The notes under the pieces are model-generated. The model was not told where the DNA came from, searched no databases, and worked only from the letters and a program-made list of their open reading frames with translations. Position numbers and translations under genes: made by a program. Positions 1 through 48,961 of a stretch of DNA of 48,961 nucleotides are shown one piece after another (positions within the stretch are counted from its first letter, which is position 1; every line of letters starts with the position of its first letter). This DNA is from Chthoniobacteraceae bacterium. Lineage in GTDB: Bacteria > Verrucomicrobiota > Verrucomicrobiia > Chthoniobacterales > Chthoniobacteraceae. The DNA lies in contig CANJNZ010000027.1 of the NCBI GenBank assembly GCA_947476045.1, positions 1 through 48,961 on the forward strand. The letters are read 5' to 3'.

Positions 1-326
1 ACGCTGCACAGAACTTTGCAACTTCTGAGTGTCCATCCATTTGAGAAAATGCCTCTCCATGAACTACTTGCAAAACATGACTTCAACCCTTTGACACCGC
101 AAGATTGCAACCAATTACTACTGTGGTAGTTACTGCCGGACACTCGTGGCTTGATCTCTTTTTCGACCGCTTCGCGAGTTTCGCCCGTGCATTTCTGAAT
201 CGTGCCAAGCAGTTCCTCTTGCTTGCCTTCGACGTATTGGAGATCGTCGTCCGTGAGTTTCGCCCATTTCTGTTTCAGTTTCCCCTTGGTGATGTTCCAG
301 TCGCCTTTGATTTCGAGTTTAGTCAT
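1..326 (-). CDS. CsbD-like stress protein (partial or altered 3' end)
   Basis: Reading leftwards from the ATG at 326-324 gives a protein beginning MTKLEIKGDWNITKGKLKQK, followed by KLTDDD and EGKQEELLG. This is the classic CsbD-family pattern of a small, charged, general-stress protein of unknown biochemical role. The match runs to about residue 60 (near base 147), where typical CsbD proteins of 60-70 residues end. Here the frame stays open to base 1 with an unrelated, Cys/Ser-rich tail (about 108 codons visible), so either a frameshift has removed the natural stop or the tail is a real extension. The window edge prevents a decision. The CsbD assignment is fairly sure from the motif; its role in stress is known only for the family. 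Confidence 0.7.
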   Translation of the reverse strand, partial: MTKLEIKGDWNITKGKLKQKWAKLTDDDLQYVEGKQEELLGTIQKCTGETREAVEKEIKPRVSGSNYHSSNWLQSCGVKGLKSCFASSSWRGIFSNGWTLRSCKVLCS

Positions 327-688
327 ATTAGTTTTGATTGGTGATTTGTGGTGTGCCGTTTGAATACGTCGCTCCCACGAATGAGTATCGGAGCGCGCCA
401 CGGTTCTGGTCGTCTTTTTCCACAAGATTTCGGAGTCGTCGCCGGGCCATGCATCTCGGTGATGATTGCATCGAGAATTTTTCTGTCTTCGGGCGTTACA
501 TCCATACCTTCCGCCATACGGTCGACGCTCGTTTCCGTCAGCGGCTTTTTTGCAGAGACTCCTTCTGCCCTGTCTGAATTGATCCAGCGCGACTGCTCAG
601 CGTAGTGCTTGGGGTTCACCCTGCGACGAATGATACTTGTCCAGTCGCTCCTTCGCCTTGGCCCGCGCCATCGCGATTTCGGTTTCAT
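323..688 (-). CDS. Hypothetical small ORF between the metalloprotease and csbD-like genes
   Basis: An open frame of 121 codons fills the gap between the metalloprotease stop (597) and the CsbD-like start (326). I do not recognise it. The first third overlaps the end of the metalloprotease gene in another frame, so a start at the internal ATG near 517 (MAEGMDVTPEDRKILDAI) is more believable and gives about 64 residues. That part has a plausible acidic helix followed by a basic, proline-rich tail. The stop overlaps the CsbD-like start region by four bases. It could equally be a chance ORF in GC-rich DNA. Confidence 0.25.
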   Translation of the reverse strand: MKPKSRWRGPRRRSDWTSIIRRRVNPKHYAEQSRWINSDRAEGVSAKKPLTETSVDRMAEGMDVTPEDRKILDAIITEMHGPATTPKSCGKRRPEPWRAPILIRGSDVFKRHTTNHQSKLI

Positions 689-1244
689 TCAATGAAAAGC
701 CCGTGGTGCCGGAAGCCATCAGATTTCTCGTGTCCTGTCGGTGCTGGAGTCCCAGCGCGTGACCGATCTCATGCGAGGTGACGCGCGGCAATGGCTCATC
801 CAGGCCGCCGGGCACTTCTTTGAGCGACGCGGTGTCCTTCACCACAATCAATTCCTCGTAAAAGAATCCATTCGGCCCGACCTTCTTCACGTAGCAAACA
901 TCCAGCACCGTCTGGCTGAGGCGCTCCTTGGGGATCATCGCCTTTACCTGCGCAAACTCCAGCTTGCTTTGCGCCTCCGGGCCGGGCGCGATCGCCTGCG
1001 TCGGCCCGATGGACTCGATCTCAAACTGAATGCCCGCCTGCGCCCAGACCGTGTTCACTTTGACAAAGATGCGCCGGATGTCCGCCTCGACGAGCGTCGT
1101 GTGCATTTCCGGGATCGCCCCGGATTGCACAAGATGCACGCGCACCGGTAGGGAGATGATCGGCAGCTTCGCGCCGGAGGGTTCGACAGAATAAGCATTC
1201 GCGAATGCCGCGTGGAGAAAGAGACTGACTAGAAAGCGCTTCAT
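597..1244 (-). CDS. Secreted matrixin-like zinc metalloprotease
   Basis: The product is 215 residues from the ATG at 1244. This start is chosen because it puts a signal peptide (MKRFLVSLFLHAAFANA) at the N-terminus; an upstream ATG at 1286 would bury it. The zinc-binding motif HEIGHALGLQH supplies H158, H162 and H168 with E159 as the general base, and NLMASG around M176 provides the Met-turn typical of metzincins (matrixin/astacin-like clan). It should act outside the cytoplasmic membrane as an endopeptidase of unknown substrate. No propeptide cysteine switch or C-terminal binding domain is visible, so it is a minimal catalytic-domain enzyme. It is followed by small genes and preceded by a roughly 340-bp gap. 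The fold call is secure; the substrate is not inferable. Confidence 0.85.
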   Translation of the reverse strand: MKRFLVSLFLHAAFANAYSVEPSGAKLPIISLPVRVHLVQSGAIPEMHTTLVEADIRRIFVKVNTVWAQAGIQFEIESIGPTQAIAPGPEAQSKLEFAQVKAMIPKERLSQTVLDVCYVKKVGPNGFFYEELIVVKDTASLKEVPGGLDEPLPRVTSHEIGHALGLQHRQDTRNLMASGTTGFSLNETEIAMARAKAKERLDKYHSSQGEPQALR

Positions 1245-1584
1245 GAGTTGAGACAGGCAGATGACGCCCACACAACGGAAAGGCAATGCTGCTCAAGCAC
1301 GAGGCGTGGCGGATTTGGAAAGTGACGCAAGCGAAGCGCGCTAAAGCACGATTACGCAAGCACGTCCAATTCGCAAAAGACCTTCTGGACACGCTTCAGT
1401 GGCGAAGACGACCTCGGTGCTTCCAAGATCGAAAATTTCAGCGCACTCGTGCAACAAAAAGGCAGCAGACCTGTTGCGCGGCAAGTATGGGGATCTGCTG
1501 TGCTACCATTACACCATGAGGTAGTGCGGCGGCGGCGGAAAGTAGGCGCGGGGCTGTGGAGGCAAAGGAGATTTTCTTTGGATA
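1245..1584. other. Intergenic stretch, no convincing gene
   Basis: About 340 bp between the metalloprotease start and the LolA-like stop. A 77-codon plus-strand frame at 1286-1519 has no recognisable family and no signal, and is discounted. On the minus strand at 1523-1491 there is a sequence resembling the acceptor and D-arm half of a tRNA, without an acceptable anticodon or T arm. No clear promoter could be picked by eye. Confidence 0.4.
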
Positions 1585-2253
1585 TTATTTGCCGAGCGGG
1601 TTGCTGATCTGTGCGTCGGCGGGCGGGGTGTAGTCGAATTTGGCGTCGCTTTGTTTGGTGGCGCGGACGTTGCGGAAGGTGGTAACGATGCGGTCGCCTT
1701 TGGGGAGGGTGGAGTCGGTTTTCTGCACGGTGCCTTCGGCGTCGAGCCAGACTGTGAGTGTGGTGAGGACGCGTTTGAGGCTGCTGTTTTTCGGGGTGAG
1801 TGTGATGCGGGTGGCGGTGCCGTCTTTCGCTGCTGCGAGGCGGAAGTATTTTTCGACGTCGGTAAAATTGAGGCCGGCGGTGAGTGCGGCGAGATTGTCG
1901 TCGAAGCTCTGGCGCTGGCCGAGTGTGTAGTGCTCGGCTTGTTTGAAATTGGGGTAGTAGATCCAGAGTTCGCTGCCGTTGCAGACGGTGAGGCTGGGGG
2001 AGTTGCCCTTGAGTTCGCGCCGGAATTTGTTTGGAGTTTGAAAGGCGATGGTGCCGTTGCTGATGACGGGTTTGTTGAGGAGGTGGGTGGTTTTTTCCTC
2101 GGTGAAGTCGGCGGCGAGTGCGGGGTTTTGCGCGCGGTGTAGCTGGAGTTTGGTGACGAGGGTTTTTTGTTCGTCGGCGCTCAGGTCTTGTGAATGCAGT
2201 AGCGGGGCGAGTGCGAGGGTGAGTGCGATTTTAATGAGTGAAGACAGGGACAT
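1585..2253 (-). CDS. LolA-like outer-membrane lipoprotein carrier
   Basis: A 222-residue secreted protein with an N-terminal signal sequence (about residues 1-21, ending near LAPLLHS). The body follows the LolA/LolB-type pattern: ADFTEEKTTHLLNKPVISNG, then GTIAFQTPNKFRRE, then a segment ending WIYYPNFKQAEHY. These resemble the strands that form the lipid-binding half-barrel of periplasmic lipoprotein carriers. It lies directly after the acyltransferase gene, overlapping it by 23 bp, so the two are translationally linked. LolA-like proteins linked to acyltransferases and glycolipid genes often move unusual lipids rather than lipoproteins, so a role in lipid A or glycolipid export is possible. 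Fold call good; cargo unknown. Confidence 0.75.
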   Translation of the reverse strand: MSLSSLIKIALTLALAPLLHSQDLSADEQKTLVTKLQLHRAQNPALAADFTEEKTTHLLNKPVISNGTIAFQTPNKFRRELKGNSPSLTVCNGSELWIYYPNFKQAEHYTLGQRQSFDDNLAALTAGLNFTDVEKYFRLAAAKDGTATRITLTPKNSSLKRVLTTLTVWLDAEGTVQKTDSTLPKGDRIVTTFRNVRATKQSDAKFDYTPPADAQISNPLGK

Positions 2254-3109
2254 AGTTGAACCATTGCTCTGGGTGCTGGCGGATGAGTTCTGCGAAAAGG
2301 TCGGCGATGCGCTGGACGTTGGGCGCTAGTGTTTCGCGGAGGTCGCCGCGGGTTTGCTCGATGGCGGGGCAGGCCATGGCGTGGTAGAGATTGTCGGGCT
2401 GGCGAAGGACGAATGCGGGGACGATGCTCGCTCCGGTGTGGTGGGCGAGTGTGGCGGCGGCGGTGCTGAATTGTGTTTCGTGCCCGAATTGCTGCACAAG
2501 CATACCGGTGCCGGAGTAGGGGCGATCCACGAGCATGGCGAGGACGCCGTTGTTGCGGAGGGTGCGGAGCATTTCGACGAAGGCGAAGTCGTGGCCGGGG
2601 CCGACGGCGATGGTCTGGATGCCGAGGCGGCGGCGGGTGGCTTCACGCCACTGCATGAGTTCATCGGTGGGCTCGGGGAGGGTGACGACGGTGATGGGGA
2701 CTTTATCGAGTGCGAGCAAAAGGCCGCCGAGTTCCCAATGGCCGAGGTGGCCGGTGATGAGGATGGTGCCCTTGCCTCGTGCGCGTGAGGCTTCGAGGTG
2801 CTCGATGCCGTCCCACTTGGTGACGAGTTCGCGGGCGCGTTCGGTGTGGTTGCTGGCACAGATGAAGTAGTCACCGAGCATCCGTGCGAAGCTGCGGACG
2901 TTGTCGAGGACGAGTTGTTTGAGTTCAGCGCCGGTGCGACCCGTTGCGATGCGAAGATTTTCGCCCATTACATCGCGAAGCTCTTCACTGCGCCATACAC
3001 TCCACGTGCCTACGGCACTCGCGATCCGCTGCGCGATGGGGCGCGGGATGAGCTGTCCGAGGACGTAGCCGATTTTGAAAATGCTTGCGTTGTAGAGTGG
3101 ATAGCGCAT
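2231..3109 (-). CDS. Lipid A biosynthesis acyltransferase (LpxL/HtrB family)
   Basis: A 292-residue protein of the lysophospholipid acyltransferase superfamily. The catalytic H-x4-E box is GHLGHWELGG, with H121 and E126. VDRPYSGTGM further on matches the substrate-binding block seen in LpxL/LpxM proteins, and the C-terminal HPEQWFNYVPVF matches the family's conserved end. Members transfer a secondary acyl chain to Kdo-lipid A on the inner face of the inner membrane. Length is close to the usual 290-320. The hydrophobic N-terminal segment (about residues 8-35) would anchor it. Its stop overlaps the LolA-like start, making a two-gene envelope unit, and together they indicate an LPS-bearing outer membrane. 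Which acyl chain or lipid is used cannot be told from sequence. Confidence 0.88.
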   Translation of the reverse strand: MRYPLYNASIFKIGYVLGQLIPRPIAQRIASAVGTWSVWRSEELRDVMGENLRIATGRTGAELKQLVLDNVRSFARMLGDYFICASNHTERARELVTKWDGIEHLEASRARGKGTILITGHLGHWELGGLLLALDKVPITVVTLPEPTDELMQWREATRRRLGIQTIAVGPGHDFAFVEMLRTLRNNGVLAMLVDRPYSGTGMLVQQFGHETQFSTAAATLAHHTGASIVPAFVLRQPDNLYHAMACPAIEQTRGDLRETLAPNVQRIADLFAELIRQHPEQWFNYVPVFTH

Positions 3110-3146
3110 CGCTCGCGACGGCTTGGGGCGGGAGCGGTGGGGCGCG

Positions 3147-4139
3147 CTATTTTTTCAGAGCGTGGTCCTCTGGTTTCACTCCTTTGGTGTAACCGTTGAA
3201 GCCATACATATGCGGTGTGAATTCACCGACAATTGATACGTCCGCTTTCTGCGGCACTTCGAGTCCGGTGAATGAATACACCGCGTTGACGATGAGGCGG
3301 CGCAGGTCTTCGTTTTCCAAATCAGTCGCCGCACCCATCGTGGTGCAGAGCACTTTGTTTGTCTTGCCGGCATCATTCTTGTGCTCGCGCGTCCACACGA
3401 TCGGCTGCATGGGCTCGTTCTTTTTTCCGACGACAGGTGCGTCAGTCGGCTTCATGCCCACAAGCACCTGGCCGCGGACGAGAATTTTGGAATCCGCCAT
3501 CGGGTTGGCGGTGTAAACATCGGTCGTGCCGAAGATGTCCTTCACACCGCGGAGGAGCGCGTCGTCTTTGGATGCATCCTCAATGATGCCACGCGTAGCT
3601 TCGGATTTATGTCCGCCGTGGTGTGCTACCCAAGTTTCCCCGAATACCTGACGCCCGAAACCGCCGGCCCACTCCTTGTTGTTCCAATTCCACTTCTCGT
3701 ATGGGCTGCCCTTGGCAATTCCGTTGAAAGCGTGCGTGCTCGTGCGCAGTCCGATGAGTGGTTTGCCCGCAGCATAGTAATCAGCGAAGTGCTTGGCCTG
3801 TTCATCGGGCCACCTGCGAAAACGGAGCGAAGTGATTACGCAATCCGCGCTGCCGAGTGCCTCCATGCCGGGTTGGTTGTCCCCTACATTGGGGTCAATG
3901 TTGCCGGAGGCCTTGTTGATGGAAAACAGCACCGTGCATTTGAATCCATGGCGCTGCGAAAGAATTTTTCCCAACTGGGGCAGCGCCTCCTCCGAGCGGT
4001 ATTCCTCATCGCCCGCGAGCAGGACGACATGCTTGCCCTTGCCGGGTCCGTCGCCACCGGGATACGTCACCCATTGTTCTTCGGCGAAGGTGAAAGTTGA
4101 AAGGATGGTGATGGCTGTGAGAGAGGCGAGGAGCTTCAT
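3147..4139 (-). CDS. Secreted ThuA-like domain protein
   Basis: About 330 residues from the ATG at 4139, chosen because it opens a clean signal peptide (MKLLASLTAITILSTFTFA); a frame extension to 4205 adds only a non-conserved leader. The body has the ThuA-like (type 1 glutamine amidotransferase-like) Rossmann fold: KHVVLLAGDEEYRSEEALPQ, SADCVITSLRFRRW, GKPLIGLRTSTHAF, then a trailing region ending in EFTPHMYGFNGY. ThuA-like proteins are expanded in PVC secretomes beside dehydrogenase-like and sulfatase proteins and are linked to sugar metabolism; the enzymatic reaction is not established. Its 5' end faces the secreted gene at 4260, about 120 bp away, so the two share a divergent promoter region. 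Confidence 0.85.
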   Translation of the reverse strand: MKLLASLTAITILSTFTFAEEQWVTYPGGDGPGKGKHVVLLAGDEEYRSEEALPQLGKILSQRHGFKCTVLFSINKASGNIDPNVGDNQPGMEALGSADCVITSLRFRRWPDEQAKHFADYYAAGKPLIGLRTSTHAFNGIAKGSPYEKWNWNNKEWAGGFGRQVFGETWVAHHGGHKSEATRGIIEDASKDDALLRGVKDIFGTTDVYTANPMADSKILVRGQVLVGMKPTDAPVVGKKNEPMQPIVWTREHKNDAGKTNKVLCTTMGAATDLENEDLRRLIVNAVYSFTGLEVPQKADVSIVGEFTPHMYGFNGYTKGVKPEDHALKK

Positions 4140-4259
4140 GGTGCGATGCAAACAGTGCATGGCATTGAGAGACAAGCAAAGAAGTGATGTGTTCCGCTCA
4201 AGCAAAGCTCGCGCGGCGAGGGTAGTGGCATTATCAGGGTCTCAGTCGATCAAACTCCC

Positions 4260-5450
4260 ATGCATACCGCCCGGCAATTTCTTCTCGTCTGTCTGTTCGT
4301 ATTATCCAACGCAGTGCATGGTGCTGATGCGCCTGCCGCTGAGCGTATCAAACCGGACAGATTTGGGATCATTTTCAACAAAGGCTACGCGGGGGATAAT
4401 CTGCCATCCGAACCGGAGGAGTTTGAAAAACTGATCATCGCCATCAAAAACGCGGGCTTCAATGCGGTGCTCTGCAAATATGACGCGAAGCGCCTCGCAA
4501 TCTGCGCGAAACATGATGTGCAGATGCTCGTGGATTTACTCGTGGAGGAACAGCACGTCTTCAAGAATCCCACGAAGGCGCAGGAGGTCTGCGAGAGCAT
4601 CAAGGACAGCAAGGCTGTGTATGGCTATCATCTGTGGAGCGACAACATCGGCAAGACATACACAGGCCGCACTCGCGATGTGCAAAACGTGCATCAATGG
4701 GATCCTTATCACGCCACCTATGTCGGCTCCTACAAAATGGCGGGTGTGGCCCAAGTGCAGGACATGGATCTGTTCGGCTATTACGATTTTCATTTCAAAC
4801 GCGGCGGGCATTGGGGGCATCTCAATCAAGCGTGGGCGGTCGCCAAATCGCGCGACATAGGCTTTCTCCGCTACGACGATGCGTCGCCGGGTCTCGTCGG
4901 AAAAGGGAACCCCAACCGCGTTGGCTACAGCATCGCCACGTCCATCGTATTCGGGCTGCGAGGCTATATGTTTCACTACGTGAGAGGTCAGATTGATTTC
5001 AAAACTTTTGAACTCGACGCCCTTGGAAAAGACCTGGCGCGCGTGAATGAGCGATTCGCCGTCGTTGGTCCTGAACTCGTCGAAATTGGAATCCCCAGCG
5101 CCGTTTATTCGACGCGCATCAGCAAAACAGAGAGGAACGATCCGAACGTGGGCGAGCCAATCGTGCCCGGAGGGCTTGCGGCTGTTCCTGCGGATTGTTG
5201 GTTTCAGATTTCATCCGGCGAAGTGTTGGTGGGCGAATCTTTGGATGCCGCCAAGCGCACCGTCCTCGTCTTCGCCTGCCACAATCCCTACGAAAATCAA
5301 AAGGTCGTCGTCACTTTCCCAAAAGGCATCAAGGGCGTGGAAATTTTTGAACGCGCCCTGAAACAATGGCGTCCACTCGCAATGGAGAACGGAGCGGTGT
5401 GTTTTACCGTCGAAGATTTCGGCGTGGAGTTGCTACGCGTGCAGAGGTGA
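4260..5450 (+). CDS. Secreted protein of unknown function, possibly TIM-barrel
   Basis: A 396-residue secreted protein with a signal peptide (roughly residues 1-22, ending VHGADA). I do not recognise the family with certainty. The first 270 residues read like the strands of a TIM barrel: FGIIFNKGY, AGFNAVLCKYD, VQMLVDLLVEEQ, AVYGYHLWSDN, DLFGYYDFHFKRGG, IGFLRYDD. The last 100 or so residues look beta-rich, ending in FGVELLRV, as in the accessory beta domains of glycoside hydrolases. A glycoside-hydrolase-like role is therefore an inference from fold pattern and secreted context; no catalytic pair can be named. It converges on the permease gene (5458) with seven bases between stops. Confidence 0.7.
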   Translation: MHTARQFLLVCLFVLSNAVHGADAPAAERIKPDRFGIIFNKGYAGDNLPSEPEEFEKLIIAIKNAGFNAVLCKYDAKRLAICAKHDVQMLVDLLVEEQHVFKNPTKAQEVCESIKDSKAVYGYHLWSDNIGKTYTGRTRDVQNVHQWDPYHATYVGSYKMAGVAQVQDMDLFGYYDFHFKRGGHWGHLNQAWAVAKSRDIGFLRYDDASPGLVGKGNPNRVGYSIATSIVFGLRGYMFHYVRGQIDFKTFELDALGKDLARVNERFAVVGPELVEIGIPSAVYSTRISKTERNDPNVGEPIVPGGLAAVPADCWFQISSGEVLVGESLDAAKRTVLVFACHNPYENQKVVVTFPKGIKGVEIFERALKQWRPLAMENGAVCFTVEDFGVELLRVQR

Positions 5451-5457
5451 TGAGCGT

Positions 5458-6219
5458 TCAGTTTCCCGCAAAGCTTTTCCAAAGCAGACTTGCAGCCAGT
5501 GCCAGTGCGGTTGCGATGAAGATGGGGCGGATGATTTTCGCACCGCGCGCGACGACGAGTCCGCTGCCGAGGCGTGCGCCGATGAGTTGTCCTGCGATCA
5601 TTGCCGCGCCTACGTCCCAGCGGAGGCAGCCGGAAAATCCAAAGGTGATCACAGAGGCGATGTTGCTGGTGAGGTTGAGTGCCTTTGTCGTGCCAGTGGA
5701 GGTGCGTAAGTCTTGTCCGAGCGTGATAACGCACGCGAGCATCCAGAACGACCCTGCGCCCGGGCCGAAAAAGCCGTCGTAAAAACCAAGTATCGTTCCG
5801 AAAGTGAGGGCGAAAGTCGCCGCGTTCATGCGCGCTGTGCGTGGACGTTCGCCGAGGCCGGGATTCAGCGCAGTGTAAATTGCGACAATCATTAGTAGCA
5901 ACGGGACGATGCGAGAAAGCAGAGCATCGTTCAGCGTATGAACGCTCCAAACGCCAAGCACGGCTGCGATAAAAGTGACGACCATAGCAAGACGCAGTGA
6001 ACGCCAATCGATCAGCCCCGCGTGCGTGTAGCGCACCACGGCGAGCGTGGTGCCGCAGGATGATTGCAGTTTGTTTGTTCCAAGAGCGAACTGCACGGGC
6101 AGCCCCGCCCACAAAAGCGCTGGCACCGTGATCAGTCCGCCGCCGCCAGCGATGGCATCAATAAATCCGCCCGCGAGGCCTGCGACAGCGAGGAGAATAT
6201 ATTGCCACCATTCGAGCAT
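5458..6219 (-). CDS. TSUP family (TauE/SafE) membrane permease
   Basis: A 253-residue polytopic membrane protein, about eight hydrophobic segments. The N-terminal GGFIDAIAGGGGLITVPALL followed by GLPVQFALGTNKLQ is the signature of the sulfite exporter TauE/SafE (TSUP, YfcA-like) family; the second half repeats it (FYDGFFGPGAGSFW, then LNLTSN). Such proteins move small sulfur-containing or organic anions across the inner membrane. With a sulfatase elsewhere in the window, sulfite or sulfonate export is tempting, but the gene is not adjacent and the substrate is unproven. Length and topology are normal. The start at 6219 opens directly into the first membrane segment. Confidence 0.9.
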   Translation of the reverse strand: MLEWWQYILLAVAGLAGGFIDAIAGGGGLITVPALLWAGLPVQFALGTNKLQSSCGTTLAVVRYTHAGLIDWRSLRLAMVVTFIAAVLGVWSVHTLNDALLSRIVPLLLMIVAIYTALNPGLGERPRTARMNAATFALTFGTILGFYDGFFGPGAGSFWMLACVITLGQDLRTSTGTTKALNLTSNIASVITFGFSGCLRWDVGAAMIAGQLIGARLGSGLVVARGAKIIRPIFIATALALAASLLWKSFAGN

Positions 6220-6301
6220 CGCCGAGCGTATGCGCAGTTTTTTGCAAAAAGGCGAGTGCCAGCGTGACTAGCAAGCGGGCTTGTGCTGGATTGTCACAAG
6301 T

Positions 6302-7732
6302 ATGAACCCGTTCCAACAAAGCTGCCTCGATGTGACGCGTCGCCATTTCCTCGGTGAGTGCGGTGTGGGGCTTGGAAAAATCGCACTGGCTTCGCTGCTC
6401 ACTGGTGCTGCGGCACGCGGTGCCTCTTTTGGAAATGCGCTGGCGCCAAGGCAGCCACACTTTCCCGGCAAGGCGAAGCGGGTGATCCATCTTTTCATGG
6501 CGGGTGCGCCTTCGCAACTCGACCTTTTCGACTACAAACCAGAATTGGTAAAGTTGGAGGGAAAACCGATTCCAGCATCGGTAATTGCAGGGCAGCGTTA
6601 CGCCTTCATCCGTTCGGATGCAGCAGTGATGGGACCCAGGTTTAAATTTGCAAAGCATGGGCAGAGTGGTGCGGAAATCAGCGAAGTGCTGCCGCATCTG
6701 GCAAAAATCGTGGACGACATCTGTCTCGTGAAGTCGGTGAAGACCGATCAATTCAACCACGCTCCCGCGCAAATATTTTTCAACACAGGCTTCCAGCAGC
6801 CGGGCCGCCCTAGCCTCGGATCGTGGGTGCTATACGGACTTGGCGCTGAGACGCAGGAGTTGCCCGCGTTTGTCGTGATGAGCACTGGCAGCGGAATCAG
6901 CGGCGGCGCGGCGAACTGGTCTAGTGGATTTTTGCCAACGCTCTACACGGGCACGCGCTTTCGTAATCAGGGCGATCCGATTTTAAACGTGAGCAGTCCG
7001 GAAGGCATGGACTCGCGACTCCAGCGCGACACGCTCGACCTCGTGCGCACGCTCAACGAGCGTCAGCTCCGCGAAGTGGGCGACCCGGAAATTGCGACAC
7101 GCATCTCAAACTATGAAATGGCGTTCAAGCTCCAGACGAGCGCGCCGGAACTGATGGACTTGAAAAGCGAGAGCAAGGAAACGCTCGATATGTATGGATG
7201 CGATCCGGGCAAGCCTTCCTTCGCTCGCGCCTGTTTGCTTGCGCGCCGGATGATCGAGCGCGGCGTGCGCTTTGTGAACATCTACCACGAAGGCTGGGAT
7301 GCGCACTCGGATGTGAGCGGGAACTCCAAACAGAATTGTGGAAAGACGGATCAAGCGAGCGCTGCGCTCGTCATGGATCTCAAGCAGCGGGGATTGCTCG
7401 ACGAGACACTGGTGATCTGGGGTGGTGAATTTGGCCGCACACCGATGGTGGAGACGAATCCATCGCTCGGTCGCTCGCAAGGGCGGGATCATCATCCACA
7501 GGCATACACGATGTGGCTCGCGGGCGGCGGCATTAAGCGCGGTCTGACGTTTGGGATGACCGACGATCTCGGCTTCAACGCTGTAGAAAACCCAGTTCAT
7601 GTCCACGACATGCAGGCGACGATTTTACATTGTCTCGGCTTTGATCACGAAAGGCTCACATATCGCTATGCTGGTCGCGATTTCCGTCTCACGGATGTGC
7701 ACGGAAAAGTGGTGAAGGGCATCCTTGCGTAG
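6302..7732 (+). CDS. DUF1501 protein with Tat-like signal (copy 1)
   Basis: A 476-residue DUF1501 protein (sulfatase-like fold) from the ATG at 6302; the upstream ATG at 6281 adds seven residues and would displace the signal. The N-terminus has a twin-arginine motif, [10 protein letters not shown], with a hydrophobic stretch after it. Family landmarks are [45 protein letters not shown] and [12 protein letters not shown]1501 proteins usually sit beside DUF1549/DUF1553 cytochrome proteins in planctomycetes and verrucomicrobia, but no such partner is present here. Instead a second DUF1501 gene lies head-on downstream with only eleven bases between the stops. The biochemical role of the family is not firmly known; export to the periplasm is the safest inference. 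Confidence 0.9.
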
Positions 7733-7743
7733 GGCGGCTTTGG

Positions 7744-9126
7744 CTAAACAAAGATGTCCTTGATGACGGTGCCGCTCACGTCTGTGAGCCGGAAGTCGCG
7801 ACCCGCATAGTTGAACGTCAGCTTTTCGTGGTTCAGCCCAAGCATCGCGAGGATGGTTGCGTGCAGGTCGTGGATTTGCACTTTGTTCGTCACCGCTTCG
7901 TAGCCGTATTCGTCCGTTTCGCCGTAGCTCGTGCCGCCCTTTGTGCCGCCGCCAGCCATCCAAAGCGTGAAGCCTTTGTTGTTGTGGTCGCGTCCGTCGC
8001 CGCCTTGCGCATGAGGAGTGCGACCAAACTCACCGCTCCACACAACGAGCGTATCCTTCAACAAGCCGCGTTGTTTTAAATCCGTGAGCAGCCCTGCGAT
8101 GGGCGTGTCCACCTCGCGGGCGTTGCGCTCGATGGCAGTGGTGAGGTTGAAATGCTGATCCCAATTCCCATGTGTGACCTCCACGAAGCGCACGCCGGAT
8201 TCCACAAGCTTGCGGGCAAGCAGGCACTTTCGGCCCATGTCGTCACTTGCACCGCCGATCCCATAGAGTTTCCTGGTCGCCTCGGTCTCCTTGGTGAGAT
8301 CCATCACGGCGGGCATCTGACTTTGCATCTTAAATGCGAGTTCGTAGCTCTCGATGACGCCTTCGATTTCCGGGTTGTATTTGTCACGTCGCAGCGCCTC
8401 GCGGTTCAATGTCTGGATGAGTTCCAACTCGGCGCGCTGCGCCGTGGGGCTGAGTGTTCCTTCGATATTTCTCACCTGCGCGTTGGCGATGCTCCGATTA
8501 TCCGAGCCTATGCGCGTGGCCTGATAGATCGCCGGAAGAAACGCGCTGCCGTAATTCTGTGCTCCGCCGAAACCGGAAGGCGGAGCGATGGTAATGAAGC
8601 CGGGCAGGTTTTCGTTTGTAGTCCCGAGGCCGTAGAGCGCCCATGCGCCGAGCGATGGTCGCACGAATTGCGAGTTTCCCGTGTGCAGCTTGACCATCGC
8701 CTGCGGATGCGCCGGCACGTCCGTTTGCATCGAGCGCACAAGGCACATCTCGTCTGCATGTTGCGCCACTCCGGGGAAGAGATCGGAAATCCACAGACCG
8801 CTTTTGCCCCTCTGTTGAAATTTCCATTTCGATCCGAGAAGTTTGGTGCCCGGTCGTTTTCCCGGTTTGTCGTTGTCGGCGGTGAGCTTTGGTTTGTAGT
8901 CGAACGTATCCACGTGTGACGGCCCGCCGCGCATACACAGAAAGATCACACGCTTCGCCCGTGCAGGGAAATGTGTCGCCTTGGGCGCGAGCGGTGCCTC
9001 CACTGCGCGGGCTTTGCTGGCAGCGAGCCCGGAAAAGGCCAGCCAGCCAAATCCGCAGGAGAGTGTTTGCAGCACGTCACGGCGTGTGACGAGCGGGGTG
9101 ATGTGGCCGCAGGAATTGGCATTCAT
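7744..9126 (-). CDS. DUF1501 protein with Tat-like signal (copy 2)
   Basis: A 460-residue paralogue of the gene at 6302-7732. The N-terminus has a twin-arginine motif (TRRDVLQTLSCG) and hydrophobic core ending near ASKARA. Shared landmarks include KRVIFLCMRGGPSHVDTFDY, RPSLGAWALYGLG, VVWSGEFGRTPH and [12 protein letters not shown]. In this family the conserved Asp and His in the phosphatase/sulfatase-like fold could bind metal, but activity is unproven. The 3' ends of the two genes are so alike (GRDFRLTDV in both) that the DNA around 7669-7805 forms an imperfect inverted repeat, and the two mRNAs would be partly complementary. The nearest upstream gene is the SWIB gene, separated by the terminator at 9205-9243, so this gene should have its own promoter. 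Confidence 0.9.
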   Translation of the reverse strand: MNANSCGHITPLVTRRDVLQTLSCGFGWLAFSGLAASKARAVEAPLAPKATHFPARAKRVIFLCMRGGPSHVDTFDYKPKLTADNDKPGKRPGTKLLGSKWKFQQRGKSGLWISDLFPGVAQHADEMCLVRSMQTDVPAHPQAMVKLHTGNSQFVRPSLGAWALYGLGTTNENLPGFITIAPPSGFGGAQNYGSAFLPAIYQATRIGSDNRSIANAQVRNIEGTLSPTAQRAELELIQTLNREALRRDKYNPEIEGVIESYELAFKMQSQMPAVMDLTKETEATRKLYGIGGASDDMGRKCLLARKLVESGVRFVEVTHGNWDQHFNLTTAIERNAREVDTPIAGLLTDLKQRGLLKDTLVVWSGEFGRTPHAQGGDGRDHNNKGFTLWMAGGGTKGGTSYGETDEYGYEAVTNKVQIHDLHATILAMLGLNHEKLTFNYAGRDFRLTDVSGTVIKDIFV

Positions 9127-9204
9127 AACTGGTGATGAAACTCACATCGGAAGCGAAGGTTTCTAAAAATAGAGAAACAGGTTCATCCCTCCATCAATCA
9201 GGGC

Positions 9205-9243
9205 AAAAAAAGAGGGCGTGTTGTTTCCAACACGCCCTCTTTT
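9205..9243 (-). terminator. Rho-independent terminator after the SWIB gene
   Basis: A 13-bp perfect stem (9211-9223 with 9228-9240) around a TTTC loop, extended to 16 bp by flanking A/T pairs, with A-runs on one side and T-runs on the other. Read leftwards it starts 23 bases after the SWIB stop codon and ends in a run of six T. The symmetry means it would also stop plus-strand transcription. Confidence 0.92.
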
Positions 9244-9265
9244 GAGTGAATATTACGCGTTAAGC

Positions 9266-9568
9266 TTACTTGACGTGCTTCGAGACGAGCTTGGTCATCT
9301 CAAACATCGAAACCTGCTTCTTGCCGTTGAAGATCACTTTCAGCGCGTCATCCGCGTTGATCATGGTGCGCTTCTTGGCGTCCTGCAGTTTGTTCTTTTT
9401 GATGTATTCCCACAGTTTCTTCGTGAGCGGGCCGCGTGCGAGCGGCTTGGAGCCCACGATGAGTGAGAGCGCGGCGTCCGGCTGGACGGGCTTCATCAAA
9501 GCGGGATTCGCTTTACGTTTGGTTTTTGTGGCGGGTTTTTTTGCTTTGGATTTTTTGGGTGTAGGCAT
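9266..9568 (-). CDS. Stand-alone SWIB/MDM2-domain protein
   Basis: A 100-residue protein with a lysine-rich N-terminal tail (about residues 1-28; Lys-Lys, Lys-Arg and Thr-Lys runs) and a SWIB domain over residues 30-100: PDAALSLIVGSKPLARGPLT, KKLWEYIKKNKLQD, RTMINADDALKVIF, SMFEMTKLVSKHV. SWIB domains are characteristic of eukaryotic chromatin remodelers and, among bacteria, of chlamydiae and verrucomicrobia, where they occur as small proteins or fused to topoisomerase I. The basic tail resembles histone-like tails, so a nucleoid role is likely but unproven. It is monocistronic, closed by the terminator at 9205-9243. The upstream gap to the polysaccharide operon is about 115 bp and AT-rich. 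Confidence 0.92.
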   Translation of the reverse strand: MPTPKKSKAKKPATKTKRKANPALMKPVQPDAALSLIVGSKPLARGPLTKKLWEYIKKNKLQDAKKRTMINADDALKVIFNGKKQVSMFEMTKLVSKHVK

Positions 9569-9684
9569 AGCGACGTGACTTCTACATCGCAGCGCGATGG
9601 TGTGTCGAATCTTTAGAGCACTTTTTTAAAGATTTTTTATTGGCTCAAAACCGACCTCAAAGCCGGCTTGTTGTGCAGCGAATG

Positions 9685-10218
9685 CTACATCTTCTCCATC
9701 CGCCATTGTGCAATTTTCATCACTCCATTTTCGCGACGAAAATTGACGCTGAGTTTTGTCTTTGGGCGCTTTTTACATTCCACGATGTAAACGAGCATTC
9801 CGAAGTCTGGGTCGGACGACGATTCCGCGCTGCTTAATGTTTTTGAAAGCACATCGCCAAACTCGTCGTGATAAATACCAATGAAGAGATTCTTAAAAAC
9901 ACGCGAGTCCATCGGTGGTTCGGCCTGTTTGGAGAAGTGAGCGGTAAAACGTGATTCGTCCTTCGCATTGTAATCAGCGAGAGCGTCGGCGAGCACTGCC
10001 TCCATTTCGTGGATTGCGCCATGTGTGGCGGCGTCCGTTTGTGTCGGAGTTGCTGCCGATTGTTGCTCCTGTTTTCCGCTCCGCGGCCAGAGGACGATGG
10101 CAATGAGCACGATGTTGGCAGCGGCGATACACAAAAATAAATCGCTGACTTTACGCGCCAGTTTCTTTGCCTCGGGCGTGTTGGGCTGAATGTCTGACAT
10201 CGCGTGCGGTGTAGCCAT
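9685..10218 (-). CDS. Hypothetical single-span membrane protein, last gene of polysaccharide operon
   Basis: A 177-residue protein with a short cytoplasmic N-terminus, one membrane segment (LFLCIAAANIVLIAIVLWP, about residues 27-45) and a periplasmic domain with a glutamine/threonine-rich linker. A second possible start is the Met at residue 7 (MSDIQPN). The C-terminal half (HEMEAVLADALADYNAKDES to the end) resembles a small ligand-binding or SnoaL/NTF2-like domain in outline, but this is only an impression. It abuts the glycosyltransferase stop exactly (10218/10219), so it belongs to the polysaccharide operon and may assist export or assembly. Family not recognised. Confidence 0.7.
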   Translation of the reverse strand: MATPHAMSDIQPNTPEAKKLARKVSDLFLCIAAANIVLIAIVLWPRSGKQEQQSAATPTQTDAATHGAIHEMEAVLADALADYNAKDESRFTAHFSKQAEPPMDSRVFKNLFIGIYHDEFGDVLSKTLSSAESSSDPDFGMLVYIVECKKRPKTKLSVNFRRENGVMKIAQWRMEKM

Positions 10219-11220
10219 TTATAGTGAGGCGTAAAGTTCCGCGTAGCGCGGGGCGAGCACGTTCCAGTCGTAATTAGCGAGCGCCCATTCGGCAAGTGAC
10301 ATGCGTTGCGCAGGCGACGGGCGTGTTTGAAAAAAAGCGCTGAGAACCGTGCGAACACTTTCGACGAGTGGCTCGCAGATGAAGCCGCGTTGTGCGAGTG
10401 GGCTGGCCCAAGGGGTGGCTGTCGTAGTGAGCACGGTGGTGCCGCACTGGCAGGCTTCAAGCACGGCGAGACCGAAATTTTCAGAGTGTGTCGGCAGGCA
10501 AAATAAATCTGCTCCTTGTAAATAGGCCCAGCGATCGTCGCCCCATATCGCACCACGCCATTGGATTTGTGGGAGGCTCGCAGCGTTTTGATTCGCGAAG
10601 TTACGGCACTGCGCTGCGTAGGCAGGGTGCTCCTCGGGGCCGACAATGACGAGGCGGGTGCGCACGGGCAGCGGGATTTTCGTGAGCGCCTTGAGCAGTA
10701 GATCGAGTCCCTTCTTTTTGTGAATGCGCGAGAGGAAGAGCAGCACCGTTTCGTCGTCGGACCAGCCGAGCTTCGCGCGGGCTGCGGCGTAATCGGGTCG
10801 CGCGTCACCCGTGAGGCCGAGCGGCAGAGCGGCGATTCGTGTTCGCGGGAAAAAGCGCAACAGACGATCCGCCTCGGTCTTCGCCGTGGCGAGTATGCAG
10901 GAAGTGCGACGCGTCCATCGCTTCTCGATGAGGTGCCAGTATGGAAGTTTCTTCCAACGTTTGTGCATCCACGCCCACGGCTCCAGCATTCCGTGCGGAC
11001 TGACGACACACGGCACGCCAAGCGCGCGGTATCGGCGTGCGAGCGATGGGAACCCCGGTTGCCACATTCCGTGGAAATGCGCTGCGTCTGCAACTCCGGC
11101 GGGGGGATTCACTTCGACTGTGTGGCCGAGTGTTTCCATCGCTCGTTGCATACTGCGGATTGCTGCGTCGAGTCCGCCGAATTTTTGCGCCGCTGGTGGT
11201 TCGTGAAAGTGCAGCTTCAT
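10219..11220 (-). CDS. Glycosyltransferase, GT4 (group 1) family
   Basis: A 333-residue GT-B enzyme, slightly short for GT4. The N-terminal domain carries HFHGMWQPGF and VSPHGMLEPWAW, typical of the acceptor-side Rossmann fold. The C-terminal domain carries LLFLSRIHKKKGLDLLLKAL and the nucleotide-sugar block LFCLPTHSENFGLAVLEACQ with the conserved E-x7-E spacing. It transfers a sugar from a nucleotide donor to a growing glycan, probably at the cytoplasmic face. The start (ATG, 11220) overlaps the previous stop as ATGA, so translation is coupled. Donor and linkage cannot be read from sequence. Confidence 0.92.
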   Translation of the reverse strand: MKLHFHEPPAAQKFGGLDAAIRSMQRAMETLGHTVEVNPPAGVADAAHFHGMWQPGFPSLARRYRALGVPCVVSPHGMLEPWAWMHKRWKKLPYWHLIEKRWTRRTSCILATAKTEADRLLRFFPRTRIAALPLGLTGDARPDYAAARAKLGWSDDETVLLFLSRIHKKKGLDLLLKALTKIPLPVRTRLVIVGPEEHPAYAAQCRNFANQNAASLPQIQWRGAIWGDDRWAYLQGADLFCLPTHSENFGLAVLEACQCGTTVLTTTATPWASPLAQRGFICEPLVESVRTVLSAFFQTRPSPAQRMSLAEWALANYDWNVLAPRYAELYASL

Positions 11221-12353
11221 TTTCGCGCCTCTACGTAGAGCGTTTCGTAGCGGGTTGCCATCGTGTCGAAAGAAAAGCAGCTCTCCGCAAGCTGGCGTGC
11301 GTTTCTGCCGAGTGAGTTCAGTCGTGCCGGGTCTGTAAGAACTTCAGCCCATGCTCCATCATCGCCGATGGAAATGGAATTTGTCGCATCGAGAAAAGGC
11401 ATCTCCGCCAGAAGATTGGGTGTGATTGCGCAGGGAAGTCCGGCGCTGAGTGCTTCGAGAATCGCGAGCGGCAGGCCCTCGAATTCCGCTGTGTGAAGAA
11501 ACACGTCTGCCGCGAATAAAAATTCAGAGACACTACGCTGCCAGCCGACGCGACGGACGTAGCCAAGTGGCGCGGCACGCGCGTCCCATTCTTTGGAAAG
11601 CGCACCATCGCCGACCCATATAAAGCGCGCGTGCGGTAGGTGGGCGTGAATTCTTGCAGCGAGATCGAGAAAGACGAAGGGGCGCTTTTGCGGAACGAGT
11701 CGGCCCACGGCGGCGATGAGCAATTCATTTGCGGCGATGCCAAGCTCTGCTCGTTTTGCGATGCGGGCCGCAGGCTTTTTTCCGAGGTCGTAAAGTTCGA
11801 CGCCGTTGGCGATCGCATGGATTCGCTCATTGCGTTCGAGAAAACTGCGCAGGTCATTCGCACGCTCATCGAGCACGCAGACCATTGCGCCCTTGTAGGC
11901 TTCCAGCGCGTGGTGTGCGATCCTGTCGCGCAGCCACGCGAGCGATGCTTTGAGGTAGGCGGCGGTCTGGCTGAGGTGAATCGTGCAGATGCTCGGGCAT
12001 TTCGACAGCGTCGCTGCGCGTAGTAAATCGAGACCGTCTTCGAGGTTCTGTTTATTGACGTGGATGACATCCGGATGCAGCGCCATCCACTCGGCTGCGA
12101 TGCGTCTGGCTCCGCTGTAATTTAGAAAACTGGCGAGGCTGCGGGTGCGGTGGTCGTAGGTGTTTGTGTATTCGGAACGGACAACAGCGCCCACTTCCGT
12201 GAAGAGCGCAGCGAGTTCGTCCATACGGGGATGCGATGAGGCCCAGAGCGTGACTTCATGGCTGCGTCGCACGAGCGAGCGGGCCAGGTAGAGGAGGTAA
12301 ATTTCCCCTCCACCGCGCGAACCGCTGCTGCTGCTGACGAGAAGGATTTTCAT
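11217..12353 (-). CDS. Glycosyltransferase, GT4 (group 1) family
   Basis: A 378-residue GT-B enzyme from the ATG at 12353. That start is preferred over the frame extension to 12410 because it sits in an ATGA overlap with the preceding gene and opens a normal first strand (MKILLVSSSSGSRGGGEIYL), including the glycine-rich loop of this family. Later blocks are VIHVNKQNLEDGLDLLRA, AVGRLVPQKRPFVFLDLAAR and FLHTAEFEGLPLAILEALSA, the donor-binding E-x7-E region. It is one of four GT4 genes in the operon. Role: one step of repeat-unit assembly of a surface polysaccharide (inference from context). Confidence 0.92.
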   Translation of the reverse strand: MKILLVSSSSGSRGGGEIYLLYLARSLVRRSHEVTLWASSHPRMDELAALFTEVGAVVRSEYTNTYDHRTRSLASFLNYSGARRIAAEWMALHPDVIHVNKQNLEDGLDLLRAATLSKCPSICTIHLSQTAAYLKASLAWLRDRIAHHALEAYKGAMVCVLDERANDLRSFLERNERIHAIANGVELYDLGKKPAARIAKRAELGIAANELLIAAVGRLVPQKRPFVFLDLAARIHAHLPHARFIWVGDGALSKEWDARAAPLGYVRRVGWQRSVSEFLFAADVFLHTAEFEGLPLAILEALSAGLPCAITPNLLAEMPFLDATNSISIGDDGAWAEVLTDPARLNSLGRNARQLAESCFSFDTMATRYETLYVEARK

Positions 12354-13417
12354 TTGCAGACAGTCTTCAGAGCGCTTGCCCATCGCTCTGCTCCTTTGGC
12401 TGGATGCCACTGCGCAGCGAGGGCGCGGGAACTGGCGGACATTTTCTCGCAGAGTGAAGGCATGGCGATGAAGCGGTGCATCGTTTCGCCGAGAGCGTTG
12501 GTATTTCCGGCAGAAAAACGAAAGCCGTTTTCATTTTCGAGGACGAGGTCGTGCGCTGCGCCGACCTGATCACTGACGATGATCGGCAAGCCCGCGCCGA
12601 GCGCTTGATTCACGACGACGCCCCAACCGTCGTAGCGGCTCGGCAGGACGAAGACATCCGTCTGTGCAAAATATTTTGGCAGTGCATCAGGCGATTGGAA
12701 ACCTTCGTAGCGAATACGTGAGCGCACGTTTTCTGGAAGTGTAGCGAGCAAATGAGGCAATTCGGCCTCGCGTCCGATGAGCATGAGGCGCGAGTTTTCC
12801 GGCAGAGTTGCAAATGCGGAGAGTAACTGATCGAGACCTTTGCGTGCGATCATCTGCCCGCAAAAAAGGAATGTTGTCGTGCCGGGATCGCGCGGGGGGC
12901 GCGGGGCGTCGAGGAAGGGCTGAATCGCGCAGTGGTAAGGGATGTTGAATACGGGCGTGTTTGGAAAACGTATTGCGTAGTCGCGTTCGGCCCAGGTGCC
13001 AATGGCAGCGATGCCGGAAGCACGATGAAGCGGTTTGGTGAGCATGTCGTGTTTGCGCGAACGTGGGCCGAGTTTTTCGCCCCAAAACATCCAGCGTGCA
13101 TTGCGGAGTTTTGCGCGCATGAGCCACTGGCCGGTGACGGACATGATGGTGTTACAGACAATCACATCGTAGTTGCGTGGGCAGGGGAGTCGCCAGTTCA
13201 CATGCACGCGCGCATGGCCGAAGCGGAAATGGAAACCGGGGATGTAGCTTTCGTGAGCGGTCAGCGGGCGCTCGGGCCATGGCGAATCAGCGGCGCCTTT
13301 CTCCATGTAAAAAATGTGCGGCTCAACGTCATCACGCGCAGCAAGAGCAGCGAAAAGATCGCGTTGATAAGGCGAAGGGAGAACGCTGACGAATGCGACG
13401 CGGATGGGCTTGCTCAC
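12350..13417 (-). CDS. Glycosyltransferase, GT4 (group 1) family, GTG start
   Basis: A 355-residue GT-B enzyme starting at a GTG (13417-13415), three bases after the polymerase stop. The N-terminus, VAFVSVLPSPYQRDLFAALA, is the family pattern for enzymes that act on a polyprenol-linked acceptor. The C-terminal domain shows FLFCGQMIARKGLDQLLSAF and VFVLPSRYDGWGVVVNQALG, where the usual acidic residue of the donor motif is replaced by a Y-D-G-W-G-V-V-V-N variant seen in a GT4 subgroup. The stop is shared with the next start as ATGA. It belongs to the polysaccharide operon; the sugar is unknown. Confidence 0.9.
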   Translation of the reverse strand: MSKPIRVAFVSVLPSPYQRDLFAALAARDDVEPHIFYMEKGAADSPWPERPLTAHESYIPGFHFRFGHARVHVNWRLPCPRNYDVIVCNTIMSVTGQWLMRAKLRNARWMFWGEKLGPRSRKHDMLTKPLHRASGIAAIGTWAERDYAIRFPNTPVFNIPYHCAIQPFLDAPRPPRDPGTTTFLFCGQMIARKGLDQLLSAFATLPENSRLMLIGREAELPHLLATLPENVRSRIRYEGFQSPDALPKYFAQTDVFVLPSRYDGWGVVVNQALGAGLPIIVSDQVGAAHDLVLENENGFRFSAGNTNALGETMHRFIAMPSLCEKMSASSRALAAQWHPAKGAERWASALKTVCK

Positions 13418-13420
13418 AAA

Positions 13421-14986
13421 TTACGTGGGGCTGGGCGGGCGTTGCGCTGGCGGCGGGCGAAATTGCGGACGAGGTGGAGGGCGGCGTGCGAGAACTTTGC
13501 GCGCACCCTTGAGCAGAAAGTGCCCCGCGAGGATGCCGGCAGCGGGAGTCAGCAGGGCGGTGGTGAGAACGAATGTAGAGCGCATTGTGATCACGACGGC
13601 AAAGAAGCCGGACGAGTAAATGAGGATGCCCAGTTCGGAATTTTGTGCGGAGGCGAGTCGGCTCCACCAGCCTGCGAGCATCCCGAGAACGATGCCCTGA
13701 ATGAGCACGGCGAGCATACCACCAGACATATATCCTTCGCCAACGAACGTGCATGAAATGGTAAGCCCTTTGAGTTGGAAGAGGCTTTGCTCCAGATTCA
13801 CCGAAAGTCCCGCAGGCTTGCCGGGCCAGATTGCGCGCGGGATGGGACGGATGACGGCGAGATAGGGGATTTCAAAGCCGAGATATTTTCCACCATTTTG
13901 CTCCGGGAAAAAACCAACGATCTTTGTAATCGAGAGAAGGTTGTCGTCTACGAACACGGACTGTGTCTGGCGGTTGACGTAAGTCTTGTATTCTCCCTTC
14001 CACCAATTCGTGAAGCCGACGCTTCTCATTTCGAGCATGGCTTTTGTCGAGAGCGCCATTGCAGCTGCGCAGATTGTGAAAATGAGCACGGTTTGCTTTC
14101 GCTTTTGCGCGGGGCAGGCGAAGGCAAATGCGATCATGAAGGTGACCAAGTATGCGCCGAAGAGACTGCGGGTGCCGCTTACGAAACCGTAGAACAGCAC
14201 GAACGCAAATCCGCTAAGTGCAAACAAGAAGTTCACCGCCGAGTATCGCTCGCGCCGTGCGAGCATGAGGCCCATGAGTGGCGGTATGAAATAGAGGAGC
14301 AGGGCGAGTTCGTTGAGCAGCGCTTTCCAGTCGCCGAACTTGCCGCGTCCCCACGGCTGGTTGAAGCGCGGCTTCATCATGTCCTCGAACATCTTGGAGA
14401 TATTGAAACCTTCCGCGAGGAGCATGTGGAAAATGCCTAGGAAAAATGACGCCCAAAAAAGTGTGACGATCCAATTCGCCGGAACATCGCGGGTCATGAT
14501 TGCTTGGAACGGCTGCTTTCCGCGCGGTGCGAGATGGCGCCCGATCATGATGCCGGCGATGCCGGTGATCACGGCGTAGAGCGCCAGTTCGGTGAGGCTG
14601 AGGAAGCGCATGTCCTTGTCGAAATACGGCTGACGGAAAAGGAACTCGTAAAGCGTGAGATAGTAGAACGCCAGTATGCCGACGAGATCCGCGCGGATGA
14701 CATTCTTTAGGCCGCTGCGCAGCTCAAATGCAAAGCTGGCTAACAGTGTAAGACCGACTCCAACTGCGGCAAGATGCGCCATTTCGCTCGGGAGTTTTGA
14801 TGTTCCGCTGGAGATAAAGAATGCGGTGATGATGAAACCGACAATGCCAACGAACGTGGCATCCAAGCGGGGCCATGGCTGGTAGGTTTCTGTGTCAGTT
14901 TGTGCAATTGGATTTTCGTAGCGACGGGCGGGTTGCTGCACTTTTGGTGCAGTTTTGGCGGGTCGGTGCTGGCGGAAAAAATTCAT
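13421..14986 (-). CDS. O-antigen/exopolysaccharide polymerase-like membrane protein (Wzy/EpsG type)
   Basis: A 521-residue polytopic protein from the ATG at 14986, which sits in an ATGA overlap with the preceding gene; the frame extends to 15034 but that part overlaps real coding sequence. About 11-12 membrane segments follow a cytoplasmic N-terminus of about 45 residues. A long extracytoplasmic region with NWWKGEYKTYVNRQ and VIRPIPRAIWPGKPAGLSVN sits where Wzy-type polymerases carry their catalytic loops, and FVSGTRSLFGAYLVT is typical of this class. The C-terminus is proline/arginine-rich. It should polymerise undecaprenyl-linked repeat units in the periplasm. Wzy proteins diverge strongly, so the call rests on topology, loop motif and position among glycosyltransferases. 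Confidence 0.78.
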   Translation of the reverse strand: MNFFRQHRPAKTAPKVQQPARRYENPIAQTDTETYQPWPRLDATFVGIVGFIITAFFISSGTSKLPSEMAHLAAVGVGLTLLASFAFELRSGLKNVIRADLVGILAFYYLTLYEFLFRQPYFDKDMRFLSLTELALYAVITGIAGIMIGRHLAPRGKQPFQAIMTRDVPANWIVTLFWASFFLGIFHMLLAEGFNISKMFEDMMKPRFNQPWGRGKFGDWKALLNELALLLYFIPPLMGLMLARRERYSAVNFLFALSGFAFVLFYGFVSGTRSLFGAYLVTFMIAFAFACPAQKRKQTVLIFTICAAAMALSTKAMLEMRSVGFTNWWKGEYKTYVNRQTQSVFVDDNLLSITKIVGFFPEQNGGKYLGFEIPYLAVIRPIPRAIWPGKPAGLSVNLEQSLFQLKGLTISCTFVGEGYMSGGMLAVLIQGIVLGMLAGWWSRLASAQNSELGILIYSSGFFAVVITMRSTFVLTTALLTPAAGILAGHFLLKGARKVLARRPPPRPQFRPPPAQRPPSPT

Positions 14987-16113
14987 CGGGCTTCCTGACT
15001 TTCTGCAATGAGTGTGCGCGCGCCCGGCGTCCATGTGAAGTGCTCGTTGGTGCGGCTAGGGTGTTCGCTCCACCACGTGAGTTCGGCGGCGAGTGCATCC
15101 GCACTGCCTGTGGAAAAGGTCGAGCCGTTGTCGCGATGACGGACGCAGTCTTTGCCGCCGGTATTGTCACTCACGATGCATGGCAGTCCGCAATTGAGTG
15201 CCTGCGGAACGACGAGACCGAAGCCCTCTTCGAGCGAAGGCAGAACGAGCACGCTGCTGGAGCGCATCCGCTCGGCGAGTTCGGCTTGAGGCATGGTTCC
15301 GTGAAAGTGAAGAGGAGTGGCTCCACAATAGGCATCGAAGTCGCGGGCGACTTCCGCTGAGCGCGAGCCGACAAAGTCCACACGCCAGTCTGGGCGGTTC
15401 ACGAGCGTGAGAGCATCGAGCAAAGTTTTGAGTCCTTTGCGGAGACAGATCTGGCCTGCAAACAGAATGCGAAAATCTCGCGGCGGTTCATCATTATCCC
15501 TGCGCTTGAAAACATTTGCAGTCGTATCCGCGCCGTAGGGGACGATCCACACGCGCTCACGCGGGATGCCGAGAATCACGAGTTGATCGCGCACGACGGT
15601 GCTGGAGGCGCAGTGATAGTCGGCGAGCTCATACTCTTCGTCTTCGCGCGCGAAATACGCAGCGTCATAGAAGCATTCATCTTCAAGTCGCAGGCCCACG
15701 CGTTCGTATTCAGGGCGCATGATGCAGACGAGATTTCGCACCGGGCCGGTGGCGTGATTGAGCACGGTGCGGATGCCGCGTTTCTTCGCAGCGCGGAATG
15801 TGGCCAGCGCCTGACCAGGCATCGCATGGATGAAATCGCACTCTTCCAAATCGCGCGCAACAGCGGTGTCGAACCCACGATCCTGCCACACGAAGAGCGT
15901 GCGCGGTGCCGGGCGCAGCGATGCGGGAGCATATTTGAGCAGCGCATAGACGATCTTGGTGCGCAGGCTGTGCGTGCGGATGTGCGGGCCTGACGCGGCC
16001 AATTTCCACTCGGGATAGCCGGAATAAAAATGCCCCAGCGCGCCTTCGGCGGCGACTGCGCGCGCGAGCGGCCACATGTGGCATGGATTGGTGGCGGAAA
16101 ATGAGAGCTTCAT
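14983..16113 (-). CDS. Glycosyltransferase, GT4 (group 1) family
   Basis: A 376-residue GT-B enzyme from the ATG at 16113, which forms an ATGA overlap with the GT2 stop; a frame extension to 16134 is discarded. The acceptor domain has ECDFIHAMPGQALATFRAAK and the variant HATGPVRNLVCIMRPEYERV, a pattern of GT4 enzymes from aquatic bacteria. The donor domain has RILFAGQICLRKGLKTLLDA and VLVLPSLEEGFGLVVPQALN with the conserved E-x7 box. Length is normal. Second gene in the seven-gene operon. Its acceptor is probably the first sugar set by an unlinked priming enzyme, since no priming transferase is in the cluster (inference). Confidence 0.92.
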   Translation of the reverse strand: MKLSFSATNPCHMWPLARAVAAEGALGHFYSGYPEWKLAASGPHIRTHSLRTKIVYALLKYAPASLRPAPRTLFVWQDRGFDTAVARDLEECDFIHAMPGQALATFRAAKKRGIRTVLNHATGPVRNLVCIMRPEYERVGLRLEDECFYDAAYFAREDEEYELADYHCASSTVVRDQLVILGIPRERVWIVPYGADTTANVFKRRDNDEPPRDFRILFAGQICLRKGLKTLLDALTLVNRPDWRVDFVGSRSAEVARDFDAYCGATPLHFHGTMPQAELAERMRSSSVLVLPSLEEGFGLVVPQALNCGLPCIVSDNTGGKDCVRHRDNGSTFSTGSADALAAELTWWSEHPSRTNEHFTWTPGARTLIAESQEAR

Positions 16114-17006
16114 TGATGGAGGTCGCGCGCCCATTTTTCAGCGTCATCGTGTGGCGCGCGCGCGAGGCGCATCCATGCGAGATAGCTACGCCACGCGAGC
16201 GGCGCGCGTGCGTGGACACAGATGCCGAGGCCGCGCAAAAATTGCCACCACCATACAGGCTCGCCGAGCGCCCAGCCGCGACGGAGCGCGTAGAAAAATT
16301 GCCGCATCACACGGAATGGTGCGACGACGAGCAGCCACGGCATTGGGCAGCGGAGGACCGCGCTCCACAGTTCATTTCGTGCGTGCCGCTGATGGGTGCG
16401 CTTTTCGTTGCGTTGTGCGGACGTCCAATGATGACGGATGATGAGGCATGGCTCGTAACGCACCTGCCAGCCGGCGGCGCAGCAGCGCAGGGCGAAATCC
16501 GGCTCTTCATATGCGTGGAAGAAGGGGCCGAAGTAGTCGCCAAGTTTGATGAAAATCTCGCGACGGACGGCAGCTCCGCTGTTCGCGTAGCTTGCTATGA
16601 AATGCGCGGGGCCGAATTCTGTTTGCGTGAGCGATGCGGGGCTCTCGTCCGTCCGCTGAGGAAACTCTGCGACTGCGAGGCGCGCGTTGTTTTGAAAAAG
16701 CGTGCGGATGCGCGCGATAGCGTCGGTTTCGAGCGGGTAGCTGTCGTCGTCGAGGCTCAGAAAAATGTCGGCGTTTGCGGCACGCGCCATGGCATTTCGC
16801 GAAGCGACGGAGCCGTGTGCTTTCGCGTGAATGATGAGCGTGGCGTTAGGGTATTCGGTGCGGACGTAGTCTGCGGTGCCGTCCGTGCAGCCGTCAGCGA
16901 CGATGAGGATTTCATCGGGTGCAGGATCGAGCAATGCGAGCTGCGCAAGGGTGCGAGCAAGCTCTGCACGGCGGTTGTGCGTAGTGATGCAGATGGCGAC
17001 ACGCAT
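16110..17006 (-). CDS. Glycosyltransferase, GT2 family
   Basis: A 298-residue GT-A enzyme and the first gene of the polysaccharide operon. It opens with the GT2 signature MRVAICITTHNRRAELARTL, then EILIVADGCTDGTADYV, and a DXD-type metal site in DIFLSLDDDSYPLETD. The acceptor half has FGPFFHAYEEPDFALRCCAA with the family's E-D/E-P-D-F motif. An amphipathic C-terminal stretch of aromatic and basic residues could attach it to the membrane. It uses an inverting mechanism with a metal-bound nucleotide sugar. The start is at 17006, 66 bp after the stop of the large dehydrogenase-like gene upstream; that gap has no obvious terminator, so read-through is possible. Confidence 0.92.
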   Translation of the reverse strand: MRVAICITTHNRRAELARTLAQLALLDPAPDEILIVADGCTDGTADYVRTEYPNATLIIHAKAHGSVASRNAMARAANADIFLSLDDDSYPLETDAIARIRTLFQNNARLAVAEFPQRTDESPASLTQTEFGPAHFIASYANSGAAVRREIFIKLGDYFGPFFHAYEEPDFALRCCAAGWQVRYEPCLIIRHHWTSAQRNEKRTHQRHARNELWSAVLRCPMPWLLVVAPFRVMRQFFYALRRGWALGEPVWWWQFLRGLGICVHARAPLAWRSYLAWMRLARAPHDDAEKWARDLHQ

Positions 17007-17072
17007 TTGGGCTGAGGCGCGTCTTTAAGCGAAGCGTGTGCCAGAGGGAAGCACGCCCGTGCATCTTCTGCG

Positions 17073-20000
17073 TTATTCGTTCACGAAATTCACGTCGGGG
17101 CAGGTGACGCTGATGGCGGGCGGGAGGCTGGCGGCATCAAGCTGGACTGTGAATGTGTGACGGCCCGGTGCGATGGTGACGTCTGGTTTTGGATTGCTGG
17201 CGATGGCGAGAGGCGCGCCGTCGAGGAAGGCTCGCGTGATGCCGGTGAGATTGAGCCGCGTTTTCACCTCAGCGTCGTTGGTGAATGTCGTCTGCGCTAG
17301 GATGCTGTTGCCAGGCAGCAGCGTGGTGAGCGTTTCCTTCGTCAGGCGACCGTCGGCATAGGTGAGAGCCTTGATGCCGGGCTGCGTGATTTTTGTGAGA
17401 TCGCTGCCGGGGAAGAGCGACCACGTGCGGGCGGTGCCGGGCTTGGTGGCGTCGAAGGGGCCGGGGCGTCCGAGCTGTGTGAGGAAGGCGAGGAGGTCTT
17501 GTTTTTCCTGATCCTTGAGCGAGTCAATGAGGCCGGGAGGCATGAGGCTGCCTGTGCCTTCGCGCTTCACGATGTTCGCTTTTACGAGGGCGGTCTCGAT
17601 GCCGGGGCCGGCGCTGATGAATTGCTCGGTGGCGGTTTCGCGCGTGGGGATGCCGACGGTTTGCGTGCCGTCCTTCATGGTGAAAGTGAACGCGATGTAG
17701 CCCTCTTTCACCTTCGCAGCGGGATCGAGCACGCTTTCGATAATGTAGTCGAGCGGCGCGCTGGCTCCGAAGCTGGTGAAGTCGGGGCCGAACTTCCCGC
17801 CAGCACCGCCGATGGAGTGGCAGGCGGCGCAGCCGATGCGATGGTAAATTGCTTCGCCGTTCGCGGGTTTCCCATTCGCGGGAGCGCTGGCGGTGAGCGC
17901 GGCGATGTCGGCTTTCACGTCGCGCGTGGCTGTCGCGCCGGTAAGAGGGGTGAGGGCGGCGATGAGTTTGTCGCCACCGCGTCCGCGTTCGCGCGCGGCG
18001 CGGATACCGGCGGCTGCGACGTGTTTTGCGATGTTGGTGTTGTTGGGCACTGCGGCTGCGATGCGATCTGCGCCGTCTTTGACGTTGAGGATCCCGCGCC
18101 AGACAGTGAGTGCCGCGTCTTCGTTGGGTTGTGTGTTGAGGGCGCTCATCATGTTTCCGATGTTGAAATCGAGCGGTGCGAGAGCGACTGCTGCCTGACC
18201 TGCAATGGCGGGCGACTTCGAATCAGCGAGCAGTTTGCGAAGTGCGTCGCGCGCAGGTTCGTTGCCGATGTTGCGGAGTGCGTCGAATGCGCTGTCTGCG
18301 GCCTCGGCGTTGTTGGTGAGCGCGACGAGTCCGTTGACGGCTGCTGGAAGTTTCCATGCTCCCGCTAGGCGTGCGGCTGGCGCTGGTGCGGTGGCGAAAA
18401 GATCCAAGATGGAATCCAGCGCGAGGCCGGGGCGTGCGTTGCGCGTCTTTGCGGCACTGGCGAGTGCATCCATCGCGCGGACGAGTGCGGGTGCGTCGAG
18501 TTTCTTTTCCGTCACGGCTTTCCATAGCAAATCGAGTTCGCGTGGTGTGCCTGCCTGTCCGATGAGTTCGATCCAGGGGCCGCTGCCATCGCGCGGGATG
18601 CCATTTTTCTCGATGGAGGATGAGAGCGATTTGCTCACCATGTCGGCGGGAATATTTGCGAGTCCCCAAGCGAGCTGGCGCTGGCGGTCGGCGATGTCGG
18701 CCTTCCATTCGCCGTTGGCGAGCGCGGTGATCCAGACTTCGGCGAGGTCATTGATCGAGAGCCATGCAGCGTAGGTGTAATAGGGATCGCCGCCTTCGGT
18801 GTTCACGGCTGCTTCGAGGACGAGACCGGCATTTGCTGCGGTGGGATTTTTGCAAAGCGCACGCATGGCTTCGATGCGGACGCGCGGGTTCGGGTCTTTG
18901 ATGAGCGCGGCGGCTTCGGCGGGGTTGCGGCCTTTGGGCATCACGGGCGCGGGAATCGGCGAAAAGCTGCCCCATGCGAGTGCGGGTTTTCCTTTCGGCG
19001 CGAGACGCCAGATACGGCCGTGGACGTGGTCGCGGCGCGGGTCGCGGAAGTCCACTTCGCCGTGGTTGATGATCGGGTTTGTCCAGTCGGCGATGTAGAG
19101 CGCGCCGTCCGGTCCGAGCTTTAGATCGATTGGACGGAACGTGGCGTCGTTGGTGCGGATGAGGTCGGGCATCGCCTTGGTGACGAAGCCGGATTTCGGA
19201 TTCGCGCCTTGATTGAGATCGTTGATGGCGAAGCGGACGACGCGATGTGCGCGGAAGTCGTTTGTGATCGCGTTGCCCTGCCAGTCGTCGGGGAAGAGCG
19301 GGGAGCGGATGAGTTCGAGGCTGGCGAATTTTGGATAATTTCCGGGCGAGATGCTTTGGAGGATTTTCTTCGCGTTTTCGTAGGTGAAATACATCGCGCC
19401 GGGAATCGCCCACACGATGCCTTCGCCGCCTGCGCCGTCGGTGAGAAAGGAGTTGCCGTTCGCATCGAACTGGTGGCCCCACGGATTACAGCATCCACGG
19501 AACATGACCTCGACTTTCTCCGTGCGCGGGTCCCACGCGAGCACCCCGGCGCTGTTCAACCGCACGACGCCCCACGGCGTTTCGATGTGGCTGTGGATGT
19601 ATATGCTTTGGTTCATGTAGAGACGCCCATCGGGGCCCCAGCGAAGTGTGTGGAGCGTGTGGTGCGTGTCCTCGGTGCCGAAGCCGGAGAGCACGGCGCG
19701 GCGGCTGTCCGCGCGATTGTCGCCGTTGGTGTCGGTGAGTTCGAAAAGGTCTGTGGAAGCGGCGACGTAGGCGGTCTGGGATTTTGGCTTCGTATTTTTC
19801 GCAAAGGGTTCTTTATCCAAAACGGGCGCGACGCTGGCGGCGATGAGGAGGTCGGTGGCGAAGGTCGTGGTTTTGTCGGCTTTGCCATCGCGGTCGGTAT
19901 CTTCGAGGATCACGACTTTGTCGTCGGGATGTGCGCCGGGGGAGATCATCGGATAGACGGGCGAGCAGGCGACCCACAGGCGGCCTTTAGAGTCCCAATT

Positions 20001-21083
20001 CATGCCGACGGGCTTGGCGAGCAGTGGCGTCTCGGCCCAAAGCGTGAGTTCCATTCCATCGGCGACGGTGAAATTCGGCGGAGGAAGTTTGGCGACTTCG
20101 GGCGCGGCCTCGGGCTTCGGAGCTTCGACGACTTTTGGTTTTTCGCCGGGGTTCTTTTTGATGCGGTCAATCTCCGCCTCGGCCTCTGCGATGAGCGGAT
20201 CGAACTTCGGAATTTCGACGGCGTTTCTGCCCTGCTCGCCTTTACGGAAACCGAAAATGTAAGTGTGGTTCGCCGGGCGCCAGCGGTGGAAAAAGAGGTC
20301 GTTCTTTTTGAGGATGGCTGCGCGGAGAGCGGGCAGCGTAGTTTTGCCCCAGCCGAGTTTGACGGAGACATTAGCGGCAAAAAATGAGTGGCCGGGTTCG
20401 TTAAAATGGATGCCGTTGTCGGTGCGCTGAAATGTCTGTCCTTCTTGTTGCTCGAAGACATTGACGAATGTGGCACCGCGCTCCTTCGCCAGTTCCTCAA
20501 TCGCCTTCGTGAATTTTCCGAGCAGCGCGTTGTGCTCGGTGGGGTCGGGAAGTCCGGGGCGTGTCTTGCGCAAATCCTCATGGCGGATTGGCGAGAGCAG
20601 GACGAAGCGCACCTTCGTATCTGGCGCGGCTTTCGCGCTGATTTCCTGAATCGAATCCATGAGCGCGCCGAGTTGATTCTTAAACTCCGCCACGCCCGCG
20701 TCGCCGCGTGGGATTTGTCCGTAGCGGGTCGCGTCGTCATTTCCATAGAGCGCCTCCAGGCTCGACGCCATGCCGTAGCCGAGGATGCAGACGGTGGGAT
20801 TCACCGTGGCGATTTGTTCTTTCAAACGCACGAGGCCCTTCGGCGCGGGGTCGAACGAAGCGCGCGACCAGCCGAGCGGATTGTCGGCGGAGTAGGAGAG
20901 ATTGCGAACGGTGAAGTGGCGGTCGGGGAACTGCTCCTGCATCCGCGTTTCGAGATAGCCGAAGGTTCCTTCACGTTCGAGCAGCGTGTCGCCGAGCAGC
21001 AGCACGCGGTCGCCCTCCTTGATTTCAAAAGGCGCGGCGATGGCGGCGGTGACGAACGCGAGGAGAAGAATGATGGTTTTCAT
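17073..21083 (-). CDS. Secreted PVC-type protein: SGNH + dehydrogenase propeller + HEAT + cytochrome c
   Basis: A 1336-residue modular secreted protein from the ATG at 21083, which opens a signal peptide (MKTIILLLAFVTAAIAAP); an extension to 21152 is less likely. Residues about 18-260 form an SGNH/GDSL hydrolase-like domain with VLLLGDTLLE (block I) and NGIHFNEPGHSF (block V). Residues about 338-694 form the PVC membrane-bound dehydrogenase propeller (ADGMELTLWAETPLLA, WDSKGRLWVA). A HEAT-type region follows, then a c-type heme domain around residues 1060-1205 with CAACH (C1085, C1088, H1089) and a distal SLMPPG methionine. A beta-rich tail (1206-1336) is extra. It should act in the periplasm, passing electrons from an unknown substrate. 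Neighbours: divergent from the ferredoxin gene, upstream of the polysaccharide operon. Confidence 0.9.
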   Translation of the reverse strand: MKTIILLLAFVTAAIAAPFEIKEGDRVLLLGDTLLEREGTFGYLETRMQEQFPDRHFTVRNLSYSADNPLGWSRASFDPAPKGLVRLKEQIATVNPTVCILGYGMASSLEALYGNDDATRYGQIPRGDAGVAEFKNQLGALMDSIQEISAKAAPDTKVRFVLLSPIRHEDLRKTRPGLPDPTEHNALLGKFTKAIEELAKERGATFVNVFEQQEGQTFQRTDNGIHFNEPGHSFFAANVSVKLGWGKTTLPALRAAILKKNDLFFHRWRPANHTYIFGFRKGEQGRNAVEIPKFDPLIAEAEAEIDRIKKNPGEKPKVVEAPKPEAAPEVAKLPPPNFTVADGMELTLWAETPLLAKPVGMNWDSKGRLWVACSPVYPMISPGAHPDDKVVILEDTDRDGKADKTTTFATDLLIAASVAPVLDKEPFAKNTKPKSQTAYVAASTDLFELTDTNGDNRADSRRAVLSGFGTEDTHHTLHTLRWGPDGRLYMNQSIYIHSHIETPWGVVRLNSAGVLAWDPRTEKVEVMFRGCCNPWGHQFDANGNSFLTDGAGGEGIVWAIPGAMYFTYENAKKILQSISPGNYPKFASLELIRSPLFPDDWQGNAITNDFRAHRVVRFAINDLNQGANPKSGFVTKAMPDLIRTNDATFRPIDLKLGPDGALYIADWTNPIINHGEVDFRDPRRDHVHGRIWRLAPKGKPALAWGSFSPIPAPVMPKGRNPAEAAALIKDPNPRVRIEAMRALCKNPTAANAGLVLEAAVNTEGGDPYYTYAAWLSINDLAEVWITALANGEWKADIADRQRQLAWGLANIPADMVSKSLSSSIEKNGIPRDGSGPWIELIGQAGTPRELDLLWKAVTEKKLDAPALVRAMDALASAAKTRNARPGLALDSILDLFATAPAPAARLAGAWKLPAAVNGLVALTNNAEAADSAFDALRNIGNEPARDALRKLLADSKSPAIAGQAAVALAPLDFNIGNMMSALNTQPNEDAALTVWRGILNVKDGADRIAAAVPNNTNIAKHVAAAGIRAARERGRGGDKLIAALTPLTGATATRDVKADIAALTASAPANGKPANGEAIYHRIGCAACHSIGGAGGKFGPDFTSFGASAPLDYIIESVLDPAAKVKEGYIAFTFTMKDGTQTVGIPTRETATEQFISAGPGIETALVKANIVKREGTGSLMPPGLIDSLKDQEKQDLLAFLTQLGRPGPFDATKPGTARTWSLFPGSDLTKITQPGIKALTYADGRLTKETLTTLLPGNSILAQTTFTNDAEVKTRLNLTGITRAFLDGAPLAIASNPKPDVTIAPGRHTFTVQLDAASLPPAISVTCPDVNFVNE

Positions 21084-21159
21084 GGCGATAGGTATTTGCG
21101 AGGGGCGTGGGTTTTCAATGGCCGGATGAAATTCCGCAATGCGCAAATTCACATCCCGC

Positions 21160-21186
21160 TTGCAATCGTCTGTGCCGTTCTATTAA
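21160..21186 (+). promoter_or_regulatory. Possible sigma-70-like promoter for ferredoxin
   Basis: TTGCAA at 21160-21165 and TATTAA at 21181-21186 are spaced by 15 bp, about 27 bases before the ferredoxin ATG. The spacing is shorter than ideal (16-18) and the boxes are imperfect. It lies in the gap shared with the divergent dehydrogenase gene. Weak evidence, from position and boxes only. Confidence 0.25.
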
Positions 21187-21212
21187 CCAGCGCGCTCAAA
21201 CCAAATCTCACT

Positions 21213-21446
21213 ATGGCTGACAAAAACAATAAAGTGCCCGAAAACGTCCCCGGCCCTTGGTATGTGGACAATGAACTCTGCACGCCTTGCCGCGTGTGCC
21301 TCGATGAAGCTCCAGAGCTTTTGCAATACAACGCCGACGAGTCGAAGGTGTATTTCTACAAGCAGCCCGAGGGCGATGAACTCGCCAAGGCGCAATCCGC
21401 CCGCGATGTCTGCCCACAGGCCGCAATCGCCGAAGACGGCGAATAA
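21213..21446 (+). CDS. Small ferredoxin
   Basis: A 77-residue acidic iron-sulfur protein. Cysteines lie in CTPCRVC (C23, C26, C29) with a fourth in DVCPQAAI (C67), giving C-x2-C-x2-C...C-P spacing, which would ligate one [4Fe-4S] cluster. The WYVDNELC start and the ESKVYFYKQP segment fit small verrucomicrobial ferredoxins. It is a soluble electron carrier; its partner is unknown. The start at 21213 is preferred because the family begins MADKNNK; an ATG at 21126 would add a hydrophobic leader of about 29 residues that overlaps the upstream divergent region. It is closed by a strong terminator at 21465-21506. Confidence 0.88.
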   Translation: MADKNNKVPENVPGPWYVDNELCTPCRVCLDEAPELLQYNADESKVYFYKQPEGDELAKAQSARDVCPQAAIAEDGE

Positions 21447-21464
21447 TTTCGCCAGCGAAATTTC

Positions 21465-21506
21465 AAACGCCCGGCCCGCGCTCACTGCGCAGACCGGGCG
21501 TTTTTT
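21465..21506 (+). terminator. Rho-independent terminator after ferredoxin
   Basis: A 10-bp perfect stem (21465-21474 with 21494-21503) with a 19-base GC-rich loop, followed by a T-run (six T from 21501). It begins 18 bases after the ferredoxin stop. Confidence 0.88.
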
Positions 21507-21616
21507 ATTTATGAAACTTTTGTGATTTCTCCACTTGCAAGAATCCCGCGACTGCGCTCTGTTTCCCGCACTTCGGGAGATTTATAGGATTCCTCCTAGC
21601 CCGGAACACATGAATG

Positions 21617-21647
21617 CGGCCCGCAGCGCGCCCAGTGCTGCGGGCCG
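21617..21647 (+). terminator. GC-rich hairpin ahead of hpt
   Basis: An 11-bp perfect stem (21617-21627 with 21637-21647), nine-base loop, followed by TGTTTCATTTT, which is T-rich but not a clean run. It stands about 73 bases before the hpt ATG, downstream of the ferredoxin terminator, so it is either a second terminator, a leader hairpin in the hpt transcript or an attenuator. Position and stem are seen; function is open. Confidence 0.4.
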
Positions 21648-21719
21648 TGTTTCATTTTCAGCCCTCGCGTTGCAAGTGAAAGGCTGGCGCTTTTCTCCCG
21701 CACTCTGCAAACTCCCGCC

Positions 21720-22277
21720 ATGCTCAACGACATCGAGCGCACTCTCTACCACGAGCAGACGATCCTTCGCAGGCTCGATGAACTCGCCGCGCAAATCACC
21801 ACCGACTACACGGGGCGCGACCTCACCGTCATCGCCGTGCTCAATGGCAGCCTCTTTTTCATGGCTGATCTCCTGCGCCGCATCCAGCTCCCGCTGCGAC
21901 TCGATAGCCTGAGCGTCTCCAGCTACCACGGCGGCACGCAAAGCACAGGTCTGGTGACTTTCGACCAGACCTCGCTACCCGACGTGGAAGGCCGCCACGT
22001 GCTCATCCTCGACGACATCCTCGACACCGGCCTCACGCTCAACGCCATTCGCGACCGGCTACTCGCCGAGGCCAGCCCGGCAAGCGTCCGCATTTGTGTT
22101 TTGCTCCGCAAAGAAAAGCCACGCGCACGCGAACTCGAAGCCGACTACGTGGGCTTCGACATCGGCGACGAATTCGTCGTCGGCTATGGACTCGACTTCG
22201 ACGAACGCTATCGCAACCTCCCATTCATCGGCGTGCTTAAGCCGGAGGTCTTTTCCACATCCGCACTGCCCGACTAA
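21720..22277 (+). CDS. hpt: Hypoxanthine phosphoribosyltransferase
   Basis: A 185-residue purine salvage enzyme that makes IMP or GMP from hypoxanthine or guanine and PRPP in the cytoplasm. The PRPP loop is HVLILDDILDTGLTLNAI, with D98 and D99. The flexible-loop motif SSYHGG is near residues 67-72, and VIAVLNGSLFFMADLLRRI is the first strand and helix. FDIGDEFVVGYGLDFDERYR is the base-binding C-terminal block. Length matches the family. The zinc-ribbon gene follows after nine bases, implying cotranscription. A plus-strand frame from 21535 overlaps its start and is not a gene. The upstream hairpin at 21617-21647 may affect expression. Confidence 0.95.
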   Translation: MLNDIERTLYHEQTILRRLDELAAQITTDYTGRDLTVIAVLNGSLFFMADLLRRIQLPLRLDSLSVSSYHGGTQSTGLVTFDQTSLPDVEGRHVLILDDILDTGLTLNAIRDRLLAEASPASVRICVLLRKEKPRARELEADYVGFDIGDEFVVGYGLDFDERYRNLPFIGVLKPEVFSTSALPD

Positions 22278-22286
22278 ACCACCGCC

Positions 22287-22619
22287 ATGTTTGACACCAT
22301 CTCCGACACCAACCGCCCCGAAATCACCAGCCACCGGCCCGAGCCATCCGCCGAAGTCAGCGAGTTGCGCACCGATGTCGAGCGCCTCTACATCATCACC
22401 GAGGCCCTCTGGCGCATCTTAAAAGAGAAACACGGCATGGAGGAAAGCGACATCATCCGCCAAGTCACCGCCATAGACATGGAGGACGGCAGGCTCGACG
22501 GACGCAAAGCCAAGGCCCCGCCCCAGCCTTGCCCCAAATGCGGGCGAGTCCTCGGCAAGCAGCGCATGAAATGCCTCTACTGCGGCGAACTCATCGCCAC
22601 CCAGCCTTTCGACCGATAG
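22287..22619 (+). CDS. Small zinc-ribbon protein
   Basis: A 110-residue protein with an N-terminal helix that could form a short coiled coil (SELRTDVERLYIITEALWRI, about residues 25-46) and a C-terminal zinc ribbon, CPKCGR...CLYCGE (C82, C85, C96, C99). Such four-cysteine ribbons usually bind one zinc and mediate protein or nucleic acid contact. It starts nine bases after hpt, so it is likely the second gene of that operon, but no known link between the two functions is visible. Family not named; structural call good. Confidence 0.75.
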   Translation: MFDTISDTNRPEITSHRPEPSAEVSELRTDVERLYIITEALWRILKEKHGMEESDIIRQVTAIDMEDGRLDGRKAKAPPQPCPKCGRVLGKQRMKCLYCGELIATQPFDR

Positions 22620-22668
22620 CCGTTTCGTTGTGTTGAGGAGCAGATTGTTGCACTGACTGAGGGCTTTA

Positions 22669-23295
22669 TTATTTGGTAGTGGCAGCTTGGAGTTTCTTTT
22701 CTCGCAATGGCTTGAGCCACTCAGGCGCGGGGCCGTGGCCGGGGAGGGAGGTGTCGGGGCGGCGGTGGAGGCCGATGGTGCGGGCGAGGAGCCATTCGGC
22801 GGCGTCCCAAAAGCGGATGGTGTCGAGGAGCGGGTTCACGAGGTTGGTGATGGGGCAGTAGTGGACGTTTTTCGGGTTCGTGTGGTGGATGGCGTGGTGG
22901 TGCGGCGTCTGGAGCAGGCGGATGTTTTGGAGGAAGGTGATGACGGGGCCGTTTTCCCTCCGAGTGCGGTGGGACCATTTGTGGATTTCGTTGGCGTTGG
23001 CGCTGACGATGGCGAAGAGCCACGTCTGCCAGCCGAGAACGCCGAGCTTCCACGCGATGAGGAGGAGGATGGCGGAGAAGGTGACGAGGTCCCACGAGCT
23101 TTGCCACCAGGTGTTGCGCGTCATGTGGCGCGGCAGGTGGTGGTGGATGACGTTGGCGCGGCCAATCGTGGAGCCGATGAGCGGCGTGTCTTCGCGGATG
23201 TAGGCGTCTTCGAGCCAGTGGACGATGCCCGCGAGGAAGTCGGCGCTGGCGAGCACGAGGACGATTTGCAACAGGACGATGATGGCGTTTTTCAT
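22669..23295 (-). CDS. CarF/PEDS1 (TMEM189)-type lipid desaturase
   Basis: A 208-residue membrane enzyme. The histidine pattern fits the plasmanylethanolamine desaturase family (CarF in myxobacteria, PEDS1/TMEM189 in animals): H26 in FLAGIVHWLED; H51-H53 and H57 in NVIHHHLPRHM; H105 and H109 in EIHKWSHR; H132-H134, H137 and H138 in PHHHAIHH; H145 before YCPITNLVNPLLD. These would hold a di-iron centre at the membrane surface. About four hydrophobic stretches (for example IVLLQIVLVLASADFL) fit. Family members introduce the vinyl-ether double bond of plasmalogens. The reaction here is inferred from the motif set. It converges on the hpt operon, and lies left of the repeat region. No other ether-lipid gene is visible. 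Confidence 0.85.
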   Translation of the reverse strand: MKNAIIVLLQIVLVLASADFLAGIVHWLEDAYIREDTPLIGSTIGRANVIHHHLPRHMTRNTWWQSSWDLVTFSAILLLIAWKLGVLGWQTWLFAIVSANANEIHKWSHRTRRENGPVITFLQNIRLLQTPHHHAIHHTNPKNVHYCPITNLVNPLLDTIRFWDAAEWLLARTIGLHRRPDTSLPGHGPAPEWLKPLREKKLQAATTK

Positions 23296-23435
23296 ACGCC
23301 CGGCCAGATAGCGCGGTTCGTCGCGCGTGCGTTAATTGATAAAAACGCGGGCGGTATTGGGGAAATCAATCACGGCTATCCGCAGGCAGCCGCCGCGCTC
23401 GTGTGGGGCGGGGTGGCTCTCTGTCGGCTGGGGAG

Positions 23436-23473
23436 ATAGGCCCTATGGGCCGGATAGGGTCTATAGGGCCTAT
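23436..23473. repeat. Inverted repeat (11-bp arms)
   Basis: Left arm 23436-23446 (ATAGGCCCTAT) and right arm 23463-23473 (ATAGGGCCTAT) are perfect complements with a 16-base spacer that itself carries a related half-motif. Such short GGCC-centred repeats recur in verrucomicrobial intergenic DNA (general impression, not checked). Confidence 0.75.
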
Positions 23474-23483
23474 GAAAGCGCTC

Positions 23484-23776
23484 GTGCGGCGCGGAGGGTC
23501 GGCAGTGCGGCGCGGATGTTGGCAGTGTGGAGAGGTAGGTCGCTCGTGTGGAGAGGGAGGTCGGTCATGTGGGGAGGGAGGTCGTTCATGTGGGGAGGGA
23601 GGTTGGTCATGTGGAGATGGAGGTCGTTCATGTGGAGAGGGAGGTCGTTCATGTGGAGAGGGAGGTCGTTCATGTGGAGAGGGAGGTCGCTCATGTGGAG
23701 CGAGAGGTCGTTCATGTGGAGAGGGAGGTCGGTCGTGTGGAGCGAGAGGTCGCTCATGTGGAGAGGGAGGTCGCTC
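23484..23776. repeat. 21-bp tandem repeat array (minisatellite)
   Basis: Twelve near-identical 21-bp units run from 23525 to 23776, consensus ATGTGGAGAGGGAGGTCGTT plus C, with differences at only a few positions. Two degenerate units (23484-23504 of 21 bp and 23505-23524 of 20 bp) precede them, so the array probably grew rightward or decays leftward. Units 6 and 7 are identical. The plus strand is purine-rich. Because the unit is seven codons, five of the six frames are open across the array; none has a recognisable protein. Confidence 0.95.
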
Positions 23777-24070
23777 GTGTGGGATAACACCGCTCCTTTC
23801 TGCCCCCACTTTCATCGGGTTTGTCCCCACTTTCCCTATCTGTTTCTGCTACGGAGCCTGTTTTCTGACAACTTTGCTGGGAAATATGCCGGAAATGGCC
23901 CGGCGATTCCGTGCGGTGGAAATGTTTCCCTCTACATAGGCAAGTCCCGCCGCGACGGAATGGCCGTTCCTGCCATCCCTGCCGGGATTTTTCTCACCAC
24001 ACGCAAGAAAATCCAGTGCTGAAGCGCCGTGCCACTTCCCATGCTACCCTGGCAACCATGCGGACAGGCC

Positions 24071-24099
24071 TGAGAAAACCCCGGCCTCTTTGAGGCTGG
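24071..24099 (-). terminator. Possible terminator after the cyclase-like gene
   Basis: Directly after the stop codon (24100), reading leftwards, an eight-pair stem (24081-24088 with 24092-24099, one mismatch, loop of three) is followed by GGTTTTCTCA. The T-run is short, so termination may be partial. Confidence 0.45.
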
Positions 24100-25254
24100 C
24101 TACATCTGGTTGTAGAGAATCTCCAGCGACATGACGCCGTAGGTTGTCGTGAGGACGTTGTTGTTTTCCTTCCAGCGGGCGACATCGTTGGCCCAGAAGC
24201 CGTCGGGGGTTTGTAGTTTCATCAACTGCAAGCCGAGTTCGTGACGCCAGTCCACTTTCTTGCCGCCGCGATCCAGCTCCGTGAGGCCTGCGGCGGTGAG
24301 GCCCTTGGCCATGAGGTGGAGGTAGTAGAAATACCCCTGCTTTTCGAGGCCGGGGTTTTCTTCGAGGGTGTAGTGCCTCTTGAGCCAGTCTATGGCAGCG
24401 ACGACACGCGGGTCGTCCTTTTTCAAATCGGCGTAGATGAAGCTGAGCAGCCCCGCGTAGCTCATGGAGCCGTAGCTGCGCAGCGCCTTGCCGCCGCCTT
24501 CGGTGTCAATTTCGCCGGCGTTGCTGAATCCGGGGTAATAGACGAAGCCGCCTTTGTTGTCGGCGTCCTTGGCGACTTTTTCGCCTTTGTTGTGCGAAGG
24601 CAGGTTCTGGCAGCGGGAGATGAAATCAATCGCGGCTGACCAGTTGAGTTGTTTCTCGCCGGGCTTGTCGGCGGCGAGGGATTGCGTGGCGCGCAGGGAT
24701 TCGAGGGCGATGTAGGTGTTGTCGAGGTCGGGATGGCCGCGCTTGGGGCTTGCGCCGATGGTTCCGTAGCCGATGCCGCCGTCGGTCTCGGGCTTGGCCA
24801 TGCCGGAAGCCTGTTGTCCGATGACGTAGGCGCGCGCGGCGCGCAAAAGCGTGGTGTCCTTTTCATCGCCGACGAGTGCGAGCGCGAGCAGGCAGACGCT
24901 GGTGTTGTAGTTCGCGAGACCGCCTTCCTTATCGTAGATGCCGCCGTCGGGCTGCGCGAATTTGCGCAGATACGCCGCCCCTTTTTTCACGGCGTCGGAG
25001 GTTGCGAATTTCCCCGTCGGATCGCGGAGCAGCGCGATGAGCGGCAGTGCGCTGAGCGCGGGATGCGTGTTGTCTTTGCCGAAGCTGCCGTCGGCATTTT
25101 GCTGCGTGAGCAGAAAGGCGGTGCCGCGATTCATGGAGTCGCGGAGTTCGTTGCGGAAGGAGAGGTTTTTTTCCTCGCGCGGCAGCGGTTCGTTGGCGGC
25201 GTGCGCGAAACTGGCGAGGGCGAGTGTGGCGAGGATGAATTGGCGGCGTTTCAT
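24100..25254 (-). CDS. Secreted squalene-hopene-cyclase-like alpha/alpha barrel protein
   Basis: A 384-residue exported protein with a leader that resembles a Tat or Sec signal (MKRRQFILATLALASFAHA). It carries at least four QW-like repeat blocks of the prenyltransferase/squalene oxidase repeat family: TAFLLTQQNADGSFGKDN, AAYLRKFAQPDGGIYDKEG, CQNLPSHNKGE with the GGFVYYPGF block, and MKLQTPDGFWANDVARW. In cyclases these stabilise an alpha/alpha barrel; small secreted versions in PVC genomes lack the DXDD catalytic motif, and none is visible here, so it is probably a binding or structural barrel rather than a terpene cyclase. Its ATG overlaps the YdjY-like stop as ATGA, so the two are coupled. 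Confidence 0.82.
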   Translation of the reverse strand: MKRRQFILATLALASFAHAANEPLPREEKNLSFRNELRDSMNRGTAFLLTQQNADGSFGKDNTHPALSALPLIALLRDPTGKFATSDAVKKGAAYLRKFAQPDGGIYDKEGGLANYNTSVCLLALALVGDEKDTTLLRAARAYVIGQQASGMAKPETDGGIGYGTIGASPKRGHPDLDNTYIALESLRATQSLAADKPGEKQLNWSAAIDFISRCQNLPSHNKGEKVAKDADNKGGFVYYPGFSNAGEIDTEGGGKALRSYGSMSYAGLLSFIYADLKKDDPRVVAAIDWLKRHYTLEENPGLEKQGYFYYLHLMAKGLTAAGLTELDRGGKKVDWRHELGLQLMKLQTPDGFWANDVARWKENNNVLTTTYGVMSLEILYNQM

Positions 25255-25982
25255 TTGGGTTCGAGTTTGATGGTGAATGTGACGGGCGTGTCTTTCGGCG
25301 GGACGGTCTCCTTATTGACATACCACTGGTGGTCGTCGTTCGAGCCACTGCGTGGATTGTTGATGAGCGCACCGGGATATGTGACGAGCGAAGCAAGCGC
25401 GCCCTCGGTCTGCGCGATGAAGCGGTTGTCGAAAAAATAACTCCCCGTGTAGAGCCACGGTCCGTCCGCAGCAGGCACGGTCTCCGAGGCTTTTTTGCGC
25501 GAGTGGATCATGCGCACAATCCAACGTTCGACGGGTGTCACCTGCTCCTTGCCGTCCTTGTCCTTCCACACCGCAGTGATCGTGATTTTATCCCCCGTAA
25601 GCTTCGGAGCCCTGGCGAGGAACTCCGAATCAATACGTCCCTGCGCCGCGCCGTCCTTCGGTTGCTCCATCCCTTTCGCGCCAAGCAGCAGCATGGCCAT
25701 GTGGACTTCCTTCGGCGGCGCATCCGTCACAAAAAGACTCTCGTGCGCCGAGCCCTGCGGCGTCACAAGCAGATACTCCAGCAGACCATCCACCATGTTC
25801 ACCTTCGCTGGAAAGGAGACGGTGTTCGCGCCTTTGTCCACGCGCACCACCCCGATCTCAAAAACACCCGGCGCGACCTCCTTCGGCGCATTGAATTTCT
25901 CCGGCGCAGGCTTGTTTTCCTCCGCTGGAATTTCTGCGAAAGCCGCCGCCACGTAGGCGAAAAGTAGAATGATGATGCGCAT
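25251..25982 (-). CDS. Secreted YdjY-domain protein
   Basis: A 243-residue exported protein from the ATG at 25982 (an ATG at 25994 adds four residues); signal MRIIILLFAYVAAAFAE. The body follows the YdjY pattern: VFEIGVVRVDKGANTVSFPA, then KVNMVDGLLEYLLVTPQGSA, then HESLFVTDAPPKEVHMAMLL. The domain is widespread in planctomycetes and verrucomicrobia; in E. coli YdjY function is unknown. A C-terminal half holding GSYFFDNRFIAQTEGALASL lies after the core. It is the first gene of a two-gene operon with the barrel protein, linked by ATGA. Regulation not visible. The family call is good, function unknown. Confidence 0.8.
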   Translation of the reverse strand: MRIIILLFAYVAAAFAEIPAEENKPAPEKFNAPKEVAPGVFEIGVVRVDKGANTVSFPAKVNMVDGLLEYLLVTPQGSAHESLFVTDAPPKEVHMAMLLLGAKGMEQPKDGAAQGRIDSEFLARAPKLTGDKITITAVWKDKDGKEQVTPVERWIVRMIHSRKKASETVPAADGPWLYTGSYFFDNRFIAQTEGALASLVTYPGALINNPRSGSNDDHQWYVNKETVPPKDTPVTFTIKLEPK

Positions 25983-26139
25983 GAAATTCAGCATGGCCGA
26001 AGTGCAGTCGCGCGTCTAGCCGCCGTCGTGCCACTTGCGGGACTTTCCCGCACCTCTCTGTAAATACGCCAGCAAGTGCAAAGCTCAGCATTTTGCATGG
26101 TTAAAAAATGAGCGGGTCCATGAATGCGAAGGATAGTTA

Positions 26140-26491
26140 GTGGCCATCATCAAATACCATTCCGCTAAAACTGCGGTGCTCCCGAAAGGCGCGGATGCAG
26201 AAGCCATTAGGGAACCGCTGATTTAATCAAGGTTTGGTTTTTGAACCGCTAATCTCCGCTCATCTTCGCTGATTTCTCAGGGAGAAGCTTCCCAATGATT
26301 AGCGAAAATCAGCGCTGATTAGCGTTCCCAAAGTGCATCGTGCAATAAATCAGCGTTTCCTTAGTTTCTGGCAGCCGAAGGATGAGTTGGAAGCATGGCT
26401 GCAATCCGTTATCCGCAGAGAAAGCGGTGAGAATTATTACGAACAAAAAAGCGCGCTCGCTTCCGGCCATGACGCTGGTGAAATTGCGTGA
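26140..26491 (+). pseudogene. Possible small gene interrupted by a repeat
   Basis: A short frame from a GTG at 26140 (VAIIKYHSAKTAVLPKGADA..., 28 codons) runs into a stop inside repeat DNA at 26224. A second frame (26333-26491) then gives WQPKDELEAWLQSVIRRESG and ends 18 bases before the oxidoreductase ATG. The two could be the ends of one small protein split by about 120 bp of inserted repeat. Neither half is a family I recognise. Alternatively both are chance frames. Confidence 0.3.
26214..26356. repeat. Intergenic imperfect inverted repeats
   Basis: An AT-richer stretch built of variants of CGCTGATTT and AATCAGCG in both orientations (for example TTCGCTGATTT near 26270 and AAATCAGCGCTGATTAGCG near 26306-26324). 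It would fold into a branched hairpin. It resembles the short dispersed intergenic repeats common in verrucomicrobia. No transposase or target duplication is visible. Confidence 0.6.
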
Positions 26492-26509
26492 ACAACCAAT
26501 GATGCTTTC

Positions 26510-27703
26510 ATGAACTTTCCACTGACACGCCGCGACTTCATCAAGGATACGATTGCAGCCGGTGCCGCTGCCACGGCGCTACACGCAAGCAGTGGACTGG
26601 CACTCGCGGACGAGCGCGGCGTTATCATTCAAGGACGCAAAGTGAAGGTCGCCGTCATAGGCTGTGGCGATGTGTCGGGCAGTTATTTCCCTACGCTCGC
26701 GGCTTCGCCGAATATCGAATTGGTCAGCACGTGTGACATCATCCCCGGGCGCGCGGAGAATGCGGCAAAGAAATTCGGTGCCGCAGCGCATTTCCCTCAC
26801 ATCGAAAAACTGCTGGCAGGCCCGGCGTTCGACTTACTGGTGAATCTCACGGACATCCAGCAGCACTACGCACTCACACGGCAGGCGCTCAATGCGTCGC
26901 GCAATGTGTGGAGCGAGAAACCGCTCGGAACCACCTACGCGCAGGCAAAGGAGTTGGTGGAGCTTGCCGCAGCAAAAGGCGTGGAGCTTTTGGGGTCGCC
27001 TACGGTCGTTGGAAGTCCGCAGTTCGCGTTTATGGCGCAGACGATCCGCGATGGAAAACTCGGGCGCGTCGCAGCCGCTCATGCTTCTTACGGACACACT
27101 GGGCCGTCGTGGTCGTCATTCTTCTACGAGAAGGACGGCGGCAGTCTTTACGACCTCGGCGTCTATAGTATCACCACGCTCACGGGCTTGCTCGGCCCCG
27201 CGAAAGCGGTCGTCGCCATGACGGGCATCGTCACGCCGACTCGCACGATCCACAGCAAGGGCGAAATCAAAGTTGCAGCCGAAGATAATGCGATGCTCAT
27301 CATGGATCACGGCGACGGCGTGCTCTCGCACGTTCAATCCGGCTTCAACTACTACATGGCGAAGGAGCACAGCGACACCGACCCGACACATCACACGATG
27401 TCCATCCTCGGAACCAAGGGCGCGATGCATCTCGCCGGTTACGATTGGGGCGCGCATGGCGTGGACTTGGCGACTCGCGAAACAGGCGGGCGTTTGCAAC
27501 GCATGGCCGTCGGCGCAGAAGGCTATCAATGGCAGGGCGGTGCCGTGGCGATGGCGAAGTTTCTCGCGACGGGAGAGCGCCCGCGCTTCACCGCCGCACA
27601 CGCTGCACACGTCGCGGAAATCATCGCCGCAGCGCATCAATCGCAAGCCTCCGGTGCCCGCATCGCGCTCGCCTCGACATTCCCGCCGGTGAAACTCTCA
27701 TGA
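26510..27703 (+). CDS. Tat-exported Gfo/Idh/MocA family oxidoreductase
   Basis: A 397-residue periplasmic dehydrogenase. A twin-arginine signal (LTRRDFIKDTIAAGAAA) leads to a Rossmann domain with VAVIGCGDVSGSYF and the family's EKP motif in NVWSEKPLGTTYAQ (E136, K137, P138). The C-terminal domain has DLGVYSITTLTGLLG and a catalytic-type segment HTGPSWSSFFYEKDGGSLYD. Family members oxidise or reduce sugars or inositols with NAD(P); because cofactor is bound before folding, Tat export is expected. The substrate cannot be given. It is followed by a short secreted protein gene 36 bp downstream, likely cotranscribed, and preceded by the broken small ORF. Confidence 0.92.
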   Translation: MNFPLTRRDFIKDTIAAGAAATALHASSGLALADERGVIIQGRKVKVAVIGCGDVSGSYFPTLAASPNIELVSTCDIIPGRAENAAKKFGAAAHFPHIEKLLAGPAFDLLVNLTDIQQHYALTRQALNASRNVWSEKPLGTTYAQAKELVELAAAKGVELLGSPTVVGSPQFAFMAQTIRDGKLGRVAAAHASYGHTGPSWSSFFYEKDGGSLYDLGVYSITTLTGLLGPAKAVVAMTGIVTPTRTIHSKGEIKVAAEDNAMLIMDHGDGVLSHVQSGFNYYMAKEHSDTDPTHHTMSILGTKGAMHLAGYDWGAHGVDLATRETGGRLQRMAVGAEGYQWQGGAVAMAKFLATGERPRFTAAHAAHVAEIIAAAHQSQASGARIALASTFPPVKLS

Positions 27704-27739
27704 TTGCCGGCAACATAACCGCAACTTTTCTTTAATCCG

Positions 27740-28213
27740 ATGAGGTCGCTCAAAGCTTGCCTGCTGCTGTTCCTCCTGCTGGCCGGGTCCGCATTTCCGG
27801 GAAGTTTTTCCAACGTGCCATTCGACACTTACTCCGGCTATTTTGTTTCCAACAAATTCGAGCCCGATGCTCCGGCATCATTCGTGATGATTCACGATCA
27901 GGCACAGTTCGATCTCATCTTCGGATCGGCCTTTGTGATGCGTGACAAATCCCAGCGGCTTCCGCCCGGTATTTTCAAATCGCACAAAATCCTGGCTGTC
28001 ATCCATCGTGGAAATGCCATGTGCGAATACGGGATGGAAGAAGCGACGTTGAAAGACGGAACCGTGGAACTTCACTACCGCGTCACATTCAAAAAGAGCG
28101 ACACCGCCACCTACGCCTGTCCGCTGATCGTTTCGATTGCCAAGGGCGACTACAAGTCCGTGCGTTTCGTGGAAAATGGAAAGGTCGAAAAGACCATCCA
28201 CGCGATGAAGTAG
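27740..28213 (+). CDS. Small secreted protein of unknown function
   Basis: A 157-residue exported protein with a signal sequence (about residues 1-20, cleavage near GSAFPGS). The mature part has FVMIHDQAQFDLIFGSAFVM, then a basic stretch, and a pair of cysteines (in NAMCEYG and ATYACPLI) that could form a disulfide in the periplasm. It lies 36 bases after the oxidoreductase, in the same direction, and converges on the giant protein gene with 18 bases between stops. I do not recognise the family; a small beta-barrel binding protein is one option, without proof. Confidence 0.72.
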   Translation: MRSLKACLLLFLLLAGSAFPGSFSNVPFDTYSGYFVSNKFEPDAPASFVMIHDQAQFDLIFGSAFVMRDKSQRLPPGIFKSHKILAVIHRGNAMCEYGMEEATLKDGTVELHYRVTFKKSDTATYACPLIVSIAKGDYKSVRFVENGKVEKTIHAMK

Positions 28214-28231
28214 GTCAGGAATATCCGCTGA

Positions 28232-31200
28232 CTACTTCGTTACCTTGAGGCGGCCGTAGGTTTCAGACGTTGCATTCGGAATGGTGACCGTCACATGATG
28301 GGATGGACTGCCGGGTGTGATCGTCACGTTTCCCGAGGTTGTCGTCGGAATGGTCACAGCAGTCCACGTCACGAGGTCGTTGCTATATTCCACGACCTGT
28401 GTGGTGGCCGGAGAAAGCGATTGGTCATGACGGGCGTATTCAAAGACCATGTTGCCGCCGGTCTTTTTCAGCGTCGGCTGGATGGATCGCGAGGCGACCA
28501 TGGGAGCGCCGCCGAGTGTGAACTCCGCCAGATTGGTGAGGCCATCGAAGTCAGGATCATCCAGGGGACCATCATTTACGCCCGGTGTGAGACCCTGCGC
28601 AGGATCGTTCGCCCATGCATCAAATCCGGTGAGTGTGCTGGCAAGCGTGAGCACGCCATTCGCCTCGGAGAAACTCCAGATTTGTGTGCCAGTGGTTTTT
28701 GTCCAGACGTTGGAATTCTCCGACCAGCCACCAGTCACGGTGAAGGTCGTCCCGAAAGTCTGCGTCGCTACATTGACCAACGGCCATGTGCCGGAGATGA
28801 GAGTGACGGCGGAGGTGTCGATGGTAAAATCACCATTAAGGGTGACGACCCCGCTGCCGGTGATGTTTGTATTTGAAGTATTGGTGACGACAAATTTCAG
28901 ACCTGCATTGTCAGCGAGAGTCAGAGTTCCTGCGTTTACGACCGTGTTGCCGCTATAGGTGTTCACGCTATTGAGGGATAGCGCGCCGGTGCCGATTTTT
29001 GTCAGTGCGCCGCCACCGCTGATGATGCCGGTAAGGGACGATGCGGTGCCATTGGCGGTAATGGTGACCGTGCCGGTCAAAGCGACACCGCCGGCGATGG
29101 TGGCGGTGGAGCCGTTGAGGAGCAGCGAGCCGCCGTGGCTGCCGTCGAGGGTGATGGCGCGGGCCATGGTGCTGGTGCCGTAGAGTTCGAGGGCGGTGTA
29201 GTTTTTTGCGCTGAGGTTGTTGGCGAAGGTGTAGTTGCTGCCGCCGGTTTCGGTGGAGCTGTCGAGGCGGAAAGTGTTGCCACCCGTCCATGTGAAAATT
29301 CCCGCGCCGCTGGCTGCTGCGTTTCCATTGAGGAGGTTCGTGCTCGTGCTGCTCACGCCTTTGTAGGAAAGCGTGCCGCTATTCATCGTGATGGAACTGC
29401 CGGCGGCGATGGTGATGGTGGGCGTGGCGGTTTTGAATTGCAGCACGCCGCCGGTCTGCACGGTGACGGTGTTGCCGGTGGCTGTGCCGGTTCCTGCGAC
29501 GATGCCGGTGTTGATTTCCAACAAACCGCCGCCGCTCACCAGCGCGGTGTTGTTGTTTGCGGCGGCGGTGGAGTTGCCGACCATTAGCCAGTTCAAATTC
29601 GAGAGCACTCCGCCGCTGCTGACGGTGAGTGTGTTGCCGGTGCCCGCCGCCGTGCCGCCGCTGCCGGTCGTGGTGCCACCGCTGCCGATGGCGATCTGGC
29701 TGTTTGCCAGCGCCCACGTGGACCCTGCGCCGGTGACGGTGATCGAGTTTCCCGTGCAGCCGGTCTGCGCGCCGATGTGGACGAATTGCGCGCCGCCCAT
29801 GGAGATGGTTCCGCCGTTGCTGACGAGGATGCTGTTGTTCGTGGAGTTGGCGTTCGATGCAAGGTATAGATTGTTGTTGGTGATGAACCACTGCGACCCG
29901 CTGCCGGTGACAGTGACGGTGTTGTTGCTACTATTGAGGATGGAGCGATCGTTCGTGCCGCCGCCGGAATAAACGTAGCCGCCATTGGAAATGGTGAGGC
30001 TGTTGCCGGTGCCGCCATTGCCGCCCGCGCTGAGCATTCCGAGGTAAAGGCGGTGTGTGCCGGAGCCTGCGCCGGTTCCGCGAAGCAACTTCGAGCCTGC
30101 GCCAGTGACGATGACGGAGTTGTTGTTGGTAGTTTCGCCGATGTAGAGGCGCTGTTCGTTGATGATGCCGCCGTTGCTGATGCTGAACGTGGAGCCTCCA
30201 TCAATCCGCGTGGAGGCTGCAGTGGTGAGACTGCCGCCGTTGATGGCGAGTGCGCCTGCGGTGGTCGCCGCCGCTCCGCTGATGGAACTGCCGATGCCCG
30301 TCAAAGTGAGCGTGCCGGGAAACGAAGAAGTGAGGGCACCCGCCCCGGACAGAACACCGGAGAGCGTGACCGATCCCGCGCCGCTTCCGGCGACGGTGGT
30401 GCTTGCGGTCAGCGCGAGATTATTTCCGATCACCACCGCTGCCGCGCTGTTTTGATTCAACTGCGGAAGGACGCTTCCATTCGAGGAAAGCGAGAGGCTG
30501 TTGCCGGCGAGCGTCGCGGTGGAACCGCCGAAATTGATCTGATTGAGCAGGAAGCCCGCGTTGAGATCGTTCGTGGACGTGTAGGCGCCCGCTGCATTGA
30601 AATTGAGGACGAGACTCGCGTTGCCAGTGCTCTCGGGTCTGCCGGGATTCCATTTCGTGGCGTCGCTCCAGTTGCCGTTCACGGCGTTCATCCATGAGGT
30701 GTTTGCGGATTCAAGAATGTGCACGGTCGCGGTGTTGGGTGCGCCCAACGTGTAGCCGGCGCCAGCCGCCAGTGTGGCGATGACCGTTTTATCCGGCTCG
30801 ACGATTCCGTTGGCAGTCTGCGTGACCGTGATCGCAGCCGAAGCCTGCCCTGCGGAAATCGTGACTGGCGACGTGAGTGCAGCGTAGTTCACACCGTTCA
30901 CGGCAGTCCCGCCGATGGTGTAATTGACGTTCAGCACATTCGTCGTGTCACCGGTGCGTGTAACGGTGAAAATCGCTGTGTCGCCTGCGGTTTCCGTCGC
31001 GGTGGCATCGGTCGCCACGATGCTCACCAACACAGCTTCGTCGTCATAAATGACGACCGTGGCATTCGTGTTCGCACCGAGCGTGTAGGTGACCGCCGGG
31101 GAAAGTTGCAAAACGACCGTCTCGTTGATTTCGGGAATCGCGTCGTCAATCGGAGTGACTGTCGCAGTCGTGCTGGTCTCGCCCGCCGGGATCGTCGCAC

Positions 31201-34200
31201 TGAGTGCGAGCGGCTGGTAATCGCTGCCATAGGTGGCGCTGCCGATGATATCGAAATAAACGGGCAATGCGTTCGTGGTGTCGCCGGTGCGTGTGATGGT
31301 GAAGGTGCCCGTGTCCAGTCCCGCTTCGCTCGCGCTCGCATCCGTGGCGGCGACAGTCACGGTATTCGGCGGTGTCGGGAATGACGTGGTGGAAATCGGA
31401 TCCAAGTAGCTCGCCTCGATGGGCCGGTGCTGTGCGCCGCCGGGGAAGTCCACGCCGACCGCGAGATTGTCGCCGCCGCCGCCTTCCTTTTGAAGTGCCT
31501 CGATGTAGTAGCGCTGGCCCGCAGTGAGCGTGATCGCCGCGGATTTCTGGCTCGTAAATTTCGTCCACTGGCGGGAGCTGGTCCAGCTCGTCACCGAGGC
31601 AATTTTCACTTTATTCGCAGGCTGGTCGGTCGTGCTCAGCCACAGTTCCGAGTTGTCGTCGGAGGCGATGTAAAAAGTGTAAGCGCCGGTCGTGGGCGCG
31701 CGGAAGTAGCCGCGTGCGCGCTGACCGTAGTTGTCCTCGAAATCCGTGCCCGCTTCAAAGAGCGAGGTGAGCACGTAGCTGTAAGTCGGTGAATTCGGAT
31801 AGGCCGCGTTGCTTGTGAGGTTGGACACCGATGTGCCGCTGATCCCTTCCCAATGTTCCAGTGTAATACCGCCGACGACAGCCGCCGGCGCGGTCGCGGT
31901 GAAGTTCACATTCACAGCGGACGATCCGATGACCACGGGATTCGTGAACTGCGCATCGAGCGTCCATCCACTGTGCAACGCGCTCACCGTGTAGCTGCCC
32001 GCGCCGAGCGCGCCGAGTGTGTAGCGCCCATCGGCATCCGTGTAGGTGATGTGGCTGCTAGTGTCTTTGATCAGCACGTCCTGCACTGGCGTGCCGTCGC
32101 TTTTCGTCGCGCGTCCGCTGATGGTGAAATTCGTCGGCGTGCCCACACGAACCACGACGTTTTGCACCGCGGTCTTCCCCTTCATGTCGCTCACGGTGCA
32201 GCGCACATTGTAATCGCCCGCAGCGCTCCAGCTTTTGGTCTGTGTGGCTGAGTTGTCCACGCTCACATTGCTGCCGTCGCCAAAATCCCACGAGTAGGCC
32301 AGCGCGTCGCCATCGGGATCGGATGCCACCGCGGTCAGCGTGACCGATGTATTCACCGCCGGTGAAAAGTTGCTCGCCGTCACCACCGCCACCGGTTGGC
32401 TGTCGGCGAGCGTGCTGTTGAAATTCACCACCATGTCCACGTAGTCGTCCGGTGCCGTGCCGCCACGCGCGACTGTGGTGACGGTGATTCCCTGCTCCGC
32501 GTCATTGAAACTGCGCCCGACCAGCAACGATGCATCGGAATTTCCCGACGAAGTCAGCGGGTTCATGTCGAGCAGTTCGTCGTCGCCTTGCGACCAGCAA
32601 ATCATCGCGCCGTTGTCGGTCGCGAATGTGTGCGAAGTGCCGTTCCAGTTCGGGCGATATTCCGTGTAGTAAATGCGGTCGTCCTTTCGGATGCGCAGCG
32701 AATACGGATGCCCGGCGGTGAGCGTGACTTTGTCGGCGTTGTAGAGCCGGTAAGTGCCGCTGGTGTTCACCGTCACCACGTCGCTCGATTCGAGCCAGTG
32801 GAGTTCGTAACGTTCGAGCGTGTTATACTGATTCAGCCCCGCAGACCCCATCACGCTGTATTTGCTGCCGTATTCCACGTGAGTGCCCGCGCCGATGGGC
32901 GAGTCCGAGGTCGCATCCCAAAAGTTCGCGTGCCACAAGCCGAAATTGTGTCCCCATTCGTGCATATAAATACCGGCGCTGAAACATTTGATCCATGTGC
33001 CTTTTCCGCCGACGTAGCCGAGACCGCAGTAGTTGCCGAAGAGGCTGCTCGAAAAAACAATCGCATCGAAATCGAAGTTCGCCGTGTCGTAAGGGTGGTT
33101 GCCGCTTCCATCCACATACGCAGCGGCGACGGCGCGCCCCGCGCTCATGATCGCGTTGTCCGTGCCGTTTGCGGCATACCATGCTTCCGTCTGCGGCAGC
33201 ACGAGCGTGGGCGTGAAAGCAAACGTTCCCTCCAGTTTTCCGTAGGACCAGTCCGACCACTGATCCACGACCGTCTGCAACTGCGTCTGCATATTTGAAT
33301 CCGACGTGGGCTCGGCAGCTTGATCGGAAAAACGGACGCGAATCGCGAGGAAGGTTTTGTTTCCCTGCGTCCATGTCGCAGGCACGACCGGACTCACACC
33401 GCCCGAGTTGCCGCCGCCGCCTGCTGCGGCGACGAGTTGTCCTTCCGGAGTTTGTAACCACCGTCCGATGTGTCCGCCGCTGCAAAGCCATACAATCTTC
33501 GCGCCGGTATCCACGGCGGTCTCGTCGCCTTTGCTTTCCGTCGCTGCGCCGGAAATCGGGCAGACCGTCTCCACTTCGCCAAGCTGCGCGCGGAGGTCGG
33601 CGGCCTCTGCCTTTTCGAGCACCTCGTAACCTTCATCGCGCACCGCGAGCAGGCTTTTGCCATCCACCAGATTCACGCCCACGCCGAGGATGGGCGTTTG
33701 CGGACGCGAAATGTCCTTCAGCCGCTTTCCGTAGGTGTAGGCGCGGTATTCTTTCCCCGCGATACTCGCCGTCCGATAAACCGGTTCATCCACCGTGGTT
33801 CCCGGCAACGGTCGCACCGCGAGCACCATCAGATCACCGCGCCCGCTCACACGATGCTCGATGCGTTCCGCGATTTCCGGCGGCAACGCCTTGCGCAATT
33901 CATACGGCAACAGCGCATCAATCGCCGCCTTCGGATTTTGCCGGATGAGTGTCCCAATTGCTTCGCTCCGCGCTTTGGCGAGCGCGAGTCCCCCCGGGAG
34001 CATCGCCGTTTTTTCATCTGCGGACGCGGCCTCATAGCGCTCCGCCCAAGCCCGGAAAGCATCCAGTGCCGGTGCGAGTTGCGCGGGCGGAACTACCACC
34101 GCCGGCTTGCTTGCGGCGACGCGATTGGTCGCTCCAGAGCCCGTCGTGCCTTTTCCACCACAGCAATCACCAGCATCATGAGTCTCGCGAGTAGTGTGCG

Positions 34201-34366
34201 AAACCTTTCCGTCATCCTTCGTTTGCACCGCAGGCGTGCGCTCACTCTCCGTGTGTGCAGATTGCCCGGGCGATGGATTTTCTTTGGTTCGCAGGCACCA
34301 TTCAGCGAGCCACGCGCACGCCACCATGGTGATGAAAAAAATGATGGAACGAAAACGTGGAGACAT
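28232..34366 (-). CDS. Giant exported M6-like protease / adhesin with autotransporter-associated repeats
   Basis: A 2044-residue protein from the ATG at 34366, preferred because it opens a hydrophobic leader (FRSIIFFITMVACAWLAEW); a frame extension to 34504 is less likely. Order, approximate residues: N-terminal 400-residue region; peptidase M6/gametolysin-like domain with HEWGHNFGLWH (H469, E470, H473, H479) and Met-turn M506; PKD domain 655-740 (YSWDFGDGS); carboxypeptidase-regulatory-like domain 745-825; PA14 domain 828-978 (TFYIASDDNSELWLS); two Calx-beta domains 998-1215; autotransporter-associated beta-strand repeats to about 1890; a C-terminal DPDFDGLTNLAEFTLGG module typical of verrucomicrobial secreted proteins. 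Likely a surface-attached protease that binds glycan or protein. No autotransporter barrel is present, so secretion route is unknown. Confidence 0.88.
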   Translation of the reverse strand: MSPRFRSIIFFITMVACAWLAEWCLRTKENPSPGQSAHTESERTPAVQTKDDGKVSHTTRETHDAGDCCGGKGTTGSGATNRVAASKPAVVVPPAQLAPALDAFRAWAERYEAASADEKTAMLPGGLALAKARSEAIGTLIRQNPKAAIDALLPYELRKALPPEIAERIEHRVSGRGDLMVLAVRPLPGTTVDEPVYRTASIAGKEYRAYTYGKRLKDISRPQTPILGVGVNLVDGKSLLAVRDEGYEVLEKAEAADLRAQLGEVETVCPISGAATESKGDETAVDTGAKIVWLCSGGHIGRWLQTPEGQLVAAAGGGGNSGGVSPVVPATWTQGNKTFLAIRVRFSDQAAEPTSDSNMQTQLQTVVDQWSDWSYGKLEGTFAFTPTLVLPQTEAWYAANGTDNAIMSAGRAVAAAYVDGSGNHPYDTANFDFDAIVFSSSLFGNYCGLGYVGGKGTWIKCFSAGIYMHEWGHNFGLWHANFWDATSDSPIGAGTHVEYGSKYSVMGSAGLNQYNTLERYELHWLESSDVVTVNTSGTYRLYNADKVTLTAGHPYSLRIRKDDRIYYTEYRPNWNGTSHTFATDNGAMICWSQGDDELLDMNPLTSSGNSDASLLVGRSFNDAEQGITVTTVARGGTAPDDYVDMVVNFNSTLADSQPVAVVTASNFSPAVNTSVTLTAVASDPDGDALAYSWDFGDGSNVSVDNSATQTKSWSAAGDYNVRCTVSDMKGKTAVQNVVVRVGTPTNFTISGRATKSDGTPVQDVLIKDTSSHITYTDADGRYTLGALGAGSYTVSALHSGWTLDAQFTNPVVIGSSAVNVNFTATAPAAVVGGITLEHWEGISGTSVSNLTSNAAYPNSPTYSYVLTSLFEAGTDFEDNYGQRARGYFRAPTTGAYTFYIASDDNSELWLSTTDQPANKVKIASVTSWTSSRQWTKFTSQKSAAITLTAGQRYYIEALQKEGGGGDNLAVGVDFPGGAQHRPIEASYLDPISTTSFPTPPNTVTVAATDASASEAGLDTGTFTITRTGDTTNALPVYFDIIGSATYGSDYQPLALSATIPAGETSTTATVTPIDDAIPEINETVVLQLSPAVTYTLGANTNATVVIYDDEAVLVSIVATDATATETAGDTAIFTVTRTGDTTNVLNVNYTIGGTAVNGVNYAALTSPVTISAGQASAAITVTQTANGIVEPDKTVIATLAAGAGYTLGAPNTATVHILESANTSWMNAVNGNWSDATKWNPGRPESTGNASLVLNFNAAGAYTSTNDLNAGFLLNQINFGGSTATLAGNSLSLSSNGSVLPQLNQNSAAAVVIGNNLALTASTTVAGSGAGSVTLSGVLSGAGALTSSFPGTLTLTGIGSSISGAAATTAGALAINGGSLTTAASTRIDGGSTFSISNGGIINEQRLYIGETTNNNSVIVTGAGSKLLRGTGAGSGTHRLYLGMLSAGGNGGTGNSLTISNGGYVYSGGGTNDRSILNSSNNTVTVTGSGSQWFITNNNLYLASNANSTNNSILVSNGGTISMGGAQFVHIGAQTGCTGNSITVTGAGSTWALANSQIAIGSGGTTTGSGGTAAGTGNTLTVSSGGVLSNLNWLMVGNSTAAANNNTALVSGGGLLEINTGIVAGTGTATGNTVTVQTGGVLQFKTATPTITIAAGSSITMNSGTLSYKGVSSTSTNLLNGNAAASGAGIFTWTGGNTFRLDSSTETGGSNYTFANNLSAKNYTALELYGTSTMARAITLDGSHGGSLLLNGSTATIAGGVALTGTVTITANGTASSLTGIISGGGALTKIGTGALSLNSVNTYSGNTVVNAGTLTLADNAGLKFVVTNTSNTNITGSGVVTLNGDFTIDTSAVTLISGTWPLVNVATQTFGTTFTVTGGWSENSNVWTKTTGTQIWSFSEANGVLTLASTLTGFDAWANDPAQGLTPGVNDGPLDDPDFDGLTNLAEFTLGGAPMVASRSIQPTLKKTGGNMVFEYARHDQSLSPATTQVVEYSNDLVTWTAVTIPTTTSGNVTITPGSPSHHVTVTIPNATSETYGRLKVTK

Positions 34367-34596
34367 GAAGGGTTTTGGGATATTGGGCCGCTTTTCAGCC
34401 GCACTTGCTATGCCACGAATCGCAGCTCTCCCGGGTGAAGAAGGGGTTGCTGCGTGGGATTTGCGGGCGCTTTGTGGCGGGGCATCCCTTTCACTAGCAA
34501 ACATTCACTGCTGCGCCAGAGGCGATTTTCTTAAATTTGCGCACTAGGAATGACATCCAGCCTTGCGCAACGAAGCGCACCTGCTCATTCAAAATC

Positions 34597-37500
34597 ATGC
34601 TCACCTTCCATCGCGTTCTCTTCCTGTTCTTCACACTCGTCACTTCCATCGTTGCGCAGGCAGAGGTGGCTTTTCACGAAGGCGACACAGTTCTTTTCTA
34701 CGGCAACTCGATGGTCGAGCGGCTGTGTGAGCACGGGGAACTCGAAGCGATGGTCCAGCTCGCGCACCCGGCGATGAAATTGCATTTCCGCAGTCTCGCG
34801 TGGACGGGCGACGAGGTCGGCTACCGGCTGCGTCCCGAAGGCTACGAGGCTTACATGAAAGAACTGCTCAAGCAGTGGCCGGCGAAGGTCGTGGTCGTGG
34901 GCTTCGGGATGAATGAGTCGTTCGCAGGCGCGGCGGGACTGGCGGATTTCCGCAAGCAGCTCGGTATGTATCTCGATCAACTCGCGCGGTTGCATCCGGG
35001 TGCGCAGTTCGTGTTGCTCGCGCCGAGTGCGGTAGAGGCAGACGGGCAGGTGAACGATGTTCAATTGCGGAACCGCGATTTAGCTGCCTACGCGAATACC
35101 ATTGGTGAGGTCGCGAAAGCGCGTGGTGCAGTGTTTGTGGATTTATTCAGGGCCTTTCTCGACTTCGGCACGAGGGACGCGAAGGGGCCGCATCTGACCA
35201 ACAATGGCCTGCATCTTGGCGACACGGGTAATCGCCTGATGGCGCGAACCATCGCACGTGCGTTGATTGGCGATGCGGCGTTGGAAAAGGCGAACGCTTC
35301 TCGTATTGCGGAAGTGACGAAGGCCATCGCGCGAAAGAACTACTACGTCTCCGAGGTTGTCCGCCCGAAGAATGCCGACCTGTATTACGGTATCCGCAAG
35401 CGACAGAACGAACACGACGCGGAGATTCCGCGTTACTTCAAGATGATCGAGCTGACGGAGGCCGTTGTGCATGAACTGGCCGCGACGACGGGGAAGAAGT
35501 TCGCTGACATTCCTCTGCCGTGGCTGGAGCCGATGCCGCCGATTAAAGGCCACGATGACGGACGAAATACCGGAGTCATCAAGCCGCCAGCCGATGCGCA
35601 GGCGGAGTTCAAAGTTGCTGACGGATTCTCGGTGAATCTCTTCGCATCCGAGGTGGAGTTTCCTGATTTAAAAAACCCGGTGCAAATCGCGTTCGACGCG
35701 CGCGGTCGCTTGTGGGTCGTGACGATGCCGTCCTTCCCGCACACCGTGCCGGGGCTGCCGCCGCAGGACAAAATCATCGTCCTCGAAGACACCGACCACG
35801 ACGGCAAAGCGGACAAATGCACGACCTTCGCCGAAGGGCTCGACGCTCTCGATGGCGTCGCTTTCTCCGAGCTTGGCGTCATCGTTTCCGAGCAGCCGAA
35901 GCTCTATGTGATGAACGACACGAACGGCGACGGCAAAGCGGACACCAAGCGCGAGCTGCTGCGCGGCATTGACGTGACCGACTCGCACCACGGCGGAATG
36001 ATCGCGACCGATCCCATCGGCGACGTGCTGTTCTGCGACGGCGTGTTTCATCGCTCGCAAATCGAGACGCCGTTTGGCGTGGTGCGAGGAATTGACGCGA
36101 CGACCTACCGGCTGAATCCGCGCACCGGTCGCGTCGAGACCGAGTGGCAAAGTGCAACGCCGAACCCATGGAAGATCACCTACGACCGCACGGGGAATCT
36201 TTTTCAAATGTATGGCGACGGCATCCCGACCGACGCACTCCCGCTCACGTGGACACCGCTCGGCGTCTATCACCCGCATGGCTACGGCAACACCGGCAGC
36301 AACGGCAAAGGCTCCGGCATCGTGAGCATCTCCAGCCCGAACTTCCCCGACGAATATCAGCAGGGCATGGCGAGCGCTTCGCTGCTCGGCAACTACACCG
36401 TCTCGCTGTGGAAATACGATTACGACAAGGGCATGGTGAAGGGCTCGCAGAGGCTGGATGTGCTCCGTTCGCCAAACGCGGCCTTTCGTCCGGCGGATCT
36501 CGAGTTCGGCTTCGATGGTGCGCTCTACGTCTCGGACTTTTGCAGCCCAATCATCGGCCATGCGCAGCACCCGATGCGCGACCCGCATTGGGATCACGAG
36601 CACGGTCGCATCTGGCGCGTGGTGAATAATGCAAAGCCGGTGGTGAAAGACTTTCCGAAAATCGAAGGCGCGAGCGTGGCTGAGTTGCTGAAGCTTTTGC
36701 AGAGCGAGCAAAACATCGTGCGTCATCACGCACGAATAGAGCTACGCAAGAAAGGCGCAGCGGTATTGCCGGTTTTGGACAAATGGGTTGCCGCGCTTGA
36801 CCGCACGAAGCCCGAATTCAACCAGTGTGCTTTGGAAGCGCTCTTTGTCGCTGAAGGTCTAGGACAGACACGTCCCGCTCTGCTTGATGTGCTTTTGAAA
36901 TGCGAGGCACCGCTCTACCGCGCCGCTGCTGTGAGCATGATCCGCCGCCAAGCTGACCGGTTGCCGAACGTCACCGAGTTTCTCACCCGCATGGCCGCCG
37001 ACCCGCACCCGCGTGTGCAGATGGAAGTCGTGGATGCCGTCGCGCACCTTCGCCCCACGATGCCCGCCGTCGAGCAGGCACTGAATGCGCTCAAGACCAC
37101 TAACGGCGACGTGCAGCATATGCTCGCCGATTTGAAACACGGCACCAAACCCGCCAAGGGCCGTAGCGTTCCTGTTCTCGAAGTCGCGCCCGAAACACGC
37201 CTCACGCAATGGCTCGACGTGGGCAAAGGCACGCGTCGCACCTTCGTGCAGGCCGATGCCGGGCAACCCGCAGTGCTCGCCGTTCGACACGGCTACCTCG
37301 ATATCGTCGTCAACGGCGTGCAGCTTCTCTCCTCCGACTCGATGTGGATCAACGACCAGCAAGTGCAGCTCGACCTTCGCCCCGGTCTCAACGTGATAGA
37401 CATCACCTTCCGCAACGCGCGCGGCATCCCGGCAGTCTTCCTCTACGATCCCATCGGTCAGAAACTCGCCACCGCACGTCCCGCCGAGAATGCGGAAAGA

Positions 37501-37920
37501 CTCAGCGCACTAGCCGCTGAATTTGAAAAAGCCAATGCTGCCCTTGGCGACGCGCTCATCGTGCAAGCCGTGCCGAATCAAATGCAATTCGCGCCCAAGG
37601 AACTTCGCGTAAAAGCCGGGGCGAAAGTCCGCCTCATTTTCGAAAACCCAGATCTCATGCTGCACAATTTCGTGCTGCTCTCACCCGGAGCGGAGGACGA
37701 AGTCGGCACGCTTGCCGACAAACTCGCAGCCCAGCCCGACGGCCTCGCAAAAAACTACCTCCCCGATTCCAAAAAGATTCTGCAATCCACCCCGCTTGTG
37801 CAGCCGAAGCAAAAAGCCGAACTCGCTTTCACCGCCCCCGCAACGCCCGGCAACTACCCATACATTTGCACCTTCCCCGGCCACTGGCGCTCCATGCGCG
37901 GAGTGCTTGTCGTCGAATAG
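34597..37920 (+). CDS. Secreted PVC-type protein: SGNH + dehydrogenase propeller + HEAT + cupredoxin
   Basis: An 1107-residue exported protein from the ATG at 34597, chosen for its signal peptide (LFLFFTLVTSIVAQAEVA); an extension to 34537 is dropped. Residues to about 280 are SGNH-like (TVLFYGNSMVERL, NNGLHLGDTGNRLMA). The dehydrogenase propeller is at about 340-680 (ADGFSVNLFASEVEFPD, AFDARGRLWVV) with HEAT-type repeats to about 870. A beta domain follows, then a C-terminal type-1 copper (azurin/plastocyanin-like) domain at about 980-1107 with candidate ligands H1023 (LMLHNFVLL), C1091, H1096 and M1100 (YICTFPGHWRSMRG). It has no CxxCH heme motif, unlike its two relatives in this window. 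It should oxidise an unknown periplasmic substrate and pass electrons to copper. It starts a run of four secreted genes. Confidence 0.9.
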   Translation: MLTFHRVLFLFFTLVTSIVAQAEVAFHEGDTVLFYGNSMVERLCEHGELEAMVQLAHPAMKLHFRSLAWTGDEVGYRLRPEGYEAYMKELLKQWPAKVVVVGFGMNESFAGAAGLADFRKQLGMYLDQLARLHPGAQFVLLAPSAVEADGQVNDVQLRNRDLAAYANTIGEVAKARGAVFVDLFRAFLDFGTRDAKGPHLTNNGLHLGDTGNRLMARTIARALIGDAALEKANASRIAEVTKAIARKNYYVSEVVRPKNADLYYGIRKRQNEHDAEIPRYFKMIELTEAVVHELAATTGKKFADIPLPWLEPMPPIKGHDDGRNTGVIKPPADAQAEFKVADGFSVNLFASEVEFPDLKNPVQIAFDARGRLWVVTMPSFPHTVPGLPPQDKIIVLEDTDHDGKADKCTTFAEGLDALDGVAFSELGVIVSEQPKLYVMNDTNGDGKADTKRELLRGIDVTDSHHGGMIATDPIGDVLFCDGVFHRSQIETPFGVVRGIDATTYRLNPRTGRVETEWQSATPNPWKITYDRTGNLFQMYGDGIPTDALPLTWTPLGVYHPHGYGNTGSNGKGSGIVSISSPNFPDEYQQGMASASLLGNYTVSLWKYDYDKGMVKGSQRLDVLRSPNAAFRPADLEFGFDGALYVSDFCSPIIGHAQHPMRDPHWDHEHGRIWRVVNNAKPVVKDFPKIEGASVAELLKLLQSEQNIVRHHARIELRKKGAAVLPVLDKWVAALDRTKPEFNQCALEALFVAEGLGQTRPALLDVLLKCEAPLYRAAAVSMIRRQADRLPNVTEFLTRMAADPHPRVQMEVVDAVAHLRPTMPAVEQALNALKTTNGDVQHMLADLKHGTKPAKGRSVPVLEVAPETRLTQWLDVGKGTRRTFVQADAGQPAVLAVRHGYLDIVVNGVQLLSSDSMWINDQQVQLDLRPGLNVIDITFRNARGIPAVFLYDPIGQKLATARPAENAERLSALAAEFEKANAALGDALIVQAVPNQMQFAPKELRVKAGAKVRLIFENPDLMLHNFVLLSPGAEDEVGTLADKLAAQPDGLAKNYLPDSKKILQSTPLVQPKQKAELAFTAPATPGNYPYICTFPGHWRSMRGVLVVE

Positions 37921-37988
37921 CTGATCTGAAAATCTGCGGACATCTGCGTATCTGCAACCGCACGCCTCTTTTTCAAAACACACCATTC

Positions 37989-39086
37989 ATGAAGCCGATC
38001 GTCATCAATAAAAGTAAGTTTCTCAAAACCATCGTAGCACGCGCCGCTCTCCTGCTCGTGTTGGCATCGACGGGTATCGCGGAGGATGCCAAGCCGGTTG
38101 TCGGCAAGGGGCCGCTGAAAATTTTCCTGCTCGCGGGTCAATCGAACATGGAGGGGCACGCGACCTTACCGACGATTGATTTTCTCGGCGAGGACCCGGA
38201 CCCGGCACGGGCGGCTTTGCTTAAAAAATTCAAGCCGGACGGCAAAACGCTCGTGACCCGTGATGACGTGTGGGTGGTGAGCAACGGCGCGCCTTTCGAC
38301 AAACTCCAGCCGGGCCTCGGTGCGCGGAAGGATGCTGCGACGCTCGGCGTGAAGATCGGGCCGGAATACGGATTCGGCTATTTCATGGGTGAGACGTTGG
38401 AGGAGCAGGTGCTTTTGATCAAAGTGGCGGAGGGCGGCACGAGCCTGCACCAAAGCTGGCGTCCGCCGAGTGCGGGGTCGCTGCCGAATGTAAAGCCCGA
38501 GGAAGTGGGCGAGATGTATCGTGCGCTGGTGCAGAACACACACGACACGGTGCGCGATTTAAAAAAACTCTTCCCCGCCTACGACGAAAAGGCCGGCTAT
38601 GAAATCGCGGGGCTCGTCTGGTTTCAGGGCTACAACGACATGTTCGACGAAACGGGTCGCAAGGAATACGGCAAAAACCTCGTGATGCTGATCAAGGATC
38701 TACGGAAGGAATTCAACGCGCCGAATATGAAAGTGGCCGTCGGTGTGATGGGCGTAAACGGCCCGCTCAACGAAGGTGCCATCAACCCCAAGCAGGCCGA
38801 CGTGCGAGCAGGACAGCGCTTCGTGAACACGGTCGAGGAGTTCAAAGGAAACGTGAAGGCGTTCGAGAGCGCGCCGCTGCTCCATCCGAAAGTGGTGGAA
38901 CTGACCGCTGGCGAATGGCTGCATACCCGCGATTTCAAAAAAGACCCGCACACCCCCGAGGAAAAAGCGCTGCTGCAACGCGCCACATCGAACATGGGCT
39001 TCCACTACAACGGCGAAGGCCGCTTCTTCATCCTGCTCGGAAAGCAATTCGCCGACACGATGCTGGAATTGATGAAGACGAAATGA
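37989..39086 (+). CDS. Secreted sialate/acetylxylan esterase-like protein (SASA domain)
   Basis: A 365-residue secreted esterase from the ATG at 37989; the frame reaches back to 37866 but overlaps the upstream gene end. A signal-like stretch (ARAALLLVLASTGIAED) follows a charged leader. The catalytic serine lies in LLAGQSNMEGHA (S52), the invariant block of the DUF303/SASA carbohydrate esterase family; VWFQGYNDMF and FHYNGEGRF (His about 339) complete the SGNH-type active site. Members remove acetyl groups from sialic acids or xylans. The stop overlaps the next start as ATGA. The substrate is likely an acetylated polysaccharide, by context with the sulfatase. Confidence 0.87.
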   Translation: MKPIVINKSKFLKTIVARAALLLVLASTGIAEDAKPVVGKGPLKIFLLAGQSNMEGHATLPTIDFLGEDPDPARAALLKKFKPDGKTLVTRDDVWVVSNGAPFDKLQPGLGARKDAATLGVKIGPEYGFGYFMGETLEEQVLLIKVAEGGTSLHQSWRPPSAGSLPNVKPEEVGEMYRALVQNTHDTVRDLKKLFPAYDEKAGYEIAGLVWFQGYNDMFDETGRKEYGKNLVMLIKDLRKEFNAPNMKVAVGVMGVNGPLNEGAINPKQADVRAGQRFVNTVEEFKGNVKAFESAPLLHPKVVELTAGEWLHTRDFKKDPHTPEEKALLQRATSNMGFHYNGEGRFFILLGKQFADTMLELMKTK

Positions 39087-41503
39087 GCCTTTTCATAAAA
39101 TGCAGGGTGGGTTTTTTTGAGACGTTCACTCGTATTTTAACGATGGTGCTGCTGGTAGCGGCGGTTTGTTTCGCTGATGCGGCGCAGCCTGCAGTGCCGC
39201 CGGATTTGACGAAGGAGCCGAAGGCGGCGGAGGGGAAGGGGGATTGGAATCTGGGGCCGACGGGGATGCGAGGGTGGATGTTTGTGAAGGACAATTACAC
39301 GGATGAGGCGCGGCAGATTTTGGTAACGAAAATTGACGCGGGCTCGCCTGCGGACGGGGTGATGGAGGTCGGCGATGTGATCCTCGGCGTGGCGGGGAAA
39401 CTTTTCAGCGAAGATGCGCGCCGGGTATTTGGCCGGGCGATTGACGGTGCGGAAAAGGATGGCGCGCTGGCGCTGATGGTGTGGCGCAAGGGCGAGCAGA
39501 AGGATGTGGTGGTGAAGCTGAAGGTGATGGGTTCCTATGCGGAGACGGCTCCGTATGATTGCGCGAAATCGCGGAAGATTTTGGAGGAAGGCTGCAAGCG
39601 CATCGTGGAGAACAAGGATTACGGGCGGTGTCTCGTCGGCTACCTCGCACTGCTGGCGTCGGGCGATCCGCAGTATGCCGAGTTGCTGAAAGCGAAGGCG
39701 CATGAGGTGGCTCCGCAGAATCCGCATTTCCCGATTGATAAATGGGTGCCCGGAAATCCCGGCGGCTGGATCACGGGCTACACGTGCGTCTTTCTCTCGG
39801 AATACTATCTCGCAACCGGCGACAAGTATGTGCTCCCGGCGATTCAGGAATACGCGCATTTCATCGCGCTGGGGCAAAGCCGCATCGGCACTTGGGGCTC
39901 GAACATGGCGTGGACCGATCTGAATGGCGGCGTGATTCACGGCAACATCCCCGGCTACGGCGCGCTGAATCAAGCGGGGCTCGTCTGCCACATGGGGCTG
40001 ATCCTCGCGACGAAGTGCGGCATCGAGGACAAGGACGGTGAAATCGCGGCAGCGCTGAAACGGGCGAATGATTTTCTGAGTTACTACGTGGGAAAGGGCA
40101 CGATTCCCTACGGCGATCACAACCCGACGCTGAATTGCCACGACGACAACGGGAAGAATTGTCAGGCGGCGCTCATCTTTGATCTGCAAGGGATGAAAGA
40201 AGGCTCGCAGTTTTACACGAAGCTGATCACGGCGTCATACGAAGACCGCGAGGAGGGGCACACGGGGAATCAATTCAGCCACCAATGGTCCGGGATGGGC
40301 GTGGCGCGCGGCGGGCCGAAAGCGGCGTCGGCTTTCCTCAAAGAGATGCGCTGGTATTACGATATGGCGCGCACGTGGAAGGGCGATTTTGTTTATCAGG
40401 GGCTCGGCGGCGGCGGTGGTGGATATTGGGATTCCACGACCGGCTACATGCTCACTTACGCGCTGTCGTTGCGGAAACTTTTCCTCACCGGCAAGGACGC
40501 GAAGTCGGAAACATGGCTGAGTGAAAAGGACGTGAAGGAGGCCATCGAAGCGGGGCGCAACATGCATTACGAAAAGCTGGATGTCCCGGCGCTGATGAAG
40601 GAACTGGGAAGCTGGTCGCTAGTCGTGCGCACGCGGGCTGCCGAGGCGATTGCGAAAAAAAAGGAGGACGTGACGCCTGCGCTGCTCCAACTGCTCGAAG
40701 GCAACGACGCTCAGGCGCGCATCGGCGCGTGTCAGGCGGTGAAGGAACTCAAGGCGCGCGGTGCCGCAGCCGTGCCCGTTTTGATCAAGCTGCTCGATCA
40801 CGACGACATCTGGCTCCGCGTCTGCGCCGCCGAAGCACTCGCGGGTATCGGCGAACCCGCACGCCCGGCCATCCCTGCGATGCTCAAAGCCTGTGCGCGT
40901 AAGGACCCCAAGGACCCTCGCGGCTTCCAGCGGCGCGGTCTCGCGTTTTCGCTCTTCTACCCGCGTGGCGCACTTGGCGGCGATGGATTGCTGGCCCGTT
41001 CCATCGAGGGCGTTGACCGCAGCCTGCTTTATCCCGCCATCCGCAGCGTAGCCACGACCGACGACGGACGCGCTCGCGGCTGCCTCCGCTCCGCCTACCA
41101 ATTCCTCACGCTCGACGACGTGCGCGCACTAGCACCGGACATCGTGAAATCCATCGCCGAAAAAGCCCCCAGCGGAGAAATGTTCGCCGGTGGCGTCCGC
41201 CTCGCAGGCGTGAAATTGCTCACGAAATACCGCATCAAAGAAGGAATCCCGCTCGCCTTCACCGCGATGGACTGGCGCAACTGGGGAGCCGGCGAGCGCA
41301 TCGCCGTCTGCCTCGACGCGCTCAAGGAATACGGCGCCCACGCACTGCCCGTGCTCCGGGAAATCGAGCGCACATGGACCGTGGACGAGGCCACCAGCCG
41401 CGGCCTCACCCCGCAAATCGCCAAGCTCCGCGAAATCATCACCGCCGCCGAAGCCGACAAAAACCCGCCCGCATTGATCAGCCTGAAAGCAGAAGCTCAA
41501 TAA
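39083..41503 (+). CDS. Secreted PDZ + helical-barrel + HEAT protein (DUF6288-like)
   Basis: An 806-residue exported protein, start chosen at 39083 because it overlaps the esterase stop as ATGA; a Met at 39143 could also begin the signal. The order is: signal, a PDZ-like domain (GMRGWMFVKDNY, IDAGSPADGVMEVGDVILGV; about residues 55-150), an alpha-helical barrel-like region of about 300 residues with GGWITGYTCVFLSEYYLATG and FSHQWSGMGVARGGPKAASA, then HEAT-type repeats (ARIGACQAVKELKARGAAA, WLRVCAAEALAGIGEPARP). It matches what I recall of the DUF6288 group of PVC genomes. No enzymatic motif is identified. The coupling with the esterase suggests a role in the same surface process. Confidence 0.78.
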   Translation: MSLFIKCRVGFFETFTRILTMVLLVAAVCFADAAQPAVPPDLTKEPKAAEGKGDWNLGPTGMRGWMFVKDNYTDEARQILVTKIDAGSPADGVMEVGDVILGVAGKLFSEDARRVFGRAIDGAEKDGALALMVWRKGEQKDVVVKLKVMGSYAETAPYDCAKSRKILEEGCKRIVENKDYGRCLVGYLALLASGDPQYAELLKAKAHEVAPQNPHFPIDKWVPGNPGGWITGYTCVFLSEYYLATGDKYVLPAIQEYAHFIALGQSRIGTWGSNMAWTDLNGGVIHGNIPGYGALNQAGLVCHMGLILATKCGIEDKDGEIAAALKRANDFLSYYVGKGTIPYGDHNPTLNCHDDNGKNCQAALIFDLQGMKEGSQFYTKLITASYEDREEGHTGNQFSHQWSGMGVARGGPKAASAFLKEMRWYYDMARTWKGDFVYQGLGGGGGGYWDSTTGYMLTYALSLRKLFLTGKDAKSETWLSEKDVKEAIEAGRNMHYEKLDVPALMKELGSWSLVVRTRAAEAIAKKKEDVTPALLQLLEGNDAQARIGACQAVKELKARGAAAVPVLIKLLDHDDIWLRVCAAEALAGIGEPARPAIPAMLKACARKDPKDPRGFQRRGLAFSLFYPRGALGGDGLLARSIEGVDRSLLYPAIRSVATTDDGRARGCLRSAYQFLTLDDVRALAPDIVKSIAEKAPSGEMFAGGVRLAGVKLLTKYRIKEGIPLAFTAMDWRNWGAGERIAVCLDALKEYGAHALPVLREIERTWTVDEATSRGLTPQIAKLREIITAAEADKNPPALISLKAEAQ

Positions 41504-41608
41504 GCCGGACAAACTGCACCCGCGCCAAATGGCGACTTGTGAGGTGTGAAGACGGCAATTACCAATCGCAGTTACTGTCGCTAACGCACCCGACATCGCC
41601 GGGTTTTT

Positions 41609-42991
41609 ATGAAAATCATCGTCCGTATATTTCTCGCATTGTTCTGCGTGCCGTTTGCATTGGTCGCAGCGGAGTCTGCGCCGAAACCGAACATCATCAT
41701 CGTGCTCGCAGATGACCTCGGGTATGGCGACCTCGGGTGTTACGGGCATCCGAGTATTCGCACGCCGCATCTCGATCGGATGGCGGCGGAAGGATTGCGG
41801 TTCACGGATTTTTATTCGCCGGCGGAGGTGTGCACGCCGAGTCGCGCGGCGATGCTGACGGGGCGGTATGCGATTCGTAGCGGGATGAGCACGGGCGGTG
41901 GGCGCGTGCTTTTTCCAAACTCGAAAGGCGGTCTGCCTGCGGGTGAGCTGACGATGGCCGAGATGCTGAAGACGCGTGGCTATGCGACGGCGCATGTGGG
42001 GAAATGGCACCTCGGCGTGATTGAAGGATCGCGGCCCAATGAGCAGGGGTTCGATGAATCGTTCGGCCTGCCTTACTCGAACGACATGGATGGGCGCAGC
42101 AAAGTGCCAGCGGGTTCGCCGAATCCGCCGGTGGATGGATGGAACGTGCCGCTGATACGCAACGGGAAAATCACCGAGCGCCCGGCAGTGCAGTCCACGC
42201 TCACACAGCGCTACACGGACGAGGCGATAGCCTTTGCGCACGCGCACAAAGCGGAGCCGTTTTTCATTTACCTCGCGCACACGATGCCGCATGTGCCGCT
42301 GTTTGCCTCGGCGGAATTTCGTGGAAAGAGCACGCGCGGTTTGTATGGCGATGTGGTCGAGGAACTGGACGCGAACGTGGGGCGACTGCTTACCGCGTTG
42401 CGCGAGGAGGGGCTGGCGGAAAAGACGCTGGTGATTTTCGCGAGCGACAACGGCCCGTGGCTGCTGACCAAAGCGATGGGTGGCAATGGACAGGGCGGCA
42501 GCGCGGGGCTGTTGCGAGAAGGGAAGGGGAGCACTTGGGAAGGCGGGATGCGCGTGCCGGGAATTGCTTGGTGGCCGGGACGCATCAAGCCGGGCGTGAC
42601 GAGCGAAATGGTGAGCGCGATGGATCTCTTCACGACGTCGCTTGCGCTCGCAGGAGCGGAGATGCCGAAGGATCGTGCCATTGATGGCGCGGATATCTCT
42701 ACGCTACTCTTCGAGAGAAAGGCTCTGCCGGAGCGACCATTCTTTTACTATCGCGGCGATATGCTCATGGCCTGCCGACTCGGCCCGTGGAAGGCGCATT
42801 TCTGGACTCAGGCGGGCTACGGGCAGCCGAAGCCGGACGCTCACAATCCGCCGTTGCTCTTTCATCTTCCCAGTGACCCCTCGGAAAAATTCGACGTGGC
42901 GGCGGAGCATCCCGATGTGCTGGAAAAAATTCGGGAAGCGGTGCGCGTGCATAACGCCACGATGGTGCGCGGCGAGCCGCAGTTGAAGTAA
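41609..42991 (+). CDS. Secreted arylsulfatase-type sulfatase
   Basis: A 460-residue periplasmic or secreted type I sulfatase with a signal peptide (IFLALFCVPFALVAAES). Metal-binding Asp residues lie in NIIIVLADDLGYGDLG (D35, D36). The formylglycine site is CTPSRAAMLTGR, with C75 in the C-x-P-S-R context that needs oxidation by formylglycine-generating enzyme or anaerobic maturase, neither of which is in the window. AHVGKWHLG and FASDNGPWLL complete the active site. It hydrolyses sulfate esters on sugars. It follows the PDZ/HEAT gene by about 100 bp, in the same direction, and faces the cytochrome protein gene across a palindromic element. Confidence 0.93.
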   Translation: MKIIVRIFLALFCVPFALVAAESAPKPNIIIVLADDLGYGDLGCYGHPSIRTPHLDRMAAEGLRFTDFYSPAEVCTPSRAAMLTGRYAIRSGMSTGGGRVLFPNSKGGLPAGELTMAEMLKTRGYATAHVGKWHLGVIEGSRPNEQGFDESFGLPYSNDMDGRSKVPAGSPNPPVDGWNVPLIRNGKITERPAVQSTLTQRYTDEAIAFAHAHKAEPFFIYLAHTMPHVPLFASAEFRGKSTRGLYGDVVEELDANVGRLLTALREEGLAEKTLVIFASDNGPWLLTKAMGGNGQGGSAGLLREGKGSTWEGGMRVPGIAWWPGRIKPGVTSEMVSAMDLFTTSLALAGAEMPKDRAIDGADISTLLFERKALPERPFFYYRGDMLMACRLGPWKAHFWTQAGYGQPKPDAHNPPLLFHLPSDPSEKFDVAAEHPDVLEKIREAVRVHNATMVRGEPQLK

Positions 42992-43018
42992 CGTCATTTT
43001 CAAGTGGAGAGCAGGGTC

Positions 43019-43140
43019 AAGGAGCGGCGACATTCCTGTCGCCGACTTCAATCTGCGAAGCGCCAAATTTCTTCGTGGTGCCGTGGATGAGGATGGCGCT
43101 ACGCGTAGCGAGAACGGCGACAGGAATGTCGCCGCTCCTT
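43019..43140. repeat. 122-bp element with perfect 25-bp inverted repeats
   Basis: Arms at 43019-43043 and 43116-43140 are perfect complements; each arm also contains a smaller palindrome (GGCGACATTCCTGTCGCC and its partner). The 72-bp centre holds a 14-bp palindrome (CGCTACGCGTAGCG, 43097-43110). It lies between two convergent stops (42991 and 43172). It resembles REP/BIME-type elements or a small MITE; no target duplication is seen. It may also terminate both transcripts. Confidence 0.9.
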
Positions 43141-43171
43141 GCGCAAGCGCCGATTCGTCTGCGAATCAGGA

Positions 43172-46100
43172 TCAATGCACAGGCGCGGCGAGTTGGGCTT
43201 TCTTTTCAGGCGTAAATTTCCCCTCTTCCGGCGGGGCTAGCACATACCAGAGCAGGTCGCGAAGCGCGTCGTCCGCCATCGCTCCAAAGCCGGTGGGCAT
43301 CACGCTTTGGTGCGTGTTTTCCATCTTGGTGATGTCGCCGCGCGCGACGACTTCGCGACGTCCGCCGATTCCGAGCAGCGTGACTTGCGTGGGCGTGTCC
43401 TCCACGACGCGGCCCGAGAGCGTGCGCTGATCCTTCGTCTGCACGATGATGTTTTCGTAGCCGTTACCGATGATTTGGTCGGGCGCGATGACGTTGGCGA
43501 GCAATGCATCGAGGTTGCTGCGCCCGCTGCCGGTGAGGTCGGGGCCGACCTCCTGTCCGCTGCCGAGGAATTTGTGGCAGGTCGCGCACGTCGCGGCGAA
43601 GAGCTGTTTGCCTTTGGCTAAATCCGGCTCGCCCGCGAGGACGATGGCGCGCTTGGCGGCGATGAGCGCCTTGGTGTCGGCGTTGGGTTCGTTCCATGTG
43701 CCGAGCAGTTGCGTGGCGCGTGCTTTGAGTGCCGCGTTCGTGGCGAAGTAGCGGCGCGCAGTTGCTGGGATGTTGTTCGCTGGAATTTGTTTCGCCTCCA
43801 CTGCATCGAGCAGCTTCACGGCCCAGTCGGCGCGGGAAATCATCACTTCCGCAGCGGCGGACTTCACGATGGGACTGGCGCTGTTCCATCTGGCGATGAT
43901 GAGATTTGCGAAATCCTTGCCGCCCATCTCTCCAGCCGCACGGAGGACTTCGATGGATAGCGCGTCTGAATTTGTGACGCCCAGCAAAGTGAGGATCGTC
44001 TCGCGGGCTTGCTGGTGTTTGAGTTTGCGCACGGTCTGAATGGCGGCGATGCGCTTGTCGTCCTCCCTGTTGTGATCCAAAGCCAGAGCCATCTGCATAT
44101 TTTCGGCTTGGACATTCCCCCACAACGTCGCGAGTCGCGCCGATTGATCGCGCACGGCGTTGTTCGCACTCTTGGCCCAAAACTCGAAGAACGGTGAGGC
44201 ATCCGTTTCCTTCGGCAAAACTGCGCCGGCCTGCTGCGCCTTCAACATTCCTTCGAGCGCGCGGGCGACGAGCGCATCGTCGGTTTTGATTTTGTCGAGG
44301 AAAGCGAGCAGCCGATCCATGTTTTCAGGATTGCGCGTGTCGGTGATGCGGCGCGCGGCTTTGTAGGTGAGAGTTTCCGAGAGGGGCTTGGTGTCGGGAG
44401 CGAGTTTGGCGAGCCACGGGAGCCAGTTGTCCGGACTGCTGCTCAACCACGGTTCGAGCGCCATCCAGATGGAAAACGCGAGCTGCTTGTCGGCGGACTT
44501 ACTTGCGCGAAGCAGCGCGGTCATCGCTTTGCGCCAGCCATCATCATCGGCTTCAGTCACGCGTCCCTTGTCTATGGTCAAATACGGCACCGCGCATTTC
44601 CGCAGACTCACAGCCACCGCCAGTCGAACCATCGGCTCTTCGTCGCCAGCTAATTGAATCATCGGCTCAGAGCCGTGGTCTGTTGTCCCTGCTATATGTC
44701 GTGCGAAAATTTCCGCCGATAGCGCGCGCATCTCCGGTTGCTTGGATTTGGCCAGTTCGCTGATGAACTTCGGCAGTGTCTCTCGATCCCCTTCAGGATC
44801 GTAGAGCGTTTTTTCCGCCGCCAACGTCGCCAGCGCTCGTCGCGTTGCGACTGGCCCTTCCTTTTTAGCGCGCGCGAAAATATCGGACGGCAGTTTCACA
44901 TCGTTTTTTTCCAAAAGAATCTGCAACGCGTGGCGCTGCTGCCAACTGTTCTTGTCGTAAAGCCGCTCAATCAGTTCCTTCGTCGTCAGCTTCGCCAAAT
45001 CCATGTCCTTCCTCGGGCGCGAGCCGAGTGGCGCGGTGCCATCCTTCGCGTCGCGGTGGACGATCCGCCAGATTCTTCCCTTCTCGCGATCCACGCCTTC
45101 GGGATTCGCCATCGCGTTTTGATAGCACGGATATTTGTCGCACCAGTCCATCACCCACAGGAAACCATCGGGCCCGGTTTGGATGCTGACGGGGCGGAAC
45201 CACCCGTCATTTGCCCGCAGGAAATCGCGCACCGGGCTGGCCTTGAACGTCGCACCCGCAGGCTCCACCTTCTCCTCGTGGATGGAGTTGTCGTGGATGT
45301 TGCCGAAGAACAAATGCCCGTGCGTGTCCGCCGGATAACGCCCGCCCTGGTAAATCTGAAAGCCCGCATACGCAGCGCGGAAATGTTTGTGATTCACGAT
45401 GCTCGGCAGCAGCTCGTATGCGTAGGGATTTTCGGGCGCGCCGCCCTGTCGCTGGTAAATACCGCCGGGCGCGAGATGAAAGAGATGATCTATCACACAC
45501 GCCTCCACGAACCAGTTCCCCGCCGCGTCATAGTCGCAGCCCCACGGATTGCTCGTCCCGTCGGCATAGACCTCGTGCTCGGTTGCACTCACTTCATAGG
45601 AACCTTGAGTGACGCCCGGCTGTCCCGGCACTTCCTTACCGTTTAGGCCAATCCTCACCCGATAAAGCCCCGCATTCAGCGTGTTCCCTTTCTCCCTCGG
45701 CTCCGTCGGGCGATGCACCTTCGAGTTGGTGAAAACCCCGTGCGTGAAATACATCCAGCCATCCGGCCCCCACATAAAACTGTTCAGCAACTCATGCCTG
45801 TCCTCCAGCCCGAAGCCCGTCAGCACCGCCTTGTATTCATCCGCCTTGTCGTCGCCATTCGTATCGCGGAAGAAAAAAAGATTCGGCGCCTGCCCGATGA
45901 ACACCCCGCTGTGCCCGCACAGAATCCCCGTTGCCAGATTCAGCCCCTCCACGAACACCGTCCGCTTGTCCGCCACGCCGTCATTATCCGTATCCTCCAA
46001 AATCACCACCCGGTCGCGCGGCGAATCCGCACCCGCCGCCACCACCGGATGCCACTCCTCATCCGTCGCCGTCTTGCTGTAATCATTCGGATGCTTGCTC

Positions 46101-46360
46101 CCCATCGGATACTCGTAAGCCTCCACCACCCACAGCCGCCCGCGATGATCCCAGGCCATCGCCACCGGATTCACAATCATCGGCTCGCTCGCAAAAATCC
46201 GCACTTCATAGCCCTCCGGCACCGTCATCTTCTTAATGGCCTCCTCCACCGTCGGGCACGGAGTAGTCGCCGGGGCGTGATTTCCCGTCAGTTCCTTCGC
46301 GTGGGAAAAAGCGGCGCTCGCAGCGAGTGCCATGCAGTAAAAAAGGGGCGACAATTTCAT
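43172..46360 (-). CDS. Secreted PVC-type protein: dehydrogenase propeller + HEAT + cytochrome c
   Basis: A 1062-residue exported protein from the ATG at 46360 (signal MKLSPLFYCMALAASAAFSH); an extension to 46462 is not supported. There is no SGNH domain. The dehydrogenase propeller begins near residue 42 (PEGYEVRIFASEPMIVNPVA, WDHRGRLWVVEA), followed by repeated VVILEDTDNDGVADK and FVEGLNLATG blocks, then HEAT-type repeats from about 460 to 900. A C-terminal c-type heme domain carries CATCH (C925, C928, H929) with a distal HQSVMPTGFG methionine. The heme-binding type matches TIGR02603-like PVC proteins. It presumably oxidises a sugar-like substrate in the periplasm; the substrate is unknown. 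It converges on the sulfatase gene. Confidence 0.9.
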   Translation of the reverse strand: MKLSPLFYCMALAASAAFSHAKELTGNHAPATTPCPTVEEAIKKMTVPEGYEVRIFASEPMIVNPVAMAWDHRGRLWVVEAYEYPMGSKHPNDYSKTATDEEWHPVVAAGADSPRDRVVILEDTDNDGVADKRTVFVEGLNLATGILCGHSGVFIGQAPNLFFFRDTNGDDKADEYKAVLTGFGLEDRHELLNSFMWGPDGWMYFTHGVFTNSKVHRPTEPREKGNTLNAGLYRVRIGLNGKEVPGQPGVTQGSYEVSATEHEVYADGTSNPWGCDYDAAGNWFVEACVIDHLFHLAPGGIYQRQGGAPENPYAYELLPSIVNHKHFRAAYAGFQIYQGGRYPADTHGHLFFGNIHDNSIHEEKVEPAGATFKASPVRDFLRANDGWFRPVSIQTGPDGFLWVMDWCDKYPCYQNAMANPEGVDREKGRIWRIVHRDAKDGTAPLGSRPRKDMDLAKLTTKELIERLYDKNSWQQRHALQILLEKNDVKLPSDIFARAKKEGPVATRRALATLAAEKTLYDPEGDRETLPKFISELAKSKQPEMRALSAEIFARHIAGTTDHGSEPMIQLAGDEEPMVRLAVAVSLRKCAVPYLTIDKGRVTEADDDGWRKAMTALLRASKSADKQLAFSIWMALEPWLSSSPDNWLPWLAKLAPDTKPLSETLTYKAARRITDTRNPENMDRLLAFLDKIKTDDALVARALEGMLKAQQAGAVLPKETDASPFFEFWAKSANNAVRDQSARLATLWGNVQAENMQMALALDHNREDDKRIAAIQTVRKLKHQQARETILTLLGVTNSDALSIEVLRAAGEMGGKDFANLIIARWNSASPIVKSAAAEVMISRADWAVKLLDAVEAKQIPANNIPATARRYFATNAALKARATQLLGTWNEPNADTKALIAAKRAIVLAGEPDLAKGKQLFAATCATCHKFLGSGQEVGPDLTGSGRSNLDALLANVIAPDQIIGNGYENIIVQTKDQRTLSGRVVEDTPTQVTLLGIGGRREVVARGDITKMENTHQSVMPTGFGAMADDALRDLLWYVLAPPEEGKFTPEKKAQLAAPVH

Positions 46361-46873
46361 CGCGCGCAAATCGCACTTCACCGCAGAGCCGTCAACGCGC
46401 AAACGAAATTGCGGCGAGCTGCGAAAGGTGATCCGTGATCGGTGTTCCCTGCCCGCGCACACCGATCACCGATCACGCCCCGCTCACCACTTGATCCTCT
46501 TCTTTGCGCCATTGCGCGAAGAAAAAACCGCGCTTGCCGCGGCAACGCACCATCCCGCCCATCCCCAAAAACCTAAAAATTCCGTCTCTCTTTTTGGACA
46601 GGATGAGGATTTGCATGATTAACAGGACGGTCCTCGCGCCAAGGCGCAAAGGCGCATCACGTCGGCAGATTAAGAAAGTGGCATATCAGCCCCACACGCC
46701 AACGCGTCCCCAATACGCCAAGATGAAAAGCAAAACCTTTCCGCTCGACAGAAAACTCACACTCCATTGCCGTCGGCATTCGTAAATACCACAACCATGA
46801 CATCCTTCATTCACCAAAAATCCCCGTCTCTTGCCAGTATAGTTGGATGCTAGGCGACTAACACAGGTTTTTT
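46361..46873. other. Repeat-rich intergenic region
   Basis: About 510 bp with no gene I can support. It contains an imperfect 18-bp hairpin (46428-46445 with 46459-46476, one mismatch) built of GATCGGTG-type words, and scattered degenerate repeats such as GCCAAGGCGCAAAGGCGC near 46638-46655. Small frames at 46428-46785 are not supported. Composition becomes more AT-rich towards the methyltransferase, suggesting a boundary of foreign DNA. Confidence 0.55.
46428..46476. repeat. Imperfect inverted repeat
   Basis: Arms 46428-46445 (GTGATCCGTGATCGGTGT) and 46459-46476 (ACACCGATCACCGATCAC) pair over 18 bp with one mismatch and a 13-base loop. It lies just upstream of the cytochrome gene's start, so it could act in its leader or be a dispersed repeat. 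Confidence 0.7.
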
Positions 46874-47622
46874 ATGAACTCACAGATTCAATCCATCTAT
46901 AAGACGCGCAAAGTCACCGGAAAAAGCGGAGTCGAGATTACACTTCACTCCGAAATCGATCCTGACGAAGGGGCATTTATCCATCGCATTATTTCCCAAG
47001 ACGCAAACATCTCAAAAACGCTGGAAGTTGGATGCGCTTACGGACTGTCATCGCTCCACATTTGCGATGCACTGAGTTCAAGGTCGAATCCGCAACATAT
47101 AATCGTCGACCCATTTCAATATTCCAAATGGGATGGGGTGGGCATCAGGAATCTGGAGGAGGCGGGAATTGACTTCTTCAGGTTGATCGAAAAAAATCAG
47201 AGTTTGCTTTGCCCGAGTTGCTTAGCCTGGGTGAGGGGACGTTTGATCTGATATTTATCGACGGCTGGCACACCTTTGACCACACGCTGCTCGATTGTTT
47301 CTATGCAACTCGCCTCCTCAAGACTGGCGGTTACCTATTGATTGATGACGCCGCCATGACCCCGGTCGGTCGCGCGACAGATTATTTCTCTCTTTATCCA
47401 TGTTATGAGGTCTATGCCGCATTGAGTTCCCCTCGCCCGATGACACTCAAGCGTAGTGCAGCAAGAGCGCTTCTTGAAATTTTACCTTTATCCAAAAGGA
47501 AACGAATATTTCATCCCGCATTTTTGAACAGAGTTTTTGGCGTTAACTCTACACGCATGTTTGCGTTTAAGAAAATTGCTGAGGATAAGCGCAATTGGGA
47601 CTGGTTTCCAGATGGTTTCTAA
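46874..47622 (+). pseudogene. Class I SAM-dependent methyltransferase, frameshifted
   Basis: Two overlapping frames (46874-47251 and 47209-47622) make one methyltransferase of about 249 residues. The first has the SAM-binding motif SKTLEVGCAYGLSSLHI and IIVDPFQYSKW; the second continues with FDLIFIDGWHTFDHTLLDCF and LLKTGGYLLIDDAAM, the later strands of the same fold. The break is at a run of seven A (47190-47196): adding one A restores LIEKKSEFALPELL, the expected linker. It could be a decaying gene, a sequencing indel or programmed -1 frameshifting on A AAA AAT. The substrate is unknown; such proteins often modify sugars or small molecules. Base composition is lower in GC than the neighbours, which fits recent transfer. 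Confidence 0.8.
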
Positions 47623-47665
47623 TTTAACGGTGCCTAACCTGCGCTGCAGCGAACGGCTCCACCTG

Positions 47666-48961
47666 TCACAGGTTCTGCTGGGTATTTGTAGTTCCTTCGG
47701 AAGAAGGTATGCAGGAGAGGGTTATTTCGATTTCTTGGGTGTCGTTGTCCACGACTATGGACTCGACGATGCTTTCGACGACACGGCGCTTTTCCTCGGT
47801 GTCGAGGGTTGGCCACCGCTTCTGTAGGTCGAGGGCTTCGCTGACGACGGCTTCGGTGGACAGGCTGTTAATGCGGCTGAAGTCGAGTTCGGCTTGGATG
47901 CGGACGGCGTTCTCTTGGAGTTGGCGGAGGCGTTCCTGCTGCGGGGTGTAGAGTTCTTTGAACCCGGCGGAGTCAATCGCTTGGTCAAGATAGAGTTGGT
48001 GTGTGCGTGTGGTCTGCTCTTTGACTTTGGTGATTTCGGTTTGGTTCACAGCGAGCAGTTGCTCTTTGTCGGCGACTGTGGCGCTAGCTTTTTTGATGTG
48101 CCCGGCGATGCGTTTTGGATCGGCAAAGAACGTCTTCAACTGATCAAGGAAGATGGCCTCCAAATCCACGATGGGGATGCGTGTGCGGCAGCCTTCGCAG
48201 AAATACTTTGGCGTTGCGGAAAGGACATACATGGAGCGTCCGCATTTGCAGCGGAGTTTGCCGGCGAAGATGTGCTTGGGGCGTTTGCCGGGTTTGGTCA
48301 TCGCCTTGCGCTGTTCTTCAACGATGCGGTTCACTTCATCCCACACCGCTTCGGAAACAATCGGCTCCACTGGCACGATGCCCCATTCGCTTTCGGGCTT
48401 GGGTTCGGACTTCCAGTTGCCGGTGTTCTTGGTGCGGTTGTGGATATAGACACCCTTGGCACTGGTGTCCTCAAGGATGCGGGTCACGTAGGAATCGAGC
48501 CATTGCGCGCCTGTGCGAGTGCGGTAGCCGCGCTTGTTGAGTTCGCGGGCGACGGCACCCTTGCGGCGGAGTTTTAGAAAAAGCTCGTAGGCTTCCCGGC
48601 GGATTGGCGCTTCGGCGGGATGCTGCACGAGCTTCTTGTCTTTCCACATGAAGCCGTAGGGGCGTGATCCGCTGATGGGCTTGCCGAGCTTCGCGCGGAT
48701 GCCGATGGATGAGCGGACACGCGCACCGATTTCCTCGCGCTCCCATTGCGCCATTGCGGCGATGAGTGTGTAAAAGAGCCGCCCCGCCGGTGTGCTGGTA
48801 TCAATGGATTCGTCGAGCGAAACGAGCGATGCGCCGTATTGTTGAAAGTGGTCGGCGAAATCCAGAAGCTCCTGTGTATTGCGCGCGAACCGCGCGAGCT
48901 TTGAAAAGACGAGTCCTTTGATGTGGCCGCGTTTGATGTCGGCGAGCATCCGTTTCGCTTC
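47666..48961 (-). CDS. Large serine recombinase (partial, cut by window edge)
   Basis: At least 431 residues are visible; the N-terminal 60 or so with the catalytic serine lie beyond base 48961. The remainder of the resolvase domain is clear (HIKGLVFSKLARFARNTQEL, FYTLIAAMAQWEREEIGARV), including the helix that joins the recombinase domain. The DNA-binding recombinase domain follows (GKPISGSRPYGFMWKDKK, GAVARELNKRGYRTRTGAQW), then a zinc ribbon (CKCGRSMYV...YFCEGC) and a C-terminal coiled-coil stretch (LRQLQENAVRIQAELDFSRI). It catalyses site-specific integration or excision through a phosphoserine link. It likely belongs to a mobile element entering from the right. No attachment core can be fixed from one end. 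Confidence 0.92.
   Translation of the reverse strand, partial: EAKRMLADIKRGHIKGLVFSKLARFARNTQELLDFADHFQQYGASLVSLDESIDTSTPAGRLFYTLIAAMAQWEREEIGARVRSSIGIRAKLGKPISGSRPYGFMWKDKKLVQHPAEAPIRREAYELFLKLRRKGAVARELNKRGYRTRTGAQWLDSYVTRILEDTSAKGVYIHNRTKNTGNWKSEPKPESEWGIVPVEPIVSEAVWDEVNRIVEEQRKAMTKPGKRPKHIFAGKLRCKCGRSMYVLSATPKYFCEGCRTRIPIVDLEAIFLDQLKTFFADPKRIAGHIKKASATVADKEQLLAVNQTEITKVKEQTTRTHQLYLDQAIDSAGFKELYTPQQERLRQLQENAVRIQAELDFSRINSLSTEAVVSEALDLQKRWPTLDTEEKRRVVESIVESIVVDNDTQEIEITLSCIPSSEGTTNTQQNL

Follow-up and report, generated by a model that had tools for sequence, protein, structure and literature searches.

A Chthoniobacteraceae bacterium (Verrucomicrobiota) encodes a putative intact, O2-dependent diiron desaturase that, with a probability of roughly one half, acts on phospholipid acyl chains in a manner like that of plant FAD4 and belongs to a branch of the PF10520 family apart from the plasmalogen desaturase CarF/PEDS1. 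The branch is called here the N-class, after the Asn at the position of mouse PEDS1 F118. The gene lies on a stretch of 48,961 nucleotides (contig CANJNZ010000027.1, assembly GCA_947476045.1), hereafter the window. Computationally, the protein belongs to the family, carries the full histidine set and the essential Asp (D30), falls on a separate branch, and lacks the N-terminal helix of CarF/PEDS1; no ether-lipid synthase of the AGPS type was found in its genome, its distribution is patchy, and some of its homologues are linked to LplT-Aas-like genes.

Results

The desaturase gene starts with an ATG at 23295 (Table 1) and is the only PF10520 match in its genome. The Pfam Lipid_desat model (PF10520) covered residues 17–179 with 126.7 bits (cut-off, 26.4; E = 1.3e-36). 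An earlier model-made reading of the letters (the sequence-only reading) had correctly recognised the open reading frame with its histidines, its exact coordinates, the domain family, and a putative verrucomicrobium as host, leaving the minus strand unstated. Sequence searches of the PDB, with the protein alone and as a profile, returned no relative, and a PHROGs search gave no match.

Table 1. Features of the desaturase gene and its surroundings (positions within the window; mouse PEDS1 numbering in brackets)
Feature	Position	Strand	Basis
PF10520 membrane lipid desaturase, 208 aa	22669..23295	-	Pfam match; AlphaFold mean pLDDT 96.0
H26 codon (mouse H96)	23218..23220	-	alignment
D30 codon (mouse D100, single further essential residue)	23206..23208	-	alignment
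N48 codon (mouse F118 position)	23152..23154	-	alignment
H51-H52 codons (mouse H121-H122)	23140..23145	-	alignment
N61 codon (mouse H131 position)	23113..23115	-	alignment
H105-x3-H109 motif (mouse H187, H191)	22969..22983	-	alignment
H134-x2-H137-H138 motif (mouse H215, H218, H219)	22882..22896	-	alignment
110-aa protein with CxxC pairs, follows hpt	22287..22619	+	convergent neighbour; no Pfam match
Squalene-cyclase-like repeat protein (E 2.3e-7), no clear lipid role	24100..25254	-	upstream neighbour, same strand
21-bp tandem array, 12.2 copies, between desaturase and next upstream gene	23526..23782	.	also in nearest relative G001

Homologues were gathered in one scan of named genomes using a DNA pattern for N-[EQ]-I-H-K-W-[SA]-H, which returned 102 loci, 94 encoding a homologue and eight not; limited to this motif, the sample is no census. 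Four loci from genome searches and two phage proteins were added and two truncated rows (L079, L107) left out, for 98 tree rows; L003 and L039 encode identical proteins. The residue classes were defined with the alignment already read but the tree not yet built. The tree divided into two halves (support, 99/96) of 38 Phe rows and 60 Asn rows, coinciding with the division at the F118 column, and the split held (100/100) in a reduced tree of 82 rows, from which both trait columns and 16 rows that were divergent or on long branches had been removed. The window protein sits in the Asn half, nearest to two other Verrucomicrobiota rows (L024 and L108; 100/97), and forcing it into the opposite half cost 46.9 log units and was rejected (AU p = 0.0108).

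The Phe half comprises Archangiaceae, Myxococcaceae, Leptospiraceae, Silvanigrellaceae, Legionellaceae, Actinomycetota, Planctomycetota, and others, of which we take the first three to be families of the Cystobacterineae and Leptospira. Reports of CarF come from Cystobacterineae and Leptospira (PMC9131029), and the Phe half, from a tree built without the type CarF or animal sequences, is read here as CarF/PEDS1 (the CarF half). A phylogeny with CarF and TMEM189 was one check proposed in the sequence-only reading; the tree obtained here goes against that reading, the window protein lying outside the half with the myxobacterial and Leptospiraceae homologues. The same reading had named ‘unrelated Kua-like’ desaturases as the contrary outcome, a misstatement, as Kua is an old name of TMEM189, which is PEDS1 (PMC9131029). 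The Asn half holds Verrucomicrobiota, Beta- and Gammaproteobacteria, some Planctomycetota, an Erythrobacter phage, and single rows from Acidobacteriota, Bacteroidota, and Vulcanimicrobiota.

Several rows of the sample deserve separate mention. Five from Actinomycetota (L058, L060, L074, L089, L097) form a CarF-half subclade of uncertain function with Gly at the H131 position. Three CarF-half homologues (L055, L068, L088) are on contigs labelled Woesearchaeota and Paceibacterota, possibly through binning error; an AGPS search of these small genomes gave no match, and PMC9131029 states that archaea lack CarF. Four contigs titled Akkermansia muciniphila (L040, L051, L105, L106), a label that looks doubtful, stand among rows labelled Opitutae or Verrucomicrobiales. 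Phages contribute to both halves: an unannotated record of a 595-kb uncultured phage (L006, LR756511.1) encodes at 4962-5417 a short, CarF-like PF10520 protein (138.3 bits) with Phe at F118, the H131-type His, and all eight histidines, and Erythrobacter phage vB_EliS-L02 (L005) carries at 2337-2873, between phoH and the portal gene, an N-class PF10520 gene annotated as hypothetical.

Residues were mapped by spacing and by alignment with the CarF half, the mouse numbers being those of PMC8960569. The eight histidines of mouse PEDS1 (H96, H121, H122, H187, H191, H215, H218, and H219; PMC8960569) correspond in order to H26, H51, H52, H105, H109, H134, H137, and H138, and the essential D100 to D30, which is invariant in both the N-class and the CarF-half alignments. 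All patterns quoted in the sequence-only reading as the full PEDS1 signature are present (HHH-x3-H at H51-53 and H57, H-x3-H at H105 and H109, HHH-x2-HH at H132-134 and H137-138, with H26 and H145), but five of these residues (H53, H57, H132, H133, H145) fall outside the family set, and the set is not peculiar to PEDS1, the same eight histidines being found in plant FAD4 (PMC9131029, PMC8960569).

As aligned, the window protein has the complete histidine set but differs, with Asn in each case, at two positions linked to PEDS1 activity. Residues reported to bear on this activity are D100, F118, and the PEDS1-specific H131 (CarF H113; PMC8960569). F118 stacks on an iron-ligand His, is among 20 residues conserved in both PEDS1 and FAD4, and leaves 5.9% of the mouse activity when replaced by Ala; H131 is not absolutely required, with 7.4% left (PMC8960569). 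The F118 column holds Phe in 38/38 CarF-half rows and Asn in the 60 N-class rows covering it (two truncated rows not counted). At the H131 column, His occurs in 32/38 CarF-half rows and also in 10/60 N-class rows, so that H131 alone marks a tendency, not a divide; it was dropped as deciding residue, as both nearest relatives, L024 and L108, carry His at this position.

Against the NCBIfam CarF equivalog (NF045946), the window protein scored 81 bits (cut-off, 500), the alignment beginning at profile position 55. The cut-off alone says little, because the one CarF-half protein with a listed score, the Archangium homologue L098 (359.2 bits), also misses it. It is easy to take a bacterial PF10520 gene for a plasmalogen desaturase, because this equivalog is the one NCBIfam model matched by all scanned proteins (58 N-class and 38 CarF-half).

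In the AlphaFold model of the window protein (57 family rows; pTM, 0.88; mean pLDDT in Table 1), a long N-terminal helix (residues 2–31) bears H26 and D30. CarF/PEDS1 enzymes have four transmembrane helices. Ahead of the matching helix, the CarF-half model (built with 37 rows; mean pLDDT, 91.2) shows an extra long helix (residues 20–48) absent from the window model, and the window protein is shorter at the N-terminus than CarF/PEDS1 by about 50 residues, this helix included. A Foldseek search of the PDB with the window model gave no match at E ≤ 0.001. The top VIA-align match was the diiron fatty-acid 2-hydroxylase Scs7p (4zr0) at a middling Z of 7.0 (153 residues, 11% identity), with nothing relevant thereafter. 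Diiron membrane desaturases and hydroxylases of this kind share a fold; the modelled similarity is in keeping with that kinship and, because the fold is shared, does not discriminate between them.

The AGPS query, a Legionella protein encoded near its CarF-half gene, closely matched solved alkyl-DHAP synthases (best E = 5e-118). At E ≤ 1e-28, a threshold chosen once the matches had shown a gap from E 2.8e-31 to 3.2e-25, AGPS-type matches occurred in 27/36 CarF-half genomes (none in 9/36) versus 4/53 N-class genomes (none in 49/53, the window’s own included); at ≥170 bits the counts were 21/36 and 4/53. The Fisher value (3e-11) overstates the contrast, as relatedness and phylum are confounded with it. 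The CarF-half count covers 37 loci in 36 genomes (38 rows without phage L006), and the N-class count leaves out L050, L057, L078, L090, L091, L107, and L108 (the last sharing a genome with L066). All four positive N-class genomes (L018, L043, L099, L104; one Pedobacter, three Gammaproteobacteria) belong to one tree subclade. No AGPS-type synthase was found in the window’s genome (96.8% complete), the best match (E = 6e-18) being of the glycolate-oxidase type; NCBIfam places both of its PF02913 proteins in that type, and one of them is closest in the PDB to lactate dehydrogenase and glycolate oxidase. An AGPS-type gene is likewise absent from the window, which agrees, as far as AGPS is concerned, with the earlier remark that no other ether-lipid gene is nearby. 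The two weak matches to PF07993 (acyl-CoA reductase) in this genome are uninformative, because all 14 control genomes match too. In two Legionellaceae MAGs (L013, L046), an alkyl-DHAP synthase lies about 700 bp downstream of the CarF-half gene on the same strand, an arrangement that predicts plasmalogen synthesis in some Legionellaceae.

Within the window, the desaturase gene stands alone and is convergent with its downstream neighbour, and the squalene-cyclase-like neighbour is also kept by members of the genus that lack an intact desaturase. Around the gene, GC content in 1-kb steps does not stand out and a promoter scan found none; the window as a whole has no tRNA gene and no Rfam match at gathering scores. 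Elsewhere in it, a 2090-aa open reading frame (28232-34504) appears by eye to encode a secreted protease in which an HEWGHNFG site is combined with PKD-like and Calx-beta-like parts and with repeats resembling those of autotransporters.

A PF10520 domain match was present in 4/387 genomes of the phylum, and in 1/38 relatives and 1/10 genus genomes (own genome, G000, included). The nearest relative by flanking genes (G001; proteins 87–94% identical) has a 69-bp piece of the desaturase gene (98.6% identical) beside the same 21-bp tandem array, followed by another gene; in G003, hpt adjoins the squalene-cyclase-like gene with no desaturase between. Because G001 keeps this remnant beside the same array, the last ancestor shared with G001 probably had the gene, most of which was lost from G001 later. 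Because the nearest tree rows are Verrucomicrobiota too, the gene may have been transferred between members of the phylum or lost repeatedly in the others. The plasmid collection held no homologue, and the viral_contigs set no relative by protein or by pattern.

Neighbouring genes at N-class loci were surveyed by tblastn with named queries, an initial clustering of neighbours having been discarded for shadow ORFs in GC-rich DNA. The survey covered 54 loci, 50 of them reaching 250 bp or more downstream (L002-L004 skipped); the longer stretches L007-L009 and the window had no LplT or Aas match. The next same-strand downstream gene was LplT-like at 14/54 loci, 13 of them from one Verrucomicrobiota clade (13/15 rows; gaps of 15–34 bp as aligned). 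At the gammaproteobacterial locus L011, a fused MFS-acyltransferase-AMP-ligase (LplT-Aas-like) protein lies 59 bp downstream; its sister L071 is without such a neighbour. An Aas-like acyltransferase follows the LplT-like gene at 8/13 Verrucomicrobiota loci, the other five stretches ending there, so that it is behind or fused at 9/14. The best NCBIfam model for the L105 protein is LplT (221.6 bits; cut-off, 297), and the truncated L011 fusion matches the acyl-[ACP]-phospholipid O-acyltransferase model (1184.3 bits; cut-off, 1349), each under its cut-off. CarF-half loci had no LplT-like or Aas-like gene (0/38). LplT flips lysophospholipid and Aas re-acylates it, together a remodelling of lysophospholipids (PMC11416262). 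The Aas-like query matched 9/28 N-class genomes; because the window’s own genome (E ≤ 1e-10) and 18/27 others had no match, this gene context is evidence for a part of the branch but no direct evidence for the window gene.

Regulators are also frequent beside other N-class genes: a Cro/C1-type HTH regulator is divergent within 360 bp upstream at 11 loci, on the same strand upstream at two, and about 3 kb off at one, and a divergent LysR regulator is upstream at eight. At L024 and L108, from two related genomes, proteins thioredoxin-like by eye are encoded directly upstream on the same strand, possibly as a redox partner.

Discussion

In the reading favoured here, the histidines would bind a pair of irons at the face of the membrane, this diiron site would activate O2, and the enzyme would introduce a double bond into a glycerophospholipid or lysophospholipid acyl chain, much as FAD4 acts on the sn-2 16:0 of phosphatidylglycerol. 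Desaturation may then tune the membrane, in many relatives under the control of the neighbouring regulator.

A true plasmanylethanolamine desaturase of the CarF/PEDS1 type, its ether lipids supplied by an unrecognised route, is improbable. The protein shares domain, eight histidines, and D100 with these enzymes, and CarF is the only named bacterial PF10520 function in the literature found, but it falls in the other half of the tree and is missing the N-terminal helix. H131 is dispensable in part in the mouse enzyme and present as His in the nearest relatives, yet Asn also replaces F118, and one alphaproteobacterial and three plant homologues, from groups without the H131-type His, failed to complement carF (PMC9131029). 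Likewise, four N-class genomes carry AGPS, but the window’s genome offers only its glycolate-oxidase-type PF02913 proteins, and vinyl-ether formation by the window protein is unlikely because no route to an alkyl-ether substrate is seen. The sequence-only reading’s assignment to the CarF/PEDS1 type is therefore not sustained by tree, residues 118 and 131, helix, or CarF-profile score, nor is its suggestion of plasmalogens, given the lack of both that type and an AGPS-type synthase; its other suggestion, another desaturated lipid, is the direction preferred here.

A diiron enzyme of the same fold might instead act on another lipid (a free fatty acid, a hopanoid or carotenoid, a sphingolipid), or hydroxylate rather than desaturate. 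We regard this as rather unlikely. In its favour are an FA_hydroxylase (PF04116) match of 21.9 bits, if below the cut-off of 31, the fatty-acid 2-hydroxylase that came first in the structural comparison, and the squalene-cyclase-like match next door. Against it, the FA_hydroxylase match is more than 100 bits under that of PF10520, desaturases share the hydroxylase fold, and the neighbouring gene is kept by genus members without an intact desaturase. Least probable is a passenger gene that matters little and is being lost, as happened in G001. The single domain match among ten genus genomes and the 69-bp piece beside the same array would suit such a history, but the window copy is full length, with intact catalytic residues and a confident model.

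Extending the acyl-chain desaturase reading to the whole branch, we tentatively suggest, at somewhat less than even odds, a third functional branch of the PEDS1/FAD4 family in bacteria and their phages, made up of single-gene desaturases with Asn at F118 that would act with the LplT-Aas cycle on (lyso)phospholipid acyl chains, spread horizontally, and often stand beside their own regulator. The division into two halves, which follows a single residue close to the active site and, less sharply, AGPS, provides a simple rule for recognising likely plasmalogen makers; it predicts plasmalogens in some unexpected bacteria, certain Legionellaceae among them, and not in these Verrucomicrobiota, and puts forward a candidate lipid-remodelling desaturase. 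In the open-access literature searched, no paper joining CarF, Verrucomicrobia, and plasmalogen was found, nor, for PF10520/Lipid_desat and the CarF family, a description of the Asn branch. Apart from PMC9131029, the PF10520 papers deal, judging by their titles, with plants or algae, and those on the CarF family with CRISPR or cyclic-nucleotide signalling.

Comparison with known systems

With CarF/PEDS1 (TMEM189), the window protein shares PF10520, the eight histidines and their spacing, the essential Asp, and membrane helices; it differs in its tree half, in Asn at both F118 and H131, in lacking the roughly 50 residues with the N-terminal helix, and in a genome without an AGPS-type synthase. 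Scs7p resembles it in overall helical fold, at low identity and with PF04116 below cut-off. FAD4, the plant palmitoyl-phosphatidylglycerol delta-3-trans desaturase, has PF10520, the same eight histidines, and likewise no H131, the position being usually Arg in plants (PMC9131029). By its published description FAD4 should keep the Phe at F118, unlike N48 of the window protein, and because F118 is conserved in PEDS1 and FAD4 (PMC8960569), FAD4 would by this residue go with PEDS1 and not with the N-class. A non-PEDS1 group of bacterial PF10520 proteins is already known, from an alphaproteobacterial homologue without H113 that failed to complement carF (described in PMC9131029 after Gallego-Garcia 2019). 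Compared by description, these alphaproteobacterial homologues are, like the window protein, bacterial PF10520 members outside the animal and myxobacterial group, and the protein of the Erythrobacter phage, whose host is an alphaproteobacterium, falls in the window protein’s half of the tree.

Follow-up and report, generated by a model that had tools for sequence, protein, structure and literature searches.

The copper-bearing gene and its neighbours

The window, i.e., the whole stretch of 48,961 nucleotides that was analysed, carries at 34597-37920 a gene whose open frame starts from ATG and encodes a protein of 1107 residues with a signal-like N-terminus (Table 1). In this protein, Pfam detected Lipase_GDSL_2 (residues 35-214), DUF7133 (331-537 plus a second stretch), HEAT_2 (760-833) and Copper-bind (991-1107), in that order. 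The protein scored 181 bits with PF23500 (DUF7133) against a cut-off of 27 and 174.2 bits with the NCBIfam model TIGR02604 against a cut-off of 122.2, and it thus belongs to the DUF7133/TIGR02604 propeller family. When the frame was scanned for a heme module, neither a CxxCH nor a match to TIGR02603 was found, and H1023, C1091, H1096 and M1100 were at the positions given in the initial annotation. The AlphaFold2 model of the mature protein, made with 25 relatives, had a mean pLDDT of 83, and its Foldseek matches in the PDB include SGNH proteins of the acetylxylan-esterase type. In the SGNH domain S38, G71, N106 and H206 are present and N203 replaces the usual Asp; the family alignment showed that in the relatives the catalytic Ser is often replaced by Gly or Thr, and Asp by Asn.

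Table 1. Features of the copper-bearing gene and of its two paralogs in the window
Feature	Position	Strand	Basis or remark
Whole gene: SGNH, DUF7133 propeller, HEAT, beta-sandwich, cupredoxin	34597..37920	+	1107 aa, secreted
Signal-peptide-like N-terminus, residues 1-22	34597..34662	+	Read from sequence
SGNH/GDSL domain, about residues 25-240	34669..35316	+	Pfam, structure match, family alignment
DUF7133 six-bladed propeller, about residues 329-680, PQQ sugar-dehydrogenase-like fold	35581..36636	+	
Helical HEAT repeats, about residues 694-850	36676..37146	+	Pfam and model
Beta-rich linker domain, about residues 873-955	37213..37461	+	Secondary structure of model
Auracyanin-like type-1 copper domain, residues 984-1107	37546..37917	+	Pfam, sequence and structure matches
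Copper ligand H1023 (predicted)	37663..37665	+	Alignment to auracyanin
Predicted copper-binding loop C1091-TFPG-H1096-WRS-M1100	37867..37896	+	Alignment to auracyanin
Paralog, SGNH-propeller with CxxCH heme domain	17073..21152	-	Pfam, TIGR02603, CxxCH scan
Paralog, propeller-HEAT with CxxCH heme domain	43172..46462	-	Pfam, TIGR02603, CxxCH scan

The two paralogs had been described as sharing the propeller and HEAT architecture with the copper protein and as ending in a CxxCH heme domain. Each does have one CxxCH, which lies inside a TIGR02603 domain, but in the 17073-21152 protein this domain is at about residues 1096-1226 of 1359 and not at the very end. Likewise, the propeller is common to all three proteins but no HEAT was found by Pfam in the 17073-21152 protein, which shares with the copper protein an SGNH (GDSL) domain at the N-terminus, a domain that the initial annotation had not reported.

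Divergent from the copper gene is a gene for a secreted protein of 2090 aa with PKD, PA14, Calx-beta and passenger-associated repeat domains (28232-34504, minus strand). Downstream are a SASA esterase gene (37989-39086), a gene for a DUF6288-HEAT protein (38915-41503, plus strand) and a sulfatase gene (41609-42991). The SASA esterase, the DUF6288 gene and the divergent upstream gene did not turn up at the ortholog loci that were fetched, which speaks against their being conserved operon partners; sulfatases were found near two of these loci. Further away, the minus strand encodes a Lipid_desat family protein (22669-23295; 1e-36), a family of plasmalogen-forming desaturases, and, near the end of the window, a serine recombinase with Resolvase and Recombinase domains (47666-48949) that possibly belongs to a mobile element.

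The C-terminal copper domain

The C-terminus of the 34597-37920 protein matched Pfam Copper-bind (PF00127) with an E-value of 2e-10 and auracyanin A (2aan) with 3e-17 over 113 residues. H1023, C1091, H1096 and M1100 align with the copper ligands of auracyanin, and they have the C-x4-H-x3-M spacing of azurin and auracyanin. When the domain was folded alone the pLDDT was 97.3 and the predicted structure superposed on auracyanin A with a Z-score of 20.4 and an rmsd of 1.3 A over 118 residues, and the best Foldseek matches in the PDB were auracyanins with TM-scores of 0.86-0.88 on the target. The cupredoxin fold that had been expected for this C-terminus is thus what the prediction gives, and the superposition and the alignment to auracyanin and azurin support the predicted convergence of the four ligands in space. 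All four ligands are kept in 123 of 123 related copper domains collected; up to 80 of these were obtained with a search pattern that already prescribes the Cys and FPG, which leaves the two His and the Met as the independent evidence there. Fold and ligands together support a complete auracyanin-type type-1 copper cupredoxin that is predicted to bind copper. It resembles auracyanin A and azurin in fold, in the four ligands and in their equal spacing but, whereas those are small separate carriers, this one is fused in a single chain to an enzyme-like part of about 980 residues.

A different role for this domain would be that of a CopI-like module for binding, handling or sensing copper, in a protein for copper storage, scavenging or delivery at the surface. 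A partial match to the CopI model NF051440 was indeed obtained, but it was weak (2e-07) and far below the cut-off of the model, whereas the best matches, auracyanin and azurin, are electron carriers. Moreover, the domain occupies the position of the cytochrome of its relatives and in four of them, described below, it is in series with a cytochrome. We therefore regard copper handling as quite improbable.

Copper and heme carriers in the DUF7133 family

The 34597-37920 protein resembles the PVC-type heme-binding CxxCH proteins (TIGR02604/TIGR02603) in its propeller family, its HEAT repeats, its secretion and in having a C-terminal redox module; those proteins, however, end in a TIGR02603 heme domain, and here there is a copper domain instead. 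About 25 open frames of the source genome contain the 30 matches to PF23500, and nearly all full-length DUF7133 members fetched from it have one CxxCH after the propeller. There are about 18 heme versions, and the copper motif is in exactly two of the propeller proteins fetched from this genome, namely, the 34597-37920 protein and a second, encoded on contig C26 (L040:1949-5962). Plastocyanin substitutes for cytochrome c6, and the initial annotation had proposed that in a like manner the copper version may be used when heme or iron is scarce. That copper and heme versions coexist in single genomes fits this proposal. However, heme versions are far more numerous than copper ones in the source genome, near-identical or like-for-like pairs of heme and copper versions were not seen, the nearest of the sampled heme paralogs being only about 35% identical to the 34597-37920 protein in the propeller, and the copper lineages are broad and retain copper, while some members retain both carriers. 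A role in scarcity is thus very unlikely and the proposal is not upheld.

The copper domain was found in 47 of 288 genomes of the phylum Verrucomicrobiota, and at least 588 places in named genomes encode it. When 88 propeller proteins from 16 Verrucomicrobiota genomes were classified, 26 had the copper domain, 59 had a CxxCH after the propeller, three had neither and none had both; since the copper domain itself served in part to select the sample, the ratio of copper to heme is not a frequency. A redox module is therefore present in 85 of the 88; two of the three others are stand-alone propellers beside a multiheme or a copper partner gene and the third is at a contig end. Such two-gene arrangements occur in the source genome. 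On contig C1 (L042:6214-9496) a gene for a copper-PA14 protein of 602 aa directly adjoins, on the same strand, a gene for a stand-alone propeller of 494 aa, and on contig C79 (L055:2924-7195) a stand-alone propeller gene adjoins one for a PA14 protein with five CxxCH; the C-terminal domains of the two PA14 partners match with 33% identity (3e-28). The carrier is therefore exchanged also at the level of genes within one genome.

Among 80 loci fetched from the named genomes, four propeller proteins have both carriers, first the copper domain and then a CxxCH domain. One of them (L176) is an ortholog of the 34597-37920 protein and the other three (L235, L236 and L247) are from Planctomycetota; in L245 a heme domain is on the N-terminal side. 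The view that copper stands in place of the cytochrome therefore holds for the sampled Verrucomicrobiota, where no protein had both, but not as a rule: strict mutual exclusion, which we had considered, is contradicted by these tandem proteins and was dropped, and the relation of copper to heme is more than simple replacement. Their arrangement in tandem is suggestive of a relay from one carrier to the other. The copper domain also ends ThuA-DUF7133-HEAT proteins of Bacteroidota (L190) and is fused to DUF6797-propeller proteins and, in a sugar-redox context, to a 3-keto-disaccharide hydrolase-PA14 protein (L121). The cupredoxin proteins at L121:7689-10427, L122:6819-9581 and L123:6931-9366 are 73-75% identical to one another, and at L124 a neighbouring gene of its own encodes the hydrolase-like part.

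In the propeller tree of 82 proteins the copper label needs five changes, all of them forced by starred branches. One copper protein within a heme clade (L104) forms a long branch, and a more careful tree of 65 proteins was made without it and the other long branches. In that tree four changes were needed, a number that was constant over the bootstrap range, and a single copper clade was rejected (p-AU 0.0001). The heme pairs L151/L155 and L145/L150 sit deep inside copper clades. A quick tree of 138 proteins that included other phyla, made with a simpler model, required 8 to 9 changes of the copper label. Because the trees are unrooted, gain of a carrier is indistinguishable in them from its loss, and loss of one carrier from an ancestor with copper plus heme is possible. 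The repeated switches in the propeller trees and the two-gene version of the exchange support the conclusion that the copper and heme carriers are exchangeable in the DUF7133 family, as had been anticipated from the window, and that they switched at least four times. The nearest precedent for this exchange is in the three-domain copper nitrite reductases, in which a cytochrome c or a cupredoxin is fused to one enzyme core (PMC6400189). The likeness is that the carrier fused to one core may be of the heme or of the type-1 copper kind; the core enzyme is unrelated and the position of the carrier varies in the nitrite reductases.

The propeller and its probable function

The best structural matches of the propeller in the model were the AA12 and Coprinopsis PQQ pyranose dehydrogenases (Z-scores of 25.8 and 25.7) and the soluble PQQ glucose dehydrogenases (23-24), which makes it a six-bladed propeller of the GSDH type, although other propeller families are not far below, the SMP30/lactonase and NHL propellers being slightly behind at about 22. 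Copper and heme members share H464, N523 and R371 without exception and R631 almost without exception. N523 and R631 align, in a weak profile match, with the region of the PQQ site of E. coli Asd, and H464 aligns by eye with the His that is catalytic in soluble glucose dehydrogenase; these three are the only PQQ-contact positions that are apparently conserved, and Lys377 of that enzyme seems to have no counterpart in the propeller. PqqC was not found in a search of the genome in which a control search was likewise silent. The conserved residues favour a quinoprotein-type dehydrogenase, the word dehydrogenase being what we infer from the fold and these few residues. With the AA12/Coprinopsis enzyme the likeness is in the six-bladed fold; the propeller of the 34597-37920 protein is about 16% identical to it, apparently keeps the PQQ site only in part, and differs in that the AA12 side has no copper domain. 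The fungal PQQ pyranose dehydrogenase also has a fused heme domain.

The propeller could instead be a hydrolase, a lactonase or a binding domain, in a scaffold that processes glycans with the SGNH esterase and in which the redox module would be modulating or minor. The closeness of the SMP30/lactonase propellers would agree with this, as would Lac161_ORF7 (AGW45552), a propeller-HEAT-cytochrome protein from a Chthoniobacter-like insert that is reported to hydrolyse lactose, its beta-galactosidase activity having been assayed via released glucose (PMC5342196). Lac161_ORF7 is related by architecture (TIGR02604-HEAT-cytochrome), and it is a heme version, whereas the 34597-37920 protein is a copper version. 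Since the assay tracked glucose release, the published result could, on our reading, also stem from oxidation followed by elimination. That a redox module accompanies nearly all the sampled propellers, and that of those without one two have a multiheme or copper partner gene next to them and the third is cut by a contig end, also argues against a hydrolase, which we hold to be unlikely.

We consider it probable that the 34597-37920 protein, a member of the DUF7133/TIGR02604 family, is a secreted oxidoreductase in which a PQQ-type propeller acts on sugars and passes electrons to an outlet that is exchangeable, copper or heme, in the family. The propeller would be a PQQ-type (or related quinone or metal) dehydrogenase for sugars or glycosides, and the electrons would exit via the built-in C-terminal carrier, which would be a monoheme cytochrome c in most members and an auracyanin-like type-1 copper site in the branch of the 34597-37920 protein. 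Because the carrier was exchanged repeatedly and some members have copper and heme in tandem, both carriers may feed one common electron chain in the periplasm or at the surface. Copper binding, electron transfer, sugar oxidation and the cofactor are thus all proposed here for the 34597-37920 protein. An extension of this, which we offer tentatively and think somewhat doubtful, is that a single extracellular system for oxidative glycan degradation exists in two wirings, one with the copper members and one with the heme members. The propeller would oxidise the sugar ring, possibly to the 3-keto form, a partner of the 3-keto-disaccharide-hydrolase type would then cleave the oxidised sugar, and the electron outlet would be the exchangeable copper or heme or a relay from copper to heme within a single chain.

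In the literature searched, the coverage of which was partial, no description of a copper version of the DUF7133 family was found, and the parts seen of a survey of azurin distribution, which treats azurin genes, do not mention DUF7133-cupredoxin fusions (PMC8779525). The copper-bearing group is sizeable, with members in Verrucomicrobiota, Planctomycetota, Bacteroidota and Gemmatimonadota, and the NCBI model name 'PVC-type heme-binding CxxCH protein' misfits it, the 34597-37920 protein included. Both the repeated exchange of carriers and the existence of proteins with copper and heme in tandem speak for redox work by DUF7133 proteins, and such a role narrows the hunt for their substrate and their partner.
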